Origin: Diacronema lutheri
Taxonomy: Eukaryota; Haptophyta; Pavlovophyceae; Pavlovales; Pavlovaceae
Reading direction: 5' to 3'
NCBI GenBank assembly: GCA_019448385.1
Contig: JAGTXO010000024.1
Coordinates: forward strand, 350,001-414,000
Length of the DNA stretch: 64,000 nucleotides
Shown: in pieces, positions 1 to 64,000 of the stretch
Layout: every line of letters begins with the position of its first letter
Position numbering within the stretch: position 1 is the stretch's first letter
Made by a program: the position numbers and the translations under genes
The notes under the pieces: model-generated
What the model was told of the DNA's origin: nothing
The model's database searches: none
Seen by the model: only the letters and a program-made list of their open reading frames with translations

Positions 1-384
1 GCAGCGAACGCTGCGCCGCGCGCACAGGCCGCGGCCGCGCGCGCGCCGTGCGCGGCCGGCGGCGCCGGTCGTTCGGCGCAGCAGCGCAACGTTGCGCCGA
101 TGGCTGCCGAACGATGGCTGCCGGCGCAGCAGCGCAGCGCGCTCGCATGCCCGTCGTTCCTCGGCGCTCCGATGGCTGCCGCCCACTCGCACGCCGCCGC
201 CGCACGCGCGCCGCCGGCCGCGAGCGCGGCCGTGCGTTGCGCCGAGGCGGCGACGGCGAGCTGCCCCGTGTGCGGCGCGCAGGCGCCGCGCGGCGCGTGC
301 GGCGACTGGCTCGAGCGGCACCAGAGCGAGTGCTTTGCGCTCGGCGTCGGAGGGCTCGACGATTTCTTCGCGGTTGACTTTTGA
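1..384 (+). CDS. 3' end of an unknown protein with a C2HC zinc finger (partial)
   Basis: The frame is open from the window edge to a TGA at 382-384, so this looks like the last part of a gene that begins to the left. A methionine at 100 is in frame but need not be the start. The C-terminal 40 residues contain CPVC, then a spacer of 15 residues, then H-x3-C. This is the spacing style of C2HC ubiquitin-binding (UBZ/Rad18-type) fingers found in DNA-damage proteins. The rest is alanine- and arginine-rich and uninformative. The family assignment is a guess from one motif, and the frame could also be a chance open frame in GC-rich DNA. Confidence 0.3.
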   Translation, partial: AANAAPRAQAAAARAPCAAGGAGRSAQQRNVAPMAAERWLPAQQRSALACPSFLGAPMAAAHSHAAAARAPPAASAAVRCAEAATASCPVCGAQAPRGACGDWLERHQSECFALGVGGLDDFFAVDF

Positions 385-1318
385 GGAGCGCGCGCCGCGA
401 TGACGATGGGTGACCGAGCACGTGGACTAATGCTCCGTATATACGGTTTGTCCGAATCCGATGGGTGTGCCACTTGGGCACACCCCCTTGCGCGTGTTTG
501 GGAAGGGGCGTGAGCCCCCTGATGCGCGCGCGAAGGGCGACGGTGTAGCCTCGAATTGCCTACCAGTGTAGGCTTGGGGACAATGCCGTGTACACGACGT
601 CCTGGCGAGCGCGCGCAGCCTGAGCGTATCGGTCACCACACGGGCGCCCAGCGGTCCTCGCCTCGCCGCCACCGTGGGCGACGCTGCGTCGCCACGCGGA
701 AGCAGTGCTGCGCGGCGGCGCGAACAGCGCCACCGCGTCTGCAGCGCGAACGAACGCCTGCGCACAGCCACGCGGGACACAAGCTCGGGTCGGCTGGCGC
801 GAGGATGCGCGAAGGGCCGGCCGGATGCGCGATGGCGCGCGCGCGCACCCGGTGCGCTCTCGCGGAACGGCCCCTCTCGCACAAGGCGCTGGACCAGGCC
901 GGCTTGGCACGCCCTGTGCGACAGTGGGCGGTCGCGCCGGCAAATGCGATCGGGCGCTGGTGGGTGGGCCCAAGGGCCGAGCGCACGGGCGCACACGCAA
1001 CACCGCGTGGCGCGCGCGCGGCGCAGCTCGCTGCAGCAGGCGCGCGTCGTCGCACCTGCCTGCGCTTACGCGCGCGCGTCCATCGTCGACGCCTGTTCAA
1101 CCTCATGCCATGCCCGCCCCCTCCCCCGGCCCCTCGCCTTGCCAGCCCCACATCCCCCCCAACCCCCCCCCCCAAGCCGCGCCAACGGGCGAACAGTCTC
1201 ACGGCACGAAGAGCGTTCTCCGCGCAATCGGCCGTCTCGCGACGCACAGGTCGCGGCACGGTCGTCGGTGCTGACGGTCGCCACGGCCGCTGCTCGCGCA
1301 GCGGCCGCAGCAGCCACG
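385..1318. other. Intergenic region with no supported gene
   Basis: Several overlapping open frames exist on both strands, but all are arginine/alanine-rich shadows with no motif. It lies downstream of the 3' end of the Fanzor-type gene. This is where a guide (omega) RNA of a Fanzor locus would be expected if one exists. I could not recognise one by eye. Confidence 0.4.
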
Positions 1319-1416
1319 TCACCCGCCGTCGTCGCCATCGCTGCCACTCTCGTCGTCGTCGTCGCTGCCGCCCTCGTCGCCATCGCCAGCGCCATCGTCG
1401 CCGCCGTCACCGTCGC

Positions 1417-1447
<31 letters not shown>

Positions 1448-3830
1448 GTCGTCGTCATCGTCGTCGCCGCCGCCGCCGCCGCCGTCGTCGGCACGCGCCT
1501 CCCACACGGCTCGCACCAGCTCCCAGCGATCGGGCGTCGAGGTGATGTCGTCGGCCCGCCCGTCGAGCTGCGCGATCATGTCGAGCACGTCGTGGTAGAT
1601 GCCGCGCGCGCCCGCCAGGTCGCGGTGCTCCACCATGCGCCCACCGTCGCAGCGCGGGCAGCGCAAGAGCGCGTGGACCTTGCGTGCTGAGCCGCGAGCG
1701 GCCGGCAGAAAGTCCTGCTCGACGACCGCGCAGCAGCGCTGCAGCTTGCCCGGCGCGACCTCGCGCACGCGCGAGCAGTGCATGCTCGTGTACGGCTCGG
1801 GCACGTAGACCACCGCCACGCCGCGCGCGCGCAGCGCGCGCGTCACGCCGACGACGAAGGCGGGCGGCGCGCCCTTTGGGTGCGCGCCCGGCCGCCCGCG
1901 GCCACGCATGCGGCCGGCGCGCTGGTCGCGCAGCCAGTCGCCGACGCAGACGAGCAGCTGCGACTTCTTCACGCCGTCGACGCAGTGCGCCCCGATGACC
2001 GCCTCTGCCGCGCGCGCCGCCGCACGGCCGCGCGCCGCGCCGTCGCTGCGCCAGCGCTCGCGCCGCCGCTCGCGCGGGAGGTAGACGGCCGGCCCCGCAC
2101 GGTCGCGCACCGCCTGCCCACCGTCGCGGCGGGCGAGGAAGTCGTCCTTGTCCACGGCGTTGGCGCTCGGCAGGTCCCCCAGCGCCGCCTCGAGCGCCTC
2201 GACGACGAATTTGCCCTGCGCGTCCGTGCGCGTCGCGCGCCGCGCGTTGAAGGTCGCATCCGCGCGCCGCGCAAAGCCGGCGCCGCGCGCGCGCTGCCGC
2301 TGCGTCATCTGCGTGCTGACCGCGCCGCGCCGCGGGAGGCGCGAGAAGGTCGTCCAGCCGCACGGCCCGGCGTCGATGGCCACGACGTTGCGCAGGCCCG
2401 TGCGCACGAGCAGATGCAGCTGCCGGGCCGACGCGTGCAGCAGCGGAGCGCGCGGCTCGCGGCAGCGGCGCGCGAGCCACTCGCCCTCGCGCGCGCCAGC
2501 GGCGGCCGTGCCCGCCTCGGCGCCGTCCGTCGCCGGCGCCGCGCTGTCCGACGGCTCGACGGGCGCCGGCACGCGCACGTGGCAAAACGTGTGCACGCCG
2601 ACGCCGTCGGTGTCGACCGACGTGACGGGCTCCCGGCCCGGCAGGTGTGCGGGCGGCAACGGCGTGCGCCCCACCCACGTCCGCCGCGCGTCGGCGGCGA
2701 GGCCGGCGGGCGGCCGCTCGCGCCCGGCGTAGTCGAAGGCGCGATTGGAGATGTCGAAGACGAGCGCAAAGATGCAATACCTGATCCGCACGTCGCTCGT
2801 CACCGGTCGGCCCTCCTTGTTGAACGGCACGGCCGGCGTGCCGTCGTGGTTGAGCAGCCCGCGCGCCCAAGCCCGCACGGCGGTGCGGTCCGTCTCGGAC
2901 GCGCTGGCCCAGATTGCACGCGCGTCGAGGCGCACGTAGCGCGGCACCTGCGCCTGGCGCCGCGGCAGGATGCCGTACGGTGGCGCGGTGCCGGTCAGCT
3001 CGGTGTAGACGCCCGCGAGCCGGCGCAGCAGTGCGTGGCCCTCTTTCCGGTGCTCCTTCCGCTTGAGGAAGTAGTTGGTGTAGTGGCGGGTGCCTGTCCA
3101 CTCCTCGGTCGATGCGCACGTGTAGTCCACGCCCTTGAGGACCATCGCGCCCAGGTGCGGCCTGAGCGCCATCGGCGCGTCGCCCGCCGCGCCACTCGCG
3201 TCGCCCGTGAGCAGCAGCGTCGAGAGCGCCTTGGCCAGCGCGTTGCGCTCTTCGCGCTTGCGAGGCGCGTTCGCGTCGCGCTCCACGGCGTAGCGCACAA
3301 TCGCCTTAAGCAGCGGCGACACGACGCGCCGCGGGTGCTCGATGCACGCCGTCGCCACCTCCGTCGCGGCAAAGTCCATCACGTCTCCCAGCTTGCGCTT
3401 GCTGCACGGCCGATCCGCATCCATCACACGGCGGCACGCCTCCTTGTACAGCGCCTTGGCGCGGGCGTGGCCCGATTCGCCGTCCGTACGGTGCCTCGTG
3501 CCACCGACGCCGATGCTCTGGAAGACGGCCTGCACGACCGTCTTGTTTGGCACGGTCGTCTCCGCTTGGCCCTCGCAGCGAGCCTGGACGTTGAGCGCGT
3601 CGTAGACGCGCACGACTGTGTGCTGCACCTCCACGACGAGCGCGTTCATCCAGTCGCGCGCCTCGTCGTGCACAGCGTGCGGCCCCGTGTTGCGCGTCGA
3701 GCCACGCCCGCCTCGTGCGCCGACGCCCGTCGTGCCGTCGCCCTTGGCGCGGCCTCGGCCGCCCGTCGTGCCGCCCCCGCCCGCATCGCGCGCGCCCGCG
3801 CCGCCCGACTCGCCGCCGCCCGACGCGCCG

Positions 3831-3861
<31 letters not shown>

Positions 3862-6800
3862 GCGCCGGCGACGCCGAGCGGCCGCGGCCGCGCGCGTCCG
3901 ACGGCGGCGCCGACGCGCCGCGGCCGCGGCCGCGGCGCGTCGGCGGCGGCGCCGAGGCGCCGCCGTGGACGCGCGCGCGCGCCGCCGAGCGGCCGCGCGG
4001 TGGCGCCGCCGAGCGGCCGCGCGGTGGCGCCGACAGCGCGTCGGGCATCGGCTCGTCTGGCAACTCTTCGCGCGGCGGCGCGTCGGGCATCGGCTCGTCC
4101 GGCGACGCGGCGGGCGGCGCGGCCGGCAGCTCGGGCGGCGGGCCGGCCGGCGCGCCCACGCGCGCCGCAAATCCCTCGCACGGATGGCCGCTGCCGGCCG
4201 GCGGGCGCGCCGCCTGCAGGCCGCCACCGTCGCCGATGCCGTGCTCGCCGATGCTGCGCGTCATCAGCCCGTGCAGGCAGTCGAGCACCGCCGCGCAGCG
4301 CGCCGCCTCAACGCCGCCCTCGCCGCCGGGCGCGCGCACGAGCAGCTCGACCACCGCGTCGCGCAGCGCCGGCGGCCCGCCGGCCTCGGCGGCCGGGCCC
4401 ACGCACGCCGAGCGCAGCTCCGCGACGAGCCCCTCCGCGAGGTCGCGCGCCTCGCGCCCCCCCTCGTTCGCAAAGGCGTAGCACACAAAGTTGGCCGCCG
4501 CGCCGTGGCGACGCCTTGGCTGGTCGGCGACGAGCAGCCCGGCGGGCGCGTCGGCGCCCTCGCGCCACAGCACGACGGCGAGCAGCGCGCACGCGCCGGC
4601 CAGCGCCTCGCGCCCCTGGCGCACGAGCTCCGGCCCGTCGCGCAGCGCGAGCGCCACGCGCAGCGTCCGGCGCTGCTGCGACTGCCGCGTGAGCCAGGTG
4701 CATGCCGCCGCAAAGGCGTCGACGCGGACCGTCCCGCCCGGCGCGCTCATCGACGCGCGTAGCGCGTCGGCCGCGTCGGCCGCGGCGGCTGCGACGGACG
4801 CGGCAACGGCCTCGGCGTCGGCGGCCACGTCGGCGACGTCCGCGTCGCCGGCCTCGGCGCGCGCGCGCGTCGTCGGCGCGACGCCGTCGACGGTCGCCCA
4901 CTCGACCAGGAGCGCGAGCTGCCGCCGCACCGCGTGCAGCGCGTCGTCGATGCCGCGCGCGGTGGCGAGCGCGGCGACGGCGGCGACGCCGCCCTCGGCG
5001 TCTGCGGCGGCCGCGACGCGCTCGAGGCAGAGCAGCATGGCGACGCGCGAGTTGGACGCGCGCGTCGGCTGCGGCGCGCGCCGCACGCACACCGCCACGC
5101 TGGGCGCGAGCAGCGCCGCGGCGCGCCGCAGCGCGCCGTGCGCGCGCGCGTGCGCCCACCGCGGCTGGCCCGTCGTCGGGTGCGTCGCGCGCGTCGGCAC
5201 GAAGCCGTCCGCGCGCGCCACGGCGCCGTCGGCGGTCACGTGCAGCACGAGCAGCGCCGCGCCGACCTGGCTCATGGGGAGGGGCACGAGCACGCGCGCC
5301 GGCTTGCCCGCCGCGTTCGCCGCGCCGAGCGCGCGCGCGAGCGCGTCGGTGCCCGCCGCGGGCGCCTCCGCGTCGGCCATCTCCATCGCACCCGCGGCCT
5401 CCGTCGCGCCGGCGGCCTCGAGCGCGAGCAGCTGTGCGGGCGTGAGCATGTGCAGCACGCGCGCATCGCCGCCCGGCAGGGTGTGCACCTGCGCGATGTG
5501 CGCCGCCTCCGCGGCGAGGACGGCGAGCGGCAGCTTGGGCCTGCGCCGCTGAGCGATGGCGCGCCGCCCCTCCTCGGCCAGGCGCGCGCCGCGGCAGCTC
5601 GCCGCCACGCGCCCCTCGAGCGACGCCTCGTACGCCGCTTTGAAGACCTTCTCGCTCGCGCACCGGGCGTGCGGCGGCGCGTCGAGGTGCGCGAGCGGCT
5701 CGGGGTGCGGCGGCGCGAGCGCGGCGCGGTGGCGCTGCGCGCGCGCGGCGCCGACGGCCCGCTCGGCGAGCAGCCGCTCCGCGTACTCGACGGTCGGGCG
5801 GCTCGCCGCTCGACGCGCCGCAGCGTCGCGCGCGCCCTCCGAGCCCGGCCTGCTCACGCCCTCGAGCCAGCGTCGATCGACCGCAAACGGGTCGCGCGGC
5901 AACGCCGCGACCCGCGCCGACCGGCGGACGCTGATCGGCCGCTTGCCCGGCGCCCCGCTCGTCGCGCCCTCGTCCTCGGCCGCTCCCCGCGCGCCATCGT
6001 CGTTGCCACCCGCGCCCGCGCCGCTGCCGCCTGCGCCGCTGCCGCTGCCACACGCGCCCGCGCCCGCGCCGCTGCCGTTGCCGCCGCCGCCCGCGCCCGC
6101 GCCGCCCGCGCCTGGGCCCGCGCGCGCCGTCGCATCGGCCGTCGCAGGCGGGTCGGTGCGCTCGTAGAGCAGCGCGCACAGACTCCAGCGTCGCAGCCCG
6201 TCGGCGTCCGACTCGACGCCCGCCGCCGCGCGCGCCATCTCGGCCCAGCGCGCGAGTCGCGCCCGCCCGCCCGCGCAGCGCACCCACATCCCACCGTGGC
6301 GCGCGAAGGCCACCACGTTCGCCGGCGCGCGGCCGCTGCGCACGAGCACGCCGCGCAGCTGCAGGCGCGCGCGCGCGGCGCGGCGCGTCGGCGCGTCGGC
6401 CGAACCTCCGGCCTCCGCGCCGCGCACCGGCGCCACAGCCCGGTCGGCCGCACCGCCGTCGTCGAGCGGCACGCTCTGCGCGAGCGTCGGCGGCGCGCCA
6501 CCACGCGGCGCGCCGCCGCCCGGCGCAACGCGGACGACGACCGCTCGCGGCACGGCCACCGCCGCGAGCGCGTCCTCGCCACTCAGCTCGCCCCGCAGCC
6601 ACGCGCCGAATTCGGCTGCGGTCGGCGCCTCCGCGCCGTCGACCGGCGCGTACGTCACGGTGGGGACGCCTCCGTCGCTCTCGTCCAGCAGCGCGTCGGC
6701 GAGCTGCGCGACGAGCGCGGCCGGGTCCATGTCCGCCGCGCCCGCGCCCGCGCCGCTCGCGCCGAGCGCCGCCGCGAGCTCGACCGCGGCGTCCCGCGCC

Positions 6801-9800
6801 GCGACCTCCCCCGCCACCTCCGCCGCGATCGTCTCCTTTGGCGCGTTGGCGTTGAGCGCGGGCGCGCGCAGGGCGCGCAGCGCGCGCCGCACGAGGCCGC
6901 CGATGGCGCCCGCGTCAACGTCAACGGCGCCGTCGCCGGCGTGCGCAAACGTGGTGCCAAACAGCGCGTGCAGCGCCGCGCCGAGCACGGCGGGGACGTT
7001 GGCGCTCGCGGCGAGGGCGAGGGGCCGTCGGCGCGCGCCCTCGTGCACGCCCTGCGGCACGCCACGCGCTCGCTCGAGCTTGCGCACGCGCGGGTTCGGC
7101 CGCAGCCGGGGCGGCGCCGCGTTGGCGGCCTCGAGCTTGAGCTCCGCTCGGCGCGCGCGCACGCGCCGCCAGTGCCGCGCGACGAGCGGGAGCGCAACGT
7201 CGACCCACCTCGCGTCCCGGCGCACCACGTGCGCCAACGGTCGGACGTTGACGAAGGGTGCGTCCTGCAGGTACACGGACGACGCGAGGCCGAGGCAGAG
7301 CATGCCGAGCTGCAGCTGCGGCACGTCCGTCGACGGCGGACCGGCGGCGTGCATCTTGACCTCGCGCGCGCCCGTCTTCGTCTTGACCTCGACGTAGTGC
7401 AGCGTGTCCTTGGGGTCGAGCCACAGCGCGTCGGCCGAATGGGCGAGCGGCGCGTGCGGCTGCGAGTGCTCCCACGGCACGAGCGGCAGATTCCGCACGA
7501 TGGTGCCGCCGTGCGCTTGGACAAACCTCGCGAGCGCCAGCGGCTCGTTGATGTGGCCCTGCGTCATCTCCGGCGTCGTGATGCCCACAGTCGCCACGCG
7601 GCGCGCCTGCACCTCGACGAGGTTGTCGAGCATCGCGCCGTCGCCCCCGAGCACGGTGCGCGCGGTGCTGCCCGTCGTGTAGTCGAGGCGCTCCTCGAGC
7701 CACGCGGGGGTGTTCTGCGCGGGTGCGCCCGCCCGCACGCGCGCGAGCACCGACCGCAGCGCCGCCGCATCGCCACCGCGCGTCTCGAGGTCAGTCGCCA
7801 GCTTCGCGAGCGCATCCACCTCCTCGAAGGCGTCGACGATACGCCCACCGGGCGGACGTGTCGGCGGCTCGAGTTGCGCAAACGCGGGGCCGGGGCGGGG
7901 CGCCCTGGCGGAGCCGGCGCCACCCGCGCCGCCGCCGCCGCGCCCGCCACTGCCGCGCCCGCCGCCGCGCCCGCCGCCGCGCCCGCCGCCGCCGCCGCCG
8001 CCGCCGCGCCCGCGCCCGCGCCCGCCGCCGCCGCCGCCGCCCGCCGCGCCGCCGCCGCCACCGCCGGCAGCGGCTGCTCGCACGCCGGGCTCGTCCGCGC
8101 CCGAGGCGCCGGCGTCGACCGCCCCGTGGGGCTGCGCCGCCGCCCGCGCCGGCGCGCGACGCGCGGGCGGCGTGCGCGCGCGTGCGAGCGCACCCTCGTC
8201 GCCCACGCCACCGCCACGCCCACCGCCGCGCCCGCCGCCACCGCGCGCGCCGCCCGACGAGCGGCCGCCCCCGCCTCCGCCGCGCCCGCCGGCGCCGCCG
8301 CCACGCGCGTCGCGCCGCGCCTCCTCCTCGTCCGCCGTCGCGCCCGAAACGGCCGCCGCGCCCGGCCCGGCGGTGGCCAGCCCGGCGGCGGCGGCGACGG
8401 GCGCGTCCGCGGCCGCCGCGGTGCCCGCCCGGCCACGCTCGCCCAGCGGCGCGCGCGGCGGCTCGGCTTCGACCGTCACGCCGGCGACCGCGCCTCGGCC
8501 ACGGGCGGCGGCAGGGGCCGGCGCGCCTCGCGCCGCCGCGCGCGGCGCGGCGGCGCGAGGCGCGGTGCTCGGCCCTGCGCCACCCGTCGTGACGGCGCGG
8601 AGCGCCGCCGCCGGCTCGCCCGCCGAATCGAGGCCGCTCGGCCCGGCGGGCGGCCCGACGCGCGCCCGCGCGGACGGGCGGTCGTCCGCCTCGTCCTCGT
8701 CGTCGGGCGGGCCGCCCGCTGCGTCGGGCGGCGCGAGGGAGCCGCGCTCGTCGCGCGCCCAGGCAACCGCCGCGTCGAGCAGCGCGCGCGACGCAGCGCC
8801 CGCCTTGTTGCCCGCGCGGCCGGCCATCGCCGCCGCGACGACGGCCTGCGCGTCGCGCGCCGCGCGCGCGAGCAGCGCCATGCTCCGCCGCATGTCGTCG
8901 AATGCGGCGACGACGTTGCCGCAGCCGCGCTTGCGCAGCGCGCTGCTGAGGTGCGGCGTGCGCACGGAGACGACGGCCGCGTGCGCATCAATCGCCGGCC
9001 AGACGGCCAGCGTCCCGACGCCGCCCGCCGCGTGCAGTTGCGCGACGGCGCTCGGGCGCTGCTCGCCCGCGCCGCCGGCGCGCGCCGCGCACTCGACGAG
9101 CCATCTGCCGGCGTCGCGCCCACCGGCGAACTCGTACGTCGCGGCGAGCGCGTAGCGCGCGCGCACGGCCGCGAGCACCGCCGCGTTGATGGCGCCCGCC
9201 GCGGCCTCGCTCCGCCGCGGCTCGGCCGCGCCCGCCGCGCCGCCGTCAGCGTCCGCGTCGGCGCCGGCGGCGTTGCCGGCGCAGGCGGCGCGGCGCGCGT
9301 GCCCGCCGGCGCACGGATCCGCCTGCTGCGTGACCGCACCGTCGCGCGCGCAGTGCAGCGCCTGCAGCCGCGGGCAGAACCAGAGCGGGTTGGCCGCCTC
9401 GAGGCAGAGCGCGACGACGTCGCGCCCCCACCCGGCGCGCGCGTCGGCGAGCAGGTGCGTCGCGAGCTTGGACGTCTGCGCGTCGGCGTGCGCGCCGCCG
9501 CCCTCGCCCTCGACGAAGAGGCCGCCCGCGCCCGCCGGACAGCGGGCGAGCACGACGAGCAGGGGCTCCGCCGCCGTCCCCGCCCGCGCCAGCTCGTTCG
9601 GCGGCACGAACGCGACGCCGCTCCCGCGCGCCCCGTCGCCGGCGCGCACGAGCGCCGCGCAGCACCGCGCGCCCGCGAGCCGCTCGACGGCCGCGCGCAC
9701 GTGCGCGAGCGCGGCGCGGGCGCCCAAATCCGAGGGCGGCGCAACCTCTGCGAGCTGCTGCTCCGTCAGCTGCAGCGTGCCCGGCCGCACCGAGAGCACG

Positions 9801-12800
9801 GCCAGGTAGTAGGCGCTGAGCAGCTCGGGCGGCAGCTCGTGCGCGCTCCGGTGGCGCAGCGCCTTGGCGCAGCCGTGCACGTCGCCGTGCAGCGCCGCGG
9901 CGCGCCCACCGCTGATCAGGCAGGGCGGCGCGTCGCCGAGCGCGCCGAGCGCGAATGCGGCGGCCGACGAGCCCTGCGGGCCGATCGCCGCCCGCGCGAT
10001 GTCGTGCGCGGCGAGCGCCAGCTCCTCGTCGCGCGCGTCGAGGCGCACGGCGGGCGCGCCGGCGGCCGCGCGCGCGGACAGCGCGCGCGCGGGCAGCGCG
10101 CGCGCGGCCGCATCGCGCGCCGCCGTGCACGCCGCCGCCGCGGCCGCCGCCCCCTCGAGCGCGCTCGCCGTGCGGTAGCGCGTGCGCGCCGCGACGAGCG
10201 CGGCGACCACGGCGGTCGGCCCGTCGAGCGCGCGGCCGATGACGACCGTCGCGGTCTGCAGCGCAAACTCGGCGCCGTCTGCGAACGCGGCGCGCAACGC
10301 GGCGGCCGCAAAGCCGTCCGCGATCGCGCCGTCCGAGCTCGCGCCGTCCGCGCTCGCGGACGGGTCGCGCGCGGCGAATCGCCAGACGTGCGCACGGTCG
10401 GCCGGACGGGCGACGTCGCGCTGCACGACGAAGAGCGCCACCTCCGACTCGGCGTCCGCCTCGCCGACCTCGAACACGCGCACCACGGCCTGCAGTCCCT
10501 CGCGCAGCGCGGCGCCGGCGGCGCGGACGGCGGCCGGGTCGATCGCGCCGCGTTTGCTCCGCGCCGCGCTGACGACGGCCGCGCCGTGCGCGCGCATCGT
10601 CGCGGCCGCCGCGGCCCACGCGGCGGGCGCCGACGACGCGCCGCTGCCCCCCGGCGCGGCTGCGAGGGCACGTGCCACCATCGCCGGCCAGAGCGCGTCG
10701 CCCACCGCCGCGCTCGGCGCGGCGCGCGGCGCGGGCGTGCGCGCGGCCGCGGCGAGCGCCTTGACGGTCGCCGCGTCGGGCCGCCGATACGCGACCAGCA
10801 GGTCGACGAACGCCTGCCGCACGTCGGCGAGCGCGTCCGCCGCAGCGCTCGCCTCGTCGCTCGGCGCCGCGGCGGCGCCACCCGCCGCGATCTGCGCCAG
10901 CCGGCGCGCGAGCGCGTGCCGGCCGCCCTCGACGCGCTCCACGTGCCCTGGCGGCGGCTGCGGTGCGTCGGCCGCGGTGGGCGCGGCTGGGCTCGCGGCG
11001 CGGCGCACGCTCGCGAGCACGCCGCCGGCGTCGGTAGCGTCCTCGCCCGTCGTGCGCACGGCGTCGACGCGCGTCCAGCCGCCGAGCGTCAGCCTGCGCC
11101 CGGCCGCCGCGCGGTCGCGCCCCGACGCGGCGCCGAGCTCGCCCGACACGACGAGCGCGCTCGCGCCCGCGGCGCCGTGCAGGTGCGCCGCGATCAGCAC
11201 GTAGGAGCTCCGCCCTGCGTTGCGCGCCTCGCGCTGCGCGCGCAGCATGTGCTCGTCGATCGCGCCGTCGCGGTCGTCGCCCGCCGCCTGCAGCCGCTCG
11301 CACGCGCGCGCGCCGAGCACGACGACGTGCGCGCGCTCGGGCGCGCCGCGGCGCGCGCGCGCGCGCTTGGCGGCGGGGGCGCGCGCCTCGTCGGCGGCGG
11401 CGCGCGCGAGCGCGAGGGCGACGTCGAACGCCGCGGCGTCGAGCGCGCCCGCCGTCGACGCGAGCGCGCGGGCGGCCTCGGGCACCTTGCGCGCGCATCG
11501 GAACGCCTCGCGCAGGTGCGCGCTCGGGGCGCCGCCGCCGCCGCCGCCCGAGTGCGCCGCGCAGCACGCCGCCTCGAGCGCGACGAGACCCTCGCCGCCC
11601 GACACGTTCGTTGCGAGCTCGCTCGACGCCTGGCTCGCGCGCTGGACGGCGGCGTCGAGGAGCGCTCGGCGGTCATCGGCGGCCGGCGCCGGCGCCGCCG
11701 CGGCGGCGGCGGGCGCGCCCGCCGCCGAGGCGCGCGCGCGGCGCGTCCGTGCCGCGCCGACGAGCACGGCATCGCCGCGCGCGAAGCGGCGCGGCGCCGC
11801 GCCCACGGGCCGCTCGTCCGCCGCGCGGTCGCGCCCCCACGCCCACGGCGTCGCGTGGCCAACGGGCTCGGCGCGGCCGCCGCGCGCGCCGCCGTGCCGG
11901 CGCCGCGCGGCCGCCGCCGCCCTTGCGCACACGGCGGCGAGCGGGCGAGGGCCGCGCGCGCCCGCCACGCCGCCGTCTCCGCCGGCGTGCAGCGTCCACT
12001 CGACGTCCCCGCGCCCGCGCGCGACGGCGAGCAGGACGTCGATCTCGAAGGCGCCCGCGAGCGCCGCGCACGCGAGCTGCGCGGGCAGCGGCCGGCCGCA
12101 CGCGCCGCCCGCGCGCAGCGCGTTGATCTCCTCAACCGTCCAGCCGTCGTGCGCGTCCGGGTTGGCGAGCAGCCACTCGACCAGCGCCACGCGCATCGCG
12201 CCCGGCGGGCCGACACGCGCCGCCGCCGCAGCGGGCAGCGCCGCGAGGACGGCGGCGAGCAGGCAATCGTTGCCCACGGGCGCGGCTGCGCCCGCGGCGC
12301 CAGCGCCGTGCGCGGGCGGCGGGCGCGCCGCGAGCGCGCGCGTGCGCACCGCCGCGCGGAGGGTCGCGGCGAGCACGGCGAGCTCGCGACGCGCGCCCTC
12401 CGCCTCGTCGGCGGCCGCGCCGCTCGGCGGCGCGTGCAGCCGCGACGCCAGGACGGCGAGCGCGCCGGGCAGCCACGGCACGAGGCCGGCGATAGGCTCG
12501 GCCGCGACGGCGGCGCACGCCGCCGAGGCGTCGGCACGGCGTGCGACACCGCCGGCGGGCCGCGTCTCGCGTGGCGCCACCGCCAGCGCGGGCTCGGCTG
12601 CGGCGTCCGCGTCCGCGTACGACGCAGCGCGCCGCACGGCGAGCTCGGCGGCGGCGGGCGGGGCGGCGGCGGGCGGGGTGTCGGCGGGTGGGGTGTCGGC
12701 GGGCGGGGCGGTGGCGGGCGATGTGGCGGTGGGCGAGGTAACGGCAAGCCAGGTCGCGATCGACGAGGTGGCGATGCGCGAATTGACGATAGGCGAGGTC

Positions 12801-13057
12801 TTCACGGGCGGAGTGACGGGGAGCGAGGTGTTCACGGGCGGAGCGGGGACGGGCGGGGTGTCGACGAGCGAGTTGACGACGGGCGAGTTGTGCACGGCGG
12901 GGACGGGCGGGGTGTCGACGAGCGAGTTGACGACGGGCGAGTTGTACACGGCAGGGACGAGCGGGGCGTCGACGAGCGAGTTGACGACGGGCGAGGTGTG
13001 CATGAGGGGGACGGGCGGGGCGTCGACGAGCGAGTTGACGACGGGCGAGGTGTGCAT
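1319..13057 (-). CDS. Giant Fanzor-type RuvC nuclease fused to a YqaJ-like PD-(D/E)XK nuclease
   Basis: One stop-free frame of about 3,912 codons. From the N terminus: 18-residue SPVVNSLVD-type repeats, an OTU-protease-like GNDCLLAAVLAALP motif near residue 260, and long alanine-rich stretches. Then come Gly/Arg-rich linkers and a YqaJ/lambda-exonuclease-type domain (about 1780-1970). This domain shows WLEER, GHINEP, the D...E-V-K core in SADALW/YVEVKTK, and the Q-x-Q of PQLQLGML. A second RGG-rich linker leads to a Fanzor domain (about 3130-3860). It has RuvC-I VVAIDAGPCG near 3558, CVGDW, the alternative glutamate in PEPYTSMHC near 3757, a CPRC zinc knuckle and RuvC-III EHRDLAGARGI. It ends in a poly-Asp tail. 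Fanzors are transposon-encoded RNA-guided nucleases. The first in-frame ATG is at 13057, inside the repeat array. Start and exon structure are uncertain. Confidence 0.72.
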
Positions 13058-14262
13058 GAGGGGGACGGGCGGGGTGTCGACGAGCGAGTTGACGACGGGC
13101 GAGTTGTACACGGCAGGGACGAGCGGGGTGTCGACGAGCGAGCTGGCGACGGGCGAGTTGAGTTGTACACGGCAGGGACGGGCGGGGTGTCGACGAGCGA
13201 GTTGACGACGGGCGAGTTGTACACGGCAGGGACGAGCGGGGTGTCGACGAGCGAGCTGGCGACGGGCGAGGTGTGCACGACGGGGACGGGCGGGGTGTCG
13301 ACGAGCGAGTTGACGACGGGCGAGGTGTGCACGAGGAGAACGAGCGGGGTGTCGACGAGCGAGCTGGCGACGGGCGAGGTGTGCACGACGGGGACGGGCG
13401 GGGTGTCGACGAGCGAGCTGACGATGGGCGAGGTGTGCACGAGGGGAACGAGCGGGGTGTCGACGAGCGAGTTGACGACGGGCGAGGTGTGCACGAGGGG
13501 AACGAGCGGGATGTCGACGAGCGAGTTGACGACGGGCGAGTTGTACACGGCAGGGACGAGCGGGGTGTCGACGAGCGAGTTGACGACGGGCGAGGTGTGC
13601 ACGAGGAGAACGAGCGGGGTGTCGACGAGCGAGTTGACGACGGGCGAGTTGTACACGGCAGGGACGGGCGGGGTGTCGACGAGCGAGTTGACGACGGGCG
13701 AGTTGTGCACGGCAGGGACGAGCGGGGCGTCGACGAGCGAGTTGACGACGGGCGAGGTGTGCACGAGGAGAACGAGCGGGGTGTCGACGAGCGAGTTGAC
13801 GACGGGCGAGGTGTGCATGAGGGGGACGGGCGGGGTGTCGACGAGCGAGTTGACGACGGGCGAGTTGTACACGGCAGGGACGAGCGGGGTGTCGACGAGC
13901 GAGCTGGCGACGGGCGAGTTGTACACGGCATGGACGGGCGGGGTGTCGACGAGCGAGTTGACGACGGGCGAGTTGTACACGGCAGGGACGAGCGGGGTGT
14001 CGACGAGCGAGTTGACGACGGGCGAGGTGTGCATGAGGGGGACGGGCGGGGTGTCGACGAGCGAGTTGACGACGGGCGAGTTGTACACGGCAGGGACGAG
14101 CGGGGTGTCGACGAGCGAGCTGGCGACGGGCGAGGTGTGCACGGCAGGGACGAGCGGGGCGTCGACGAGCGAGTTGACGACGGGCGAGGTGTGCACGAGG
14201 AGAACGAGCGGGGTGTCGACGAGCGAGCTGGCGACGGGCGAGGTGTGCACGACGGGGACGGC
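12840..14262. repeat. 54-bp minisatellite, about 26 copies
   Basis: Tandem units of 54 bp, recognisable by GGGGTGTCGACGAGCGAG followed by TTGACGACGGGCGA. On the minus strand each encodes 18 residues (type SPVVNSLVDTPPVPLMHT). The unit is a multiple of three, so the array stays open in several frames. Units vary mainly in the last third (GTGTGCAC, TTGTACAC, GTGTGCATGAGG). The left edge fades into degenerate units from about 12815. A 5-bp insertion near 13160 shifts the frame between the two parts of the array. Confidence 0.9.
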
Positions 14263-14297
14263 CGCCTGCGCGAACGAGCGCCGCCTATTCCTTCGGC

Positions 14298-14644
14298 CGC
14301 GTCGGCCCCGCGGGAGGTGGCGCGGTGCGTGTCGCGCTATGCGTGTCGCCGCTGCGCGTGGGGGTTCCTGACATACCCGGGAACCCCGCTCTCATAACCG
14401 CGACACGTGCAGGCGGCGCGGCCGCAGCGCCGCGAGCGGCGTCATCATCGGCGTCGGTCGCGGGCACCGGCTCTCGGTCGAGGTCATGAAGATCATCCTG
14501 TGGCGGCTATTTTCTCGGCAGGAGCGCGGTGAGGATCGCGGATGACCTCCACACATCCACCGACACGCTCACGGAGTCGATCGTCCGCGCCACCATCGAG
14601 CGGTACGAGGCCACCGGCATCGTCGATTCCCAGCCGAACAAGCC
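14298..14644 (+). repeat. Left inverted-repeat arm (347 bp)
   Basis: Matches the reverse complement of 16525-16871 without a mismatch in my base-by-base comparison. It contains a small internal hairpin, GGGGTTC...GAACCCC, near 14350-14386. From about 14503 inward it encodes the helix-turn-helix segment (YFLGRSAVRIADDL onward) on the plus strand. Confidence 0.9.
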
Positions 14645-16269
14645 ACACGCTCGGTGAGCCGGCAGCGGACGGCGGCGTCGCGGACGGTGTCGCCGTGCCG
14701 GCCCCGGGTTCCCAAGATGGCCAGGACCCCGCCGCCGCAGCTGCGACATCCGCCGCGCCCGGCCCGCCGGCCGGCGCAGGCGCGCTCGCGGCCCTCCGCT
14801 TGGACGCGGACGCCGGCGCGCGCGCTGGCGTTGGTCGCGTCAAGGTCGCGCGCGCCGGTCCGTTGGACAAGGCGATAGCCGACAAGATGACGCGAGCGAA
14901 GCGCAAGGCCGACCAAGACGAGGCCAATCGCGCGCGCGAGACCTCGGCGCCGGCTGGCGCGCGACCCCGCGTGCCGAGGGTTACCATGTACTCGCCTACA
15001 ACAATTGGCGCACTGCCGCAGCGCTCGTCTCGCAAGCCCAGCGCTGGCGCAACGAAGCCGCCCGAGAAAGCGGCTCCAGTGCGCGCCCTCGCCGGCGGCG
15101 GGGCCGGCGCGAAGGCCGGTAGCTCGAGCGCGCTGCCGGCGGCCGAGCCGGACGAGCACGAGCCGGACGAGCACGAGCCTGCGCGTGGGCTTGCGGCGGT
15201 GCCCGCGCAGGATTCGGTCAAGTCGTGGCGGACGACTCCGAGGAGGAGGGGAAGCCTTTGGAGACGCTGCGCGTGTACCTCGTGTCCTTTGACGCGTACG
15301 TTGATGCCCTCTACGTTGATGCCCTCAAGCCGGGCGAGCCATTGTGCGTCAAGCTGGGCGCCAACTCGGGGGACAACGATGCGATCACTCGCGTGCAAGC
15401 TTTAAAAAGGGCCAAGCTCCTCTTCAGTATAGCGCGGAGGCCGCGGAGCTCGCCAAGTCGGAGGCCGCGCGCACGCAGAGGAGAACAAGGTGCACTTTGC
15501 GCCTGCGCTCGGGGAGAAGGCGCAAGCGCAGGCCCGGTCGGCTGAGACGCGCGCCAACAAGGACGAGGCGGCCGCAAAGGCGGCGGAGATCAAAGCCGCG
15601 CAGCTTGAGGAGCGCACGGCGGAGACGAGCGATGTGTCGGCGCGCCGGCCCGGCGCGCGAGACGCGTCGCGCCGCTAATCGCGCTCGACCGGCGAAGACG
15701 GTGAGGATGACGAAGCAAGCGCTTCCGCGCCGCTACGCGCTCTCGTTGGTCTACAAGCAGCCGACGGCTTTTACGCGCTGGTCGAGAGCCGCGACGTGCT
15801 CACCACGCTCCTACGCTCGACGCACGACTCGACTCACGGCAACCTGCCGCAGCCGCCTCACTCCCTTCGGCTCTACCGGATCGGCATCAGCGAGAGGTCG
15901 GCGCGCCCGCAGTGTTCGTCCGCCTGACGCTGATCACCGACGATGCCGACGTGGCGCGCAGGTTTTACGCGCCGAGCGGCGCGCAGCAGGACTTGGACAT
16001 CTGCATTCTTTACCTTGTCGTCGAGGTGACGCCCCCGCCCAAGCACCCTGGCAAGGTCGGTGGCGGCGGCCTCGTGGCGTCGGGCGGCTGGGCCGGCGCG
16101 TTCGATGCCTACTCCGCGCCCGTGCCGGCGCCGCAGTCCATTGCTCCCACTATGCCGGCCGCTCAGAGCGTGGCGCTCGCGCAGCAGGTCGCGCAGGCGC
16201 TCGAGTTGTGCAAAGTTGGCTGGGATGCGACCGCGCAGGCGTGAATCAAGGCTGCTGAGCACATCAACA
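14645..16269 (+). other. Interior of the inverted-repeat element: decayed coding sequence
   Basis: Plus-strand stretches with non-random composition follow one another in different frames. Examples are an acidic segment beginning MADDSEEEGKPLETLRVYL near 15225, an alanine/lysine/glutamate-rich helix near 15490-15640, and FVRLTLITDDADVARRFYAP near 15912-15980. Stops and frame changes interrupt them. I do not recognise the family. A short duplication (two copies of TACGTTGATGCCCTC) is visible at 15298-15328. Confidence 0.4.
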
Positions 16270-16667
16270 GCAGCGTCGAGCGCGCGCAGCTGTTCCTCAG
16301 CATGCCCGAGGTGTTCTTCTTCGTCGCGGGCCGCTTGGACGCGCTGCATCTTCTTGAGCGAGAGGCCGGCTGCGCAGAGGTTGTAGTGAATGTACTCGCG
16401 CGTGAACGCCTTGAGCGTGACGGCCTGCAGCTCGGCCGCAATCTCGCTTAAGTGAAGTCACGGTTGCTCCGCCATGATCGCGAGCATCAGCTCCTGGTCG
16501 AGCTCGCTCATGAGCTTCGCGCACGGCTTGTTCGGCTGGGAATCGACGATGCCGGTGGCCTCGTACCGCTCGATGGTGGCGCGGACGATCGACTCCGTGA
16601 GCGTGTCGGTGGATGTGTGGAGGTCATCCGCGATCCTCACCGCGCTCCTGCCGAGAAAATAGCCGCC
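16270..16667 (-). pseudogene. Tc1/mariner/IS630-like transposase remnant, N-terminal DNA-binding region
   Basis: The minus-strand frame reads RIADDLHTSTDTL, then IERYEATGIVDSQPNKP, then ELMLAIMAEQP, and meets TGA at 16458-16460. It continues in the same frame with LHLSEIAAELQ, REYIHYNL and GLSLKKMQRVQAARDEEE. This order (resolvase-like HTH, RYxxTG, then LxEIxxxLxxxGLSxKKM) is that of the paired HTH of IS630/Tc1/mariner transposases. The DDE catalytic domain is absent. The in-frame TGA sits where many relatives have tryptophan. A further TGA lies just upstream of the HTH segment, so no intact start is seen. The first half lies within the inverted-repeat arm and the second half in unique interior DNA. 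Confidence 0.68.
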
Positions 16668-16871
16668 ACAGGATGATCTTCATGACCTCGACCGAGAGCC
16701 GGTGCCCGCGACCGACGCCGATGATGACGCCGCTCGCGGCGCTGCGGCCGCGCCGCCTGCACGTGTCGCGGTTATGAGAGCGGGGTTCCCGGGTATGTCA
16801 GGAACCCCCACGCGCAGCGGCGACACGCATAGCGCGACACGCACCGCGCCACCTCCCGCGGGGCCGACGCG
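16525..16871 (-). repeat. Right inverted-repeat arm (347 bp)
   Basis: Reverse complement of the left arm. Both arms stop matching abruptly, at 14644/16525 on the inner side and 14298/16871 on the outer side. Confidence 0.9.
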
Positions 16872-17393
16872 ACGCGCGCGCGCACCTCTCGCGGCCATTT
16901 TCGCTTTTTCGCGCGCGGGTCTCTCCTATTCCTTCGTCCGCGAACTCAGACCCAACGGGCAGTATTCCTGACCACAGGCAGTGCTCGCGCGTCCCACGTC
17001 GCACACATACTCATACGCGCACGCGCGCGGCGCGCATCAGACTCTGGGAGCAGCGGCGTCGTCAGATACCTCGCAAGTGAGCGCAGTGGTGCGCGTGCGG
17101 AGCCCGCCGCGCGCGCCCTGAACACCCTCACGCCCGCCCACGCCCGCGCGACGCACGTTGCACGCGCGCGCGGGCCCTGGCCGCGCCGACGACCGCGCGC
17201 GCTCGCGGCGACCCCACCATCGCAGCGTGCGTGAAATCACACGGGCCACCGGCAGGCACTGCCGAGCGGTGATACTGCCGCCGATGAGGACGTCGCCGAC
17301 GATCAAGTGCCCTTTTGGCATCGCCGCTGCGGCAGATGCAGCCGCAAATGACTCCGTCGCGACGCGCGGCGACGGGCGCTGGCCTCGTGCGCT

Positions 17394-18214
17394 CAGCCCT
17401 CGGACCGTACGTCGCCGGGCTGCTCGAGCGCTTCGAGGCAACGACAGGACAACCGGCGCCGACGCCGGAGGTCGAGGCGCGATCGATCGTGTCGTCAGAC
17501 GACGACGACGACGAGCTGCTCTCGACGGCGGACAAGCTCATGTACCAATCCATCACGGGAGGGCTGATGTTCGCGATGGTGACGTGCCGGCCCGATCTTG
17601 CGCACGCGGTGAACATGCTGGCGCGGCGGATGTCGAGGCCGAGGGCCGTCGACCTGCGCGCCGCACGTCGCGTGCTGCAGTACCTGCGCGGCACCGAGCA
17701 GCTCGGCTTGCTCTTCAAGTACGCCGAGGACGCCGAGTGCACGACGCTGCGCGCGTTTGCCGACGCGGACTGGGCCAACGACCCCGTGCAGCGCAAGTCC
17801 ACGACCGGCTACATCGTGTTTTTCAACGGTGCGCCGATCTCGTGGCACAGCGGCTTGCAGAGCACCATCTCGCTCAGCAGCTGCGAGGCGGAGTATGTCG
17901 CATTGAGCGAATGCTGCCGCGAAGTCGACTACCTCCGGAGCATCATCGACTTCCTCCCCCAGCCGTCGGCCTCGCCGACGGAGATCTTTGAAGACAACCA
18001 GGGGACGATCGATCTCGTCAACAACCCGGTGCACCACCGGCGCACCAAGCACGTCGAGGTCAAGTACCACTACGTGCGCGACGCGCAGGAGAAGGGTCGG
18101 ATCGTTGTGAGCAAGGTGCACACCTCGCTCAACCACGCCGACATCATGACGAAGGCCACAGACAACGCCACGTTCGCTCGCCACGTTACGAGCTTCATGG
18201 TTGCCCGCCGCTGA
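17394..18214 (+). mobile_element. Ty1/copia retrotransposon fragment: end of reverse transcriptase plus RNase H
   Basis: The reading frame, open from about 17315, matches copia polyproteins from YVAGLLERFEATTG, the tail of reverse transcriptase, onward. Next come LMYQSITGGLMFAMVTCRPDL, ARRVLQYLRGT and the RNase H core. In order, the core shows DADWAND, KSTTGYIVF, SSCEAEYVAL, EDNQGTIDL, HRRTKHVEVKYH and ADIMTKA. It ends at a TGA (18212-18214) as copia pol does. Gag, protease, integrase and most of the reverse transcriptase are missing upstream, so this is a 5'-truncated copy. No frameshift is seen in the retained part, which suggests limited age. Confidence 0.92.
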
Positions 18215-18256
18215 GTGCGTTCCGCGCGCGCGCGCGCCGCACGCACGGTGCGCGTC

Positions 18257-18320
18257 GAGGGGGGGTGTTGGCATTGTGTCTGTGCTGCATGTGTGAGTGT
18301 GACTGCATGTCCGCGTGACA
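18257..18320 (+). mobile_element. Copia polypurine tract and start of 3' LTR
   Basis: GAGGGGGGG at 18257-18265 lies 42 bp after the pol stop codon and is followed directly by TGTTGGCATTGTG. A polypurine tract touching a TGTTG start is the usual 3' LTR boundary of copia elements. The LTR end cannot be placed, because the 5' LTR is not in the window. ACAACA near 18888-18893 is one possible end. Confidence 0.6.
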
Positions 18321-19676
18321 CACATGGCGGATGTCCGTCGACGGATCCCATCGGTGGCCGGCGAAACGTTTCGCTCGCGCCTTTTGGGCGATTCGGTGTC
18401 GTGAACGAAGACGGAAAGAAACGAAGACCGCGCTTGGCCAGGCCGAGCACTAGGTGGCGCTCGACTCGCCTGGTCCGCCCATCGGGGGCAAGGATTCGGA
18501 GTGAGCCACCGCATCGACAAGTTGATCGTCTTTGGCTTCGCGCCATTTCCCAGCCGGCCCCTACGCGCCAACGGACCGGTCCCGCCCGAGCGTCGTCTCG
18601 TCTCGAGAGACGGTCGGTGTGGTACGCCGCGCGCATCGTCAGCGCCGCGGCGTCGAGCTCGGCGGGCGACGGCGCGTACGTGACGCCGCCGCTCAGCGCC
18701 CCGTCCGCGCCGCCCCTCGTCGCGCTTGCCGCCTCCGCAGTGCGCGCAGGCGGCTTCCTGACGGCACGCGAGGCCACACTGCGCGCTGCAGGTGCATTCG
18801 CGCGCTGCATCCTCCGTCCGAAGCTCGGCCCGAGGCGCTCTGCTCTGAACGAACGGACGGCACGCCCGAGATCTCGTGGCACGCTCGCACAACATGCACC
18901 CCCAGAACTTCTCCGAGCTGCTGCCCGACGAGATCGTCGGCGACGACCCGCTCGTCGACCGGCACTACCGCGTGCGCATCCTTCGGCGCGTCGCGCCCGC
19001 CGCCGCGATGCGGACGAGGTCAACTTTTGGCTCGACGGCGGGCCCGCCGACTCGGTCGTCGGCGCGTGCATGTGCGGCCGAATCTACGCGCTCAAGTGCG
19101 TGGGCCGGCTCCCGGATACTCGCGCTGCTGCGCAAGAATGTCGCGCTCGCCACGTGCCGCGCGCACCTCATGGGCCACGTGCTTTAGCGCATCGTCGGCG
19201 ACGGCGGCGTCGCGCGGCTGCTGCAGCTGGTTGCAGCTCGTTCGCGTGGATCACGACACGCTCAACGCCGAGCGCCAGGCCTTGGCAGCACTGCATGACA
19301 CCGGCCAAATCATGCGACGGCATGTGCGCGCGCGCCGATGCGCTCTCCAAGGACCTCGCACGGGCGCACGTGCACGCTTACAAGCTCGGTGGCTATCTGG
19401 TGTGGTGCAGCGACCGCCTCCGTGAGAGTGACTCTTTCAACGGAGCGCTCAAGAGCCTGGTCACGCGGTGCAGCGTGAGATCTGCTGGCTCCACGCCGAG
19501 ATATCGTCGCTCGTTGCGAGTTCGCCCGAGGTTTATGCGAACGACAGCGAGGCCGCCGACTACAAGGACCACGGCGTGTGCGTCGAGATCGATGTCTTCA
19601 ACCGCGACGAGGTCGAGGGCGCGCCCGTGCCCGCGACCGCGCCCACGAAGGCAGAGCCGGGCATCGAGTCCGAGAG

Positions 19677-19715
<39 letters not shown>

Positions 19716-20466
19716 GGCAAGGCCGCGCACCGAGCCCGAGTGCGCCAACGTGCCGCCGAACTCGCCCAAGCTCTCGTCGGTCGACAGCCAGGCCATCGAG
19801 CACAAGACCTCCTATACGAACTCACGTGCTCGCCACCTGCAACGCCTCGAGTTCACGCACGCGTTCGAATCTGTGCAGGCCGAGGTCGCTTAGTCAAAGC
19901 GCGCCAAGGTTCCGGCCACCGGCGCATCGAGGCGCTGGCTGCGCAACACGGCCGTGCGCAACACCCGCAGCTCGGCCAACGGCAAGTAGCGCGCCGGCGC
20001 AGCACACGGTAAGCCGCGGCGAGCTCAGTCGCGAAGACTGTCCGTGGCCGCGCCCTCCACGGGGTGCACGCGCACTCGGCGCGGTCCGGTCAGTCAGAGG
20101 GCTTCAGCTTGCGCGATGCCAGTAGCGATCCCCCCCGGAATCCGCCATTCTATTCTACTGGGCGTCAATCACCCAAGCCCTTCCGGTCGCCCGCATTCCG
20201 GGGTCGGACCCTCCGTCGGCCCGGCTCGGGCCCTCCGTCCGCCGCGCCCGCTCGACCCCGAATTCTACTCAAAATCGGCCGGTCAGGAGGGGGGTCTCGG
20301 TCCTAAGCTCGTCCTAAGCCTCGCCCCGACCCCTCGAGCGCTCATTGGCTGGCGTTTAACCCTTGATTGTACAACCCGGGTCGTACTCTCAGCCCCCTAC
20401 TGGCCGGACCAGCCCGGACCGCGCCATATATAGGGGAGGCACGCCGCCTCCCCCACCGGACTAGCG
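18321..20466. other. Region without a supported gene; LTR remainder and decayed sequence
   Basis: The first part is probably the rest of the LTR. Between about 18890 and 19900 the plus strand carries short protein-like stretches in changing frames, such as NFSELLPDEIVGDDP near 18900 and EICWLHAEISSLVASSPEV near 19470. A (GCGCCC)n run lies at 19680-19713. These look like a decayed gene of unknown family. A TATATA motif at 20425-20431 stands in a local patch of lower G+C, but I cannot link it to a start site. Confidence 0.45.
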
Positions 20467-21150
20467 TCAGCGCAGGAGGACGACGACGCACACCATGCAC
20501 GCGGCCAAGACGGCGAGCGCGACGCAGATGGCCACGACGATGCCGCTGCCCACGTCTTCGCTCGGCGGCGGTGCGCCCGTGCCGGCCGGCGCGGCGGCGT
20601 GCGCAGCGGCGGCCGCGCCCGCCGGCGAGCCGGCCGCGCGCGCGGGCGAGGCGGCGGGCTGCGCGAGCACGCACGGAGGATCCACCTTGCCGCACTCGCG
20701 CGGCGCGTCCGCCTCCTTGCGCCGCGACGGCGCGCAACACATCTTGCGGCCGCCTGGCGCGGACGCGCAGTTCGGCTCGACGCCCGCGTCGTCGCCGCAC
20801 GCCGCGGGGAAGCAGTGCTTGTTGTCGGCGTGCACGACGCCGGTCGAGCACGTCGGGTCGCCCGCCTTTTTGATCAAGCACGGGCCCGGGTCGTTCGCCG
20901 CGCACTGCCGGCCTGCGCGCACGATCGGGCTCGGGCAGCACGACGACTGTGCGTCGGGCACGGGCGCCTTCGAGCACCTTGCACCGCCGCACGTGCCGCA
21001 GGCCGCCGGGCAGCAGACGACGGAGCCGGAGCGCGGAAACTTCTTCTCGATGCCCGCGCAGCGCTCCGACGCCCCGCAGCCGAGCACGCTGGCCGCCACG
21101 AGGAGAGCCGCGGCCCTCATCGCGCGCGAGGGCGGAAGGGCCGCCGCCAT
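20467..21150 (-). CDS. Cysteine-rich single-pass membrane protein
   Basis: 227 residues with no intron. The start at 21150 is followed by a signal peptide (AMRAAALLVAASVLGCGASE). The ectodomain has about 20 cysteines in a repeating pattern (CCPAACGTCGG..C, later SSCCPSPI, HCFPAACGDD, KMCCAP). Next come an Ala/Pro-rich stalk and one hydrophobic helix close to the C terminus (GIVVAICVALAVLAACMVCV), ending in LLR. This predicts a type I surface or secretory-pathway protein. The CC..CGTCGG motif is familiar from many algal extracellular proteins, but I know no function. It is divergent from the glycosyltransferase gene, with 69 bp between start codons. Confidence 0.72.
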   Translation of the reverse strand: MAAALPPSRAMRAAALLVAASVLGCGASERCAGIEKKFPRSGSVVCCPAACGTCGGARCSKAPVPDAQSSCCPSPIVRAGRQCAANDPGPCLIKKAGDPTCSTGVVHADNKHCFPAACGDDAGVEPNCASAPGGRKMCCAPSRRKEADAPRECGKVDPPCVLAQPAASPARAAGSPAGAAAAAHAAAPAGTGAPPPSEDVGSGIVVAICVALAVLAACMVCVVVLLR

Positions 21151-21219
21151 AAAAAATTGCACCTTTGGCCGCAACGCCGGTCGCGCGTGCGCTTGACCGG
21201 CTGGTTGGGTTGGTGCGCG
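21151..21219. promoter_or_regulatory. Divergent promoter region (69 bp)
   Basis: This is the whole distance between the start codons of the cysteine-rich protein and the glycosyltransferase. Any promoter must be shared or lie within neighbouring transcribed DNA. An A/T patch (AAAAAATTGC) lies directly beside the minus-strand ATG. Confidence 0.45.
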
Positions 21220-23374
21220 ATGCGCGCGGTCATCCTCGCGCTGATGGCGACGACGGTGCTGATTGCGGTGGCGTCGCTCGTCACGGTGTATACGTCGGGC
21301 GAGACGATCGCGGCCGTGCACTACCAGGCCTCGATCGTCGACGAGGCCAGCCTGCGCGCGCGCGCGGGCGCGCCCGTGCCGCGCGCCGGTTTGGCGCGCG
21401 CCGACGGCGCGGCGGCGGCGGCGGCGGCGGGGGCGGGCGAGGCGGCGGCGGGCGAAGCGGCGCCACCCGCACGCGCGGTGGCGCCCGCCGAGGGCGCGTG
21501 CGCGCGCGCGCTCGACCTGCCGTTCGTGCAGTCCGTCTGGTCCGAGCGGCGCGAGCTGATCGTCTCGTTCTCAAACGGCGACGGGATGGACATGGCGGGC
21601 AACCTCTACGCGCACGCGACGGCGGCAGGGATCCGACACATCGCCTTTGGCGCGATGGACGCGCTCGGACTCCGCAGGATGGCCGCCGCGCGCATCCCGT
21701 GCTTCCCGATGCGCGGCGCGGCGAGCGGCGGCTCTGGCGCGATCGGCTGGGGCGGCGCCGCGTTCAGGAACCTCGGCGTGCGCAAGATCACGCTGCTCAT
21801 CGACCTGCTCGAGCTGGGCGTGAACACGGTGCTCGTCGACGCGGACACGGTCCTGCTCCGCGACCCGCTCCCCTACTTGCGCCAGTGGCCCGACGCCGAC
21901 GTGCTCGCGTCGACGGACCACCTGACCAACTCGACGGACGACCTTGGCCTCGAGGACCTCGAGGTGGCGCATTCGCACTGGAACGTGGGCTTCTTCTTCA
22001 TCAAGGCGAGCGCCGTGCCCTTCGCGCGCGCGTGGCGCGAGCTCCTCGTGCGCAAGCCGCACTGGTGGGACCAACATGCGTTCGGCTGGCTGCTGCGGCA
22101 GGGCGTTGCGGGCGACGGAAAGGGGCCGGGCGCGGGCGGGCCGAACGGGCCGGGCTGGGACCTCAAGGGGGACAAGGCGGGGCTGTCGGACCCGCGCCTC
22201 TTCCGCTGCTTCACCAACCATTCGCTCGTCTGCGGCACGCTGCCCGTCGCCTCCTTCGCCAACGGGCACGTCGGCCTCGTGCAGCGGCTCCACGCGCGGC
22301 TGCCGCGGCCCCTCTACTTTGTGCACGCCACGCACCAGTACTCTGCGGGCGCGGGCAAGCGGCACCGGCTGCGCGAGGCGGGCGTGTGGATCGACCCGCC
22401 CGAGTATTACGACCCGCCCGGCGGCCTGCTCTACGCGCCGCTCGCGTTACCGGACGGTTTGCTCCACCCGCGCGGCGTGGACGGCAAGCCCCTCTTCGCG
22501 CCGCAGCTGGCCTTCCTCGACACGGCGCACAACCATTCGGCGCACCCGGCGCTGCTCGCGCACTTTGCGCTCACGCACGCGCAGATCGCGCACGTGCGCG
22601 ACGGCGTCGCGGCCGCGTGGGCGCTCGGCCGCAAGCTCATCCTGCCGCCCCTCGCGTGTGGCTTTGACCGCGGCCCCTTCCCGCACCTGGGCAAGTCGCC
22701 GGGCGCGACGGCGCAGAGGCTGCCGATCGAGCCGTGCCCGCTCGACTACGTCTTCGACCTCGAGCGCCGCGCCGGCGCGCGCGACGGCGCCGCAGCCGCG
22801 CCCGCGCTCCTCGAGATCTCGCGCGAGTATTCGATGCTCAACAGCACGCGCACGCCTCCCTCCCTCCTCGCCAGCGCGCACCGTGCGAGCGCGCTGCCGG
22901 CGGGCGAGGGCGCGGCGGGCGTGCGCCGGCTGTGGGCCGCGCACCGCCTCGTCGAGCTCGCGCAGCTGCCGCCCGCCTTTGGCCCCTCGTCCCTCCTCTC
23001 GCCATCGCAGCAGCGCGCGCTCCGCGAGGCCCTCGCGCACTACACGGACGTCTGGTGCTGCGTCAACCCGATACGATGTGCGCGGCGCGCGCGCGCGGCT
23101 GCGCTGACGCGCTCGCTCCTCAGTTCCCGCCACGTCGCCACCCCCTCCCCTCCTTCCCCCTGCCCCTCCGTCGCCCTGCCGTCCGCGCGCCGCAGGGGGC
23201 CTGCCCGGGCACGTGCTCTATGACGCGCTCTACGACGTGGTGCCGCACACGGACCGGCTCGGGCGGACGTGGACGTGCCCGTGGCACATTGCCATCGGCG
23301 CGGCCAAGCCGCGCTGCGCCGATGGCAATGTGCCACGGGCACGTGGCACATTGCCAACGGCCGGGTTGAGGTAG
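21220..23374 (+). CDS. Type II membrane glycosyltransferase, GT77-like (nucleotide-diphospho-sugar transferase)
   Basis: Exons 21220-23077 and 23196-23374; intron GTGCGCGG...CCGCAG; 678 residues. An N-terminal signal anchor (VILALMATTVLIAVASLVTVY) is followed by an Ala-rich stem and a luminal domain. ELIVSFSNGDGMDMAGNLY, IDLLELGVNTVLVDADTVLLRDP (DxD-type metal site in VDADTV), DHLTNSTDD, NVGFFFIKAS and the WWDQHAF segment are the order seen in plant RRA/XEG113-type arabinosyltransferases. It probably acts in the Golgi on glycoproteins or wall polymers; the donor sugar cannot be told. Joining exon 2 continues the domain with GLPGHVLYDALYDVVP. The C-terminal 35 codons run through a strong hairpin (23273-23344), so the true end may differ. 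Confidence 0.8.
23273..23344. repeat. Perfect 29-bp inverted repeat with 14-nt loop
   Basis: Arms 23273-23301 and 23316-23344 are exactly complementary (core GTGGCACATTGCCATCGG). A third partial copy of GTGGCACATTGCCA follows at 23343-23356. It overlaps the predicted 3' end of the glycosyltransferase gene. Confidence 0.92.
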
Positions 23375-23459
23375 CCGTCGACGAGCGTCAAACTTGATGA
23401 GTAGAAATTCCCGAGTGACTCCCGACACGTTTCCGACACGAGGAAGGGCGGCGGGCGCC

Positions 23460-24073
23460 ATGGAATTGAAGACGAGCGTCAAGTGCGCGCTCGCCGCCGC
23501 CGAGTCGGGCCGGCCATTTTGCGAGGCGCACGCCCGCAACCTGCCCTTCTCTGGTTCGCCGCGCGCCGCACCGCTTGCCACCGCCGACGCGCGCGCGCGC
23601 GAGCCCCGGCCGGCCGCAGGTACCTGCTGAGCAGCGTGTGCGGCGTCGACCTGTCCGACGGCGACGAGGACGGCGCGCAGGCTCTGTCGCGCAAGCTCAT
23701 GGCAGACCCGGGCTACGAGGACGCGCCCGACGACGTGCTCCCGCAGCCGCACGCGCCCAGTTGGCTCGGCGGCGGTGGCGGCGGCGGCGGCGGCGACGAT
23801 GCGCGCGGCGGCGACGGCAGATACGCGGCGCCTCCGGCCGTGCGGTACGCGCCGCCCGACGTGCCGCCGAGCGGCGCGGCCGCCAGCGACGGCGTGCCCG
23901 CCACGTGGCGCGAGGGGCCCGCGGCGGCATCGCCCGAGCCCGCCGCCGGCCCGTCGGGCGCAAACTTGCTCGACGACCTCAACGCGCTCATGGCGCGCGT
24001 GGAGGAGCTCGAGGCGGCCGGCGACCTGGACGCAGCGGCCAGGCTGCTCAGCGGCGCCGTGCAGCGACGATGA
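23460..24073 (+). CDS. Small acidic protein of unknown function
   Basis: Exons 23460-23482 and 23620-24073; 158 residues. The start has a good context (GCCATGG). Exon 1 encodes MELKTSVK, and the phase-2 intron (AA|GTGCGCGC...GCCGCAG|G) restores KYLLSSVCGVDLSDGDEDG. The middle is glycine-rich and disordered. The end (NLLDDLNALMARVEELEAAG) is a predicted amphipathic or coiled-coil helix. I recognise no family. An alternative is that the frame begins further upstream without this intron. Confidence 0.55.
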
Positions 24074-24213
24074 CCCCGCGACGGGCGTCCCACAGGCCGC
24101 GTTGGCGCCGGCAGCGCACCCCCACGCCTGCTCCCGGCGGGGCACTTCCGTCACTGATGAGCCGTCGAGTCGGAACTCGGAAGTCAACATCAAACTGACA
24201 AACTCGACAGCTC

Positions 24214-25221
24214 ATGGCAGTCACCAGGGGTCCGAGGCAGTCCGAGGGCCTCAGAGGGGAGCCAGCTGCTGCTCTCGAGCTGCTCGCGGGGTGTGCGACG
24301 CCGCTGCCGCCGTCGCCGAGCCTGTCGCCGGCCCCGCCGCCGTTTTTGAGGCCACCGTCCTCGCCGCCGCCACCGCCGCCACCCGCACCGCTGCCGCCGG
24401 CCGCGCCGCCACGCTCGCCGCCGCAAGCCGCGCCGCCGCGCCCACCGCCGCCGCCGAGCCCATCGCCGCCGAGCCCGCCGCCGCCGCCCCCCTTGCCTTC
24501 GCCTTTGTCGCCGCCGCCCCCGTCGCCGCCGCCCCCTTCGCCGCCGGACTTGCCGCCGCTGCCGCCCGCGCTGCCGCAGGACCCGCCGCCGCGCCCGCGG
24601 AGCCCGCCGCCATCGCCTCGCGCCGAGCCCTTCCCGCCACCGCGGCCGCCGCGGCCGTTACCGTCGGCGCCGCCGCCGAGCCCGCCACCGCTCGACCGTG
24701 CGGCCACGCGCGTCGTGCACGCCGAGCTCGCGATGAGCGGCAGCGGAAGTCGAGTGGGCGTCGGCCGCGCGGCGGGGCGCGCTGCGCGGGGCGATCGCCG
24801 ACGCGGTGCCCGCGCCGCTGGCGGCGTGCGCGTCGAGGCGGTCGGGCGCGCCGAGCCGGCGCGGGCGGCACCGGTGCGCGTCGCCTTCCCCGTCGCGCAG
24901 CCGGCCGGCGCCGCCGGCGGCGCGCCGCTCGAGGCCGTGCTCGACGGCGCGCCGCTTGGCGCGCGCGTGCGGCGCGCGGCGCGACAGCGCGCGGCCGAGC
25001 GCACCTCGGGCCCCGCGCTGAGCGTCGCACAGCTCGTGGCAGTTGCGCTCTTGCTGCTCGTCGCCCTCGGCTGCGCGCTCGAGTCGCGCCAGGTCGCCGC
25101 GCTGCGCGGATTGTACCGGGCCGTACGCGGGGCTCACTGTCTACACGCGCGGCCTCAGAAATCTGCGATCGCCTGGCGTTGCACGACGGAGTACTGCTGC
25201 TCGTTCTTGAAGACGCGGTAG
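24214..25221 (+). CDS. Candidate proline-rich (PPSPP) membrane protein, frame disturbed
   Basis: After about 30 residues the frame encodes a long PPSPPPP-type tract (24298-24690). A short globular segment starting ATRVVHAELAMSGS follows, then a C-terminal hydrophobic helix (VAQLVAVALLLLVALGCAL). Hydroxyproline-rich proteins of this plan are common in algal walls and surfaces. Between about 24745 and 24830 a different frame (EVEWASAARRGALRGAIADAV) looks more protein-like than the one in use. This suggests two compensating indels, or sequencing errors. The 3' end overlaps the 3' end of RAD50 on the opposite strand by 67 bp. Start and integrity are uncertain. Confidence 0.35.
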   Translation: MAVTRGPRQSEGLRGEPAAALELLAGCATPLPPSPSLSPAPPPFLRPPSSPPPPPPPAPLPPAAPPRSPPQAAPPRPPPPPSPSPPSPPPPPPLPSPLSPPPPSPPPPSPPDLPPLPPALPQDPPPRPRSPPPSPRAEPFPPPRPPRPLPSAPPPSPPPLDRAATRVVHAELAMSGSGSRVGVGRAAGRAARGDRRRGARAAGGVRVEAVGRAEPARAAPVRVAFPVAQPAGAAGGAPLEAVLDGAPLGARVRRAARQRAAERTSGPALSVAQLVAVALLLLVALGCALESRQVAALRGLYRAVRGAHCLHARPQKSAIAWRCTTEYCCSFLKTR

Positions 25222-28200
25222 AAGTAGTCTGCGTTCTCCGCGCGGCCAATCTGCGCAAGGGGCGCGGCGCGGCGCGGGTCGGCGCGGGTCGGCGCGGGTC
25301 GGCGCGGGTCGGCGCGGCGCGGCGCGGCGCGGCGCGGTTCGGCGCGGTACGGCGCGGCGCGCACGAGCTGCACGAAGGGCTCGTCGTGCGTGATGACGAT
25401 GAGCTGAAAGTTGGCCTGCGAGCGGCGCTGCGTGATGATCTCGTTGAGCGCGCGCGCAAAGGACTCGACGTTGGCGTGGTCGAGGTTGGTCGTGGGCTCG
25501 TCGAGGGCGAGGATGCCGCAATTGAGGCAGAACGTCTCGGCGAGCGCGAGGCGGATGATGAGCGACGCGAGGACCTTCTGCCCCGCTGAGCAGCGGCCGC
25601 GCATGTCGAGACGCGCATCGCCGCGCCGCATCACGACGCGGTACCTGTGGATGCGCTTGCCGCTCGCGGTCTCGCCCTCGTGCTCGGACTGGATCTCGAT
25701 CGAGTCGATGTCGTGCCCCTGGTACGTGCGCTGCCACAGCTCGCGTATCGTGCCGTTGATGTCCGCCATCTTCTTGGAGTGGAAGCGCATCAGCGAGCGG
25801 TCGAGGGCCTTGTAGTACGTGTCGAGGTCGCGCACGACGGTCGTGTGCGTGGCGAGCTCGATGCTCTTCGCGCGGTGCGCGGCGTCAACACCCTTGTACT
25901 CGCCCGACTTGAGCTCGCCCTCCGTCCGGTTTCGCTGCGCCTCCGTGGCCTTGCGCTTGCCTACGGCCTCGGCGCGACGTGCGCCCATCTCGTGCAGCCG
26001 CGCCTCCGCCAGCGCGAGCAGCTCGCGGGGCGACGTGCCGTCCGCGGCGCGCTCGGCGTCGAGCGCGGCGGTCGCGGCCTCAAGCTCGCGCTCCACCTCG
26101 CGCAGCTCCGCGCGGATCCGGCGCACGCGCAAATTCTCGCGCAGCTCGGCCACCTCCGCCTCGGCGCGCGTGAGCGACCGCGACGCGTCGACGGCGCGCG
26201 CGGCGAGGGCGTCGGCGTCGTGCGCGCACGCGCCGAGCTTGGCGGTGCACTCGGCCTCGGCAGCGATCGCCTCGTCGAGCTCGCGCTGCGCCTCTGCGCC
26301 GCCATGCTGCACCACCTGCCCCTGCAGCGAGCGGAAGCGGGCGGCGCGGCCGGCGAGCTCGCGCGCCGCCGCCGACGCCGCGCGCTCGTCCGCTTCGAGG
26401 CGCGCCTTGCCGGCGGCGCGCGCGGCCTCGGCGGCGTTGAGCGCAGCCTGCAGCGGCTGCGCCGACGCGCCAAGCTGCGTCACCGCCGCCTCGAGCGGCG
26501 CCACGCGCTCGCGCGCGCGCCGCACAGCTTTTTCATCGGCCTGCGCCTTGTCAAGCGCCCTGCGCGCGGGAGGGGACAGGGAAGGGGGGCGGGTGGGGAT
26601 TGGGGGGGGGGGGGGGTACAACGCGCGGGCGCGGCGCACACGCGCGGGCGCGTGAGCGCGCGGCAGCGGCGCACACGGCTCGTTCGCACCCGCCCGCACG
26701 CCCACGCCGCGCCGCGCCGCGCGCCGCGCGCCACGCACCGCTCGGCGGCCTGCAGCTCGTCGCGCAGGTCGCGCGCGCGCGTGTCGGCGGCGCGCTGCGT
26801 GGCGTCCGACTTGTCCGCGCGCTCGAGCAGCCGCGCGTGCTCGGCTTCGAGTGCATCGACGCGCGCGGCGGCGGCGCGCACGTCAGCGACGACCTCATCG
26901 GCCGAGCGCGCGCCCGTCGTGTCCGTCGCGTCGTTGCACAGGTCGACGTCGCGCTTGGCGGCGAGGAATTCGTCAACGGCGGGCGCGAGGCGCTCGACGC
27001 CCGCGACGGCGCGCGCCGCCGCATCGTGCGCGGCGCGCGCGGCGGCGTCGGCAGCGTCGGCCGCCTCTGCGGCGGCCGTTGCATCGCGCAGCTCGTCGAG
27101 CGCGCGCGCGCGCTGCGCGTCGAGTGCGGCGAGCTCGGCGCGGCACGCGTTGAGCTTGCGCGCGGCGGGCGCGAGGTCGTTCAGCTCGACGAGCCGCCGC
27201 TCGGCGCGCGACAGCTCGGCCTGCACGTCGGCCTCGCCCGTGGCGGAGCGCGCGACGAGCGCTTTAAAGCTCGCCTCGACTGCCGCGCGCTCGTCCGGCC
27301 GCACGCCGCGCGCGCACAGCTTGCACGCGTGCGCGTCGTCGAGCTGGCGGCGCGCGGCGGTGACGAAGCCGGGCACGAAGCGCACGAGCGCGAGGTCGTT
27401 GGACGCGGCGACAAGCTCGTCCTGCGCGCTCCTGATCAGCGCGTCGACATCCGCGGCCGGCTCGAGCAGCGCCACCTCGCCGCGCGCGCGCACCGCCTCC
27501 TCCGCGACGCGCAGCTCGCGCTGCTTGGCGCGCACCATCGCCTCGCGCGCCTTGGCCGAGCCGCCGAGCTCGGCGAGCGCGCGGCGCGCGTCGGCGGCGC
27601 GCTCGGTGGCGCGGCCGAGCTCGGCGGCGCGCACGTCGCGCGCCGCGCGCGCCGCGCGGCCGAGCGAGCCGTCGACAAGCGTGCGCCGGGCGTCGCGCGC
27701 GCCGTCGAGGAGCACCGCGAGATCCTCGCGCAGCGCGTCGAGCGCGCGGCCGATCTCGTCGTCGCGCCTGTTGCGCGCGGCGAGCCGGTCGTCGTAGCGC
27801 TGCGCGGCGGCGGTGCGCTCGTTGGCGCCGTCGATCTCGGCGAGCAGCGCCTTCTGCGCGAGCTTCGCGCAGGCGAGCTCGCGCGCACTCGCCGTCAGCT
27901 TGCCGCGCAAGTTGTCGGCCGCGCGCGCGTCGCGCAGCTCGTCGAGTGCCGCCTCCTCCGCATCGAGGCGCGCGCGCAGCGTGCCGACGGCGGCGGCGGC
28001 GGCGGCGGCGGCGGAGCTCGAGGCGCCTCGACTCGCGCCAGCGCTCGTCTGCGTGAGCTCGGCGCCACCGCCGCCGCCGCCGCACGACGACTCGGCGCGC
28101 GCCTCCGCCGCGCTCAGCTCGGCGCGCGCGTCGCGCAGCTCGCGCTCGGCGCGCGCCAGCTCGGCGCGCGTCGAGCGCAGCTCGAGGGACGCGCGCTCAA

Positions 28201-29620
28201 CGTCAGCGGTGAGCGCGGCGACCCCATTGCGCTCCGCGTCGCGCGCGTCCGCGGCGAGCGCCTCGCGCGCGTGCAGCTCGGCGGCGAGCGCGCGCTCAAA
28301 CTCGGCGACGGCGGCGGGCGTGTACGGCGCGCGCGCGCGCGCGGCCGCGGCGGGCGCGATCTCGGGCGCGAGCTCGCCGAGCGCCGCGTCGCGGTCGGCC
28401 TCGCGCAGTCGCGCAGAGTTCGCCTCGGCGCGCAGCTGCGCCGCGCGGTCGCGCGCCGCCGCCTGCGCCGCGTCGAGCGCGGCGCGGCGCGATGCGAGCT
28501 CGGCCGCGTCGCGCCGCGCCGCCGCCTCGTCGCGCCGCCGGCGCGCCTGCGTCGCCGTGTGCTCGTCAAGTGCGCGCTGCAGCTCGTCGTCGGCGCGCTC
28601 ACGCTGCAGCTCGCGCCCAAACTGCGCGCCGAGGTTGGAGCACACCTCCTCCGCCTGCGCGCGCTTCTCGCGCGCCGCCACGCGCAGCGCGGCCGCGTCG
28701 CGCTCGAGGCTCGCCGCGCGCGCCGCGCGCTCGCGCAGGCCGTCGAGCTGCGCGCCGAGCGTCGCGGCGGCCTCGTCGTGCTCGGCGATGCGCCGCTGTA
28801 ACTTGTCGAGCTCGGCGCGGTCCGCCTCGGCGCTTGCGCTCAGCCGGCGCGCCGCCTGCAGCCGCGCCTCGGCGCCGTCCGCCTCGGCTCGCAGCACCTT
28901 GACGTGCGCATGCAGCTCATTCTTGTGCCGGCGTATCTCGTCCATCGCCTTTGTGTACCGCGCGGACGCGAAGATCTCGTCAAAGCGCTTCTTGAGCGTC
29001 GCGTCGTCGCCGAGACACCAGTTGGCCTCCTCCTGGTGGCAGAAGATCACGTTGTCGAGGATGGCGTGCGAGACGCCCATCAGCTGCGGCACCTGCTTGT
29101 TCAGGTCGGCGCACTTGGTCGAGAGCGTCACCTTGGCGCCCGTCGAGTCGAGCGTCGTGAGCACCGACTCGAGCGCCTTGTACTCCTTCTTCTTCTGCCG
29201 CTGCGTCAGGTTGAACGAGCGCGAGCACACCACCGGCTTGCCGTCGGCCGAGCGGAAGCGCAGCTTGATCTGCCCCTTCACCTCCTGCGCGCCGCGGCGT
29301 CCCCGGCGGGGGGGGGGGGGGGGGGGGGGGCACGCGCATCGATCGGCGCGGGCGGCGCGCAGGTGCAGCGCGGCGCGGCGCTAAGATGCGCGCGCCGTCG
29401 TGCTCGCGAGGTTGGGATCGTGGACAAAATTCTGGCCATTCTTGCAGTTTGGCGGCAGATCGCCCGTCGTCGCCTGCTTGAGGCACTCGATGATCGTCGT
29501 CTTGCCGCAGCCGTTCTGCCCGACGATCACCGTGAGCGGCTTGTAGAACTCGACGGTCTGCGGCTCAAACGGCGAGTACGAGCGGATGCCCTGGATCTGC
29601 AGCCTCTCGATGGACGTCAT
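25155..29620 (-). CDS. RAD50: DNA double-strand-break repair protein RAD50
   Basis: Exons 29620-29396, 29284-26739, 26559-25365, 25250-25155; 1,353 residues (human 1,312). This is the ATPase and tether subunit of the MRE11-RAD50-NBS1 complex in the nucleus. It shows [15 protein letters not shown] and Walker [11 protein letters not shown], a Q-loop region (CHQEEANW) and a long coiled coil. The zinc hook is CKLC, in [12 protein letters not shown]. Near the end are the ABC signature [20 protein letters not shown], Walker [15 protein letters not shown], the H-loop VITHDEPF and the terminal [12 protein letters not shown]. Intron 1 needs a GC donor (ACG|GCGCGC). The third intron (25251-25364) is 114 bp and stop-free. 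Introns 1 and 2 each contain a poly-C tract on the coding strand. Confidence 0.97.
25262..25360. repeat. Short tandem repeats in RAD50 intron 3
   Basis: Successive GGCGCGGGTC decamers turn into GGCGC pentamers. The array fills most of the 114-bp intron and leaves it open in the RAD50 frame. Confidence 0.85.
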
Positions 29621-29958
29621 CCGCGCCTGTGCAGGCGAGCGCCCGCGCGGGCCGGCGGGCGGGCGGGGGTGGGCGCGCGCATGCGCGCGCGCAGACGGGC
29701 GGGCGAACGGACGGGCGGGCGGGCGGGCGAGCGGGCGTTGGCGGCCTAGCCGTAGCGCGCGACAGGCGCGGCGCACGACGCGCATGCGCGCGCGCGCCGA
29801 CGCGCACCGGCGCGACGACGACCCGAGCGTTCGCCGCCTTACGGCCACTCCACGCAGGCCAGACCTCCAACTCTCCCGCGCGGCGGCGTCTGCAAAGCTT
29901 GCGGGCTGACTTCATGTTGTCAATCTTCAATAATGCTGATTTTGCTTGCGTCAGCACG

Positions 29959-30029
29959 GCGGATATAGTCTAGGGGTTATGACTCCTCGTTGTGGCCGAG
30001 GTAGCGGGAGTTCGATTCTCCCTATCCGC
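29959..30029 (+). tRNA. tRNA-His (anticodon GTG)
   Basis: The acceptor stem GCGGATA/TATCCGC pairs fully. The anticodon stem CCTCG/CGAGG encloses the loop TTGTGGC with anticodon GTG, and the T arm is GGGAG-TTCGATT-CTCCC. The D-arm contains AGGGGTTA. Anticodon region and T loop resemble cytosolic eukaryotic tRNA-His. The G at -1 and CCA are not encoded, as expected in eukaryotes. No intron is present. It lies in a pocket of lower G+C between RAD50 and the HAD phosphatase. Confidence 0.93.
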
Positions 30030-30308
30030 TTGCCATTTTGGCGCAAATTGGCAATTGCCAATGCTCGCAATTTGGCAATGCTCGCCTTTTGGCGTCCTAC
30101 CGCGTCCTCGCCATCCGTGCCGGCGTGCACAGGGTCGTCGCCTGAACTCCAGACCAACGCTGCGCGCGCTGTTCACTAAGACCATGGCCCGGGCCTCATC
30201 AGCGCATGGCCCGGTGCGCATTCGCTCCCCCCCCCTCCCCCCCCCCCCCCCCCCCCCCCGGCCATCAACTACGAGCGCGCGCAGCTGGCCGCTCGCGCAC
30301 GCTCGAAC
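30030..30308. other. Intergenic, with C tract and fragment of a dispersed repeat
   Basis: Contains repeated GCAATTTGGCAATGCTCGCC-like words (30050-30095). A copy of the GGCGTGCACAGGGTCG dispersed repeat lies at 30120-30150, and a nearly pure C tract at 30227-30259. Confidence 0.7.
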
Positions 30309-31071
30309 TTACAGGCGCTCGAGCACGCTCTCGAGGTCGAGCACCGAGCGCACGACGTGCGACGGCCGTGGCCCGCCGAGTCGGCCACCGTCGCCGTCGG
30401 CCCCGCCGCCGCCGCCGTCCGCACGCACCCACACGGTCGCGAGCAGACCGGCGTTGATGCCACCCTGCACGTCGGCGGCGAGGCTGTCGCCGACCATGAT
30501 CGTCTCGTCCGCGCGCGCGCCCACCAGCGCGAGCGCCGTCGCGAAGATGGACGCGTCCGGCTTGGCGCGCGGCTGCTCGCCCGAGACGATAATACGTTCG
30601 CCGAAGAGCCGCGCGAGACCGCACGCGCCGATCTTGGCGCGCTGCACGTCGGCGTGGCCGTTGGTCACGACGCCGGTGCGGTAGCCTGCCGCCTGCACGC
30701 GCTCGACCATCGCGGACACGTCGGGCGCCAGCCGGAAGCGCGCGAGCCGCTCGGCCGCCCACGCGTCGTGCACGTCGCGCGCGAGCGCAACGTCGGCGCC
30801 GTCTGCGCCGCCACCGCCCGCGAGCGCGCGCGCCCACAGCGCGGTGCGCCAGCGGTCGACCGGCTCGGCCGACCCATTGGGCGGGAACGGCTCAGCGCCG
30901 AGCAGCGCGCGAAACGCGCGCGCGGCGCGCGCGGCCTCCTCGTCGCCCAGCTCGCGCCGGCGCGCGCCGAGCGCGCTCGCGGCGGCGATGGCCGCGTCGT
31001 CGATGCGCGAGGTGGGCACGAGCGTGTCGTCCAGGTCGAATAGCACCGCCGCGCACCGCCGCGGCGCCACC

Positions 31072-31111
<40 letters not shown>

Positions 31112-31112
31112 T
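30309..31112 (-). CDS. HAD-superfamily phosphatase, N-acylneuraminate-9-phosphatase-like
   Basis: 267 residues from the ATG at 31112. Motif I is FDLDDTL (nucleophile and acid/base Asp), motif II VVTNGH, motif III KPDASIF after SGEQPRA, and motif IV VGDSLAADVQGG. A helical cap domain lies between motifs I and II. The organisation is HAD subfamily IA, closest in order to NANP and REG-2-like phosphatases. The substrate is unknown. The first 15 residues are almost all alanine and are encoded by a GCC repeat. A longer upstream frame exists, but it lacks conservation and would overlap the divergent neighbour. Confidence 0.85.
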
Positions 31113-31176
31113 CCGCGCCCCCGCCGTTCGCGTGGCGCTCGCCCCGCTCTCGAGCGGCCACCCTCGCGCGCTAGCG
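31113..31176. promoter_or_regulatory. Divergent promoter region (64 bp)
   Basis: Only 64 bp separate the start codons of the HAD phosphatase and the Popeye-domain gene, so their promoters must overlap. I see no clear TATA box. Confidence 0.45.
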
Positions 31177-32598
31177 ATGGCGCCAAGCTCGGACGGCCGG
31201 CGCTCCCACTCGCGGCGCGCCGCGCTGCTGCTGCTGCTCGCGTGCGCGGCGCCGGCGGCGGACTCGCTGCGCGCGCGCGCGCCCACACTCCGGCGCGCAT
31301 CGGGCCCTTGCCGCGCGCGGCCGCGCGCGGCCGCGCCCGCGCCGCCGGCCGAGCCGCGGCCGAGCGAGAGCATCTTCACCGGCCGGTGGGTCGAGCCGGA
31401 CAAGCCGCCGCGCGAGGAGGCGTCGCTGCTCACGCTCGCGGTCGTCGCGCAGGGCGCGCTTGACGACTACCGGCGCGGACGCGGCCTCAACGGCACGCGC
31501 CTCTCGCAGGAGTGGACGCGCCTGCTCGCACGCGTCGACCGCGGCGACTTTCGGTGGGAGTTCCTCACGCCGTGGCGGCGCGAGCCGCTCACGCCGGTGG
31601 ACAAGGCGATCGTCTGCGCCTCTTTCATCAGCGCGGCGATCATCTCGCAGGAGATCTGGGACCCCGAGGCATCGCTCTGGGACCACTGTGCGCGCGCGCG
31701 CCGCGCGCCGCGCCCGCGACGCCCGCCGCGCCCGCCGCGCCCGCCGCGCCCGCCGTGATGCCGCGCGCGCGCGCGCGCACGCCGCCGCCGCCGGCGGCAT
31801 TTGATGCCGCGCCCCGCAGTAAGTTACCTCGTCTTCTTCTTTGCGTACGCGATCGCGAACAACAGCACGCTCCGCCAGCTCGCCATCCTCGGCTCGACCT
31901 TTGAGATCTTCGCCTTCTTGTTTGATGAGGGCGGGCCCGAGCGCGCGGAGATCGTGCCCGTCTCGTACGAGCTGCTCTTCATCGTGATCAACTCGTACTA
32001 CGCGCTGCGCGCCTACATCGCGGAGCAGCCGGTCGAGCTGGCGGACGTGGAGCGGCGCGTGTACGAGGCGTGCTTCCAGCCGACGGGCCTCAGCCCACGC
32101 CAGTTTGTCAAGCTGCTCGAGCGCGCCGAGTGGCACGTGAGCGTTGACGGCGAGCTGCTGTGCGAGCAGGGCGCGCCGGTGAAGGACGTCTTCGTGCCGC
32201 TCTCGGGCAACTTCTCGATCGTCACGGCCGAGCGCGGGCGCGTTGCGCTGATCGGGCTCTACAATCTCGTCGGCGAGGTCTCGCTCCTCGAGAACTTGCA
32301 GTCGGCCGGCGGCTCGTTCCACAAGCGCGCGATCGCGTCGATGCTCGCCGAGCCGGGCTCGACGTACGTGCGCTGGCCGCAGCGCGCCTTCTACGAGCTG
32401 ATGCAGGAGGACGCGGACTTTGCGGGCGCGATGCAGCTCATGATCTCCAAGGCCCTCTCCCGCAAGCTCCTCGCGCTCTGGGAGACGGACGAGCCCGCCG
32501 ACGCGCGGGCGCGCGCCGCGGGCGGCGGCGAGCCGCTCGCGCGCGCGGGCGCGCTCGCCGCCACCGCCCGGCGCGACGAGCGCGAGGGCGGCAAATGA
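31177..32598 (+). CDS. Popeye-domain (cyclic-nucleotide-binding-like) protein with N-terminal targeting sequence
   Basis: Exons 31177-31687 and 31820-32598; phase-1 intron CACT|GTGCGC...CCGCAG; 429 residues. The N terminus (RRAALLLLLACAAPAADSLRA) looks like a signal peptide. Followed by an Arg-rich stretch, it could be a bipartite plastid leader. After the exon junction, LSYLVFFFAYAIANN and a second hydrophobic stretch precede the Popeye core. The core has YELLFIVINSYYALRAYI, VYEACFQPTGLSPRQFVKLL, LCEQGAPVKDVFVPLSGNF and LIGLYNLVGEVSLLE. Popeye proteins in animals are cAMP-binding membrane proteins; their role in algae is not known to me. The last 40 residues are disordered. Confidence 0.78.
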
Positions 32599-33270
32599 GA
32601 GCCAATGAGGCCTCGGGGGGAGTGGTTGGGAGGAAGGGGGCGAGAGGGATCCGGGTCGAAAGAAGAGGGGGCGAAAGGGAGAGGTGGCGGTCGTCGTCGA
32701 CGCCTGCGCAGCCTGGCAGCCCGAGCGACGACGCGCAGCGAGGCGACCGGCGGAGCGGTCGGGGCCCGTCGTCACCTTCCACGCCGCCGCGCGGGGCACG
32801 TCGTCACCTCAGAGCGCGCCGCAGGCCCGCAGCCCGTCGCCAGCGAGCCGAGCGCCACGATGACGCCCGCGCGCGCCTTGGCGTGCCCAGACCCACCGAC
32901 GGCAAGGCGCGCGCGCGCGGCATCGTGACCCTGACCCTGACCGCGAATGCCGCCCGCGCGCGCGCCTCGCCAAGCGAGCCAAGTGCCGCGATACCACCCG
33001 CGCAAAAACTCTTTGTGCATTATGTTTGGTCGAGACTCGCGATACAGATCAGATACAGGGAATGGGAAAAGTAAAGAGTTTCTGGTACATCTCACAAACG
33101 GCACGATGCTGAAGGGTAGGGTCGAGATGGGCGCATGCCTCGTGGCCTTCATGATCGGCTCGGCGCAGTCCTTCGCGCGCTGTGCGATGCGCGCACCACA
33201 CGGCGGCGTGCCGCCATCGCGCACATCACCGATTTGCGCGCCACACGGCGTCATCGCGCCCTTTCCCGTC
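32599..33270 (+). other. Region between the Popeye and Crinkler-type genes
   Basis: No supported gene in the first 350 bp. From about 33000 the G+C falls, and a frame leading into the next gene is open from 32947. Possible upstream starts of that gene lie at 33022, 33109 and 33127. Confidence 0.45.
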
Positions 33271-35911
33271 ATGCGCGCCGATGCGGACGACACCGTGCGG
33301 CTGGACGACGGCATCGCGAGGGTCGAGCAAGAGATCATACGGGTGCAGGGCGAGGTTGAAAAGGTGGAGGCCGAGGCGAACGAGGTCATGGCCGAGCTCG
33401 CGGCGATCGGCATGTCAAAAGTCAGCGTCATCGAGCACCCGGCCGTCGTGCGGCTCCGTGACGAGAAGAAGCAGCTCCGCGACGAGAAGAACCTGCTTCT
33501 GGAGAAGTTGGGGCGGCTCGAAAGCGGCGTCATCGCCAAAGCGGTGCGCGCTTGGCGCGCACCGGGACCCACCCACCCGCCGTCCCACTCGACCGCCCGC
33601 GCGCCGCACAATGGTTCACGCGGCTTGCAACATTGCTTGGCGATTTTGGCCCCACATCCGCGCGTACGGCACTCCCGGCGCGCCTCGTCGCGCGCGTGGC
33701 ACTCCCAGCGCTCTTCAGCGCGCGTGGCCACATGTGCGGAACCGTGACGGTTTGCGCGCGCGACCGTCATTACTCCTGCCGCAGCTGCAGGTCGAGCAAA
33801 AGCAGGCTAAACTCCCGGACGTGCTTTTTGGCCAGCTGCGCACCGCCACGCCCAGGCGCGAGTATTTGACGCTTGCTGCCGTTGCCGAGATCTTCACGGC
33901 CGCCGGCGTGCCGATGCGCAACACCAGCATGCCGCGCACGTTTCACCTCAAGCTCACGTCAGCACGCTTTGGTCTCGAACCTGCGGGGCGTTCGGTGCAG
34001 CTTGCGGCTGTGGAGCGCTACGTTGATACGAGCTTCCAGAAGAAATCCGGCAACAGGGTCGGACTTGCCCTCACGTTTGCCCAGTCCGGCGCTGGCAAGT
34101 CCTTCCTCCTGCAGGCGATCAATGCGAATTTGTCGCGTGCGGGCAAGGTGGTCGTGCCGATCACGTTCAACACCTTTTCGCCACCTCGCGCCCTCGGTGA
34201 AAGCACACCAGGCGCTGCAGGTGAAGCGCTTGGCCTGCGCGCGGCCTTTGCTTTTTTTGCCGACTTCACGGATGGGGGCGTGGTGCGGAAGCTGTGGTTG
34301 GACATTGTCGAAGCTTTGCTGGCCGACGCAGCCCTGAGAGTACCCAGCCTGCGCCGCGTCGTGGAGGCGATCGACTACGTCAAAGGGCAGAACAAGCAGC
34401 TTGTGCTGCTCGTTGACGAGATCGCAGCCACCGGACAGATCACGAGCGTCTTTGGCGCGCTCTCTGGTGTCGCAGACTATCTGGTGGATCAAGGTCGATC
34501 GGTCGCGTGCGTCATTACTGGCTTGGGTATGCGTGAGTGGGCAGAGGCCGGCATCAACTGGGACGAGACGACCTCAAAGCGCCCGTTGTCCTGGATCGTG
34601 CTGCAGCCCGCTGTCGACGGAGAGAGCCAAGGCCGGCTTGAGGATGAGTTTCAAAAGGCCGTGCTGCAATGGCAAAAGTACCAGGGCTTGGACGAGAACC
34701 GCCTCGCTCACCTCGCTCGCTCTGTGGCGTCATACGCAAATGGGCATTGGCGCACGCTCGAGCAAATGCGAGACGTGCTCGACCGCAGGCCGCCGGATCG
34801 TTTGGATGCAGAGTCGGCTGTGCGGGCTGAAAGCGAGGTGCTCGCTCACGCTCATCGCGCGGCTGACGAGTACTGGGAGGAGCGTACGACATCGATGGGG
34901 CAGCACAACCGGCAGATGGAAATGGCCTTCTTTCTTGCGTGCGGCGCTTTGCGTGTACGGCTCATGCCCGCTGACCCGATGCCCGTGCCTGGCGGCAGCT
35001 TGATCGCGTACCACCGCTTTGATTGCTCAGAGCTTGGCAGCGTGGACGGGATCCCGGGAAAAGCAAGCGGCTTTGTCCCACTTTTCGCCCTGCCGTACGT
35101 GCGGATGTGGGCAGACGCAACTTTGGAGATGTCGGCCGAGCACCACCCGCGCGTCGTCGAGCTCGCGCGCCTCCACAAGGGGCTGATCCAATTGGCCAGG
35201 GAAGCGACGCCGACGTCCTTTGAGGCTGTGGTCGCGCTGCACGAACGGCTCAGGCTGGTCGCACGCGATGTGATGGAGGGCATGCTGTGGCAGCTGCAGC
35301 AAGGGCAGCGGGCACGCATTGGATCAAACGTTGGGGAGCGCTGGCCTAGCGAGGAAGAGCTGCCGTCGCTGAGCGCGCGTGGCCGCCTGTGGAAAATCGC
35401 ACAAGGTGGCTTTTCAGGCAATGGGCTTCACGATTATTTCGACCCAACAACGACCTGCTCAAGGCACCTAGTTGCCGGCGACGTGATCCTGCCGGCGGAT
35501 GACAACCCGGCGTTTGATGTAATGGTGCTCGTTGCTGGCGATGGCGGCCAGCTCGGAATGCGCCTCGTCGAATGCAAGTACGGCGCGAAGGCTGCGACAA
35601 ATTTTGTGCTGCGCAGGAGAGACGCGCGCAAAAAGGTGGAGCTCCTGGTGGAGAAATACAACGGCGTGCTGTTCAGCTCCAGCATCTGCAGTGCGGCAGC
35701 GCGCTGGTCGATGCTGCCCGAGCTTGTGGACGCGGACAACGTTTCTGTCGAGTTTGTGGTGAACGGTAAGTGGCAGGATGGCATGGAGGAGGAGCCAAGT
35801 CGTCTCTCCGCCCAATTTGGCATCCACGTGTCGTTCGAACGTGCGCCGCAGCGGATGAGTTCCGTGTTCGAGCGGCTCGCGATGTTGCTCATGAAGTTCG
35901 TGCCGAATTGA
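33271..35911 (+). CDS. Crinkler/RHS-type P-loop NTPase fused to a PD-(D/E)XK nuclease
   Basis: Exons 33271-33543 and 33785-35911; phase-0 intron GCG|GTGCGCGC...CTGCCGCAG; 799 residues from this start. The N terminus is a coiled coil (EQEIIRVQGEVEKVEAEANEV). An NTPase follows, with Walker A FAQSGAGKSF near 188-200 and Walker B QLVLLVDEI near 298. The C terminus has AFDVMVL then MRLVECKYGAK near 683, the D...ExK of the restriction-endonuclease fold. This architecture is that of the Crinkler/trypanosome RHS NTPase-nuclease family, which is linked to transposons and to effector-like roles. G+C and codon use are clearly lower than in neighbours, which suggests transfer or recent arrival. The start is uncertain; no classical Crinkler N-terminal header is seen. 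Confidence 0.72.
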
Positions 35912-36030
35912 GATAGCCATGTGGCCGTGCCCTCATTCTCATTCAGGTTTGAAGCACCCTCAGGCGCACTGACTCCCCGAATCAGGTATCGGACCAGCGC
36001 GCTTCTCAGCGCGCGGCGCGCACGGCGACC

Positions 36031-38212
36031 TTAGGCGACGGCGGCCCAGCGCGCGACGCGCACGTCTCTCGCCGGCGTGGGCGGCGTTGGCGGCGAGGAG
36101 CGCGCGGTCGCGCTGTTCCTCGCCTTGCCGTGCGCCGCGCTGCGCGCGCGCCCACTCCGACTAGCCTCGGACAGCGGCTCGCCCGCACCAACCACGAATG
36201 CGCGCGCGTCCCTGGCGCGCTCCTCGCCGCGGCGCAGCGCGACGAGCACCTCCGCGTTGAAGCGGTCGATGCCGCCCGGGAATGCCTCGACGACCGCGAT
36301 GAGCCGTGCCTCGTCGTCCGGCAATGCGCAGCGCGCGTTACGCGCGTCGAATTCGCTCGCGCCGAGCACCTCGCCGCTGCCGTCGCCGTCCGCCTCGCAG
36401 TCCGTTGCGGAGAGCCGTTTGGCGCCGCCAAACGTGAACACTTCGATCGCCTCATCCGAGCCGCCCATCGCGAGGAACGTGAAGAGCTGCGCGGCGTGCG
36501 CGCGACGCCAACCGGCGGCGTGAGTGGTTGCCGGCGCGTCCTCCTACATGCAGCACCACTTCTCCCCCCCCCCCCCCCCTCCTACATGCAGCACCACTTC
36601 TCCCCCCCCCCCCCCCCTCCTACATGCAGCACCACCACTCCCCCCCCCCCCCCCCCCCCCCCCTCCCTCTCCCGTGCGCGCGCATGCACGCGGCGCACCT
36701 CGATCACACACCACAGCCGGCGGAGAAGCGACGGGCCGTTGATCACGACGAGCCGGTTGCAGCCGGCGAGGAAGATGGGCAGGCAGCGCACCGACGCGTC
36801 AATGTCGTCCTGGTCGATGCAGTACTTGTCCAGCCTGCGCGCCGGCGGCGCGGCGCACGTCGGCCGCGCGCCGCGCGCGCGCGCGCGCAGTGCGGCCGCG
36901 CACGCGCGTGCGCGCGCACCAGAGGAGCGGCTCGCGCTTGTGCACGCGCTCAAACTGCCGGCACCACGTCTCGAGCGCGCGCCACTTCTCCTCGGAGTCG
37001 TCCGACCATGAGTGCGAGACGAACGCGTCGACCTGCCCAAAGCGCGCGGCGCGCGACACGGCGTGCGCGCGCGCGTCCGGCGTCGAGCGCTCGAGGACCT
37101 GCTTGTCGAGATCGCTCGCTGCGACGCAGCGGAAGCGCGCCTTGCCGAGCGCGAGTGCGGCCTCGCTCGCGCCGACGCCGCCGATGAGCGAGGCGATGCA
37201 CAGCGCCGAGCTCAGCTCGCCGCCCTGCCGGGCGAGGCGCGATTGGATGGCGCCGCGGAGGCGCTTGCTCGCGCCGAGGACTGCGACGGTGAGCAGCGCG
37301 ATGGCCATCCACGAGCCCACGCCGCCTGACACCCTGTCGCGCGCCGCCGCGCCGACGGCGAATGACATGACGATGCGGGCGACCAGCGTGAGTCCGTTCG
37401 CCGAGACGCCCCACACGAAGCATGACCATATAATGTCGATGCGCCGCGGCACGCTCGCGCGCGGCCGGAGCGACCACGCGATCCGCGCGATGCCGAATGC
37501 GTACACGACGAAGCACGCGGCGTGCAGCACGGCGATTGAGAGCAGCGCGCCGCACGCGTGCGCGCCGAGCGCCGCGCACCGCCCGCTAAACACCGCGCGC
37601 GCCGCCGGCAACGCCCCATTTTGCACCATGGCCACGCTGGCGCCGGCGAGCACAAGCACGACGCACGACGCGGCGCAGAGCGTCGCGCGCGGCTGCGTCG
37701 GCAGGAGGCTGAGGAGCGACACGAACCCGCCAAACAAGAGGGCCGAGACGGTGGCAACCGCGAGCGGCGCGATGAGGTCGGGGCGGAGCAGCTCCGTTTG
37801 CGCGATGCAAATGTACGCGACGGCGAGCAGGACGCACCCAAGACACACGGCGAAGAGCGGCCGCTGGATCCGCCGCTGGCGTAGCTCGCCTGGCGGTCCG
37901 CGTGAAAGGGGAAGCGGGGCGGGTGGAGCACACGCGCTGGCGGTCAAAGAACGTTGCGGCGCCGCGCGGCGGCGCGCCGAGGCGGCCCCGCGCCCACGCG
38001 GGCGCCGCGTCGGTGGGGCACTGCGCGCAGCGCGCACCTTGGCGGCGCGCCTCGCTCAGCAGCTTGTCAACGTCAACGCGCACAGCATTCGTGGTGGGCT
38101 CGGGAGCTTGACTGATCTCGCGCGCCTTCAAAGCCTGCTTGGCCGACACGCCCCGCGGCTCGGCGGGAACGATTCGCGAGGCGCGCGCGCGCGGCGACGC
38201 GACGTCAAACAT
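36031..38212 (-). CDS. Polytopic membrane protein with C-terminal TIR-like domain
   Basis: Exons 38212-38038, 37889-36920, 36834-36699, 36486-36031; 578 residues. After a basic N terminus there are about six hydrophobic segments (such as LFAVCLGCVLLAVAYICIA and ALLFGGFVSLLSLL). A cytosolic part follows with VDAFVSHSWSDDSEEKW, EPLLWLDKYCIDQDDID, CLPIFLAGCNRLVVI and RLWCVIELFTFLAMG. The order resembles TIR-type folds, and the E of WCVIEL falls where TIR NADases place their catalytic glutamate. All junction phases agree (WLDK and CVIE|LFTF are rebuilt exactly). Intron 3 holds C-tract repeats. The role is unknown; NADase or scaffold activity is inference. Confidence 0.7.
36538..36663. repeat. Tandem C-tract repeat inside an intron
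   Basis: Three units of CTCCTACATGCAGCACCAC plus a C run of increasing length, within intron 3 of the TIR-like gene. Confidence 0.85.
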
Positions 38213-38748
38213 AATTTCCTGCACGCTTCTTCCACACCGCTCGACCTTTCTAGCGGTACGCCCTGATGAAGCGTCGTTTGTGTATTTTCCCCATTGTATT
38301 CGTTAAAATTGGGCTTGGCGACTTCCCCTCCGGTGCGTTGATGACCCCCTTTTATACTAACGGCGCTTACCTTTTATACCTTTTATTCCTTTTATACGAG
38401 GGTCAGCACCAGCTGCGGGGGAATCGAGTAGCCACCAATGTCGTCGATCCCCGCGCATCCCGGTCACCAGCGAGCGGGCTGCGAGGCCCGACGGGCCCAA
38501 AGGGCCCGCACGTGCCTAACCGCCGCGCGCTGCCGGTCGCGTGCCGCCGCCCGCGTGCAGGCGACACACGCCGCCCAGGTCACCGCACGTGTCAGCGCCC
38601 GCTTCCGCCGCCCGGTCGGCCGCACGACGCGACGCCGCCCCTGCGCGCACCACCGGTGCCGCGAAGACTTCCCGGCCGTTGCCGGGCGCCACGCCACCGA
38701 GGGCGCCCAACCCCACCGGCGGAGCGCAGCACAACCCCGAGCACACTA
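38213..38748. other. Lower-G+C patch and start of repeat block
   Basis: At 38340-38400 CTTTTATA-type words recur four times (CCTTTTATACTAACGGCGC, then TTACCTTTTATACC and relatives). This is AT-rich against the local background. A near-identical CCTTTTATACTAACGACGC stands at 39603, beyond the 192-bp array, so the whole block is flanked by a direct repeat. The rest has no supported gene. Confidence 0.55.
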
Positions 38749-39586
38749 CGCCGCCGCCGCCCGTGCAGCCGCGCCCGCGCGCCCCGCCGCTCCCAAACCC
38801 ATCGACGGCGGCGAAATGTGTGTGTTTCGTGGTGCCGGCGCAGTCGATGGGCAGGGGCGGCGAAGCGCGCGGAGCGCGGTCACCAGAGCGCGAGGACGCA
38901 GCCGTCGCGAGAGAAGAAGAAGTCGTCGTCGAGCACACCATGCCGCCGCCGCCCGTGCAGCCGCGCCCGCGCGCCCCGCCGCTCCCAAACCCATCGACGG
39001 CGGCGAAATGTGTGTGTTTCGTGGTGCCGGCGCAGTCGATGGGCAGGGGCGGCGAAGCGCGCGGAGCGCGGTCACCAGAGCGCGAGGACGCAGCCGTCGC
39101 GATAGGAGAAGGAGTCGTCGTCGAGCACACCATGCCGCCGCCGCCCGTGCAGCCGCGCCCGCGCGCCCCGCCGCTCCAAAACCCATCGACGGCGGCGAAA
39201 TGTGTGTGTTTCGTGGTGCCGGCGCAGTCGATGGGCAGGGGCGGCGAAGCGCGCGGAGCGCGGTCACCAGAGTGCGAGGACGCAGCCGTCGCGAGAGAAG
39301 AAGAAGTCGTCGTCGAGCACACCATGCCGCCGCCGCCCGTGCAGCCGCGCCCGCGCGCCCCGCCGCTCCCAAACCCATCGACGGCGGCGAAATGTGTGTG
39401 TTTCGTGGTGCCGGCGCAGTCGATGGGCAGGGGCGGCGAAGCGCGCGGAGCGCGGTCACCAGAGCGCGAGGACGCAGCCGTCGCGAGAGAAGAAGAAGTC
39501 GTCGTCGAGCACACCACGCCGCCGCCGCCCGTGCAGCCGCGCCCGCGCGCCCCGCCGCTCCCAAACCCATCGACGGCGGCGAATCT
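38749..39586. repeat. 192-bp minisatellite, 4.4 copies
   Basis: Unit starts at 38749, 38941, 39133, 39325 and 39517, exactly 192 bp apart; the last copy is partial. Copies differ by a few bases. The unit is 64 codons long and free of stops in at least three frames. It encodes, for example, PPPPVQPRPRAPPLPNPSTA and later AQSMGRGGEARGARSPE on the plus strand. I cannot tell whether it is translated. Confidence 0.93.
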
Positions 39587-40203
39587 GTGTGTTTCCGTCG
39601 ACCTTTTATACTAACGACGCTTTCCGACGGGTCATTTTATGGCCGGTAACTCGAGGTTCTCCGAGACCTCCGGGTCCAGACGTGGAGTATGTAGGGATCC
39701 GAGGGTCCGGACGGAGCGGGAGGGGGAGGGCGGAGAAGGAGGATGGGCCGTACATACGACCCTTACGGGGCGCAAGCGGCTCGTGCTGAGGCTGAAGAGC
39801 GCCATGAAGCGTCGTTCTCACCCGGGTGTGGCACGCGCGCTTGGTCGCGCCGCCACTGCGGCTCGCCCGTGCCCGCTTCGAGGCCGGGGGCGCGGCGCGC
39901 ATGCTCGGGCTAGCCGAGCCGCCCCGCCGCAAGGTCGCTGCCGACCGGCTGGGCGCTGCGCCGTTCGCGGCTGCCGTGTTGGCGCGACGCGGGCGCTTCG
40001 CCTCCGGCGCCGCGCCGCGCGCGGTCGCGAGCGAATCCCGCGCGTTGCCGCCGGTCGTGCCGGTGCCGGTGCCGGCAGCGGCAGCGGCGGCGGCGGCGGC
40101 GGCGGCGGCGTGTGCGGCAGCGGCTGCGGCACCGTCGGGACGGCCTACGACCCATGCCGGATGGGATTGCAATCTCCACGCCGACTTTCGACTTTCGACC
40201 GCC
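39587..40203. other. Intergenic, no supported gene
   Basis: Contains the second TTTTATACTAACG copy (39605-39617), an ATGAAGCGTCGTT word (39803) also found at 38266, and GC-rich simple repeats. Open frames here are shadows without motifs. Confidence 0.45.
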
Positions 40204-41175
40204 TCACCACCACGCCGGCCGGGCGTGCGCACGCCGCACGACGGGCAGCGGCGCCGTCGGGCGAAAGAGGTGCGCGTACGCATCGGGCACGCCGACCGCG
40301 ACGAGCTGCGTCGACGCGGGGTCACCGAGCTGCAGCGGCGCGCCGTCCGTGCCGAGCAGGCGGCGCGCGGGCGCGGCGGACGAGACGGGCGGCGGCGGCG
40401 GCACGTCGGGCAGGCGCAGGACGGGCGAGTGGATGGTGGGGACGACGCGAAGCGCGCTCTGCAGCCGCACGTCGAGCCGTTGGCGGCGGAACATATGCTG
40501 CTCGCGCAGGTGGCACTCGTAAAAGGCGCGCTGCGCCTCAAGCCGGCGCAGCTCGTTGTGCCGGCGCTTGTCGAGCGCGTTGAGCCTGTGCGCGTGTTCG
40601 TCGGCGAGGCGGTGGGTCTCAGCGGCGTGCCGACACAGCGTCCGATTCCGCGCGAGCTGCGTGCGTCCGACGCGCTGGTCCGTGTTGCGTTCATCCTCGA
40701 TGCGCGCGAGCGCGCGCATGTCGTGCGCGGTCGCGAGCGCCTCCTCGTACTCCTCGAGCGCGGCGAGCGAGCGGATGCGCCGGCCGAGCGCGAGCTTGCG
40801 CGTTGAGGCCTTGGCGCCCGCCATGTGCGCTTTGACCGCGCGCTCAAGCTCGGCCAGCTCCGAAGCGTGCCGCGCGCGCTGCGCGGCAGCCTCGGCTGCG
40901 ATGTCGTCACGAAGCGCGCGCTGCCGTGCGTCCCACTCCTCCTCAGCCTTGCGTCGAGCGTTGGTGAGCTTACGGCCGAGCTCGGCCATGTGTCGCGCCT
41001 CATGCATCCCGCGCGCGCGCGCGTCCGCGCGCGCGAGCCGCGCCTTGCGCGCGTGGAGCGCGGCCGTAAGCGAGACGGCCTCGGCCCATCGGCCAGACTG
41101 CGCCGTCGCGCTCGCCTGCGCGCGCAGCTCGCTCAGCGCGATGCGCGACGCGCGCGTCTCCTCGAGCCACGGCAT
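40204..41175 (-). CDS. Coiled-coil protein of unknown family
   Basis: 323 residues from the ATG at 41175 (MPWLEETRASRIALSELRAQ). Almost all of residues 10-240 is charged helix, such as ELGRKLTNARRKAEEEWD, SLAALEEYEEALATAHDM and NALDKRRHNELRRLEAQR. This is followed by a proline-rich hinge (LPDVPPPPPVSSA) and a short C-terminal segment. Long helices of this kind occur in axonemal and basal-body proteins, but I see no diagnostic motif. An upstream coding exon cannot be excluded. Confidence 0.6.
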   Translation of the reverse strand: MPWLEETRASRIALSELRAQASATAQSGRWAEAVSLTAALHARKARLARADARARGMHEARHMAELGRKLTNARRKAEEEWDARQRALRDDIAAEAAAQRARHASELAELERAVKAHMAGAKASTRKLALGRRIRSLAALEEYEEALATAHDMRALARIEDERNTDQRVGRTQLARNRTLCRHAAETHRLADEHAHRLNALDKRRHNELRRLEAQRAFYECHLREQHMFRRQRLDVRLQSALRVVPTIHSPVLRLPDVPPPPPVSSAAPARRLLGTDGAPLQLGDPASTQLVAVGVPDAYAHLFRPTAPLPVVRRAHARPAWW

Positions 41176-41442
41176 GCGCGTTGTGCGCGGAGCGCGTCTC
41201 CCCGAGCCGCGGGGCTCGGCGGGCGCCAACGGACGTGTAACGGTCAGGCGTCAGCTCTCGCACCTCCCTCTTCAGTGTGCGTCTGCCAGGTCCTTCAGTG
41301 TGCGTGAGGGCCGCAGCCCAGGGCGTGGACTGAGATCACGCTCTGGGCTGCGGCTGACTTGCAACTCAAGACGCGTGGTGGCCGTCCGGCGCTCCCGCGC
41401 GCCTCGCCCTACGCGGCTCGCGCGCGCAGTGGGCCTTTCGAG

Positions 41443-41753
41443 TCAAAGGCCCTGGTGCTGTTTCCTCGCCACCTCGGCGTCGAACTTCTCCTCCATGCGG
41501 TTGAGCTTGTCGATCAGGTTGTTGCACGCCAAGATCATCGCGTCGGCCGGGTTCGAGTTGGCTGTCGTGTGCACCTCGATGTGGATCTTGTGCTCGAGCG
41601 GGTGCGGCATGCGGTATCCCGCAAACGCCACGCGCGTGTCCTCGAGCAGCTGCATGCGCACTAGGTTACCCAGCGTGTGGTCCTCGCGCTCGACGACGAA
41701 GCGCCCCGCGTTCTCCACCTTCTTGTCCTTCTCGAATGCAACCCTGGCGAACG

Positions 41754-41788
<35 letters not shown>

Positions 41789-41992
41789 CCGCACGCGCGC
41801 GCGCAGCGGCGAGGCGCGGTGCGCGCGGGTGCGTGCGCGCGCGCGCGAAGCGAGCGTCGCGGTCACGGCGTCAAGCGCTGCGGCGCGCGCAGCGCATCCT
41901 CCACGCGCGCACGGCGCGCGCGCCGCGCACTTGCTCGTCCCGTCCGGCAGCACGACGAGCTCCCAGCTCTCCGGCCGGTTCGCGTGCGACAT
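41443..41992 (-). CDS. RPB11: RNA polymerase II subunit RPB11
   Basis: Exons 41992-41931 and 41743-41443; phase-2 intron AA|GTGCGCGG...CGCCAG|G; 120 residues (human POLR2J 117). It partners RPB3 in polymerase II assembly in the nucleus. Exon 1 encodes MSHANRPESWELVVLPDGTS. Exon 2 continues with the alpha-like dimerisation motif EDHTLGNLVRMQLLEDTRV, then FAGYRMPHPLEHKIHIEVHT and the C-terminal helix. The intron contains a 34-nt C tract (41754-41787). It is divergent from the VPS24 gene at 92 bp. Confidence 0.96.
41754..41787. repeat. C homopolymer in RPB11 intron
   Basis: About 34 consecutive C residues on the plus strand, close to the 3' splice site of the minus-strand gene. Confidence 0.9.
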
Positions 41993-42084
41993 CGTGCCGC
42001 GCCGAACCCAACTTGGAACTTCAGAAAGCCCCCTGGCCACCTCTGCGCCTGGGGAGTGGACGTCTCCGGGCGCGGGCGCGCCGC
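41993..42084. promoter_or_regulatory. Divergent promoter region (92 bp)
   Basis: Shared space between the start codons of RPB11 and VPS24. No TATA box is seen. Confidence 0.45.
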
Positions 42085-42930
42085 ATGTGGGCACCGTGGC
42101 AGAAGCCGGTCGACCCGAAGGAGCAGGTGCGCAAGTGGAAGGCGGATCTGCGCGGGGAGGGCCGCAAGCTTGAGCGGCAGGTGCGGCACATCCAGGCCGA
42201 GGAGGTGAAGGTCAAAAAGTCGATCAAGGACGCGGCCAAGCGCGGCGACACCGCGTCGGCCAAGGTGCTGGCCAAGGAGCTAGTGCGCTCGCGCAAGGTG
42301 GTGAACCGGCTGCAGATCAGCCGGGTCCAGCTCAACTCGGTCGTCATGCAGATGCAGGAGAACTACGGTGCGCGCCGCGCGCGCTGGCGCGCCGGCCTGC
42401 GCCTAGCCGGCCGCGCGCCGACGCCGCGCGCGCGCGCGCCGCGCGCCGTTCGCGCGCGTGGACGCGCAGGGCAAGCCAAGGTGATGGGCCACCTGCAGAA
42501 GAGCGCGGACATAATGCGCGTGATGAACAACCTGATCAAGCTCCCCGAGATCGCGCAGACGATGCAGGCGCTCCAGCGCGAGATGGTCAAGGCGGGCGTT
42601 ATCGAGGACCTCGTCGACGCCGCGATGGATCAGGACGACGACGAGCTGGAGGACGAGGCGGAGGAGGAGGTCGAGAAGGTCCTCGTCGAGATCACCTCGG
42701 ACATGTTCCAAAAAGCCGGCGCCGTCCCACTGCAAACCGTGCGCGCCGCGTCGGGCTCGGCCCGCCGCTCGGCCGCGTCGCAGCGCGCGCGCGCGCCTCA
42801 CGCGCCGTGCGGCGCTGCTGGCGCGCAGGTGGCCAAGCCCGAGGCGGCGCATACGGAAGCGGAGGAGGCGGCTGACTCGGAGGAGGTACTCGCGATGCAA
42901 GCGAGGCTCGAGAGCCTCAAGGCGGCCTAG
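42085..42930 (+). CDS. VPS24: ESCRT-III subunit VPS24/CHMP3
   Basis: Exons 42085-42367, 42470-42738, 42829-42930; 217 residues (human CHMP3 222). ESCRT-III proteins polymerise at endosome and division membranes. KPVDPKEQVRKWKADLRGE, RQVRHIQAEEVKVKKSIKDA and VLAKELVRSRKVVNRL form the basic core. An acidic linker and the C-terminal MIM1-type helix EEVLAMQARLESLKA follow. The KPVDPKE start and basic helix fit VPS24 better than VPS2. Both introns (102 and 90 bp) are multiples of three without stops. Reading through them would insert arginine-rich, unconserved sequence. Confidence 0.94.
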   Translation: MWAPWQKPVDPKEQVRKWKADLRGEGRKLERQVRHIQAEEVKVKKSIKDAAKRGDTASAKVLAKELVRSRKVVNRLQISRVQLNSVVMQMQENYGARRARWRAGLRLAGRAPTPRARAPRAVRARGRAGQAKVMGHLQKSADIMRVMNNLIKLPEIAQTMQALQREMVKAGVIEDLVDAAMDQDDDELEDEAEEEVEKVLVEITSDMFQKAGAVPLQTVRAASGSARRSAASQRARAPHAPCGAAGAQVAKPEAAHTEAEEAADSEEVLAMQARLESLKAA

Positions 42931-43183
42931 AGGTCGTGGCATGCGCAGGCGGCGGAGGCTGAGGGCGGCTGGCGAGGGGCGGCCGGCCCGACGGACGCTG
43001 GCGGGGGCTACCGCGGTTCGGTGCGCGCCGCGCGGGGTCGCAGCGCGGTCCATGTACACTCAGTCCTGAGTCCTGACGGGTCCTCTGAAAGTCCTGACTG
43101 ATCTGAAAGTCCTGAGTCCGCCTGTCCTTGACTTCAAAATGCGCAGTCACTGACTCCGCTGTCACGCGCCTCGGGTGGGACGC

Positions 43184-44799
43184 ATGGCCGAGCGGGACAG
43201 GCGCGACGCGGATGACGCGGACGACGCGGACGGCGCGGACGAGGCGGACGAGGCGGACGACGACAACGAAGATGACGACGGCGACGACGACGACGATGAC
43301 AGTGGTGACGACGCGGACGGCGCGGACGGCGCAAAGCACCGGTGGAAGCCGCCACGGTCGAAGGCCGATGGCGAAGGGAACTCCGATGCCGACGAGAACG
43401 TCGAGGGCGAGCGCTCGAGCGACGCTGGCGCGCCCACGCCGCGCGAGCAACAACCGCCGCCCTATGAGCGCGACACACTTGCGCCTATCGATCGGCTTGC
43501 GCACGAGCTGACCGACAAACGCCGGACCGAGCCGTGGGACGTGCAGAGGACCGATGCGGTGCTGCTGCCTGTGCTGCTGCGCCTCGTGCCCGTGTCCCAG
43601 CCCGCCGAGATGGGCGCTCTCAAGGCGGCCGTGTGCGCGACGCTCGGCTTCCGGCGTACGCTGAACATGCCGCACCTGACGGCCTACCTGCACCACCATC
43701 GCCGCACCTTCCACGTGGACAAAGTGCGCAACGAGCAGGGCGAGCCGCGTTACTTTCTATGGCGGCGCACCACGTGGCAGGTGTACGTGAGACTCGCCAG
43801 CAAGGCGTCGGCGGCGGCGAGAGCGACCGCGGTGGCGGCGAGCCGATCGATGGGCGGCAGTGCGTGCGCATGTGCGCCCGTCGGTGTTCCCAGCTGCGCC
43901 GCGCCCGACGGCGTCGTGGCCGTCGTGCGGCCGCCGCCGTCGGCCAAGTTCGTCGCGCGCACGGCGGGCGCGCGCGTCGTGCCCGGCGCGCACGCGGCGC
44001 CGGCGGGCGGGCTGTTTGTCGGCACGCGTGCCGAGCTCGCGCGCGCGCTGCTTGTGCTGCTGCGCGCGGCCGGCGCGCGCGGCCTCACCGACGCCGAGAT
44101 CGAGCACGCGCTCCCGGCGCTCGACCAGAATCTCGCGCGGGAGGCAGCGCTCGTCGGCGGCCTCTACGAGCTGTGCCGGGCGGTGGGCGGCTTGCACGTG
44201 CTCGAGCTCGACGGCCTAGGCATTGGCGCGCGCCGGCTCGCGCTGCGCGGCGCCGGCGGCGTGGGCGGCGCGGCCAGCGCGCCCCGCCTCCCCGAGCGCT
44301 CGGTGACGGTGCACTCGGAGCGCGAGCTTGTGCAGGCCGTCGAGCTCGCGACGCTCAACGCGCCGCCTCCCGGCCTGCGGCTCTCGCAGCTCTGGGCGCA
44401 CGTGCCGCCCGTCCCCCCCGGTGCGCGCCTCGCACCGCACGGCACTTTCTGCCCGCCAGCCCCTGCGCCATCTGCCCGCCAGCCTCACCATCGGCGGTAC
44501 GCGCTGCCTGCGCGCTGAGACGAGCGCAGCGCTTCACCATCTCCCCTTCCCTTCCCTTCCCTGCCCTGCCCCCCCCCCCCCCCCCCCTTCTCTTTGTTTC
44601 CCCCCCATCCGAGGAGCGCAGATTTGCGCGAGCTGCTCGGCTTTGACGAGAAGCGAGGATTGAGCACTTGGCTCCGAAAGCATTCTGCGCACTTTGCGCT
44701 GTGTGTTGACGGGCCCAACAGTGGCGGTGGGTACCTTGTGCCCGCCGCGCACGCGCCCGCCACGTTACCCGGCTGGGCGCCGCCGTCGCCGCAGCCACC

Positions 44800-44861
<62 letters not shown>

Positions 44862-45308
44862 CGCCGCACGACAACCCATCAATCAGCCAGCTTGCCGAGC
44901 AGCTCGGCCTGGCCAAGTACGCGCGCCAGCTCGAGGAGAACGACGTCGACGTGCCCACGCTCGCCCTTCTCACGCGCGTGCGCGCCCGCGCGCGCCGTTC
45001 GCTGCGCCGTCCGCCGGGGGCCGTCCGCCGGGCGCCACGTGTGTTGCGCTCACGCCACGTGCGCCGCCGCGCGCCGCTGCTCGGGGGCGCAGGACGACTT
45101 CCAGCAAATGGGCATCGCGTCCATCGGCGCGCAGCGACGGCTGCAGGCCGCGGCCGTGGCGCTCGGCGCGGGCCGGCCGCTCGCGCCGAGCGCCGATGCG
45201 CCGCACGCCACCGCCGGAAGCGGCGCGCCTCGGCAAAGTCAGCACCGCGGCAGCTCGGCCCTCCGCCAGCCTACGCCGCGCGACTACGTGCTGCGTCCGC
45301 TCGGCTGA
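43184..45308 (+). CDS. Winged-helix (LOTUS-like) repeat protein with SAM domain
   Basis: Exons 43184-44420, 44622-44977, 45093-45308; 602 residues. A very acidic N terminus (poly-Asp/Ala) is followed by three helical segments that look like OST-HTH/LOTUS-style winged helices. These are LLPVLLRLVPVSQPAEMGAL to YFLWRR; RALLVLLRAAGARGLTDAEI onward; and VELATLNAPPPGLRLSQLW joined across the first intron to DLRELLGFDEKRGLSTWL. A poly-proline linker precedes a clear SAM domain (ISQLAEQLGLAKYARQLEEN, then TRDDFQQMGIASIGAQRRL rebuilt across intron 2). LOTUS domains bind RNA or helicases and SAM domains oligomerise, so a role in RNA granules is possible. The winged-helix call is from pattern only. Confidence 0.65.
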
Positions 45309-45347
45309 CATGCGGCGGTGGCTTGGCTGGTGCGACATCGTCGGTTG

Positions 45348-46261
45348 TCAGAGTGATGTCTTCCTGTCGTCGCCCCTCCTGAAGCCGATCACCCGATCGA
45401 CGAACGCGTCGAGGACCGACAGGTCCGCCGATGCCGACGCGAGCGCAACGCACGCCCCCGCCGACTCGTCCATGGGCGGGCGCGGCGCGAGGAGGTCGAG
45501 CTTGCTCCCGACGGTCAGGCAGGGTAGCCAGCCCTGCGCGGCGCGACGAGGAGGTCAGGCATGGCGGCGGTGCGAGGAGAATCAGGCATGGCGGCCAGCG
45601 CTGCGCAGCGGCGCAAGGGCGCACGCACGCGCGCGTCACGCACGCACGCGTGGCCGCGCGCGTTGCGCTGCACCATCTCGCCGGCGTCGACCCACTCGCC
45701 CGATCCAGCCGCGCCGCCGCCATGCCTGCGACTGAGCGAGCCGCTCGCGCTGCGCTCGGTGGGCGGCGGCCACGGCCTCGGCGCGTCGCACGCACCGTCG
45801 CGCGGCTCGGCCGCGTGCGCGCCGAGCCCACCGTCGGCAGCGCGCGCGTGCTGGTGTGAAGAGCGGCGCGCGTCGCGGTCCGCGCCGCCCTCGTCGCGAA
45901 CCGCCACGAGCTCGCGGCGCCACCGGTCCAGGTTGGCGCGCGAGTTGCGGTTCGTCATGTCGTGCAGCATGACGACGCCGTCGAAGCGCAGCATGAAGAA
46001 GACTGAGCGCGCCGAGCGGAACTTCTCTGCGCCGCCCACCTCGACAAACTCGACGAGAAAGCTGGCGCCGTGGTGGTTGTGCAGCTTTGCGTCCACGTGG
46101 CAGCCGATGGTCGCCTTGGCGCCGCGCAGCACGGCGCCCTGGCAGGCGAGGTAGATCAGCGAGCTCTTGCCCGAGCCGCCGTCGCCTATCACGAGCAGCC
46201 GCACGCGGTCGTTTGGGCGCGGCTCGAGCGAATAGCTGGCGCCGGCCTCGACGTCGGCCAT
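45348..46261 (-). CDS. RABL3-like small GTPase
   Basis: Exons 46261-45674 and 45533-45348; 257 residues (human RABL3 236). G1 is VIGDGGSGKSSL, and switch I is in KATIGCHVDAKLHNHHG, with the TVGC-type threonine of this family. G3 is degenerate (EFVEVGGAEKF), and HDMTNRNSRANLDRWRREL follows. The phase-0 junction at 45674/45533 restores TVGSKLDLL as the G4 motif and AFVDRVIGFRRG at the C terminus, both typical of RABL3 and plant LIP1. No prenylation cysteine is present, as in RABL3. The middle segment (residues 130-195) is long and poorly conserved, so an extra intron there is possible. It is convergent with the SAM gene, with 39 bp between stops. Confidence 0.85.
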
Positions 46262-47102
46262 CGTGGACGGCCTGCGCGCGCAACCGGTTGATGCACCGTC
46301 CATGCGGCCTTTACGTTTGCCTCGCAAGCCGTCGCGGCGGTGTTCGCGCTCGTGAGCGCGTGCGCATTTGTGGTCGTCGCGCGCCGATGCCGATCTTTGC
46401 TCCGCATCGGCGCAGAGAGCGCTCCGCATCGGCGCAGAGAGCGCGCTGGGCGCTTCGCCCGAGCTCGCCCGCGAGCCTTCGCAGGCGCGGCTTGCTCATG
46501 CTCGCCGACTACGAGCGGCCGCCCCACGCGAGCGGCTTCCAGCACGAGCGTGCGCACAGCCAAGCACGGCGCCGGTTGGCAGTGGCGATGGCTCTCGCCA
46601 CGCGCGGCACCGGCCGGCGAGTCGCGCGCGGGCACGGGCGTCTGTGTGTCCGCGTCCGTGCTGCCGGACGACGCAAGCGGAGCGAGCGGCGTCGCTCGCA
46701 GAGCGAGCATGCGTCTCCGCCGCGCGGGCGGGCACGCTCGCCGCGGGCGCTCCAGAGCCTGCCGGATCATCGGTGTCAGCCGCCGAGGCCGCGTGCTTGA
46801 GCGCCGCGCGTTTCTCTTCACGATTGCCCGCACGTTACTAATCACTTTGTACAGGCTCGACGCTGCGCGCGCATGCTCGCCGGGCTTTGGCTTTCTTTCA
46901 GCTGCTGCCTGCGGCCTGCGTGCGTGCGTCGTCGCAGGCAGCAGGCTGGCTTGCGTGCGGTCGTCGGCGTCGGCGTCTTTGCGTGTGGCGCGCATCGCCG
47001 GCTCTCTGCCAAGGGGCGCAACGCGTCTTCGTGTCGCAGGCCGCGCGGGCAGGCGCGGCCGGGCGGCGCCGCCATCTGCGGCCGCGCGCGCCGCGCCGCC
47101 GC
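46262..47102. other. Intergenic between RABL3-like gene and CNOT10
   Basis: Open frames on both strands are compositional shadows. Short repeats of a GCATCGGCGCAGAGAGCGC type are seen at 46405-46445. No RNA gene is recognised. Confidence 0.45.
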
Positions 47103-49711
47103 TCAGCTCGCCCGGCCCGAGCGCAGCAGCGCGAGCGCGGCGGCGGCGTGCCCTGCGCGCGACGGGCGGGAACGGCGCAGCGGATGCGCGCGGTGTGAGC
47201 TGCGGCGAGCGGCGTCGCGCGCGCGCACGCGCGCACGCACCTGTGCGCATCTGGCAGTGCGCAAGGAGAAGGCGCGGCTCGAGGGCGCGCGGCTGGAGTG
47301 CGAGAGCCTGCTGACAGCAGAGCTCGGCGGAGTGCAGGTCGTCGTTGGCGATGTGCGCGGCGGCTGCGTTCGTCGCAAGCACGCAGCGCATCGCACCGCT
47401 CAGCAGCGCGGGCGGCGAGGGCGGCAGCGGCGCGCTGAGCGATGCGAACGCGTCGCCGCCGGCGACGCCGTCGGCCGAGAGAGCGACCTCATCGTCGAGC
47501 GGCGCGCGCGCGTGCAGCTCGGCGAGCGCGGCGGGCGAGAGGAGCGCGACGGCCTCGGCGCACCGCCCGAGCTGGCACAGGCCCTCCGCCGCGTAGCTGA
47601 GCGCGAGGGCGCGCTGCTGCGCGGGCAGCGCGCCGCGGCCGCCGCCGCTCGGCTGGTGCAGCAGCTGCTGCAGATCGCCGAGCGCACTGAGCGCACCGAG
47701 CGGGTCGGAGAGCTCGAGGCACACCCAACTCAGCTTGAGACGCGCTGCGTGCTCGTCGCTGTCCGGCGCAGCCTCCGGACCGCCGCTCGCACCTGCGCGG
47801 CGCGCGCACGGCGCGGGCGAGGCGCGCGGCGTGAGGCGCGAGGCGCGAGGCGCGGCGTGGCGTGGCGTGGCGTGGCGTGGCGAGGCGTGGCGAGGCGAGG
47901 CGCGGTGCGCGCACCGGCGTGCGCCCCACCGCTCGACGTCGCTTTGAGCGACGGCGAAGAGTCGGAGTCAGCGGCGGCGCCGAGCGCGGGCGACGCGCCC
48001 GCCGCCAGCTCAGCGGCGGCGGCGCTGTCCGCACCGCCCGCAAGGCAGGTGGCTGCGGCCGCGCGGCGCGCGCCGGCGGCGAGCGCATTGCGGAAGCAGA
48101 CGGCGGCGAAGGCGAGGGAGGGCGACGGCACGCCGACATCCCATCCCGTCGCCGCGTCGTCGCCGACGCCGCCTCGCGCATCGTCGGGCAGGCCCACGCC
48201 GGCGCCGTCCGCGACCGCCGTCGTCGCCGCCGGCGCGCGCCCGCCGCCGCTGCCGCCGCCGCGCAAGGACGGCAGCCGCAACCGCCGCCCGCCGAGCGAC
48301 GCGGAGCCGGCCGCAATGCCGGCGCGCGCGCGCTCGCCCGCCGCGCGCTGCTCGCAGTTCAGCGCGATGCAGCACTCGCCCATCCGCAGCCAGAGACGCG
48401 CCCACGGCCACAGTTTGGGCAGTGCGGCGCGCATGAGCGCAAACGCGTCGGCAGGCCGCTCGGCGTGCAGGCAGCCCATGCCGAGGTTGCAACTCAACTC
48501 GTACTGCGCGTCAACGCCGCTCAGTTCCGCACCTGCGCCGCGGCGCGGCGCGCGTGAGCGGCGAGCAGCGGGGCGGTGCAACGCGGTGCAACGCGGTGCA
48601 ACGGCGGCGCGGCGCGGCGCGTCTCGGCGGTGCGCAACGTACCGGCGGCCGCCTGCGCGCACACCGCCGCCTTGTTCTCGGCAGCCGCGCGCGCAAAGTA
48701 GAGCGTGGCGAGCGCGTACTTGCCGAGACCGTAGTGCACGCAGCCGAGCGTGTTCAGGTGCAGCGCGCGTTGGTTTGGCGGCGCGAGCGGCGGCGGCTGG
48801 CGGTGCGGCGGCGCGTGCGACTGCGCGGAGGGCGGGAGCGGCTGCGCGGCGAGCAATTTGAGCGCCTGCTTGCCGTTGCCGCGCAGCAGCTCGAGCTGCA
48901 CCTTGAGGAAGAGCGCGGCCGGGTGCGACGGGCTCACGCCGAGCGCAAGCTTGAGCTCGCGCTTCGCCGGCTGCGGCGCGCGCAGCAGCAGGTGCAGCCG
49001 CGCACGGCCAAGGTGCACACCCACCCTCACCTCCGCCGGGCTTACGACCACAGGCGATGGGCGCGACGAGCGCTTGTTCGGCCAGTCGGACGGCGCGCCG
49101 GCGCCGCCACCGGCGCTGCCCGCCTTGCCCGCATCCGACCCGTCGCCGGGCCCGTCGCCGCCGCTGTCGCGTTTGTCGATTGCGCCATTCCGCTCGCCGC
49201 CGGCCAACTTCGGCGCGCCGTCAGGCCGGGTGAGCGCGGCATACGAGCGGTCGAGGTGGGCGAGCACCTGCGCGGCGAAAGCCACGTCGCGCTGCAGCAG
49301 CGTCACCTCGAGCAGCAGCAGGCAGACGCGGAAGGCGAGGAACTCGTCGAGCGGCTCGACGTTGCCGAACAGGCCGCCGAGCAGCGCGCGCGCCGCGCCA
49401 ATGCGCTGCTGCTGAAAGTGCAGGACGGCTGCGTTGTACGTGGCGAGCGAGTTGTCCTCCACGAGTTCGCCCTCCCCATGCCCCTTCTTCAGCCCCTCCA
49501 ACGCCGCGAGCAGCTTGCCTGGCGCGCGCGCGCCCGACGCGAAATACTCGGCGAGTGCGAGGTTGTGCCGGAGCTTGAGGTCGGACGACGCGCTGCCCAG
49601 CGCCTGCAGGTGGGCGCACGCGCGCGCATAGTCGCGCGCGTGGAACGCCGCGGCCGCCTCTGCCGCCTCGCGCGCCGCGCCCGCGACCGCCGGCTGGCCA
49701 TTCTCGGCCAT
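47103..49711 (-). CDS. CNOT10: CCR4-NOT complex subunit 10 (TPR protein)
   Basis: Exons 49711-48643, 48532-47915, 47792-47241, 47152-47103; 762 residues (human 744). It is part of the cytoplasmic deadenylase complex, where it binds CNOT11 and CNOT1. TPR-like helices run throughout, for example NSLATYNAAVLHFQQQRIGA and FLAFRVCLLLLEVTLLQRDV. The family block is HLNTLGCVHYGLGKYALATL, then YELSCNLGMGCLHAERP and LWLRMGECCIALN, then FAAVCFRNAL. The ending TNAAAAHIANDDLHSAELC joins the last exon HAAAALALLRSGRAS. All three intron phases are 1 and rebuild conserved text. Intron 2 contains GGCGT/GGCGA pentamer repeats. Confidence 0.93.
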
Positions 49712-50211
49712 CCCCCCGGACCGCCCGCACGCCAGCGAGCCGCTCTCGTGCACTCACCCGCCACCCGGACCGGACCGGCCAGTGTGTGCGCCATGGCGCG
49801 AAGCAGCATGCGAAGCAGGCTCGAGCTCGGACGCTCCGGGCGCGCGGCGCGGCGGTCGACCAGATGCGCGCGAAACGCGGCTCCCCGCCGCCGTGGCCAC
49901 GGCCGGCGCGCTCGTGTCACACGTCGACGCGGCGTGCAGAGGGTCGATGCGTGACACGAGGGTCGATGCGTGCAGGTCTGCAGGAGGTCGATGCGCGCCG
50001 AGGGTACGCATGAGGAGGGTACACCGTACGCATCGACGCGGCGTGCAGAAGGTAGGCCGCGAGGCCGGTTCGGCGCGACAAGCCGCCGACTGTTGTCGGC
50101 GTCGGCGTCGTCTGTCGCGCGCTTTCGTCGCCACGGCGATGGGGCCAAAAGGTGGCCGCGCTGTCCGCCGGTCTGGTGGCCCGTTGCCCATCCGCGCGGC
50201 CTCTCCCGACC

Positions 50212-50251
<40 letters not shown>

Positions 50252-50503
50252 TTTTGCCAGCCTGCCCCGTGTCTGCTGTTCAGCCCGCCCTTGCAACCCA
50301 GCTGCTTGAGACGCGTCCTTCCAGCTGGTCGAAGCGCGTGCGCTCGCGCTCCGCGGTGTGCGGCAAGATGCGGACCCCGCCGCTCCCGCACACGCCAGCT
50401 CGCGCGGGCCACCGTGCGCGCCTGCTTGATCGCGCGTGCTGACTGCTGACTCGGCGCGTCCAGTCTGTCATACACGCCTTTGAATCCAAATTCTGTTTCA
50501 ACG
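49712..50503. other. Divergent intergenic region, short repeats and C tract
   Basis: At 49915-50050 the word GGGTCGATGCGTG and variants (GTCGACGCGGCGTGCAGA, GTACGCATCGACGCGGCGTG) recur several times in both orientations. A 39-nt C tract lies at 50213-50251. Promoters of CNOT10 and of the EF-hand gene must be here. No gene is supported. Confidence 0.55.
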
Positions 50504-52380
50504 ATGGACGAGGGCGCGGAGAACGAGGCGTTCGCCAGCATGCGGCGCAAGCACGTGGCGATTGCGATCAACAACGAGGAGTACTTGCGTGCGCACCCAG
50601 AGCTTCGATCACTCGTGCACGGCTTCGTTTGCGCGCTCGTTGAGAGCAAGCCGGCCGACGTGGGCGCGTTTGCGAGCGCGTGGTTTACGCGCCCGGCGCT
50701 CGCCGCGTCGCTTGGGCTGCACGGTTGGGAGCGGCCTGAGGACGAGGCGGAGCTCGCCGCGCTGGCGGTGGAGCGCGGCAGTGGACCCACCGCGCTGCTC
50801 GCCGGCACGGCAGCGCGCGCGGTGGACAGCGCTGCGGTGCCGGCGAGCAGCGCGGCAGGCGAAGTGGTGGACGCGCTCGGCGCGACCGGCGCGGCCGGCG
50901 CACCGGGCGCGACGTTGGGCGCAAACGTGCAGGTGCTCGAGAAGCAGCTCGTCAGCCTATTTACCAAGGCCGACAAGGATGGCAACGGCGTGCTCGACCA
51001 GCGGGAGTTCAAGGCACTCATTTCAACGTCGGCGCTCGGCCTCCGCGCGGTTGAGCTTCGCCGGCTGCTCGCCGAGATCGACGAGGACGACGACGGCAAT
51101 GTCTCGTACGCCGAGTTTGTGCCCGTCGCGATCGATGTGCTGCAGGCGATGCGCGCGCGCGAGGCCGTCAGCGCCGCCGAGCGCGAGCTCGACGCCGCGG
51201 CGGACAGGGCGGCGGGCGAGCTCGTGAACGGGTGCGCGCGCGCCGGACCCCGCCCCACCGGCCGCGCCAAACGGGGCGAGCCGCACCATTAGGAGGAGGA
51301 GGGGGGGGGGGGGGGGGGGGGGGGCGGATGGGGGGGTGCGGCCGCCGCGCCGACCGCGTGCGCGCCTCTCGTGCGCGCGCGCGCGCGTCCCGCCGCGCGC
51401 GTCCCGCAGCATCCCGCGCGCGGAGATGCTCGCGCTCGCGCAGCAGGCCTTCGAGGCGTACGACAGCGACGGCTCGGGGCTGCTCTCGCGGCACGAGCTC
51501 AAGCGCGTGCTGCGCGACACGCGGCTCGCGCTCTCGGCGCGGCAGGTGCGCCTTGTCCTTGCGCGGCTCGACACGTCGGGCGACGAGCAGCTCTCCATCG
51601 ACGAGTTTGCGCCGCTCGTGGTGGAGATCCTCGTGGCTCAGTTCAAGTCCGAGCTGCGCGCAGCGTCGTGGGGTGGCGTCGAGGCGCAGCTTCGCGCGCT
51701 CATCGCGCGCGCCGACGCGGAGGGCACGGGCGTGCTGCACCGCTCGCGGCTGGTGGACGTGTTGCTCTTGCAGGACACGATCACGCTCTCGCGCATGCAG
51801 GCGAACGCGATGGTCGCGGCCGCGCGCGAGGAGGAGGACGGATCGATCGCGCTCGACGAGTTTGTGCCCGTCGCGCTCGCGATGCTGCGCGCGCTCTCCG
51901 CGCCCGGCGCTGTCGCCGAGCGCGCGCGCATGCTCGAGCGCGCCGACTTCGCGCCGATCGAGCTGATGGGCGGGCGCGAGCGCGAGGCGATGGAGGCCAA
52001 CTTTGCGGAGGCCTTTGCCCGCTTCGACGTCGACAACAACCAACTCCTCGTGCGGCGCGCGCGCACGCGCGCGCGCGCGCGCGCACCGACCGCCCGCCGC
52101 CCACCGCGCCGCCGCGTCGCGCGTGCGTGCGCCTCGCGCATGCGGCCCCTCGCCGCGCCGCCGTGCGGCGGGGCAGGACGAGAGCGAGTTTGAGCTCTGC
52201 CTCGGCTCGGCTGCGCTCGGGCTCGAGCGGCACGAGATGTACGCGCTCATGGGGTTGGTCGATCGCAACGAAGACGGGCTGATCGACGCGCGCGAGTTCG
52301 TCGCGTGCGCCTACTCGCACCTCCTCCAGATCAGGCGCGAGCAAAGGATCCTCGCCGCGCAGCGCGAGCGCGCGTGGTGA
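50504..52380 (+). CDS. EF-hand protein with N-terminal RIIa/DPY30-like domain, radial spoke protein 7-like
   Basis: Exons 50504-51231, 51410-52049, 52177-52380; 523 residues. The N terminus (EEYLRAHPELRSLVHGFVCA, KPADVGAFASAWFT) matches the dimerisation/docking fold that anchors RSP7, CABYR and related flagellar proteins. EF-hands follow. Complete-looking loops are DKDGNGVLDQREF, DEDDDGNVSYAEF, DSDGSGLLSRHEL, DTSGDEQLSIDEF and, near the end, DRNEDGLIDAREF; two more are degenerate. Chlamydomonas RSP7 combines RIIa and EF-hands, so a calcium-sensing axonemal role is likely but inferred. Intron 1 has a 24-nt G tract (51301-51324). Confidence 0.8.
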
Positions 52381-52489
52381 CAGGTGCAGTGGCCCGAAGT
52401 CAGAGCACGCGCTACGTAGGGCGCGGTCCAGGCTGGCCGGCGGGCGGCGGCCCACCCTGATCGGACATGATCGGACATGGCCTCGCGGT

Positions 52490-52822
52490 TCACGCGTGGC
52501 CCGGGCCGGTCGCGAGCTGCGTCTTGCCGAGGTCGGTGAGCCACACCTTTTGGCCCACCTTGTTTGCGACGACCGCCTTGTTGAGGCTGTACGCGTCCGT
52601 CGTCGTCGGGTACGTCTGCTCCGGCGCGAGCCTGTGCAGCCGGAAGCCCGGCTGCGCGTAGACGCCGGGCAGGCTGGGCTCAAAGCTTTTGAGCTGCTCC
52701 ATCGTCATGTAGGCCTTGGTGAGCTCGACGGGCACGACCGGCTCCGCATTGTCCGGATGGTATTTGCTTAGCTTGCCCGCGTACTCGGCGTTCTCGACAC
52801 CCTGCGTCACGCGCAACGACAT
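52490..52822 (-). CDS. Small conserved-looking protein of unknown function
   Basis: 110 residues in one exon from a clean ATG at 52822. The composition is balanced, unlike shadow frames: KLSKYHPDNAEPVVPVELTK, AYMTMEQLKSFEPSLPGVYA, TTTDAYSLNKAVVANKVGQK. No signal peptide, membrane helix or known motif is seen. It is convergent with the EF-hand gene (109 bp between stops) and divergent from the next gene. Confidence 0.65.
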   Translation of the reverse strand: MSLRVTQGVENAEYAGKLSKYHPDNAEPVVPVELTKAYMTMEQLKSFEPSLPGVYAQPGFRLHRLAPEQTYPTTTDAYSLNKAVVANKVGQKVWLTDLGKTQLATGPGHA

Positions 52823-52840
52823 GGCGCGAGAGCACTGCCG

Positions 52841-52956
52841 GCGTGCACAGGGTCGACGCCCTGACTTCGGCCCGACGTGGCGTGCGCCCTTTCGCTCGCT
52901 CCGTTCGTCGCGCCTCGGTCCCGTGCACGCCTCTCCTGCTGACCCGCGTAAGCGTT
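52841..52956. repeat. Dispersed repeat, copy A
   Basis: Shares GCGCCCTTTCGCTCGCTCCG, then CCCGTGC, then CTCCTGCTGACCCGC and TAAGCG in the same order with copy B at 54553-54632. Its first 35 bp (GGCGTGCACAGGGTCG onward) also match 30120-30150. Confidence 0.8.
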
Positions 52957-53085
52957 GGTGAGAAACGCCGGATGGAGAGTAGCAACCAATGTCATTGAAC
53001 TTTAAAATAGGCAGATGGATTCTACAGACTTCTCCCCCGGACTGGCGTCGCGTCCGGTCAACGCTCGTACTGGGGAATAGTGATC

Positions 53086-54535
53086 ATGAGCTCCGGGTTC
53101 TTGGCGGGCGGCACGGTCGCCTGGGCGGGGGACAAGCCAGCGAAAGAGGATGCGGGAAGCCCACCGGCGCGCGCGATCAAGTCGGCCTTTGCAGCGCAAG
53201 GCATCTTCGGCGCCCACGGCCGCTCGCGGCGCATGCAGCGCGAGCACTGGCAGCCGCTCCGGCTGCGGATCGTCTCGCCGACGGCCGCGCCGATCAATAG
53301 GATGCTCGACAAGATCGCGCTGGGCTCGCGCGGGACAATCCGCGAGCTCAAAACATCCGACGCGCACATCCGCGTCCCGCCAGACGTTGGCAACTGGCTG
53401 ATCAGGAACGTCGCGATGGATCCGGACGGCGACCCGGCGCCAAAGCTGCTCTACGCCGCCAAGATCTCGCAGCGGTTCAAGGACCGGATCATCACCGAGT
53501 CGCCATGCGGCGTCGCTTTCTCGTGCCCGTTCCCCTGCACGCTCATCCAGTACGCCATCTCCTATTACCGCTTCTACACGGGCTGTGTCATGCCTGCCGC
53601 GCTGCTGCTGTGCGACCAGCCGATCTACTATCACTCGAAGCAGTACGACCGCCGCACCTACCTGTACATCTACGACAACAGGTGCGCAGCGTGAGCGCGC
53701 GCGTGGGGCTGCGCCCGCGCGCCGCCCACGCCCGCTGCCCCTCGCGCGCGCGCGCGGCTCGCACCGGCCAGGATCGAGGCCAACTACCCGACGATTCGCT
53801 TCCCCTGGGGCTTCCTCGGCTTGGGCAGTTGGCAGGAGGACAACGTGGTCGTGCACCACTTTGACCGCGGCTCCTTTGGCTTTCGGCAGGTGCCGTGCGG
53901 CACGCCCAACCACTGCTGCTTTATCTGGGAGCCCTTCGGCGAGGTGGCCGGCAGGCAGCGCTGCCCGTTCAACGGCCCGCTCTACTCGAACGGAAAGTGT
54001 AACGAAGGCCAGTGCTGCTGCGACCACTGGTGCATGACGCTCTGCTGCTGCCACTACCACTACCCCGGTGCGTGCGGCCCGCGCGCGCGGCCGGGCGTGA
54101 GCGCGCGCCGCCGCTCATGCGCCGGCCGCACGCCCCCCCGCCCCCCCGCCCCCCCCCCCCGCCCCTCCTGCGCTGGCAGGCCTGGAGGACGCGGCCGAGT
54201 TTGCGGTCGCGGCCGACGTTGCACTGCAGGCCTACTTTGATGGCGTGCCGCTGACCAAGTCTCTCTTCGAGGAGAAGCTCGATGCGGAGCTCGCCGTGCG
54301 CGGGCAGCCCAAGCGCCGTACCTACGAGCGAGCGAGCGACGACGACCGCTGGGCCTACTCGCGCACAAAGTCGCTCGTCGCCGTCACGATTGGCTTGATG
54401 ACCATCGTGATGCAGGTGCTCCTCATCGCCGCGGGTGCGCTCTACCTCCGATACTATTTGAACCGCGATGAGTACCTCTCGTACGCGTCGACGCCAGAGC
54501 AGGTCGTGAGAACGATCTCTCCGGTCCCGACCTGA
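53086..54535 (+). CDS. Membrane-associated cysteine-rich protein of unknown family
   Basis: Exons 53086-53681, 53772-54067, 54180-54535; 415 residues. It has a mostly hydrophilic N-terminal part, then a hydrophobic stretch (IQYAISYYRFYTGCVMPAAL). A tyrosine-rich segment follows, then a dense cysteine block (HCCFIWEPFG, KCNEGQCCCDHWCMTLCCCH). After a conserved-looking helix (FFDG-type YFDGVPLTKSLFEEK), a final membrane helix (SLVAVTIGLMTIVMQVLLIA) lies near the C terminus. The phases rebuild NRIEAN and YPGLED cleanly. I do not recognise it; palmitoylation or metal binding at the Cys block is only a thought. Intron 2 is C-rich. Confidence 0.72.
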
Positions 54536-54552
54536 GAGACTTGACTTGTAAT

Positions 54553-54632
54553 TGTGCGCCCTTTCGCTCGCTCCGTTTGTCCAGCCCCGGCCCCGTGCGC
54601 GCCCCTCCTGCTGACCCGCTTGTAAGCGTCGT
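54553..54632. repeat. Dispersed repeat, copy B
   Basis: Same orientation as copy A (52881-52956), with a few substitutions and indels. It fills almost the whole gap between the 3' ends of two convergent genes. Confidence 0.8.
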
Positions 54633-54638
54633 TAGTAC

Positions 54639-57600
54639 TTATAACCACAGCGCGACCGTGTCGCCTACGGGCACGCGCAGCACGCTTGCGGGCGCGTCGT
54701 ACGCCACGGGCCACTCGCGGCCTCCGCGCTCGGCGCGCAGACGCCCGCCCGCCGCGACACACACGCGCACGACGGTGTCGTCGGCTTCGCCTTCGCCGCC
54801 GCGCGCGCCGCCGCCCGGCGCGCGCGCCGCTCGCTCGGCGGCGGCCGGTAGCGCGCGGCGCGGCCGGCGATGCAACGTGGCGCGCACGAGCGCGCCGTTC
54901 TCCCACTCCATGCCGACGCTCAGCCCGCCACGCGCGCGCAGCCCTCGCGCCTCGCCTCGCCGCCATGCTGTCTCGGTGGCGGCGGTTGGCAGCGCGGGCA
55001 GCAGGTGGACGGCGCACGCGGCCGTGTGGCTCTGCAGCAGCGCCTCAGCGATGGCAGCCGCGACGCCGACGGATGCATCGAGCTGGAAGACGCCCTCGCC
55101 CGCGCCACCTTTCCGCTCGACGCATCCGGCGCACCGTGCGGCGCGCGCGCGCGCTGTTGGCCGCATTGGCGGGTGGAGGCCAAGGAGCGATGGCGACGCG
55201 AACTGCGCGAGCACGTGACGCACGGCGCGCGCGACGCCGTCGCCGTCGTGCAGCCGCGCGCGCAGCAGCGCGAGCCATGCCGCCGACCAGCCCGTGTGCG
55301 CGCCGCCCGCCGCGAGCCGCGCGTCGATCGAACGACGCGCCGCGGCGCTGAGTGCAGCCTCGACGCCCAGCGCGGCCGCGCTCGCGTTCGCGGCCGCGCT
55401 CGAGCCGCGCCCGGCCGTGAGCGGGCCGAGCGTGCCGCCCGGAAAGAGCGCCCAAAGGTGCGACCAGTGCCGATGCGCCGGGTCGACTTCCGCCGCGCCG
55501 AGTGGCCACGCCCACTCGGAGAGCCGGCCGTCCGCACCGATCCGCGCGACGGAGGGCGGGAGCGCGTCGCCGCGCTCGCGCAGCACGCGGCGCGCGCGCG
55601 CGAGGAGCGGCCCGAGCTCGCCGCCGCCGAGCTCCGCCTCCGCGCGCGCCACCGCGTCGAAGAGCGCGTCCGCGACCGCGCGATCAAAGGAGCTTGCGAC
55701 CGTCAGGTGGCGTGCGCGCCCGCCCTCCGCCACGTGCGCGTACGAGTTCTCGGGCGACGTGGACAGGCCGAGGCCGCACGGCGGCAGCTCGGCCGGCGCG
55801 TCCGGCGCGGACGCGTTGCGCGCCGGCGTGGCCGCGCCGCGCCGCAGCCGCAGTTGGAGTTGCGCCTCGCGCGCTCGGATCGCGCGCTCGCCGCGCTCGT
55901 CGCCGCCGCAGCTCAGTCGGCAGAGCAGCCCGCGCGCGGCGCCGGCGAGCGCGGGGTAGGCGGCGCGCAGCTCCGTCGCGTCGCCCTCGCCAAAGCGGTG
56001 CGCCTCCCACAGAGCGAGCGCGAGCCAGCCGCCGCACGCCGCACACAGAGACCACACCGTCTCGCCGAGCGGCGTGGCGCGCGCCCATGCGTCGGTGAAG
56101 CCGTGCGCGACCCACGCGCGCAGCGGCGCGGGTGCACGCCCGCCGCCGCCGCCGCCGCCGCCATCGCCGTCCGCTCCGTCCGCTTCGCAGCCATAGAGCC
56201 CCGCCGCCACGCGCGCGCCGCTGCGTGCGAGGTGGTCGCTCAGCCAACGGAGGAGCGTCGGGTGAACCTCGGGCAGCAGCGCGCCCACGGTGGGCAGCCA
56301 ATGCGCCATCTGCAGGTTGACGTTGAGGTGAAAGTCAGCCTTCCATGGCGGGCGCAACCCGTCGCTCCACACGCCCTGCAGGTTTGCAGGCAGGCTGCTG
56401 CCGCCGCCGCCCGCCGAGAGGAGGAGGTGGCGGCCGAGCGCAAAGGCCTGCGTGAGCAACATCGCCTCGTCGGTCGCGCCGTCGTCGCGCGACGCGCGAT
56501 CGAACCCCGCCGCCGCCGTCACCGCCGCCGTCGCCGCCGTCGCCACCTCGCCGCGCAGCCCGCCTCGCGCCGCCTCGCGCAGCCGCAGCCGCCCAATCCG
56601 CGTCGCCGTCGGCGAGTCGGCGGCGGAGTACGCCGCCGACGTGCCGCCCGCCGACGGCGCGTCCGCGCGCCGCGGGCCGAGCAGCACGATCGACGCGCGC
56701 TCGGCGGCGGGCGCGCGCGCCGCCGCGTGCCGCGCGAGCAGCGCCGCCCACACGCCGCCTTCCTTTGCCTCCTCCGAGCTCCTTTCTCCCGCCGCCGCGC
56801 CGGCGCCGCCGCGCGGCGGGCCGATCGCCGCGAGCGCCGCGTCGACGGTGGCGCGCGCGGCGGCGAGCGCGGCGGCCGGCCCGCCATGCGCGCTCGTCCG
56901 TCCGTCGAGCAGCACCACCACCTCGGCACCCGCGCGAGCGTCCAGCCCGCCGCCGCGCGCGCGCGAGAGCGCCGGCGCGCACGGTCCGCCCGGCCGCGGC
57001 ACGACGTGCGCCACCGCCCCGTACGCGGGAGGCGCGCGCGCGCCGCCGTCGGCGCCGCCATCAGCGGCGCCACCAGCCGCGCCGCCGGCTGCGCTCGCGC
57101 GCTCGGCGCGGCGCGGCGGTGGCGCGCTGCTCAGCTCGAGGCGCGCGCTGCAGCCCTCCGGCGCGTGCGCGCAGCCCTCGCGCGCGCCGTCGAGCACAGC
57201 AGCGACGACGGGCGGCGGCCGGGCCTCAGGTCGCGCGAGCCGCGCGTGCACGTTGATGCAGCAGACGCCGGTCTCGCGCCCGACCGGCCGTGCGCGCAGC
57301 CGCGCAACGACGAGCCCGTCCGCCGCCGAGGCGAAGAGCTCGCGCGAGTGTGCGCATCCGCCGAGTGTAAAGGTCTCGCGCACCAGGCCGCTGGCGAGGA
57401 GCAGCTCGCGCCGGTAGCCATGCACGCGCACCGCCGGCTCACGCGCCGCCGCAGACGTGTTGGCGTCCGCCACTCCGTCGTGCGCGCGCGCGTCGAATGC
57501 GAGCCGCGCAAGGTACTCGAAGGAGCCCTCGGACGATCCGCTCACGAGCCGCGCCGCCAGCCGCTCGGCGAGCGTGTCATTGCCGCCGAGCAGCGCGCGC

Positions 57601-58481
57601 GTCGCGGCGAGGACGGTTGCCGCGGGCGACGCGTCGACCGCGCGCGCGGCTGCGGGGCCCGCCTCGTCCCACGCCGCGCTGCTCCCGAACGCCGCCTCGT
57701 CCCGCGGCGCGTGGCTCCAGAGACTCTCCTCGTTGAGCAGCACCTCAAAGCCGAGGACACCGCCCACCGTACTCGCGCCCAGCCGGCCGTTGCCGACGAG
57801 CAGCGCGTCCTCGAGGCGGCGGCCGGGACGATCGAGCCAGACGGGCGGCACGCGCTCGGCCAGCCCGCCCGCGCGCAATGCGCCGTCGGCGCCGCGCCCC
57901 TCGCGCTCGAAGCCCGCCGCGTCGGTCGCCGCGTCGGTCGCCGTGTCGGCCGCACCGGGCAGCTGCGCTGGTGCGCCCTCAAAGATGAGCACGCGCTCGG
58001 CGGGGGGCGCGTGCGCCGGTGCGGCGGGCGAGCAGCTCTCACCGCCCGGGTAGCCTGCGGCGCCCACGCGCACCGCGTCGTTGCACGGGAACTTGCCCGA
58101 GCGCTTGGCGTACGGCTCGCACCGCGCCGCGCCGCCGCACCAGACGCACACGCCGACGCCGTCGGCCATCGGCGCGCGCGACGCGCACGCGGCGCAGCCG
58201 GACAGCGCGGAGCATGGCGGCGGCTCAGAAGGGTCGACCGGCTTTGGGCGCGCGCTCGCCGCCACGCTTTCCGTCGCGTCGGCCTCTGCCGGCCGCGCAG
58301 CGCGCACGGCGCCCGCCGGCCGCGCGGCGCGTAGACGCGCCTGCACCGCCGCGTGCAGCGCGAGGCCGGCCGCCCACAGCACCGCGACGGCCAGCGCGCA
58401 GACGAGCGGCGCGCGCGGCGTCCGCCGCCGCCGCTGCGATGGCGCCGGCGTCGTGCCGCCCATCCGCTCTCGGCCGTTCAT
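54639..58481 (-). CDS. Membrane-anchored GH95-type 1,2-alpha-L-fucosidase
   Basis: 1,280 residues in one exon from the ATG at 58481. A type II signal anchor (PLVCALAVAVLWAAGLALHAA) is followed by a PSI-like cysteine module (CSALSGCAACASRAP, VCVWCGGAARCEPY). The GH95 domain then runs from LLVGNGRLGASTVGGV to the end. Key motifs are LLNEESLWSHAPRD, LPANLQGVWSD, PPWKADFHLNVNLQMAHW (the two base-activating Asn), WVAHGFTDAWARATPLG and LSTSPENSYA. LSEWAWPLG, with the expected general-acid Glu, and FQLDASVGVAAAIAEALLQS, with the conserved Asp, follow. GH95 enzymes invert alpha-1,2-fucosyl (or galactosyl) links, probably here in the Golgi or outside the cell. A 26-residue insert precedes FQLDAS. Confidence 0.9.
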   Translation of the reverse strand: MNGRERMGGTTPAPSQRRRRTPRAPLVCALAVAVLWAAGLALHAAVQARLRAARPAGAVRAARPAEADATESVAASARPKPVDPSEPPPCSALSGCAACASRAPMADGVGVCVWCGGAARCEPYAKRSGKFPCNDAVRVGAAGYPGGESCSPAAPAHAPPAERVLIFEGAPAQLPGAADTATDAATDAAGFEREGRGADGALRAGGLAERVPPVWLDRPGRRLEDALLVGNGRLGASTVGGVLGFEVLLNEESLWSHAPRDEAAFGSSAAWDEAGPAAARAVDASPAATVLAATRALLGGNDTLAERLAARLVSGSSEGSFEYLARLAFDARAHDGVADANTSAAAREPAVRVHGYRRELLLASGLVRETFTLGGCAHSRELFASAADGLVVARLRARPVGRETGVCCINVHARLARPEARPPPVVAAVLDGAREGCAHAPEGCSARLELSSAPPPRRAERASAAGGAAGGAADGGADGGARAPPAYGAVAHVVPRPGGPCAPALSRARGGGLDARAGAEVVVLLDGRTSAHGGPAAALAAARATVDAALAAIGPPRGGAGAAAGERSSEEAKEGGVWAALLARHAAARAPAAERASIVLLGPRRADAPSAGGTSAAYSAADSPTATRIGRLRLREAARGGLRGEVATAATAAVTAAAGFDRASRDDGATDEAMLLTQAFALGRHLLLSAGGGGSSLPANLQGVWSDGLRPPWKADFHLNVNLQMAHWLPTVGALLPEVHPTLLRWLSDHLARSGARVAAGLYGCEADGADGDGGGGGGGGRAPAPLRAWVAHGFTDAWARATPLGETVWSLCAACGGWLALALWEAHRFGEGDATELRAAYPALAGAARGLLCRLSCGGDERGERAIRAREAQLQLRLRRGAATPARNASAPDAPAELPPCGLGLSTSPENSYAHVAEGGRARHLTVASSFDRAVADALFDAVARAEAELGGGELGPLLARARRVLRERGDALPPSVARIGADGRLSEWAWPLGAAEVDPAHRHWSHLWALFPGGTLGPLTAGRGSSAAANASAAALGVEAALSAAARRSIDARLAAGGAHTGWSAAWLALLRARLHDGDGVARAVRHVLAQFASPSLLGLHPPMRPTARARAARCAGCVERKGGAGEGVFQLDASVGVAAAIAEALLQSHTAACAVHLLPALPTAATETAWRRGEARGLRARGGLSVGMEWENGALVRATLHRRPRRALPAAAERAARAPGGGARGGEGEADDTVVRVCVAAGGRLRAERGGREWPVAYDAPASVLRVPVGDTVALWL

Positions 58482-58559
58482 GCGCCCGCAGGCGCCATCG
58501 TGTGCATCAGCGGGTAGGGCGCCCTCGACGGCGGGCGGGAGCCACAGCGGGCGAGCGCG
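58482..58559. promoter_or_regulatory. Divergent promoter region (78 bp)
   Basis: Whole space between the start codons of the GH95 gene and UBC12. No TATA box is seen. Confidence 0.45.
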
Positions 58560-59330
58560 ATGATCAAGCTCTTCTCGCTCAAGCAGCAGAAGGCGGAGGA
58601 GGAAAAGGCCGCGGCGGAGGGCAAAACCAAGGCGTCCGCCGGCCAGATCCGCATGCAGAAAGGCGCGCGCGCCTCCGCGCGCGCGCGCGCGCCGCGCCGC
58701 GCGCGCCGGCCGACGCGCGGTGCGCGGCGCGCGGACGCGCGCGCGGCGCGCAGACCTGAGCGAGCTCACATTGGGCAAGGGTGTGGAGTTGGAGTTTCAC
58801 ATGGGCGCGGACAACCTGATGGAGTTCAAGGTGCACGTCATGCCCGACGACGGCATGTACAAGGGCGGGAGGTTCACGTTCGACTTCAAGGTCTCGCCGA
58901 GCTACCCGCACGAGCCGCCAAAGGTCCTGTGCGAGACGACGGTGCGCTGCGCGCGCGGCGCCCGGCGCGCCGAATCCACGCGCGCGCGCGCGTGTGCGCG
59001 CCGCCCAGCCGCGGCCCTCGTTCGCCGCGCTCAACGCGGCGCGCACGTGACGCGCAGGTGTACCACCCAAACATTGATATGGAGGGGCACGTGTGCCTCA
59101 ACATTCTGCGCGAGGACTGGAAGCCCGTGCTCACGATCAACTCGGTCATCTACGGCCTCACCTTCCTCATGCTCGAGCCCAACGCCGACGACCCGCTGAA
59201 CAAGGAGGCTGCGACGATGCTCGAGCAGAACCGCAAGCAGTTTGAGCAGATCGTCCGGCGTACGCTGCGTGGCGGGCAGATGAAAGTGGGCGCGCAGACG
59301 TACAGTTTCGCCTCGCTCGTGCGCGATTGA
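58560..59330 (+). CDS. UBC12: NEDD8-conjugating enzyme UBC12
   Basis: Exons 58560-58662, 58754-58941, 59058-59330; 187 residues (human UBE2M 183). It carries NEDD8 from the E1 (via the N-terminal [11 protein letters not shown] peptide) to cullins. The E2 core shows [19 protein letters not shown] and [20 protein letters not shown], with the catalytic Cys in [25 protein letters not shown] follows. Intron 1 must use a GC donor: AAAG|GCGCGC to GCGCAG|ACCTGAG, phase 1, restores QKDLSELTL. Intron 2 (ACG|GTGCGC) is phase 0. Confidence 0.97.
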
Positions 59331-59340
59331 ATGGTATCGG

Positions 59341-59346
59341 GGGGGA

Positions 59347-59402
<56 letters not shown>
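59341..59402. repeat. G homopolymer downstream of UBC12
   Basis: More than 50 consecutive G residues after a short GGGGGAGA lead, directly 3' of the UBC12 stop codon and 5' of the ethanolamine ammonia-lyase gene. The length may be unreliable in the assembly. Confidence 0.9.
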
Positions 59403-59403
<1 letters not shown>

Positions 59404-59506
59404 AGGGGGCGCTCTCCGAGGCAATCCCCACAGAGCCTCATCCGGGCACTGTTTCAGTCTGGCAACATCGTGATGAGTGATCAGAAGGGGCACAATCGTG
59501 GCGCCC

Positions 59507-62128
59507 ATGGAGGACGCCGAGTTGGCCGTCCACCCCGTGGGCGGCGACGAGGCCCTCGACCTTTTGCAGATCTTCGGCCGCGCCAATCCGTTCAAGGAGG
59601 GCGACGAGCGCATTGGCGTGGCCGCGCGCAACGACGCCGAGCGGCTTGCCGCGCGCGCCGCGCTGCGCGGCTTGCGCGTCGGCGAGCTGCGCAGCGCGCG
59701 GTTTGTCGACGACGAGGTGAGCGAGCTGCTCGACGCGGCGGTCGATTGCGCGGCGGCGGCGCGCGTAGCGGAATGGACAGTCGGCGAGCTCGCGTCTTTC
59801 TTGCTCTCCTGTCCCGAGCCCGAGGTCCGCCGCGTCACGCCCGGCCTCTCGTCCGAGGCGATCGCGGGCGTGGTAAAGCTTCTTAGCGACGCCGAGCTGA
59901 GCACGCTGTGCGCGCGCATCTTCAACCCGCCCATGGGCTCGACGCTTGGCGCGCGGGGGTACCTCGGCTCGCGCATCCAGCCCAACTCGGCGACCGACGA
60001 CCCGAACGAGGTCCTCTTCTCCGTGCTCGAGGGCCTCTCGTACGGCTGTGGCGACGTGCTGCTCGGCATCAACCCGGTCGACGGTGATTGCCGTAACGTC
60101 GCGCGGCTGCAGCGCGCGCTGCGCGAGGTGGTGAGCACTTTTGAGCTGGGCGAGGCGACGACATATTGCGTGCTCGCGCACATCGACGAACAGCTCGCCG
60201 CGCACGACGCCGAGGCCGCGCGCGGTGGCGGCGCCGACTGCGGCGCCGACAGCGGCGCCGACGGCGGCGCCGACGGCGGCGGCGCCGACGACGGCGCCGA
60301 CGGCGGCGGCGCCGACGCACCGCCGCCCGTCGCGTGCGGCTTTGCGCCGCTTGGCGGCACGACCGCAGTGCACCGCACGTTTGGCGTGGACATGCGCGCG
60401 CTGCTTGCGCACCTTGAGCGGTTGCACGCGCAGTATTTTGAGACGGGCCAGGGCTCCGAGGTGACGAACGGCTGCGCGCACGGCGTCGACATGGTGACGC
60501 TCGAGGCGCGCGCGCACGGCGTCGCGCGCGCGCTTGCGCTGCGCACGCGCAATTGGACGATTGTGAACGACGTGAGCGGTTTCATTGGCCCCGAGGTCTT
60601 TGGATCGGCTGAGCAGTTGCAGCGCGCGTGTCTCGAGGACTTGTGCATGGGCAAGCTGCACGGCCTCACGATGGGCCTCGACGTGTGCGCGACGATGCAC
60701 ATGGCCGTGACACTCCACGAGCTTGACACAGTCACCGACGCGCTCGTGCGCGCGCGGCCCGCCTTCCTGATGGCCGTGGCGGGCAAGGCGGACCCGATGC
60801 TCTCGTACATCACCACCTCGTTCCGCGACCACGCGCGCCTCCGCCTCCGCCACGAGCTGCGCGTGTCCGACGCCATGGCGCCCTTCTTCGAACGCGTCGG
60901 CGTGATGGTCGCCGACGGGCTCGGCCGCACGATGACCGCGCGAGCAGGCGACGTCCGCCATCTTTACGCGCAGCTGCTGCGCGCGCGCGGCGACGCGCGC
61001 GCCGACAAGGCGCTGCGCGAAGAGGCCGACGCCATCGTGCGCCGGCTGCAGGCACGCGGTCTTGACCTCGGCCGCGGGCACGACGGCTCGTTCGACGCGC
61101 CGCCCTCCATGCACGCCGCGCTCGCGCTCAGCCTGGATGACGCGAGACGAGTCGTTGCGCTCGACCTCTCGCCCGACTATTGCGCGCGCGCCGCCAAGCG
61201 CGGCGCGCTGCTCCTCGACTCGCGCGCGCCGTGCCGCAGCGTCTACGTGCGCGAGCCGCAGCTCGGCGAGGCGCTCGACGACGACGCGCTCGCGGCGCTG
61301 CGCGCGCACGCGAGCGCACGGGCGCCGCGCACCGGGTACCGCGTGGCGCTGCTGCTCTCGGACGGGCTCAACGCCGAGGCGGTTGAGGGGATTGCGGCGC
61401 TGCGTTTTGAGACGGGACTGCGCGCGCAGCTGACCGCGCGCGCGCTGCCGTGCGACCCCACGCTCTACGTCGTGCGGCGCGGGCGCGTGCGCGTGGGCTA
61501 CCAGGCGCGCGCCGCAACGCAACGCGCCGCGCCGCGCCGCGCCGCGCCCCCGCCGCACGGCCGCGCGCGGCAGGTCGTGGACGGCAGACCACGGCCGAGC
61601 GCGCGGCAGGTCGGGCGAACGCACGGCCGCGCGCGCCTCACGCGGCGCGTCCTCCGCCCGGCCGCGGCGCGCGCGCGCGTCCCTGGGCGCTCACAGGTCG
61701 GCCGCGAGCTCTTCGCGCACGAGGCGGGCGCGCAGCCGTTGCCAGCGGGCGCGCCCGCCGGCGCGCGCGACGCGGCGCCCGCCGCAGCCGCCGAGTTCGC
61801 GCATGGCGACGACGCGCGCGAGCTGTGCGCGACTGTGCACATATTGGGCGAGCGGCCGGGCAACGGGAAGAACAGCTTCTCCGCCTACGTGGCCATCGCG
61901 TGCCGCTCGCTCTGGGCGGAGGGCGTGAACCACGACTCGGCCAAGGTCGTTGCATGCATCTCTGCGGCGGCGACGCTTCCCGCCGTCGCCGTCGAGCAGG
62001 TGCTCGCGATCCTCGTGGCCGGCCTCCGACCATGCACCGCGCGGGCGGCCGGCCGCGGGTGCGCGCTGCGCGCAGACTCTGAGACAGCGGGACGCTTACG
62101 CTCGTGCGCCGGCGGCACGGCTCACTGA
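59507..62128 (+). CDS. Fused EutB-EutC ethanolamine ammonia-lyase
   Basis: Exons 59507-61504 and 61697-62128 (GC donor CAG|GCGCGC, 192-bp stop-free intron); 809 residues. The enzyme splits ethanolamine to acetaldehyde and ammonia using adenosylcobalamin. The large-subunit part shows ANPFKEGDERIGVAA, WTVGELASFLLS, GLSSEAIAGVVKLL, RIQPNSATDDPNEV, YGCGDVLLGINPVDGD, QYFETGQGSEV, DMVTLEARAHGVAR, DVSGFIGPEVFGSAEQL and LEDLCMGKLHGLTMGLDVC. The small-subunit part follows from about residue 490, with HAALALSLDDARRVV, LLSDGLNAEAVEGIAAL, YVVRRGRVRVG and LGERPGNGKNSFSAYVA. Bacteria encode these as two polypeptides. A GAD-repeat linker (60235-60320) interrupts the EutB barrel. No microcompartment genes are nearby. 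The C-terminal 45 residues diverge. Confidence 0.9.
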   Translation: MEDAELAVHPVGGDEALDLLQIFGRANPFKEGDERIGVAARNDAERLAARAALRGLRVGELRSARFVDDEVSELLDAAVDCAAAARVAEWTVGELASFLLSCPEPEVRRVTPGLSSEAIAGVVKLLSDAELSTLCARIFNPPMGSTLGARGYLGSRIQPNSATDDPNEVLFSVLEGLSYGCGDVLLGINPVDGDCRNVARLQRALREVVSTFELGEATTYCVLAHIDEQLAAHDAEAARGGGADCGADSGADGGADGGGADDGADGGGADAPPPVACGFAPLGGTTAVHRTFGVDMRALLAHLERLHAQYFETGQGSEVTNGCAHGVDMVTLEARAHGVARALALRTRNWTIVNDVSGFIGPEVFGSAEQLQRACLEDLCMGKLHGLTMGLDVCATMHMAVTLHELDTVTDALVRARPAFLMAVAGKADPMLSYITTSFRDHARLRLRHELRVSDAMAPFFERVGVMVADGLGRTMTARAGDVRHLYAQLLRARGDARADKALREEADAIVRRLQARGLDLGRGHDGSFDAPPSMHAALALSLDDARRVVALDLSPDYCARAAKRGALLLDSRAPCRSVYVREPQLGEALDDDALAALRAHASARAPRTGYRVALLLSDGLNAEAVEGIAALRFETGLRAQLTARALPCDPTLYVVRRGRVRVGYQARAATQRAAPRRAAPPPHGRARQVVDGRPRPSARQVGRTHGRARLTRRVLRPAAARARVPGRSQVGRELFAHEAGAQPLPAGAPAGARDAAPAAAAEFAHGDDARELCATVHILGERPGNGKNSFSAYVAIACRSLWAEGVNHDSAKVVACISAAATLPAVAVEQVLAILVAGLRPCTARAAGRGCALRADSETAGRLRSCAGGTAH

Positions 62129-62145
62129 TGGTTCGGACTGCGTAT

Positions 62146-63168
62146 TTATGCGATCATCGCCTCCTCCCCCTCCCCCTCGTCGAGCTCGTCAAAGCTCACG
62201 CACGTCGCGCGCGGCTCCGCCCGCCGCGGTGCCCGGCGGCGGCCGCCGCCGGCGGGCGTGCCCAGGCTGATCGGTGTGAAGCCGAGGGCGAGCGGCGAGG
62301 GCCAGTGCTGCGGAGCGGCGAAAGGCGAGCCGTGGGCGGAGCGCCAGTGGTACGTCGCCTGCTGCACGACGACGTGGTGGTGGAAACCGCCGCGCGCCGG
62401 CGCGGCGCGAAAGCCGTCGCCGCTGCCGTCGTCATCGTCGTCGTCGCCGTCGCTGCCGCCGAGCTGCAGCTGCTCGGGCTCGACGAGCAGGCCCTCTCCG
62501 CCGTGGACGCGCAGCGGCTCGCTTGGCGCGCCGCGCCCTAGGCCGCGCCCGCCCACGCCCCCGCCGGCGCGTGGCGCGGACGTTGGCTGCCACGGCGGCG
62601 CCGGCGCGTGCGGCTCGTGCGACGACGGCTCGTAAGGCATCTGCTCGAAGAGCGACCCGTTGAGGCTCGCCCACGCGTCAGACGCGTGCTCGTAGCAGCG
62701 GCGCGAGATCAAGTCGGGCGCGCTTGGAAACGTTGGCGGCGTCGCGCGCGCCGGCTGCGAGCCTCCACCGCGCGGCGGCGTGCGTGCGACGCACGCCGGC
62801 GTTGCCGCCGCGCGCGCTGTCGGGCTGCTCGTGCACGGCGTCGGCGCGTTGGGCGGCGAGGCCGGCACGGTCGGGCGGCGCGCGCCGCCTGCCGACGGGC
62901 TGCGCAGCGCCACTTCCGCCTGCGCGGCCGACGCCTCCCCGAGCGAGCCATCGCCCGCCCGGATCGGCACAAGGTCGAGCGGCGGCCGCGCCGCACTCTC
63001 GCGCTCACGCTCGGCGTCGTCCGCGCCGCGACGCGCGTGCGCCGGGCGCGGGCTGATCGAGGCGAGCGTTTGCTGGCGCGCAAAGAAGCGCGCGCGCTTC
63101 GCCTCGGTGCGGCGCGCCGTCGACGAGCCCTTGCGGAACGAGCCGGCCATGTGATTGTGCACGGGCAT
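62146..63168 (-). CDS. Low-complexity protein of unknown function
   Basis: 340 residues in one exon from the ATG at 63168 (MPVHNHMAGSFRKG). It is disordered and Pro/Ala-rich, with an Asp run (GGSDGDDDDDDGSGDG), a His/Val patch (GGFHHHVVVQQATYHW) and an acidic end (CVSFDELDEGEGEE). The His/Trp-containing patches and the N-terminal basic segment with FFARQQTLASI look less random than shadow frames. No family is recognised. It is convergent with the ethanolamine ammonia-lyase gene, with only 17 bp between stops. Confidence 0.5.
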   Translation of the reverse strand: MPVHNHMAGSFRKGSSTARRTEAKRARFFARQQTLASISPRPAHARRGADDAERERESAARPPLDLVPIRAGDGSLGEASAAQAEVALRSPSAGGARRPTVPASPPNAPTPCTSSPTARAAATPACVARTPPRGGGSQPARATPPTFPSAPDLISRRCYEHASDAWASLNGSLFEQMPYEPSSHEPHAPAPPWQPTSAPRAGGGVGGRGLGRGAPSEPLRVHGGEGLLVEPEQLQLGGSDGDDDDDDGSGDGFRAAPARGGFHHHVVVQQATYHWRSAHGSPFAAPQHWPSPLALGFTPISLGTPAGGGRRRAPRRAEPRATCVSFDELDEGEGEEAMIA

Positions 63169-63346
63169 CGCGCTCTCGCCGTGCCACTCCACTCTCAAGG
63201 CTCTCTTGCAGGGCCGGCCCCACAAAAGCGCGCGAAAACCGATCGTGCGCTTTTTGAACGTTGGATCGATCGTGATGTCAGAAGGCGCGCGAAAATGACC
63301 CGTGCGCGCTTCCCGCTGACACACTGCGAGGCCTCTCAGTCAGAAG

Positions 63347-64000
63347 TCAGAACCAAAAGTTGACGCTGCATGACGTGCTCAGCGAGCGCACGTGGTGCCA
63401 GCAGCCGGCGGGAATGAAGAGGAGGTCGCCCGGCGCGAGCAGGCACCAGCGCCCCTCCGCGCGCGCGAAGAGCGGGAAGCGGCCAAGGTCGGGCGCGTCC
63501 ACGTCGACCGCGCTCACGTTGCCTTGCGCGCCCACGCCGCCGTCGACGTCGGCGCCGGCGGGCGCGCGCGCGTTCGGCACGCCCGCGTAGAGGCGGGGGG
63601 TCTGGTCCTTGCCATAGAGCCGCACGAGCTTGAGCCCGACCACCTGCACAAGGCAGTTGTCGTACGAGTCGAAGTGGAGTGGCGTCGCCGTCTCGCGCGT
63701 GCCCAGCCAGCAGTTGACCAACTGCACGCCGCCCCGCGCGGCCGCGCAGTAGACGGGGACGGAGATGTCGGCGGCGAGCGCGCGCACATGCTCAAAGAGC
63801 TGGTGCTGCGCGCAGTACCCGATCGAGCCTGCGGGCAGCGGCCGGTCGGCGAGATCGGCCGCGCACGATGGCAGCAAATGTCCTGCGACAAAGTCGCGCA
63901 TGCGCATCCCCGCCTCGCGCCAGCCGTCGCCCGCCTTGAGCGCGGAGCGGCCGATCTCGACGGGGATGATGCGGTGCCCGCACGCGCGCACAAAATAGCG
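63347..64000 (-). CDS. JMJD5/KDM8-like JmjC dioxygenase (5' end outside window)
   Basis: 217 codons from the window edge to a TGA at 63347-63349. It starts inside the JmjC domain: RYFVRACGHRIIPVEIGRSA, YCAQHQLFEHVRALAADISV, then LGTRETATPLHFDSYDNCLV with the iron-binding HxD. CLVQVVGLKLVRLYGKDQTP follows, then LLAPGDLLFIPAGCWHHVRS with the distal iron-binding His. The order and the Y-AQH-LF block match JMJD5/KDM8, a 2-oxoglutarate and Fe(II) dependent arginyl hydroxylase. A loop rich in Gly/Ala (ARAPAGADVDGG) is longer than usual. Confidence 0.9.
   Translation of the reverse strand, partial: RYFVRACGHRIIPVEIGRSALKAGDGWREAGMRMRDFVAGHLLPSCAADLADRPLPAGSIGYCAQHQLFEHVRALAADISVPVYCAAARGGVQLVNCWLGTRETATPLHFDSYDNCLVQVVGLKLVRLYGKDQTPRLYAGVPNARAPAGADVDGGVGAQGNVSAVDVDAPDLGRFPLFARAEGRWCLLAPGDLLFIPAGCWHHVRSLSTSCSVNFWF

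Follow-up and report, generated by a model that had tools for sequence, protein, structure and literature searches.

A repeat family of the haptophyte Diacronema lutheri whose giant open frame joins a YqaJ-type exonuclease to a Fanzor-type nuclease

A giant open frame with two nuclease domains

On the minus strand of the window, the 64,000-nucleotide stretch of Diacronema lutheri DNA analyzed here, one frame is open from 13111 to 1319 and comprises 3,930 codons counted from a candidate GTG start; from stop to stop it covers 4,321 codons (14284–1319). In 300 dinucleotide-preserving shuffles of positions 1319–12843, the longest frame in any of the six averaged 899 codons and reached at most 1,814, far below the single stop-free frame of about 3,900 codons that an earlier note on this DNA had described. 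The G+C content at codon positions 1, 2 and 3 was 0.73–0.87, 0.49–0.71 and 0.93–0.95, respectively, in five stretches of the frame, which is a coding pattern. Methionine codons occur in frame at residues 19, 37 and 306. The conserved blocks of the protein are set apart by low-complexity linkers, and RG-rich stretches at about residues 1601–2000 and 2801–3200 agree with the RGG-rich linkers noted earlier.

Residues 1781–1984 (7160–7771, minus strand) correspond to a YqaJ/RecE-like exonuclease domain whose putative active-site residues are conserved in the window and in a second, high-copy family described below. Residues 1804–1933 matched Pfam PF09588 below its cut-off of 22, with 15.6 bits when the whole protein was scanned and 18.2 bits for a piece of it; the YqaJ piece of the second family also scored below the cut-off, and copy C71 scored above it (28.2 bits). 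Matches to the RecE-like exonucleases of PHROG 434 gave E values of 5.9e-10 for the window and 4.3e-18 for the second family, and a profile of both families matched the exonuclease of PDB entry 3SYY over profile positions 20–225 of 226 (E 9.6e-6). The key residues were invariant in a three-row alignment, two rows of which are close relatives. Judged from sequence, we assign the domain to the RecE/lambda-exonuclease type, with the predicted active-site residues present.

The C-terminal residues 3141–3870 (1502–3691, minus strand) form the Fanzor-type nuclease part, which carries the RuvC aspartate Asp-3580, an alternative glutamate, Glu-3772, in an ExxxxxxC arrangement, cysteines at 3779, 3793/3794, 3818 and 3821, and Asp-3831. 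The PF07282 (TNB) model, whose cut-off is 26.3, gave the whole window protein 21.7 bits and its C-terminal piece 25.3 bits, neither reaching the cut-off, and gave the second family 28.5 bits, which exceeds it. The Fanzor motif as given by Bao and Jurka, D-X(125,275)-[TS][TS]XX-C4-X(5,50)-RD (PMC3627910), is present with gaps of 194 and 8 residues in the window and 184 and 8 in the second family; the first cysteine pair is spread, with 13 residues between its members, and is not CxxC. As described in PMC10711439, Fanzors have an alternative glutamate six residues ahead of the zinc finger, the TnpB glutamate lies typically about 50 residues upstream of it, Fanzor1 proteins have a TDG motif in the WED domain, and DPG at RuvC-I is nearly exclusive to Fanzors. 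The alternative glutamate occurs within EPYTSMHC, at residue 3772 of the window and 4035 of the sequence C5. A TDG sequence occurs at residues 3501 and 3794, respectively, and is invariant in all six rows of the alignment termed A3. RuvC-I reads DAG in the window, L005 and L007 and DPN in the second family; among the rows covering the site, DPG appears only in L004, a member of the window's own family. Because the DPG hallmark is lacking in the window and abundant families, we use the label Fanzor-type and stop short of full Fanzor membership. Internal stops led to the exclusion of L006 and L009 from the protein alignment. A PDB sequence search with the window Fanzor part gave no matches, and a search with profile A3 gave three unrelated matches and no Fanzor; Cas12f1 (9i8y) appeared at a non-significant E of 0.25–0.3, ranking below an unrelated protease. 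The profile searches of both nuclease regions that the earlier note had proposed returned RecE/lambda-exonuclease-type YqaJ and Fanzor-type matches, placing both identities within one frame as it had claimed. That one giant product, estimated by us from the frames at 3,600 to 5,000 residues, has a YqaJ/RecE-like exonuclease fused to a Fanzor nuclease at its C terminus is well supported.

Two related families and their copies

The window frame is not a single occurrence but a member of a large repeat family. The Fanzor parts of the window and the second family have 42.6% identity. Both families have five collinear blocks in one frame, and the second adds a chromodomain (E 1.8e-12) to the same block order. 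Over the stretch read, the frame of the second family has no stop for 3,734 codons, and the open frames holding other copies run to 4,518 and 5,200 codons. Conserved blocks A (residues 1090–1394; 8930–9844, minus strand) and C (residues 2608–2743; 4883–5290, minus strand) have no Pfam match, and a comparison of the two gave no support for their being repeats of one fold. Pfam gave no hit up to E 10 for the Ulp1-like or OTU-like protease domains suspected by eye in the N-terminal parts, and the idea was dropped. An intron of 128 nucleotides is probable in the second family, where it occupies the identical place in 20 of 20 copies. Many introns or separate genes were what the earlier note had held would count against a single protein; one probable intron alone does not imply two genes.

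The genome has the YqaJ marker of the second family at 217 places and 242 occurrences of the 3' terminus that both families share, with no hits for either reversed-pattern control; the 5' marker was present in 32 copies against the 217 YqaJ markers. All 20 fetched copies of the second family, 98.4–99.8% identical to L027, end sharply at a common 3' edge. These near-identical copies and the more than 200 marker places show a recent spread of the second family. They support the earlier note's view of an element that is mobile or, at the least, repeated to high copy number. No junction sequence was common to the 19 of these 20 copies with flank past the 3' end, so the 3' flanks give no sign of guided insertion into one kind of site. 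That the window holds one 5'-damaged copy of a large mobile-element family, related to a second family of over 200 copies, is well supported.

The selection signal is weak. Between the window and its C82 paralogue (L003) there are 10 synonymous changes, where 4.0 ± 1.7 are expected, and seven non-synonymous changes, one of which is a stop in L003. When the second family was compared with 20 sequences, none of the 257 summed non-synonymous differences, many of them shared between copies, was nonsense, and the synonymous counts of young copies were as under neutral expectation. Plain dN/dS between the families was 0.84–1.34 in four blocks, against 0.78 and 1.24 in a pair of wrong-frame controls, so this ratio does not discriminate frames.

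The window copy runs on the minus strand from the 3' terminus at 437 to the end of C82 homology at about 14264. The conserved 26-nucleotide 3' terminus, ATCGGATTCGGACAAACCGTATATAC (437–462, minus strand), holds a possible 3-bp hairpin (444–454), and a possible 9-bp hairpin, GGGTGTGCC-CAAGT-GGCACACCC (463–485, minus strand), lies immediately inside it. Both families terminate in the 26-nucleotide consensus ATCGGATTYGG....ACC.T.TATAC preceded by a potential hairpin, the other family having a different stem at the same position. The termini of the two families share 19 of 26 bases; matches as good or better were found in eight of 295,480 other pairs of 26-mers (best 21) and in none of 20,000 shuffles. 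The larger hairpin was seen in all six sequences folded; the small one was missing from the best fold of L011 and broken in L023. Comparison with shuffled sequences indicates ordinary stability for the terminal hairpins (z of −1.71 for the window, −1.69 for L003, −0.90 for L027, −1.27 for L010, −0.47 for L011 and −0.82 for L023), and an Rfam scan of positions 1–21000 gave nothing at gathering scores.

At the other end, the giant frame reads through a 54-bp minisatellite of 26.2 copies (12843–14260, no strand assigned), and homology to the C82 paralogue ends at the far edge of this minisatellite. The window copy is broken on its 5' side, where it adjoins another element. Position 20433 was considered as the element 5' end and rejected, as the plus strand of 16997–20426 resembles the 3' portion of a Ty1/copia element; this segment is also in the C82 paralogue, 4.3 kb from the giant part there. 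It holds what we take to be an RNase H, recognized from its motifs, and Pfam gave nothing there.

Known systems and possible modes of movement

Fanzors are RNA-guided nucleases. No earlier report was found of a Fanzor and an exonuclease paired in one protein, and we know of no TnpB fused to an exonuclease. Fanzor1 nucleases are described from eukaryotic transposons (Bao and Jurka 2013, PMC3627910; Saito 2023, PMC10432273; PMC10711439), and the present protein shares with them the RuvC aspartate, the ExxxxxxC with its alternative glutamate, the zinc-finger cysteines, RD and TDG, as well as a position close to the element 3' end, ahead of a conserved terminus. Unlike Fanzor1, the nuclease here forms the C terminus of a giant protein that also holds an exonuclease and, in one family, a chromodomain, its RuvC-I departs from DPG in the window family, apart from L004, and in the abundant family, and its first zinc-finger pair is spread out; unlike Fanzor1 elements, no known transposase was seen in the parts scanned and no long TIR among 89 of the 242 termini. 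ISL2EU (PHIS) elements likewise are eukaryotic mobile elements with a YqaJ exonuclease domain, but there it occupies a separate ORF beside a DDE/HTH/THAP transposase, between TIRs, in elements averaging about 4.8 kb (PMC4482050), whereas here YqaJ is fused to the Fanzor part and the scanned parts show no DDE, HTH or THAP domain. The exonuclease is tied by domain homology and by its key residues to the YqaJ/RecE-like recombination exonucleases of phages (PHROG 434; 3SYY), from which it differs in lying within a giant eukaryotic element protein, with no annealase partner recognized in the parts scanned. With TnpB of IS200/IS605 and IS607 it shares membership in a RuvC nuclease family known as RNA-guided.

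Several familiar element types were considered, and none gained support. Pairing at element length, which tests for long TIRs or LTRs and which short or degenerate TIRs could escape, was not seen among 89 listed termini of 242 (contigs C1–C40). Only two pairs there lay within 30 kb, one of 25.1 kb on opposite strands with the 3' ends facing and one of 26.6 kb on the same strand; an LTR retrotransposon is disfavored by this lone same-strand pair and by the lack of a reverse transcriptase in the parts scanned. Helitron_like_N occurred at one genomic place only (C63:35738), beside no listed copy, and a Rep too diverged could escape the model. Scans of IMG/VR for a viral origin produced 38 pattern matches for the Fanzor alignment and 107 for the YqaJ alignment, with no relatives among them, a weak result because the patterns are short.

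A cut-and-resect reading and its alternatives

From the domains and anatomy described above we infer that the element uses a guide RNA, cuts and resects DNA, and transposes. Its 3' end would be transcribed as a guide RNA, much as PMC10711439 describes TnpB guide RNA coming from the element's end, with the structured terminus as scaffold and the DNA just outside the element as guide. The Fanzor part could then cut guide-matching sites, for example an empty site on the sister chromosome or one vacated by excision; the YqaJ part, in the same chain, would resect the cut ends, and recombination repair might copy the element back or across. The chromodomain of the abundant family may tether the protein to chromatin. 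We place this whole account, RNA-guided cutting and resection followed by recombination that copies the element, at about even chances. A bolder form, in which the element needs no transposase and its one giant protein has acted as a natural cut-and-resect gene drive that produced more than 200 copies, seems to us unlikely.

The main competitor is a separate, unrecognized transposase, Helitron-, Crypton- or DDE-like and encoded in the 5' part or in trans, which moves the element while the Fanzor-YqaJ protein is a retention accessory, like TnpB in IS elements. This is plausible, if somewhat less probable than the cut-and-resect account: the elements that carry Fanzors are described as usually having other transposases (PMC3627910, PMC10711439), the scanned parts of the giant protein show no transposase domain, and the Mucor element MCi-2, reported with a constant 3' 6 kb and variable 5' parts (PMC3627910), somewhat resembles the excess of YqaJ over 5' markers here. 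The single Helitron_like_N place and the listed termini without long pairing speak against it. A chance fusion, in which two or more genes or exons share one frame because DNA of about 80% G+C has few stops, draws on the mean shuffled length, the low-complexity linkers and an antisense open frame of 3,202 codons; the shuffled maximum falls well short of the frame, block order and frame are kept across two diverged families, and 17 of 20 sequences have no net frame change relative to C5 (the exceptions are L029, L030 and L037), and we regard it as improbable. It is more improbable still that the window copy is dead and belongs to a relic or domesticated repeat that no longer spreads and whose protein has no present function, a reading to which the broken 5' side, the internal stop in C82 and the broken copies L004, L006, L007 and L009 would lend themselves, but against which the recent spread of the second family speaks.

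A natural Fanzor-exonuclease fusion kept in two diverged families, one of them at over 200 places, suggests break-and-resect recombination as a possible Fanzor role, an idea open to experiment in an alga that grows in culture. For homology-directed editing, the fusion would also provide a naturally occurring example of end resection linked to a guided nuclease.

The 3' terminus of the element coincides with the end of several contigs, and left-end markers point outward in 10 of 11 cases. Telomeric placement was considered for this pattern and set aside, as the 7.1-kb span used favors an outward result and the simpler explanation is that the assembly breaks at repeat edges.

The giant open frame and its two nuclease parts

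The earlier note had described a stop-free frame of about 3,900 codons carrying both nuclease signatures, and this was confirmed: on the minus strand, a frame running from a GTG at 13111 to a stop at 1319 is open for 3,930 codons (4,321 from stop to stop) and contains profile and motif matches to YqaJ and Fanzor, against a longest open frame of 1,814 codons among 300 shuffled controls. The DNA around the frame has a GC content of 74-84%, so that long open frames arise easily by chance, and the opposite strand also has one of 3,202 codons. Within the giant frame GC is 0.93-0.95 at third codon positions versus 0.49-0.71 at second positions, and a 54-bp minisatellite (12843-14260) lies at its upstream end. 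Judged from sequence, the giant Fanzor-YqaJ fusion is real and is kin to a large family of repeats that spread recently. Other copies have open frames of 4,518 codons (contig C71) and 5,200 codons (C94); from the open frames and first Met codons we estimate a predicted protein of 3,600-5,000 residues.

For the YqaJ part, PF09588 gave 15.6 bits with the whole window protein and 18.2 bits with one piece, both below the cut-off of 22, which the C71 copy exceeded with 28.2 bits as the sole PF09588 match in the genome at E 0.001 (150 of 203 candidates scored). PHROG 434, a RecE-like recombination exonuclease, matched the window protein at E 5.9e-10 and the second, abundant family at E 4.3e-18, and a three-row YqaJ profile matched the exonuclease PDB 3SYY at E 9.6e-6. 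Invariant in the YqaJ alignment, whose three rows include two close relatives, are TGS, G-x3-E, S-x-D, VEVKT and QLQLGM, which we take to be the YqaJ active-site motifs. The top phage matches by tblastn, in 25 records, covered 80% of the query at 28-29% identity.

The Fanzor part of the window protein (residues 3141-3870) is 42.6% identical to that of the second family, and both families satisfy the Fanzor sequence motif of Bao and Jurka (PMC3627910). PMC10711439 gives two Fanzor fingerprints (DPG and an alternative glutamate, ExxxxxxC) and one Fanzor1 mark (TDG). The alternative glutamate, found as EPYTSMHC, and TDG are common to Fanzor1 and both families here, whereas DPG is present solely in L004, a relative of the window copy, and is replaced by DAG in the window and DPN in the second family. 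PF07282 matched all six rows of an alignment drawn from both families, scoring 28.5 bits in the second family (cut-off 26.3) and 25.3 bits, just under that value, in the window. The NCBIfam TnpB model gave 14.5 bits in the second family, far under its cut-off of 100, and no match to the window protein. PDB sequence searches with the Fanzor part found no Fanzor; Cas12f1 9i8y appeared at a non-significant E of 0.25-0.3, below an unrelated protease, in an alignment that pairs DYNAARNI with DYNAAKNI. Pending a tree, the nuclease would appear to be a divergent Fanzor-type enzyme, nearest Fanzor1 by its motifs but without DPG.

Comparison with the spliced protein of the C5 copy, the reference for the abundant family, revealed five collinear blocks (window residues 1090-1267, 1325-1394, 1797-1949, 2608-2743 and 3141-3870). 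For block A (1090-1394) and block C (2608-2743) Pfam gave nothing up to E 10, and the two blocks are unlike each other. A chromodomain (E 1.8e-12) is present in the abundant family; the window protein gave no match to one at E up to 1. The abundant family also carries a 128-nt GT-AG stretch that separates the N-terminal part of Fanzor from its RuvC part, at an identical position in 20 of 20 copies; this stretch, probably an intron, is missing from the window copy.

The arrangement looks like a new version of a Fanzor-bearing element. No paper treating Fanzor and YqaJ together was found in the PMC literature searched, a scope outside which most subscription papers fall, and the titles and opening abstract lines of further related PMC papers name no Fanzor-exonuclease fusion. 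One paper, on bacterial genome trimming, names both TnpB and YqaJ, and the Fanzor structure paper PMC11423790 makes no mention of exonuclease, haptophyt, Pavlova, fused or transposase. ISL2EU transposons have YqaJ as a separate ORF (PMC4482050), whereas here it is fused with Fanzor; two YqaJ-like genes are known from the haptophyte virus CpV-BQ1 (PMC12085832).

Copy number and coding constraint

The window lies on contig C74 at 350001-414000, in a genome of 43,492,796 bases and 103 contigs. A search of this genome with the Fanzor part gave at least 59 matches (57 of 647 candidates scored). Twenty abundant-family copies fetched with their flanks are 98.4-99.8% identical to the comparison copy L027 and have a common sharp 3' end; in three of them (L026, L030 and L039) the final TATAC is short by one to three bases. 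The 19 with flank past that end share no junction sequence. With two mismatches allowed, the shared terminus pattern occurs at 242 places and the YqaJ pattern at 217, the reversed control giving 0 for each. Among the places listed on C1-C40, a terminus lies 6,986-7,068 bases downstream of 76 of the 99 YqaJ markers, about ten of the 23 unpaired markers lie at contig ends, and 13 of 89 termini have no YqaJ marker. Supposing that each of the 217 YqaJ places runs intact to the 3' end, together they would amount to about 1.5 Mb, or 3.5% of the genome. A 5' marker taken 13.2 kb from the 3' end (C5 copy, position 129811) occurs at 32 places, 31 of them exact, versus 217 for the YqaJ marker, which suggests one long and one shorter form of the element; alternatively, copies may differ in their 5' parts.

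When L001 and 19 other copies were compared with C5, the summed 257 non-synonymous differences, which are non-independent because many are common to several copies, included no nonsense change, and three of 20 sequences (L029, L030 and L037) had a net frame change. Synonymous changes in these young copies are as many as expected from the kinds of mutation observed. Among relatives of the window copy, synonymous change in the Fanzor part is in excess in L003 (10 versus 4.0 ± 1.7 expected), L004 (83 versus 59.6 ± 6.4) and L006 (48 versus 32.3 ± 4.6); there is no excess in the Fanzor part of L005 (22 versus 18.2 ± 3.5) or upstream in L004 (90 versus 83.3 ± 7.5), and the relatives also hold one to four nonsense changes each. 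Plain dN/dS ranged from 0.22 to 1.34 and is uninformative at this composition, since values of 0.78 and 1.24 came from two controls read in the wrong frame.

Element ends and mode of movement

The 3' end of the window element was placed at 437, where its paralogue on C82 diverges after 99.4% identity over 4.8 kb (94-100% further up); on the 5' side homology ends at about 14264. The last 26 bases are identical at 19 positions between the two families, a likeness equaled or bettered by eight of 295,480 control 26-mer pairs (best 21) and by none of 20,000 shuffles. A 7-9-bp hairpin can form just inside the terminus in both families, with stems of differing sequence, and all six ends examined have it in their best fold. 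A smaller, 3-bp hairpin can also form in both, with one pair that is C-G in the window family and U-A in the other; it is in the best fold of four of the six ends, L011 and L023 being the exceptions. Compared with shuffles, the hairpin energies are ordinary (z from -0.47 to -1.71). The RNAs of Fanzor and TnpB have structured ends directly before the guide (PMC10711439, PMC10432273), and the resemblance of the element ends to these is no more than suggestive.

Only two pairs among the 89 termini listed on C1-C40 lie within 30 kb (opposite-strand at 25.1 kb and same-strand at 26.6 kb), so neither long terminal inverted repeats nor LTRs fit; short or degenerate inverted repeats may be present. 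We favor, at roughly an even chance, a mechanism in which the Fanzor part would cut under RNA guidance, the YqaJ part would resect the break and recombination would copy the element. A possible but somewhat less probable account is that a separate transposase, encoded in the unread 5' part or in trans, moves the element, with the fusion as helper. Helitron_like_N matched one place in the genome (C63:35738-36019); a fragment akin to the giant element lies about 37 kb away.

Neighboring sequences

Contigs C1, C8, C12, C43 and C71 (loci L012, L017 and L039) start or stop within about 1 base of the 3' terminus; the simplest explanation is that the assembly broke at the edges of repeats, and these copies may instead be telomeric or in tandem. 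Adjoining the 5' side in the window is a 2.67-kb element (14298-16965) with inverted repeats of about 350-440 bp; sequence 98-100% identical to it lies at no fewer than 38 other places. About 94 bp seem to be missing from the left arm of the copy in the window, and three ORFs tested had no Pfam match. The 3' part of a Ty1/copia-like retrotransposon follows (16997-20426, plus strand), with a probable LTR of about 1.9 kb and an ORF (17315-18214) that is presumably its RNase H, judged by motifs; such a stretch is also found on C82, 4.3 kb from the giant element there. A 192-bp tandem repeat (38738-39595, 4.5 copies) has a related stretch in the 3' flank of the copy L033. A Nucleotid_trans glycosyltransferase (20599-23223, plus strand) and a GH95 glycosidase (54639-58778, minus strand) are likely ordinary host genes neighboring the element. 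A single plus-strand ORF at 59477-62128 matches both ethanolamine ammonia-lyase subunits, EutB (E 1.9e-115) and EutC (E 7e-18), and by these matches is a fused EutB-EutC enzyme.
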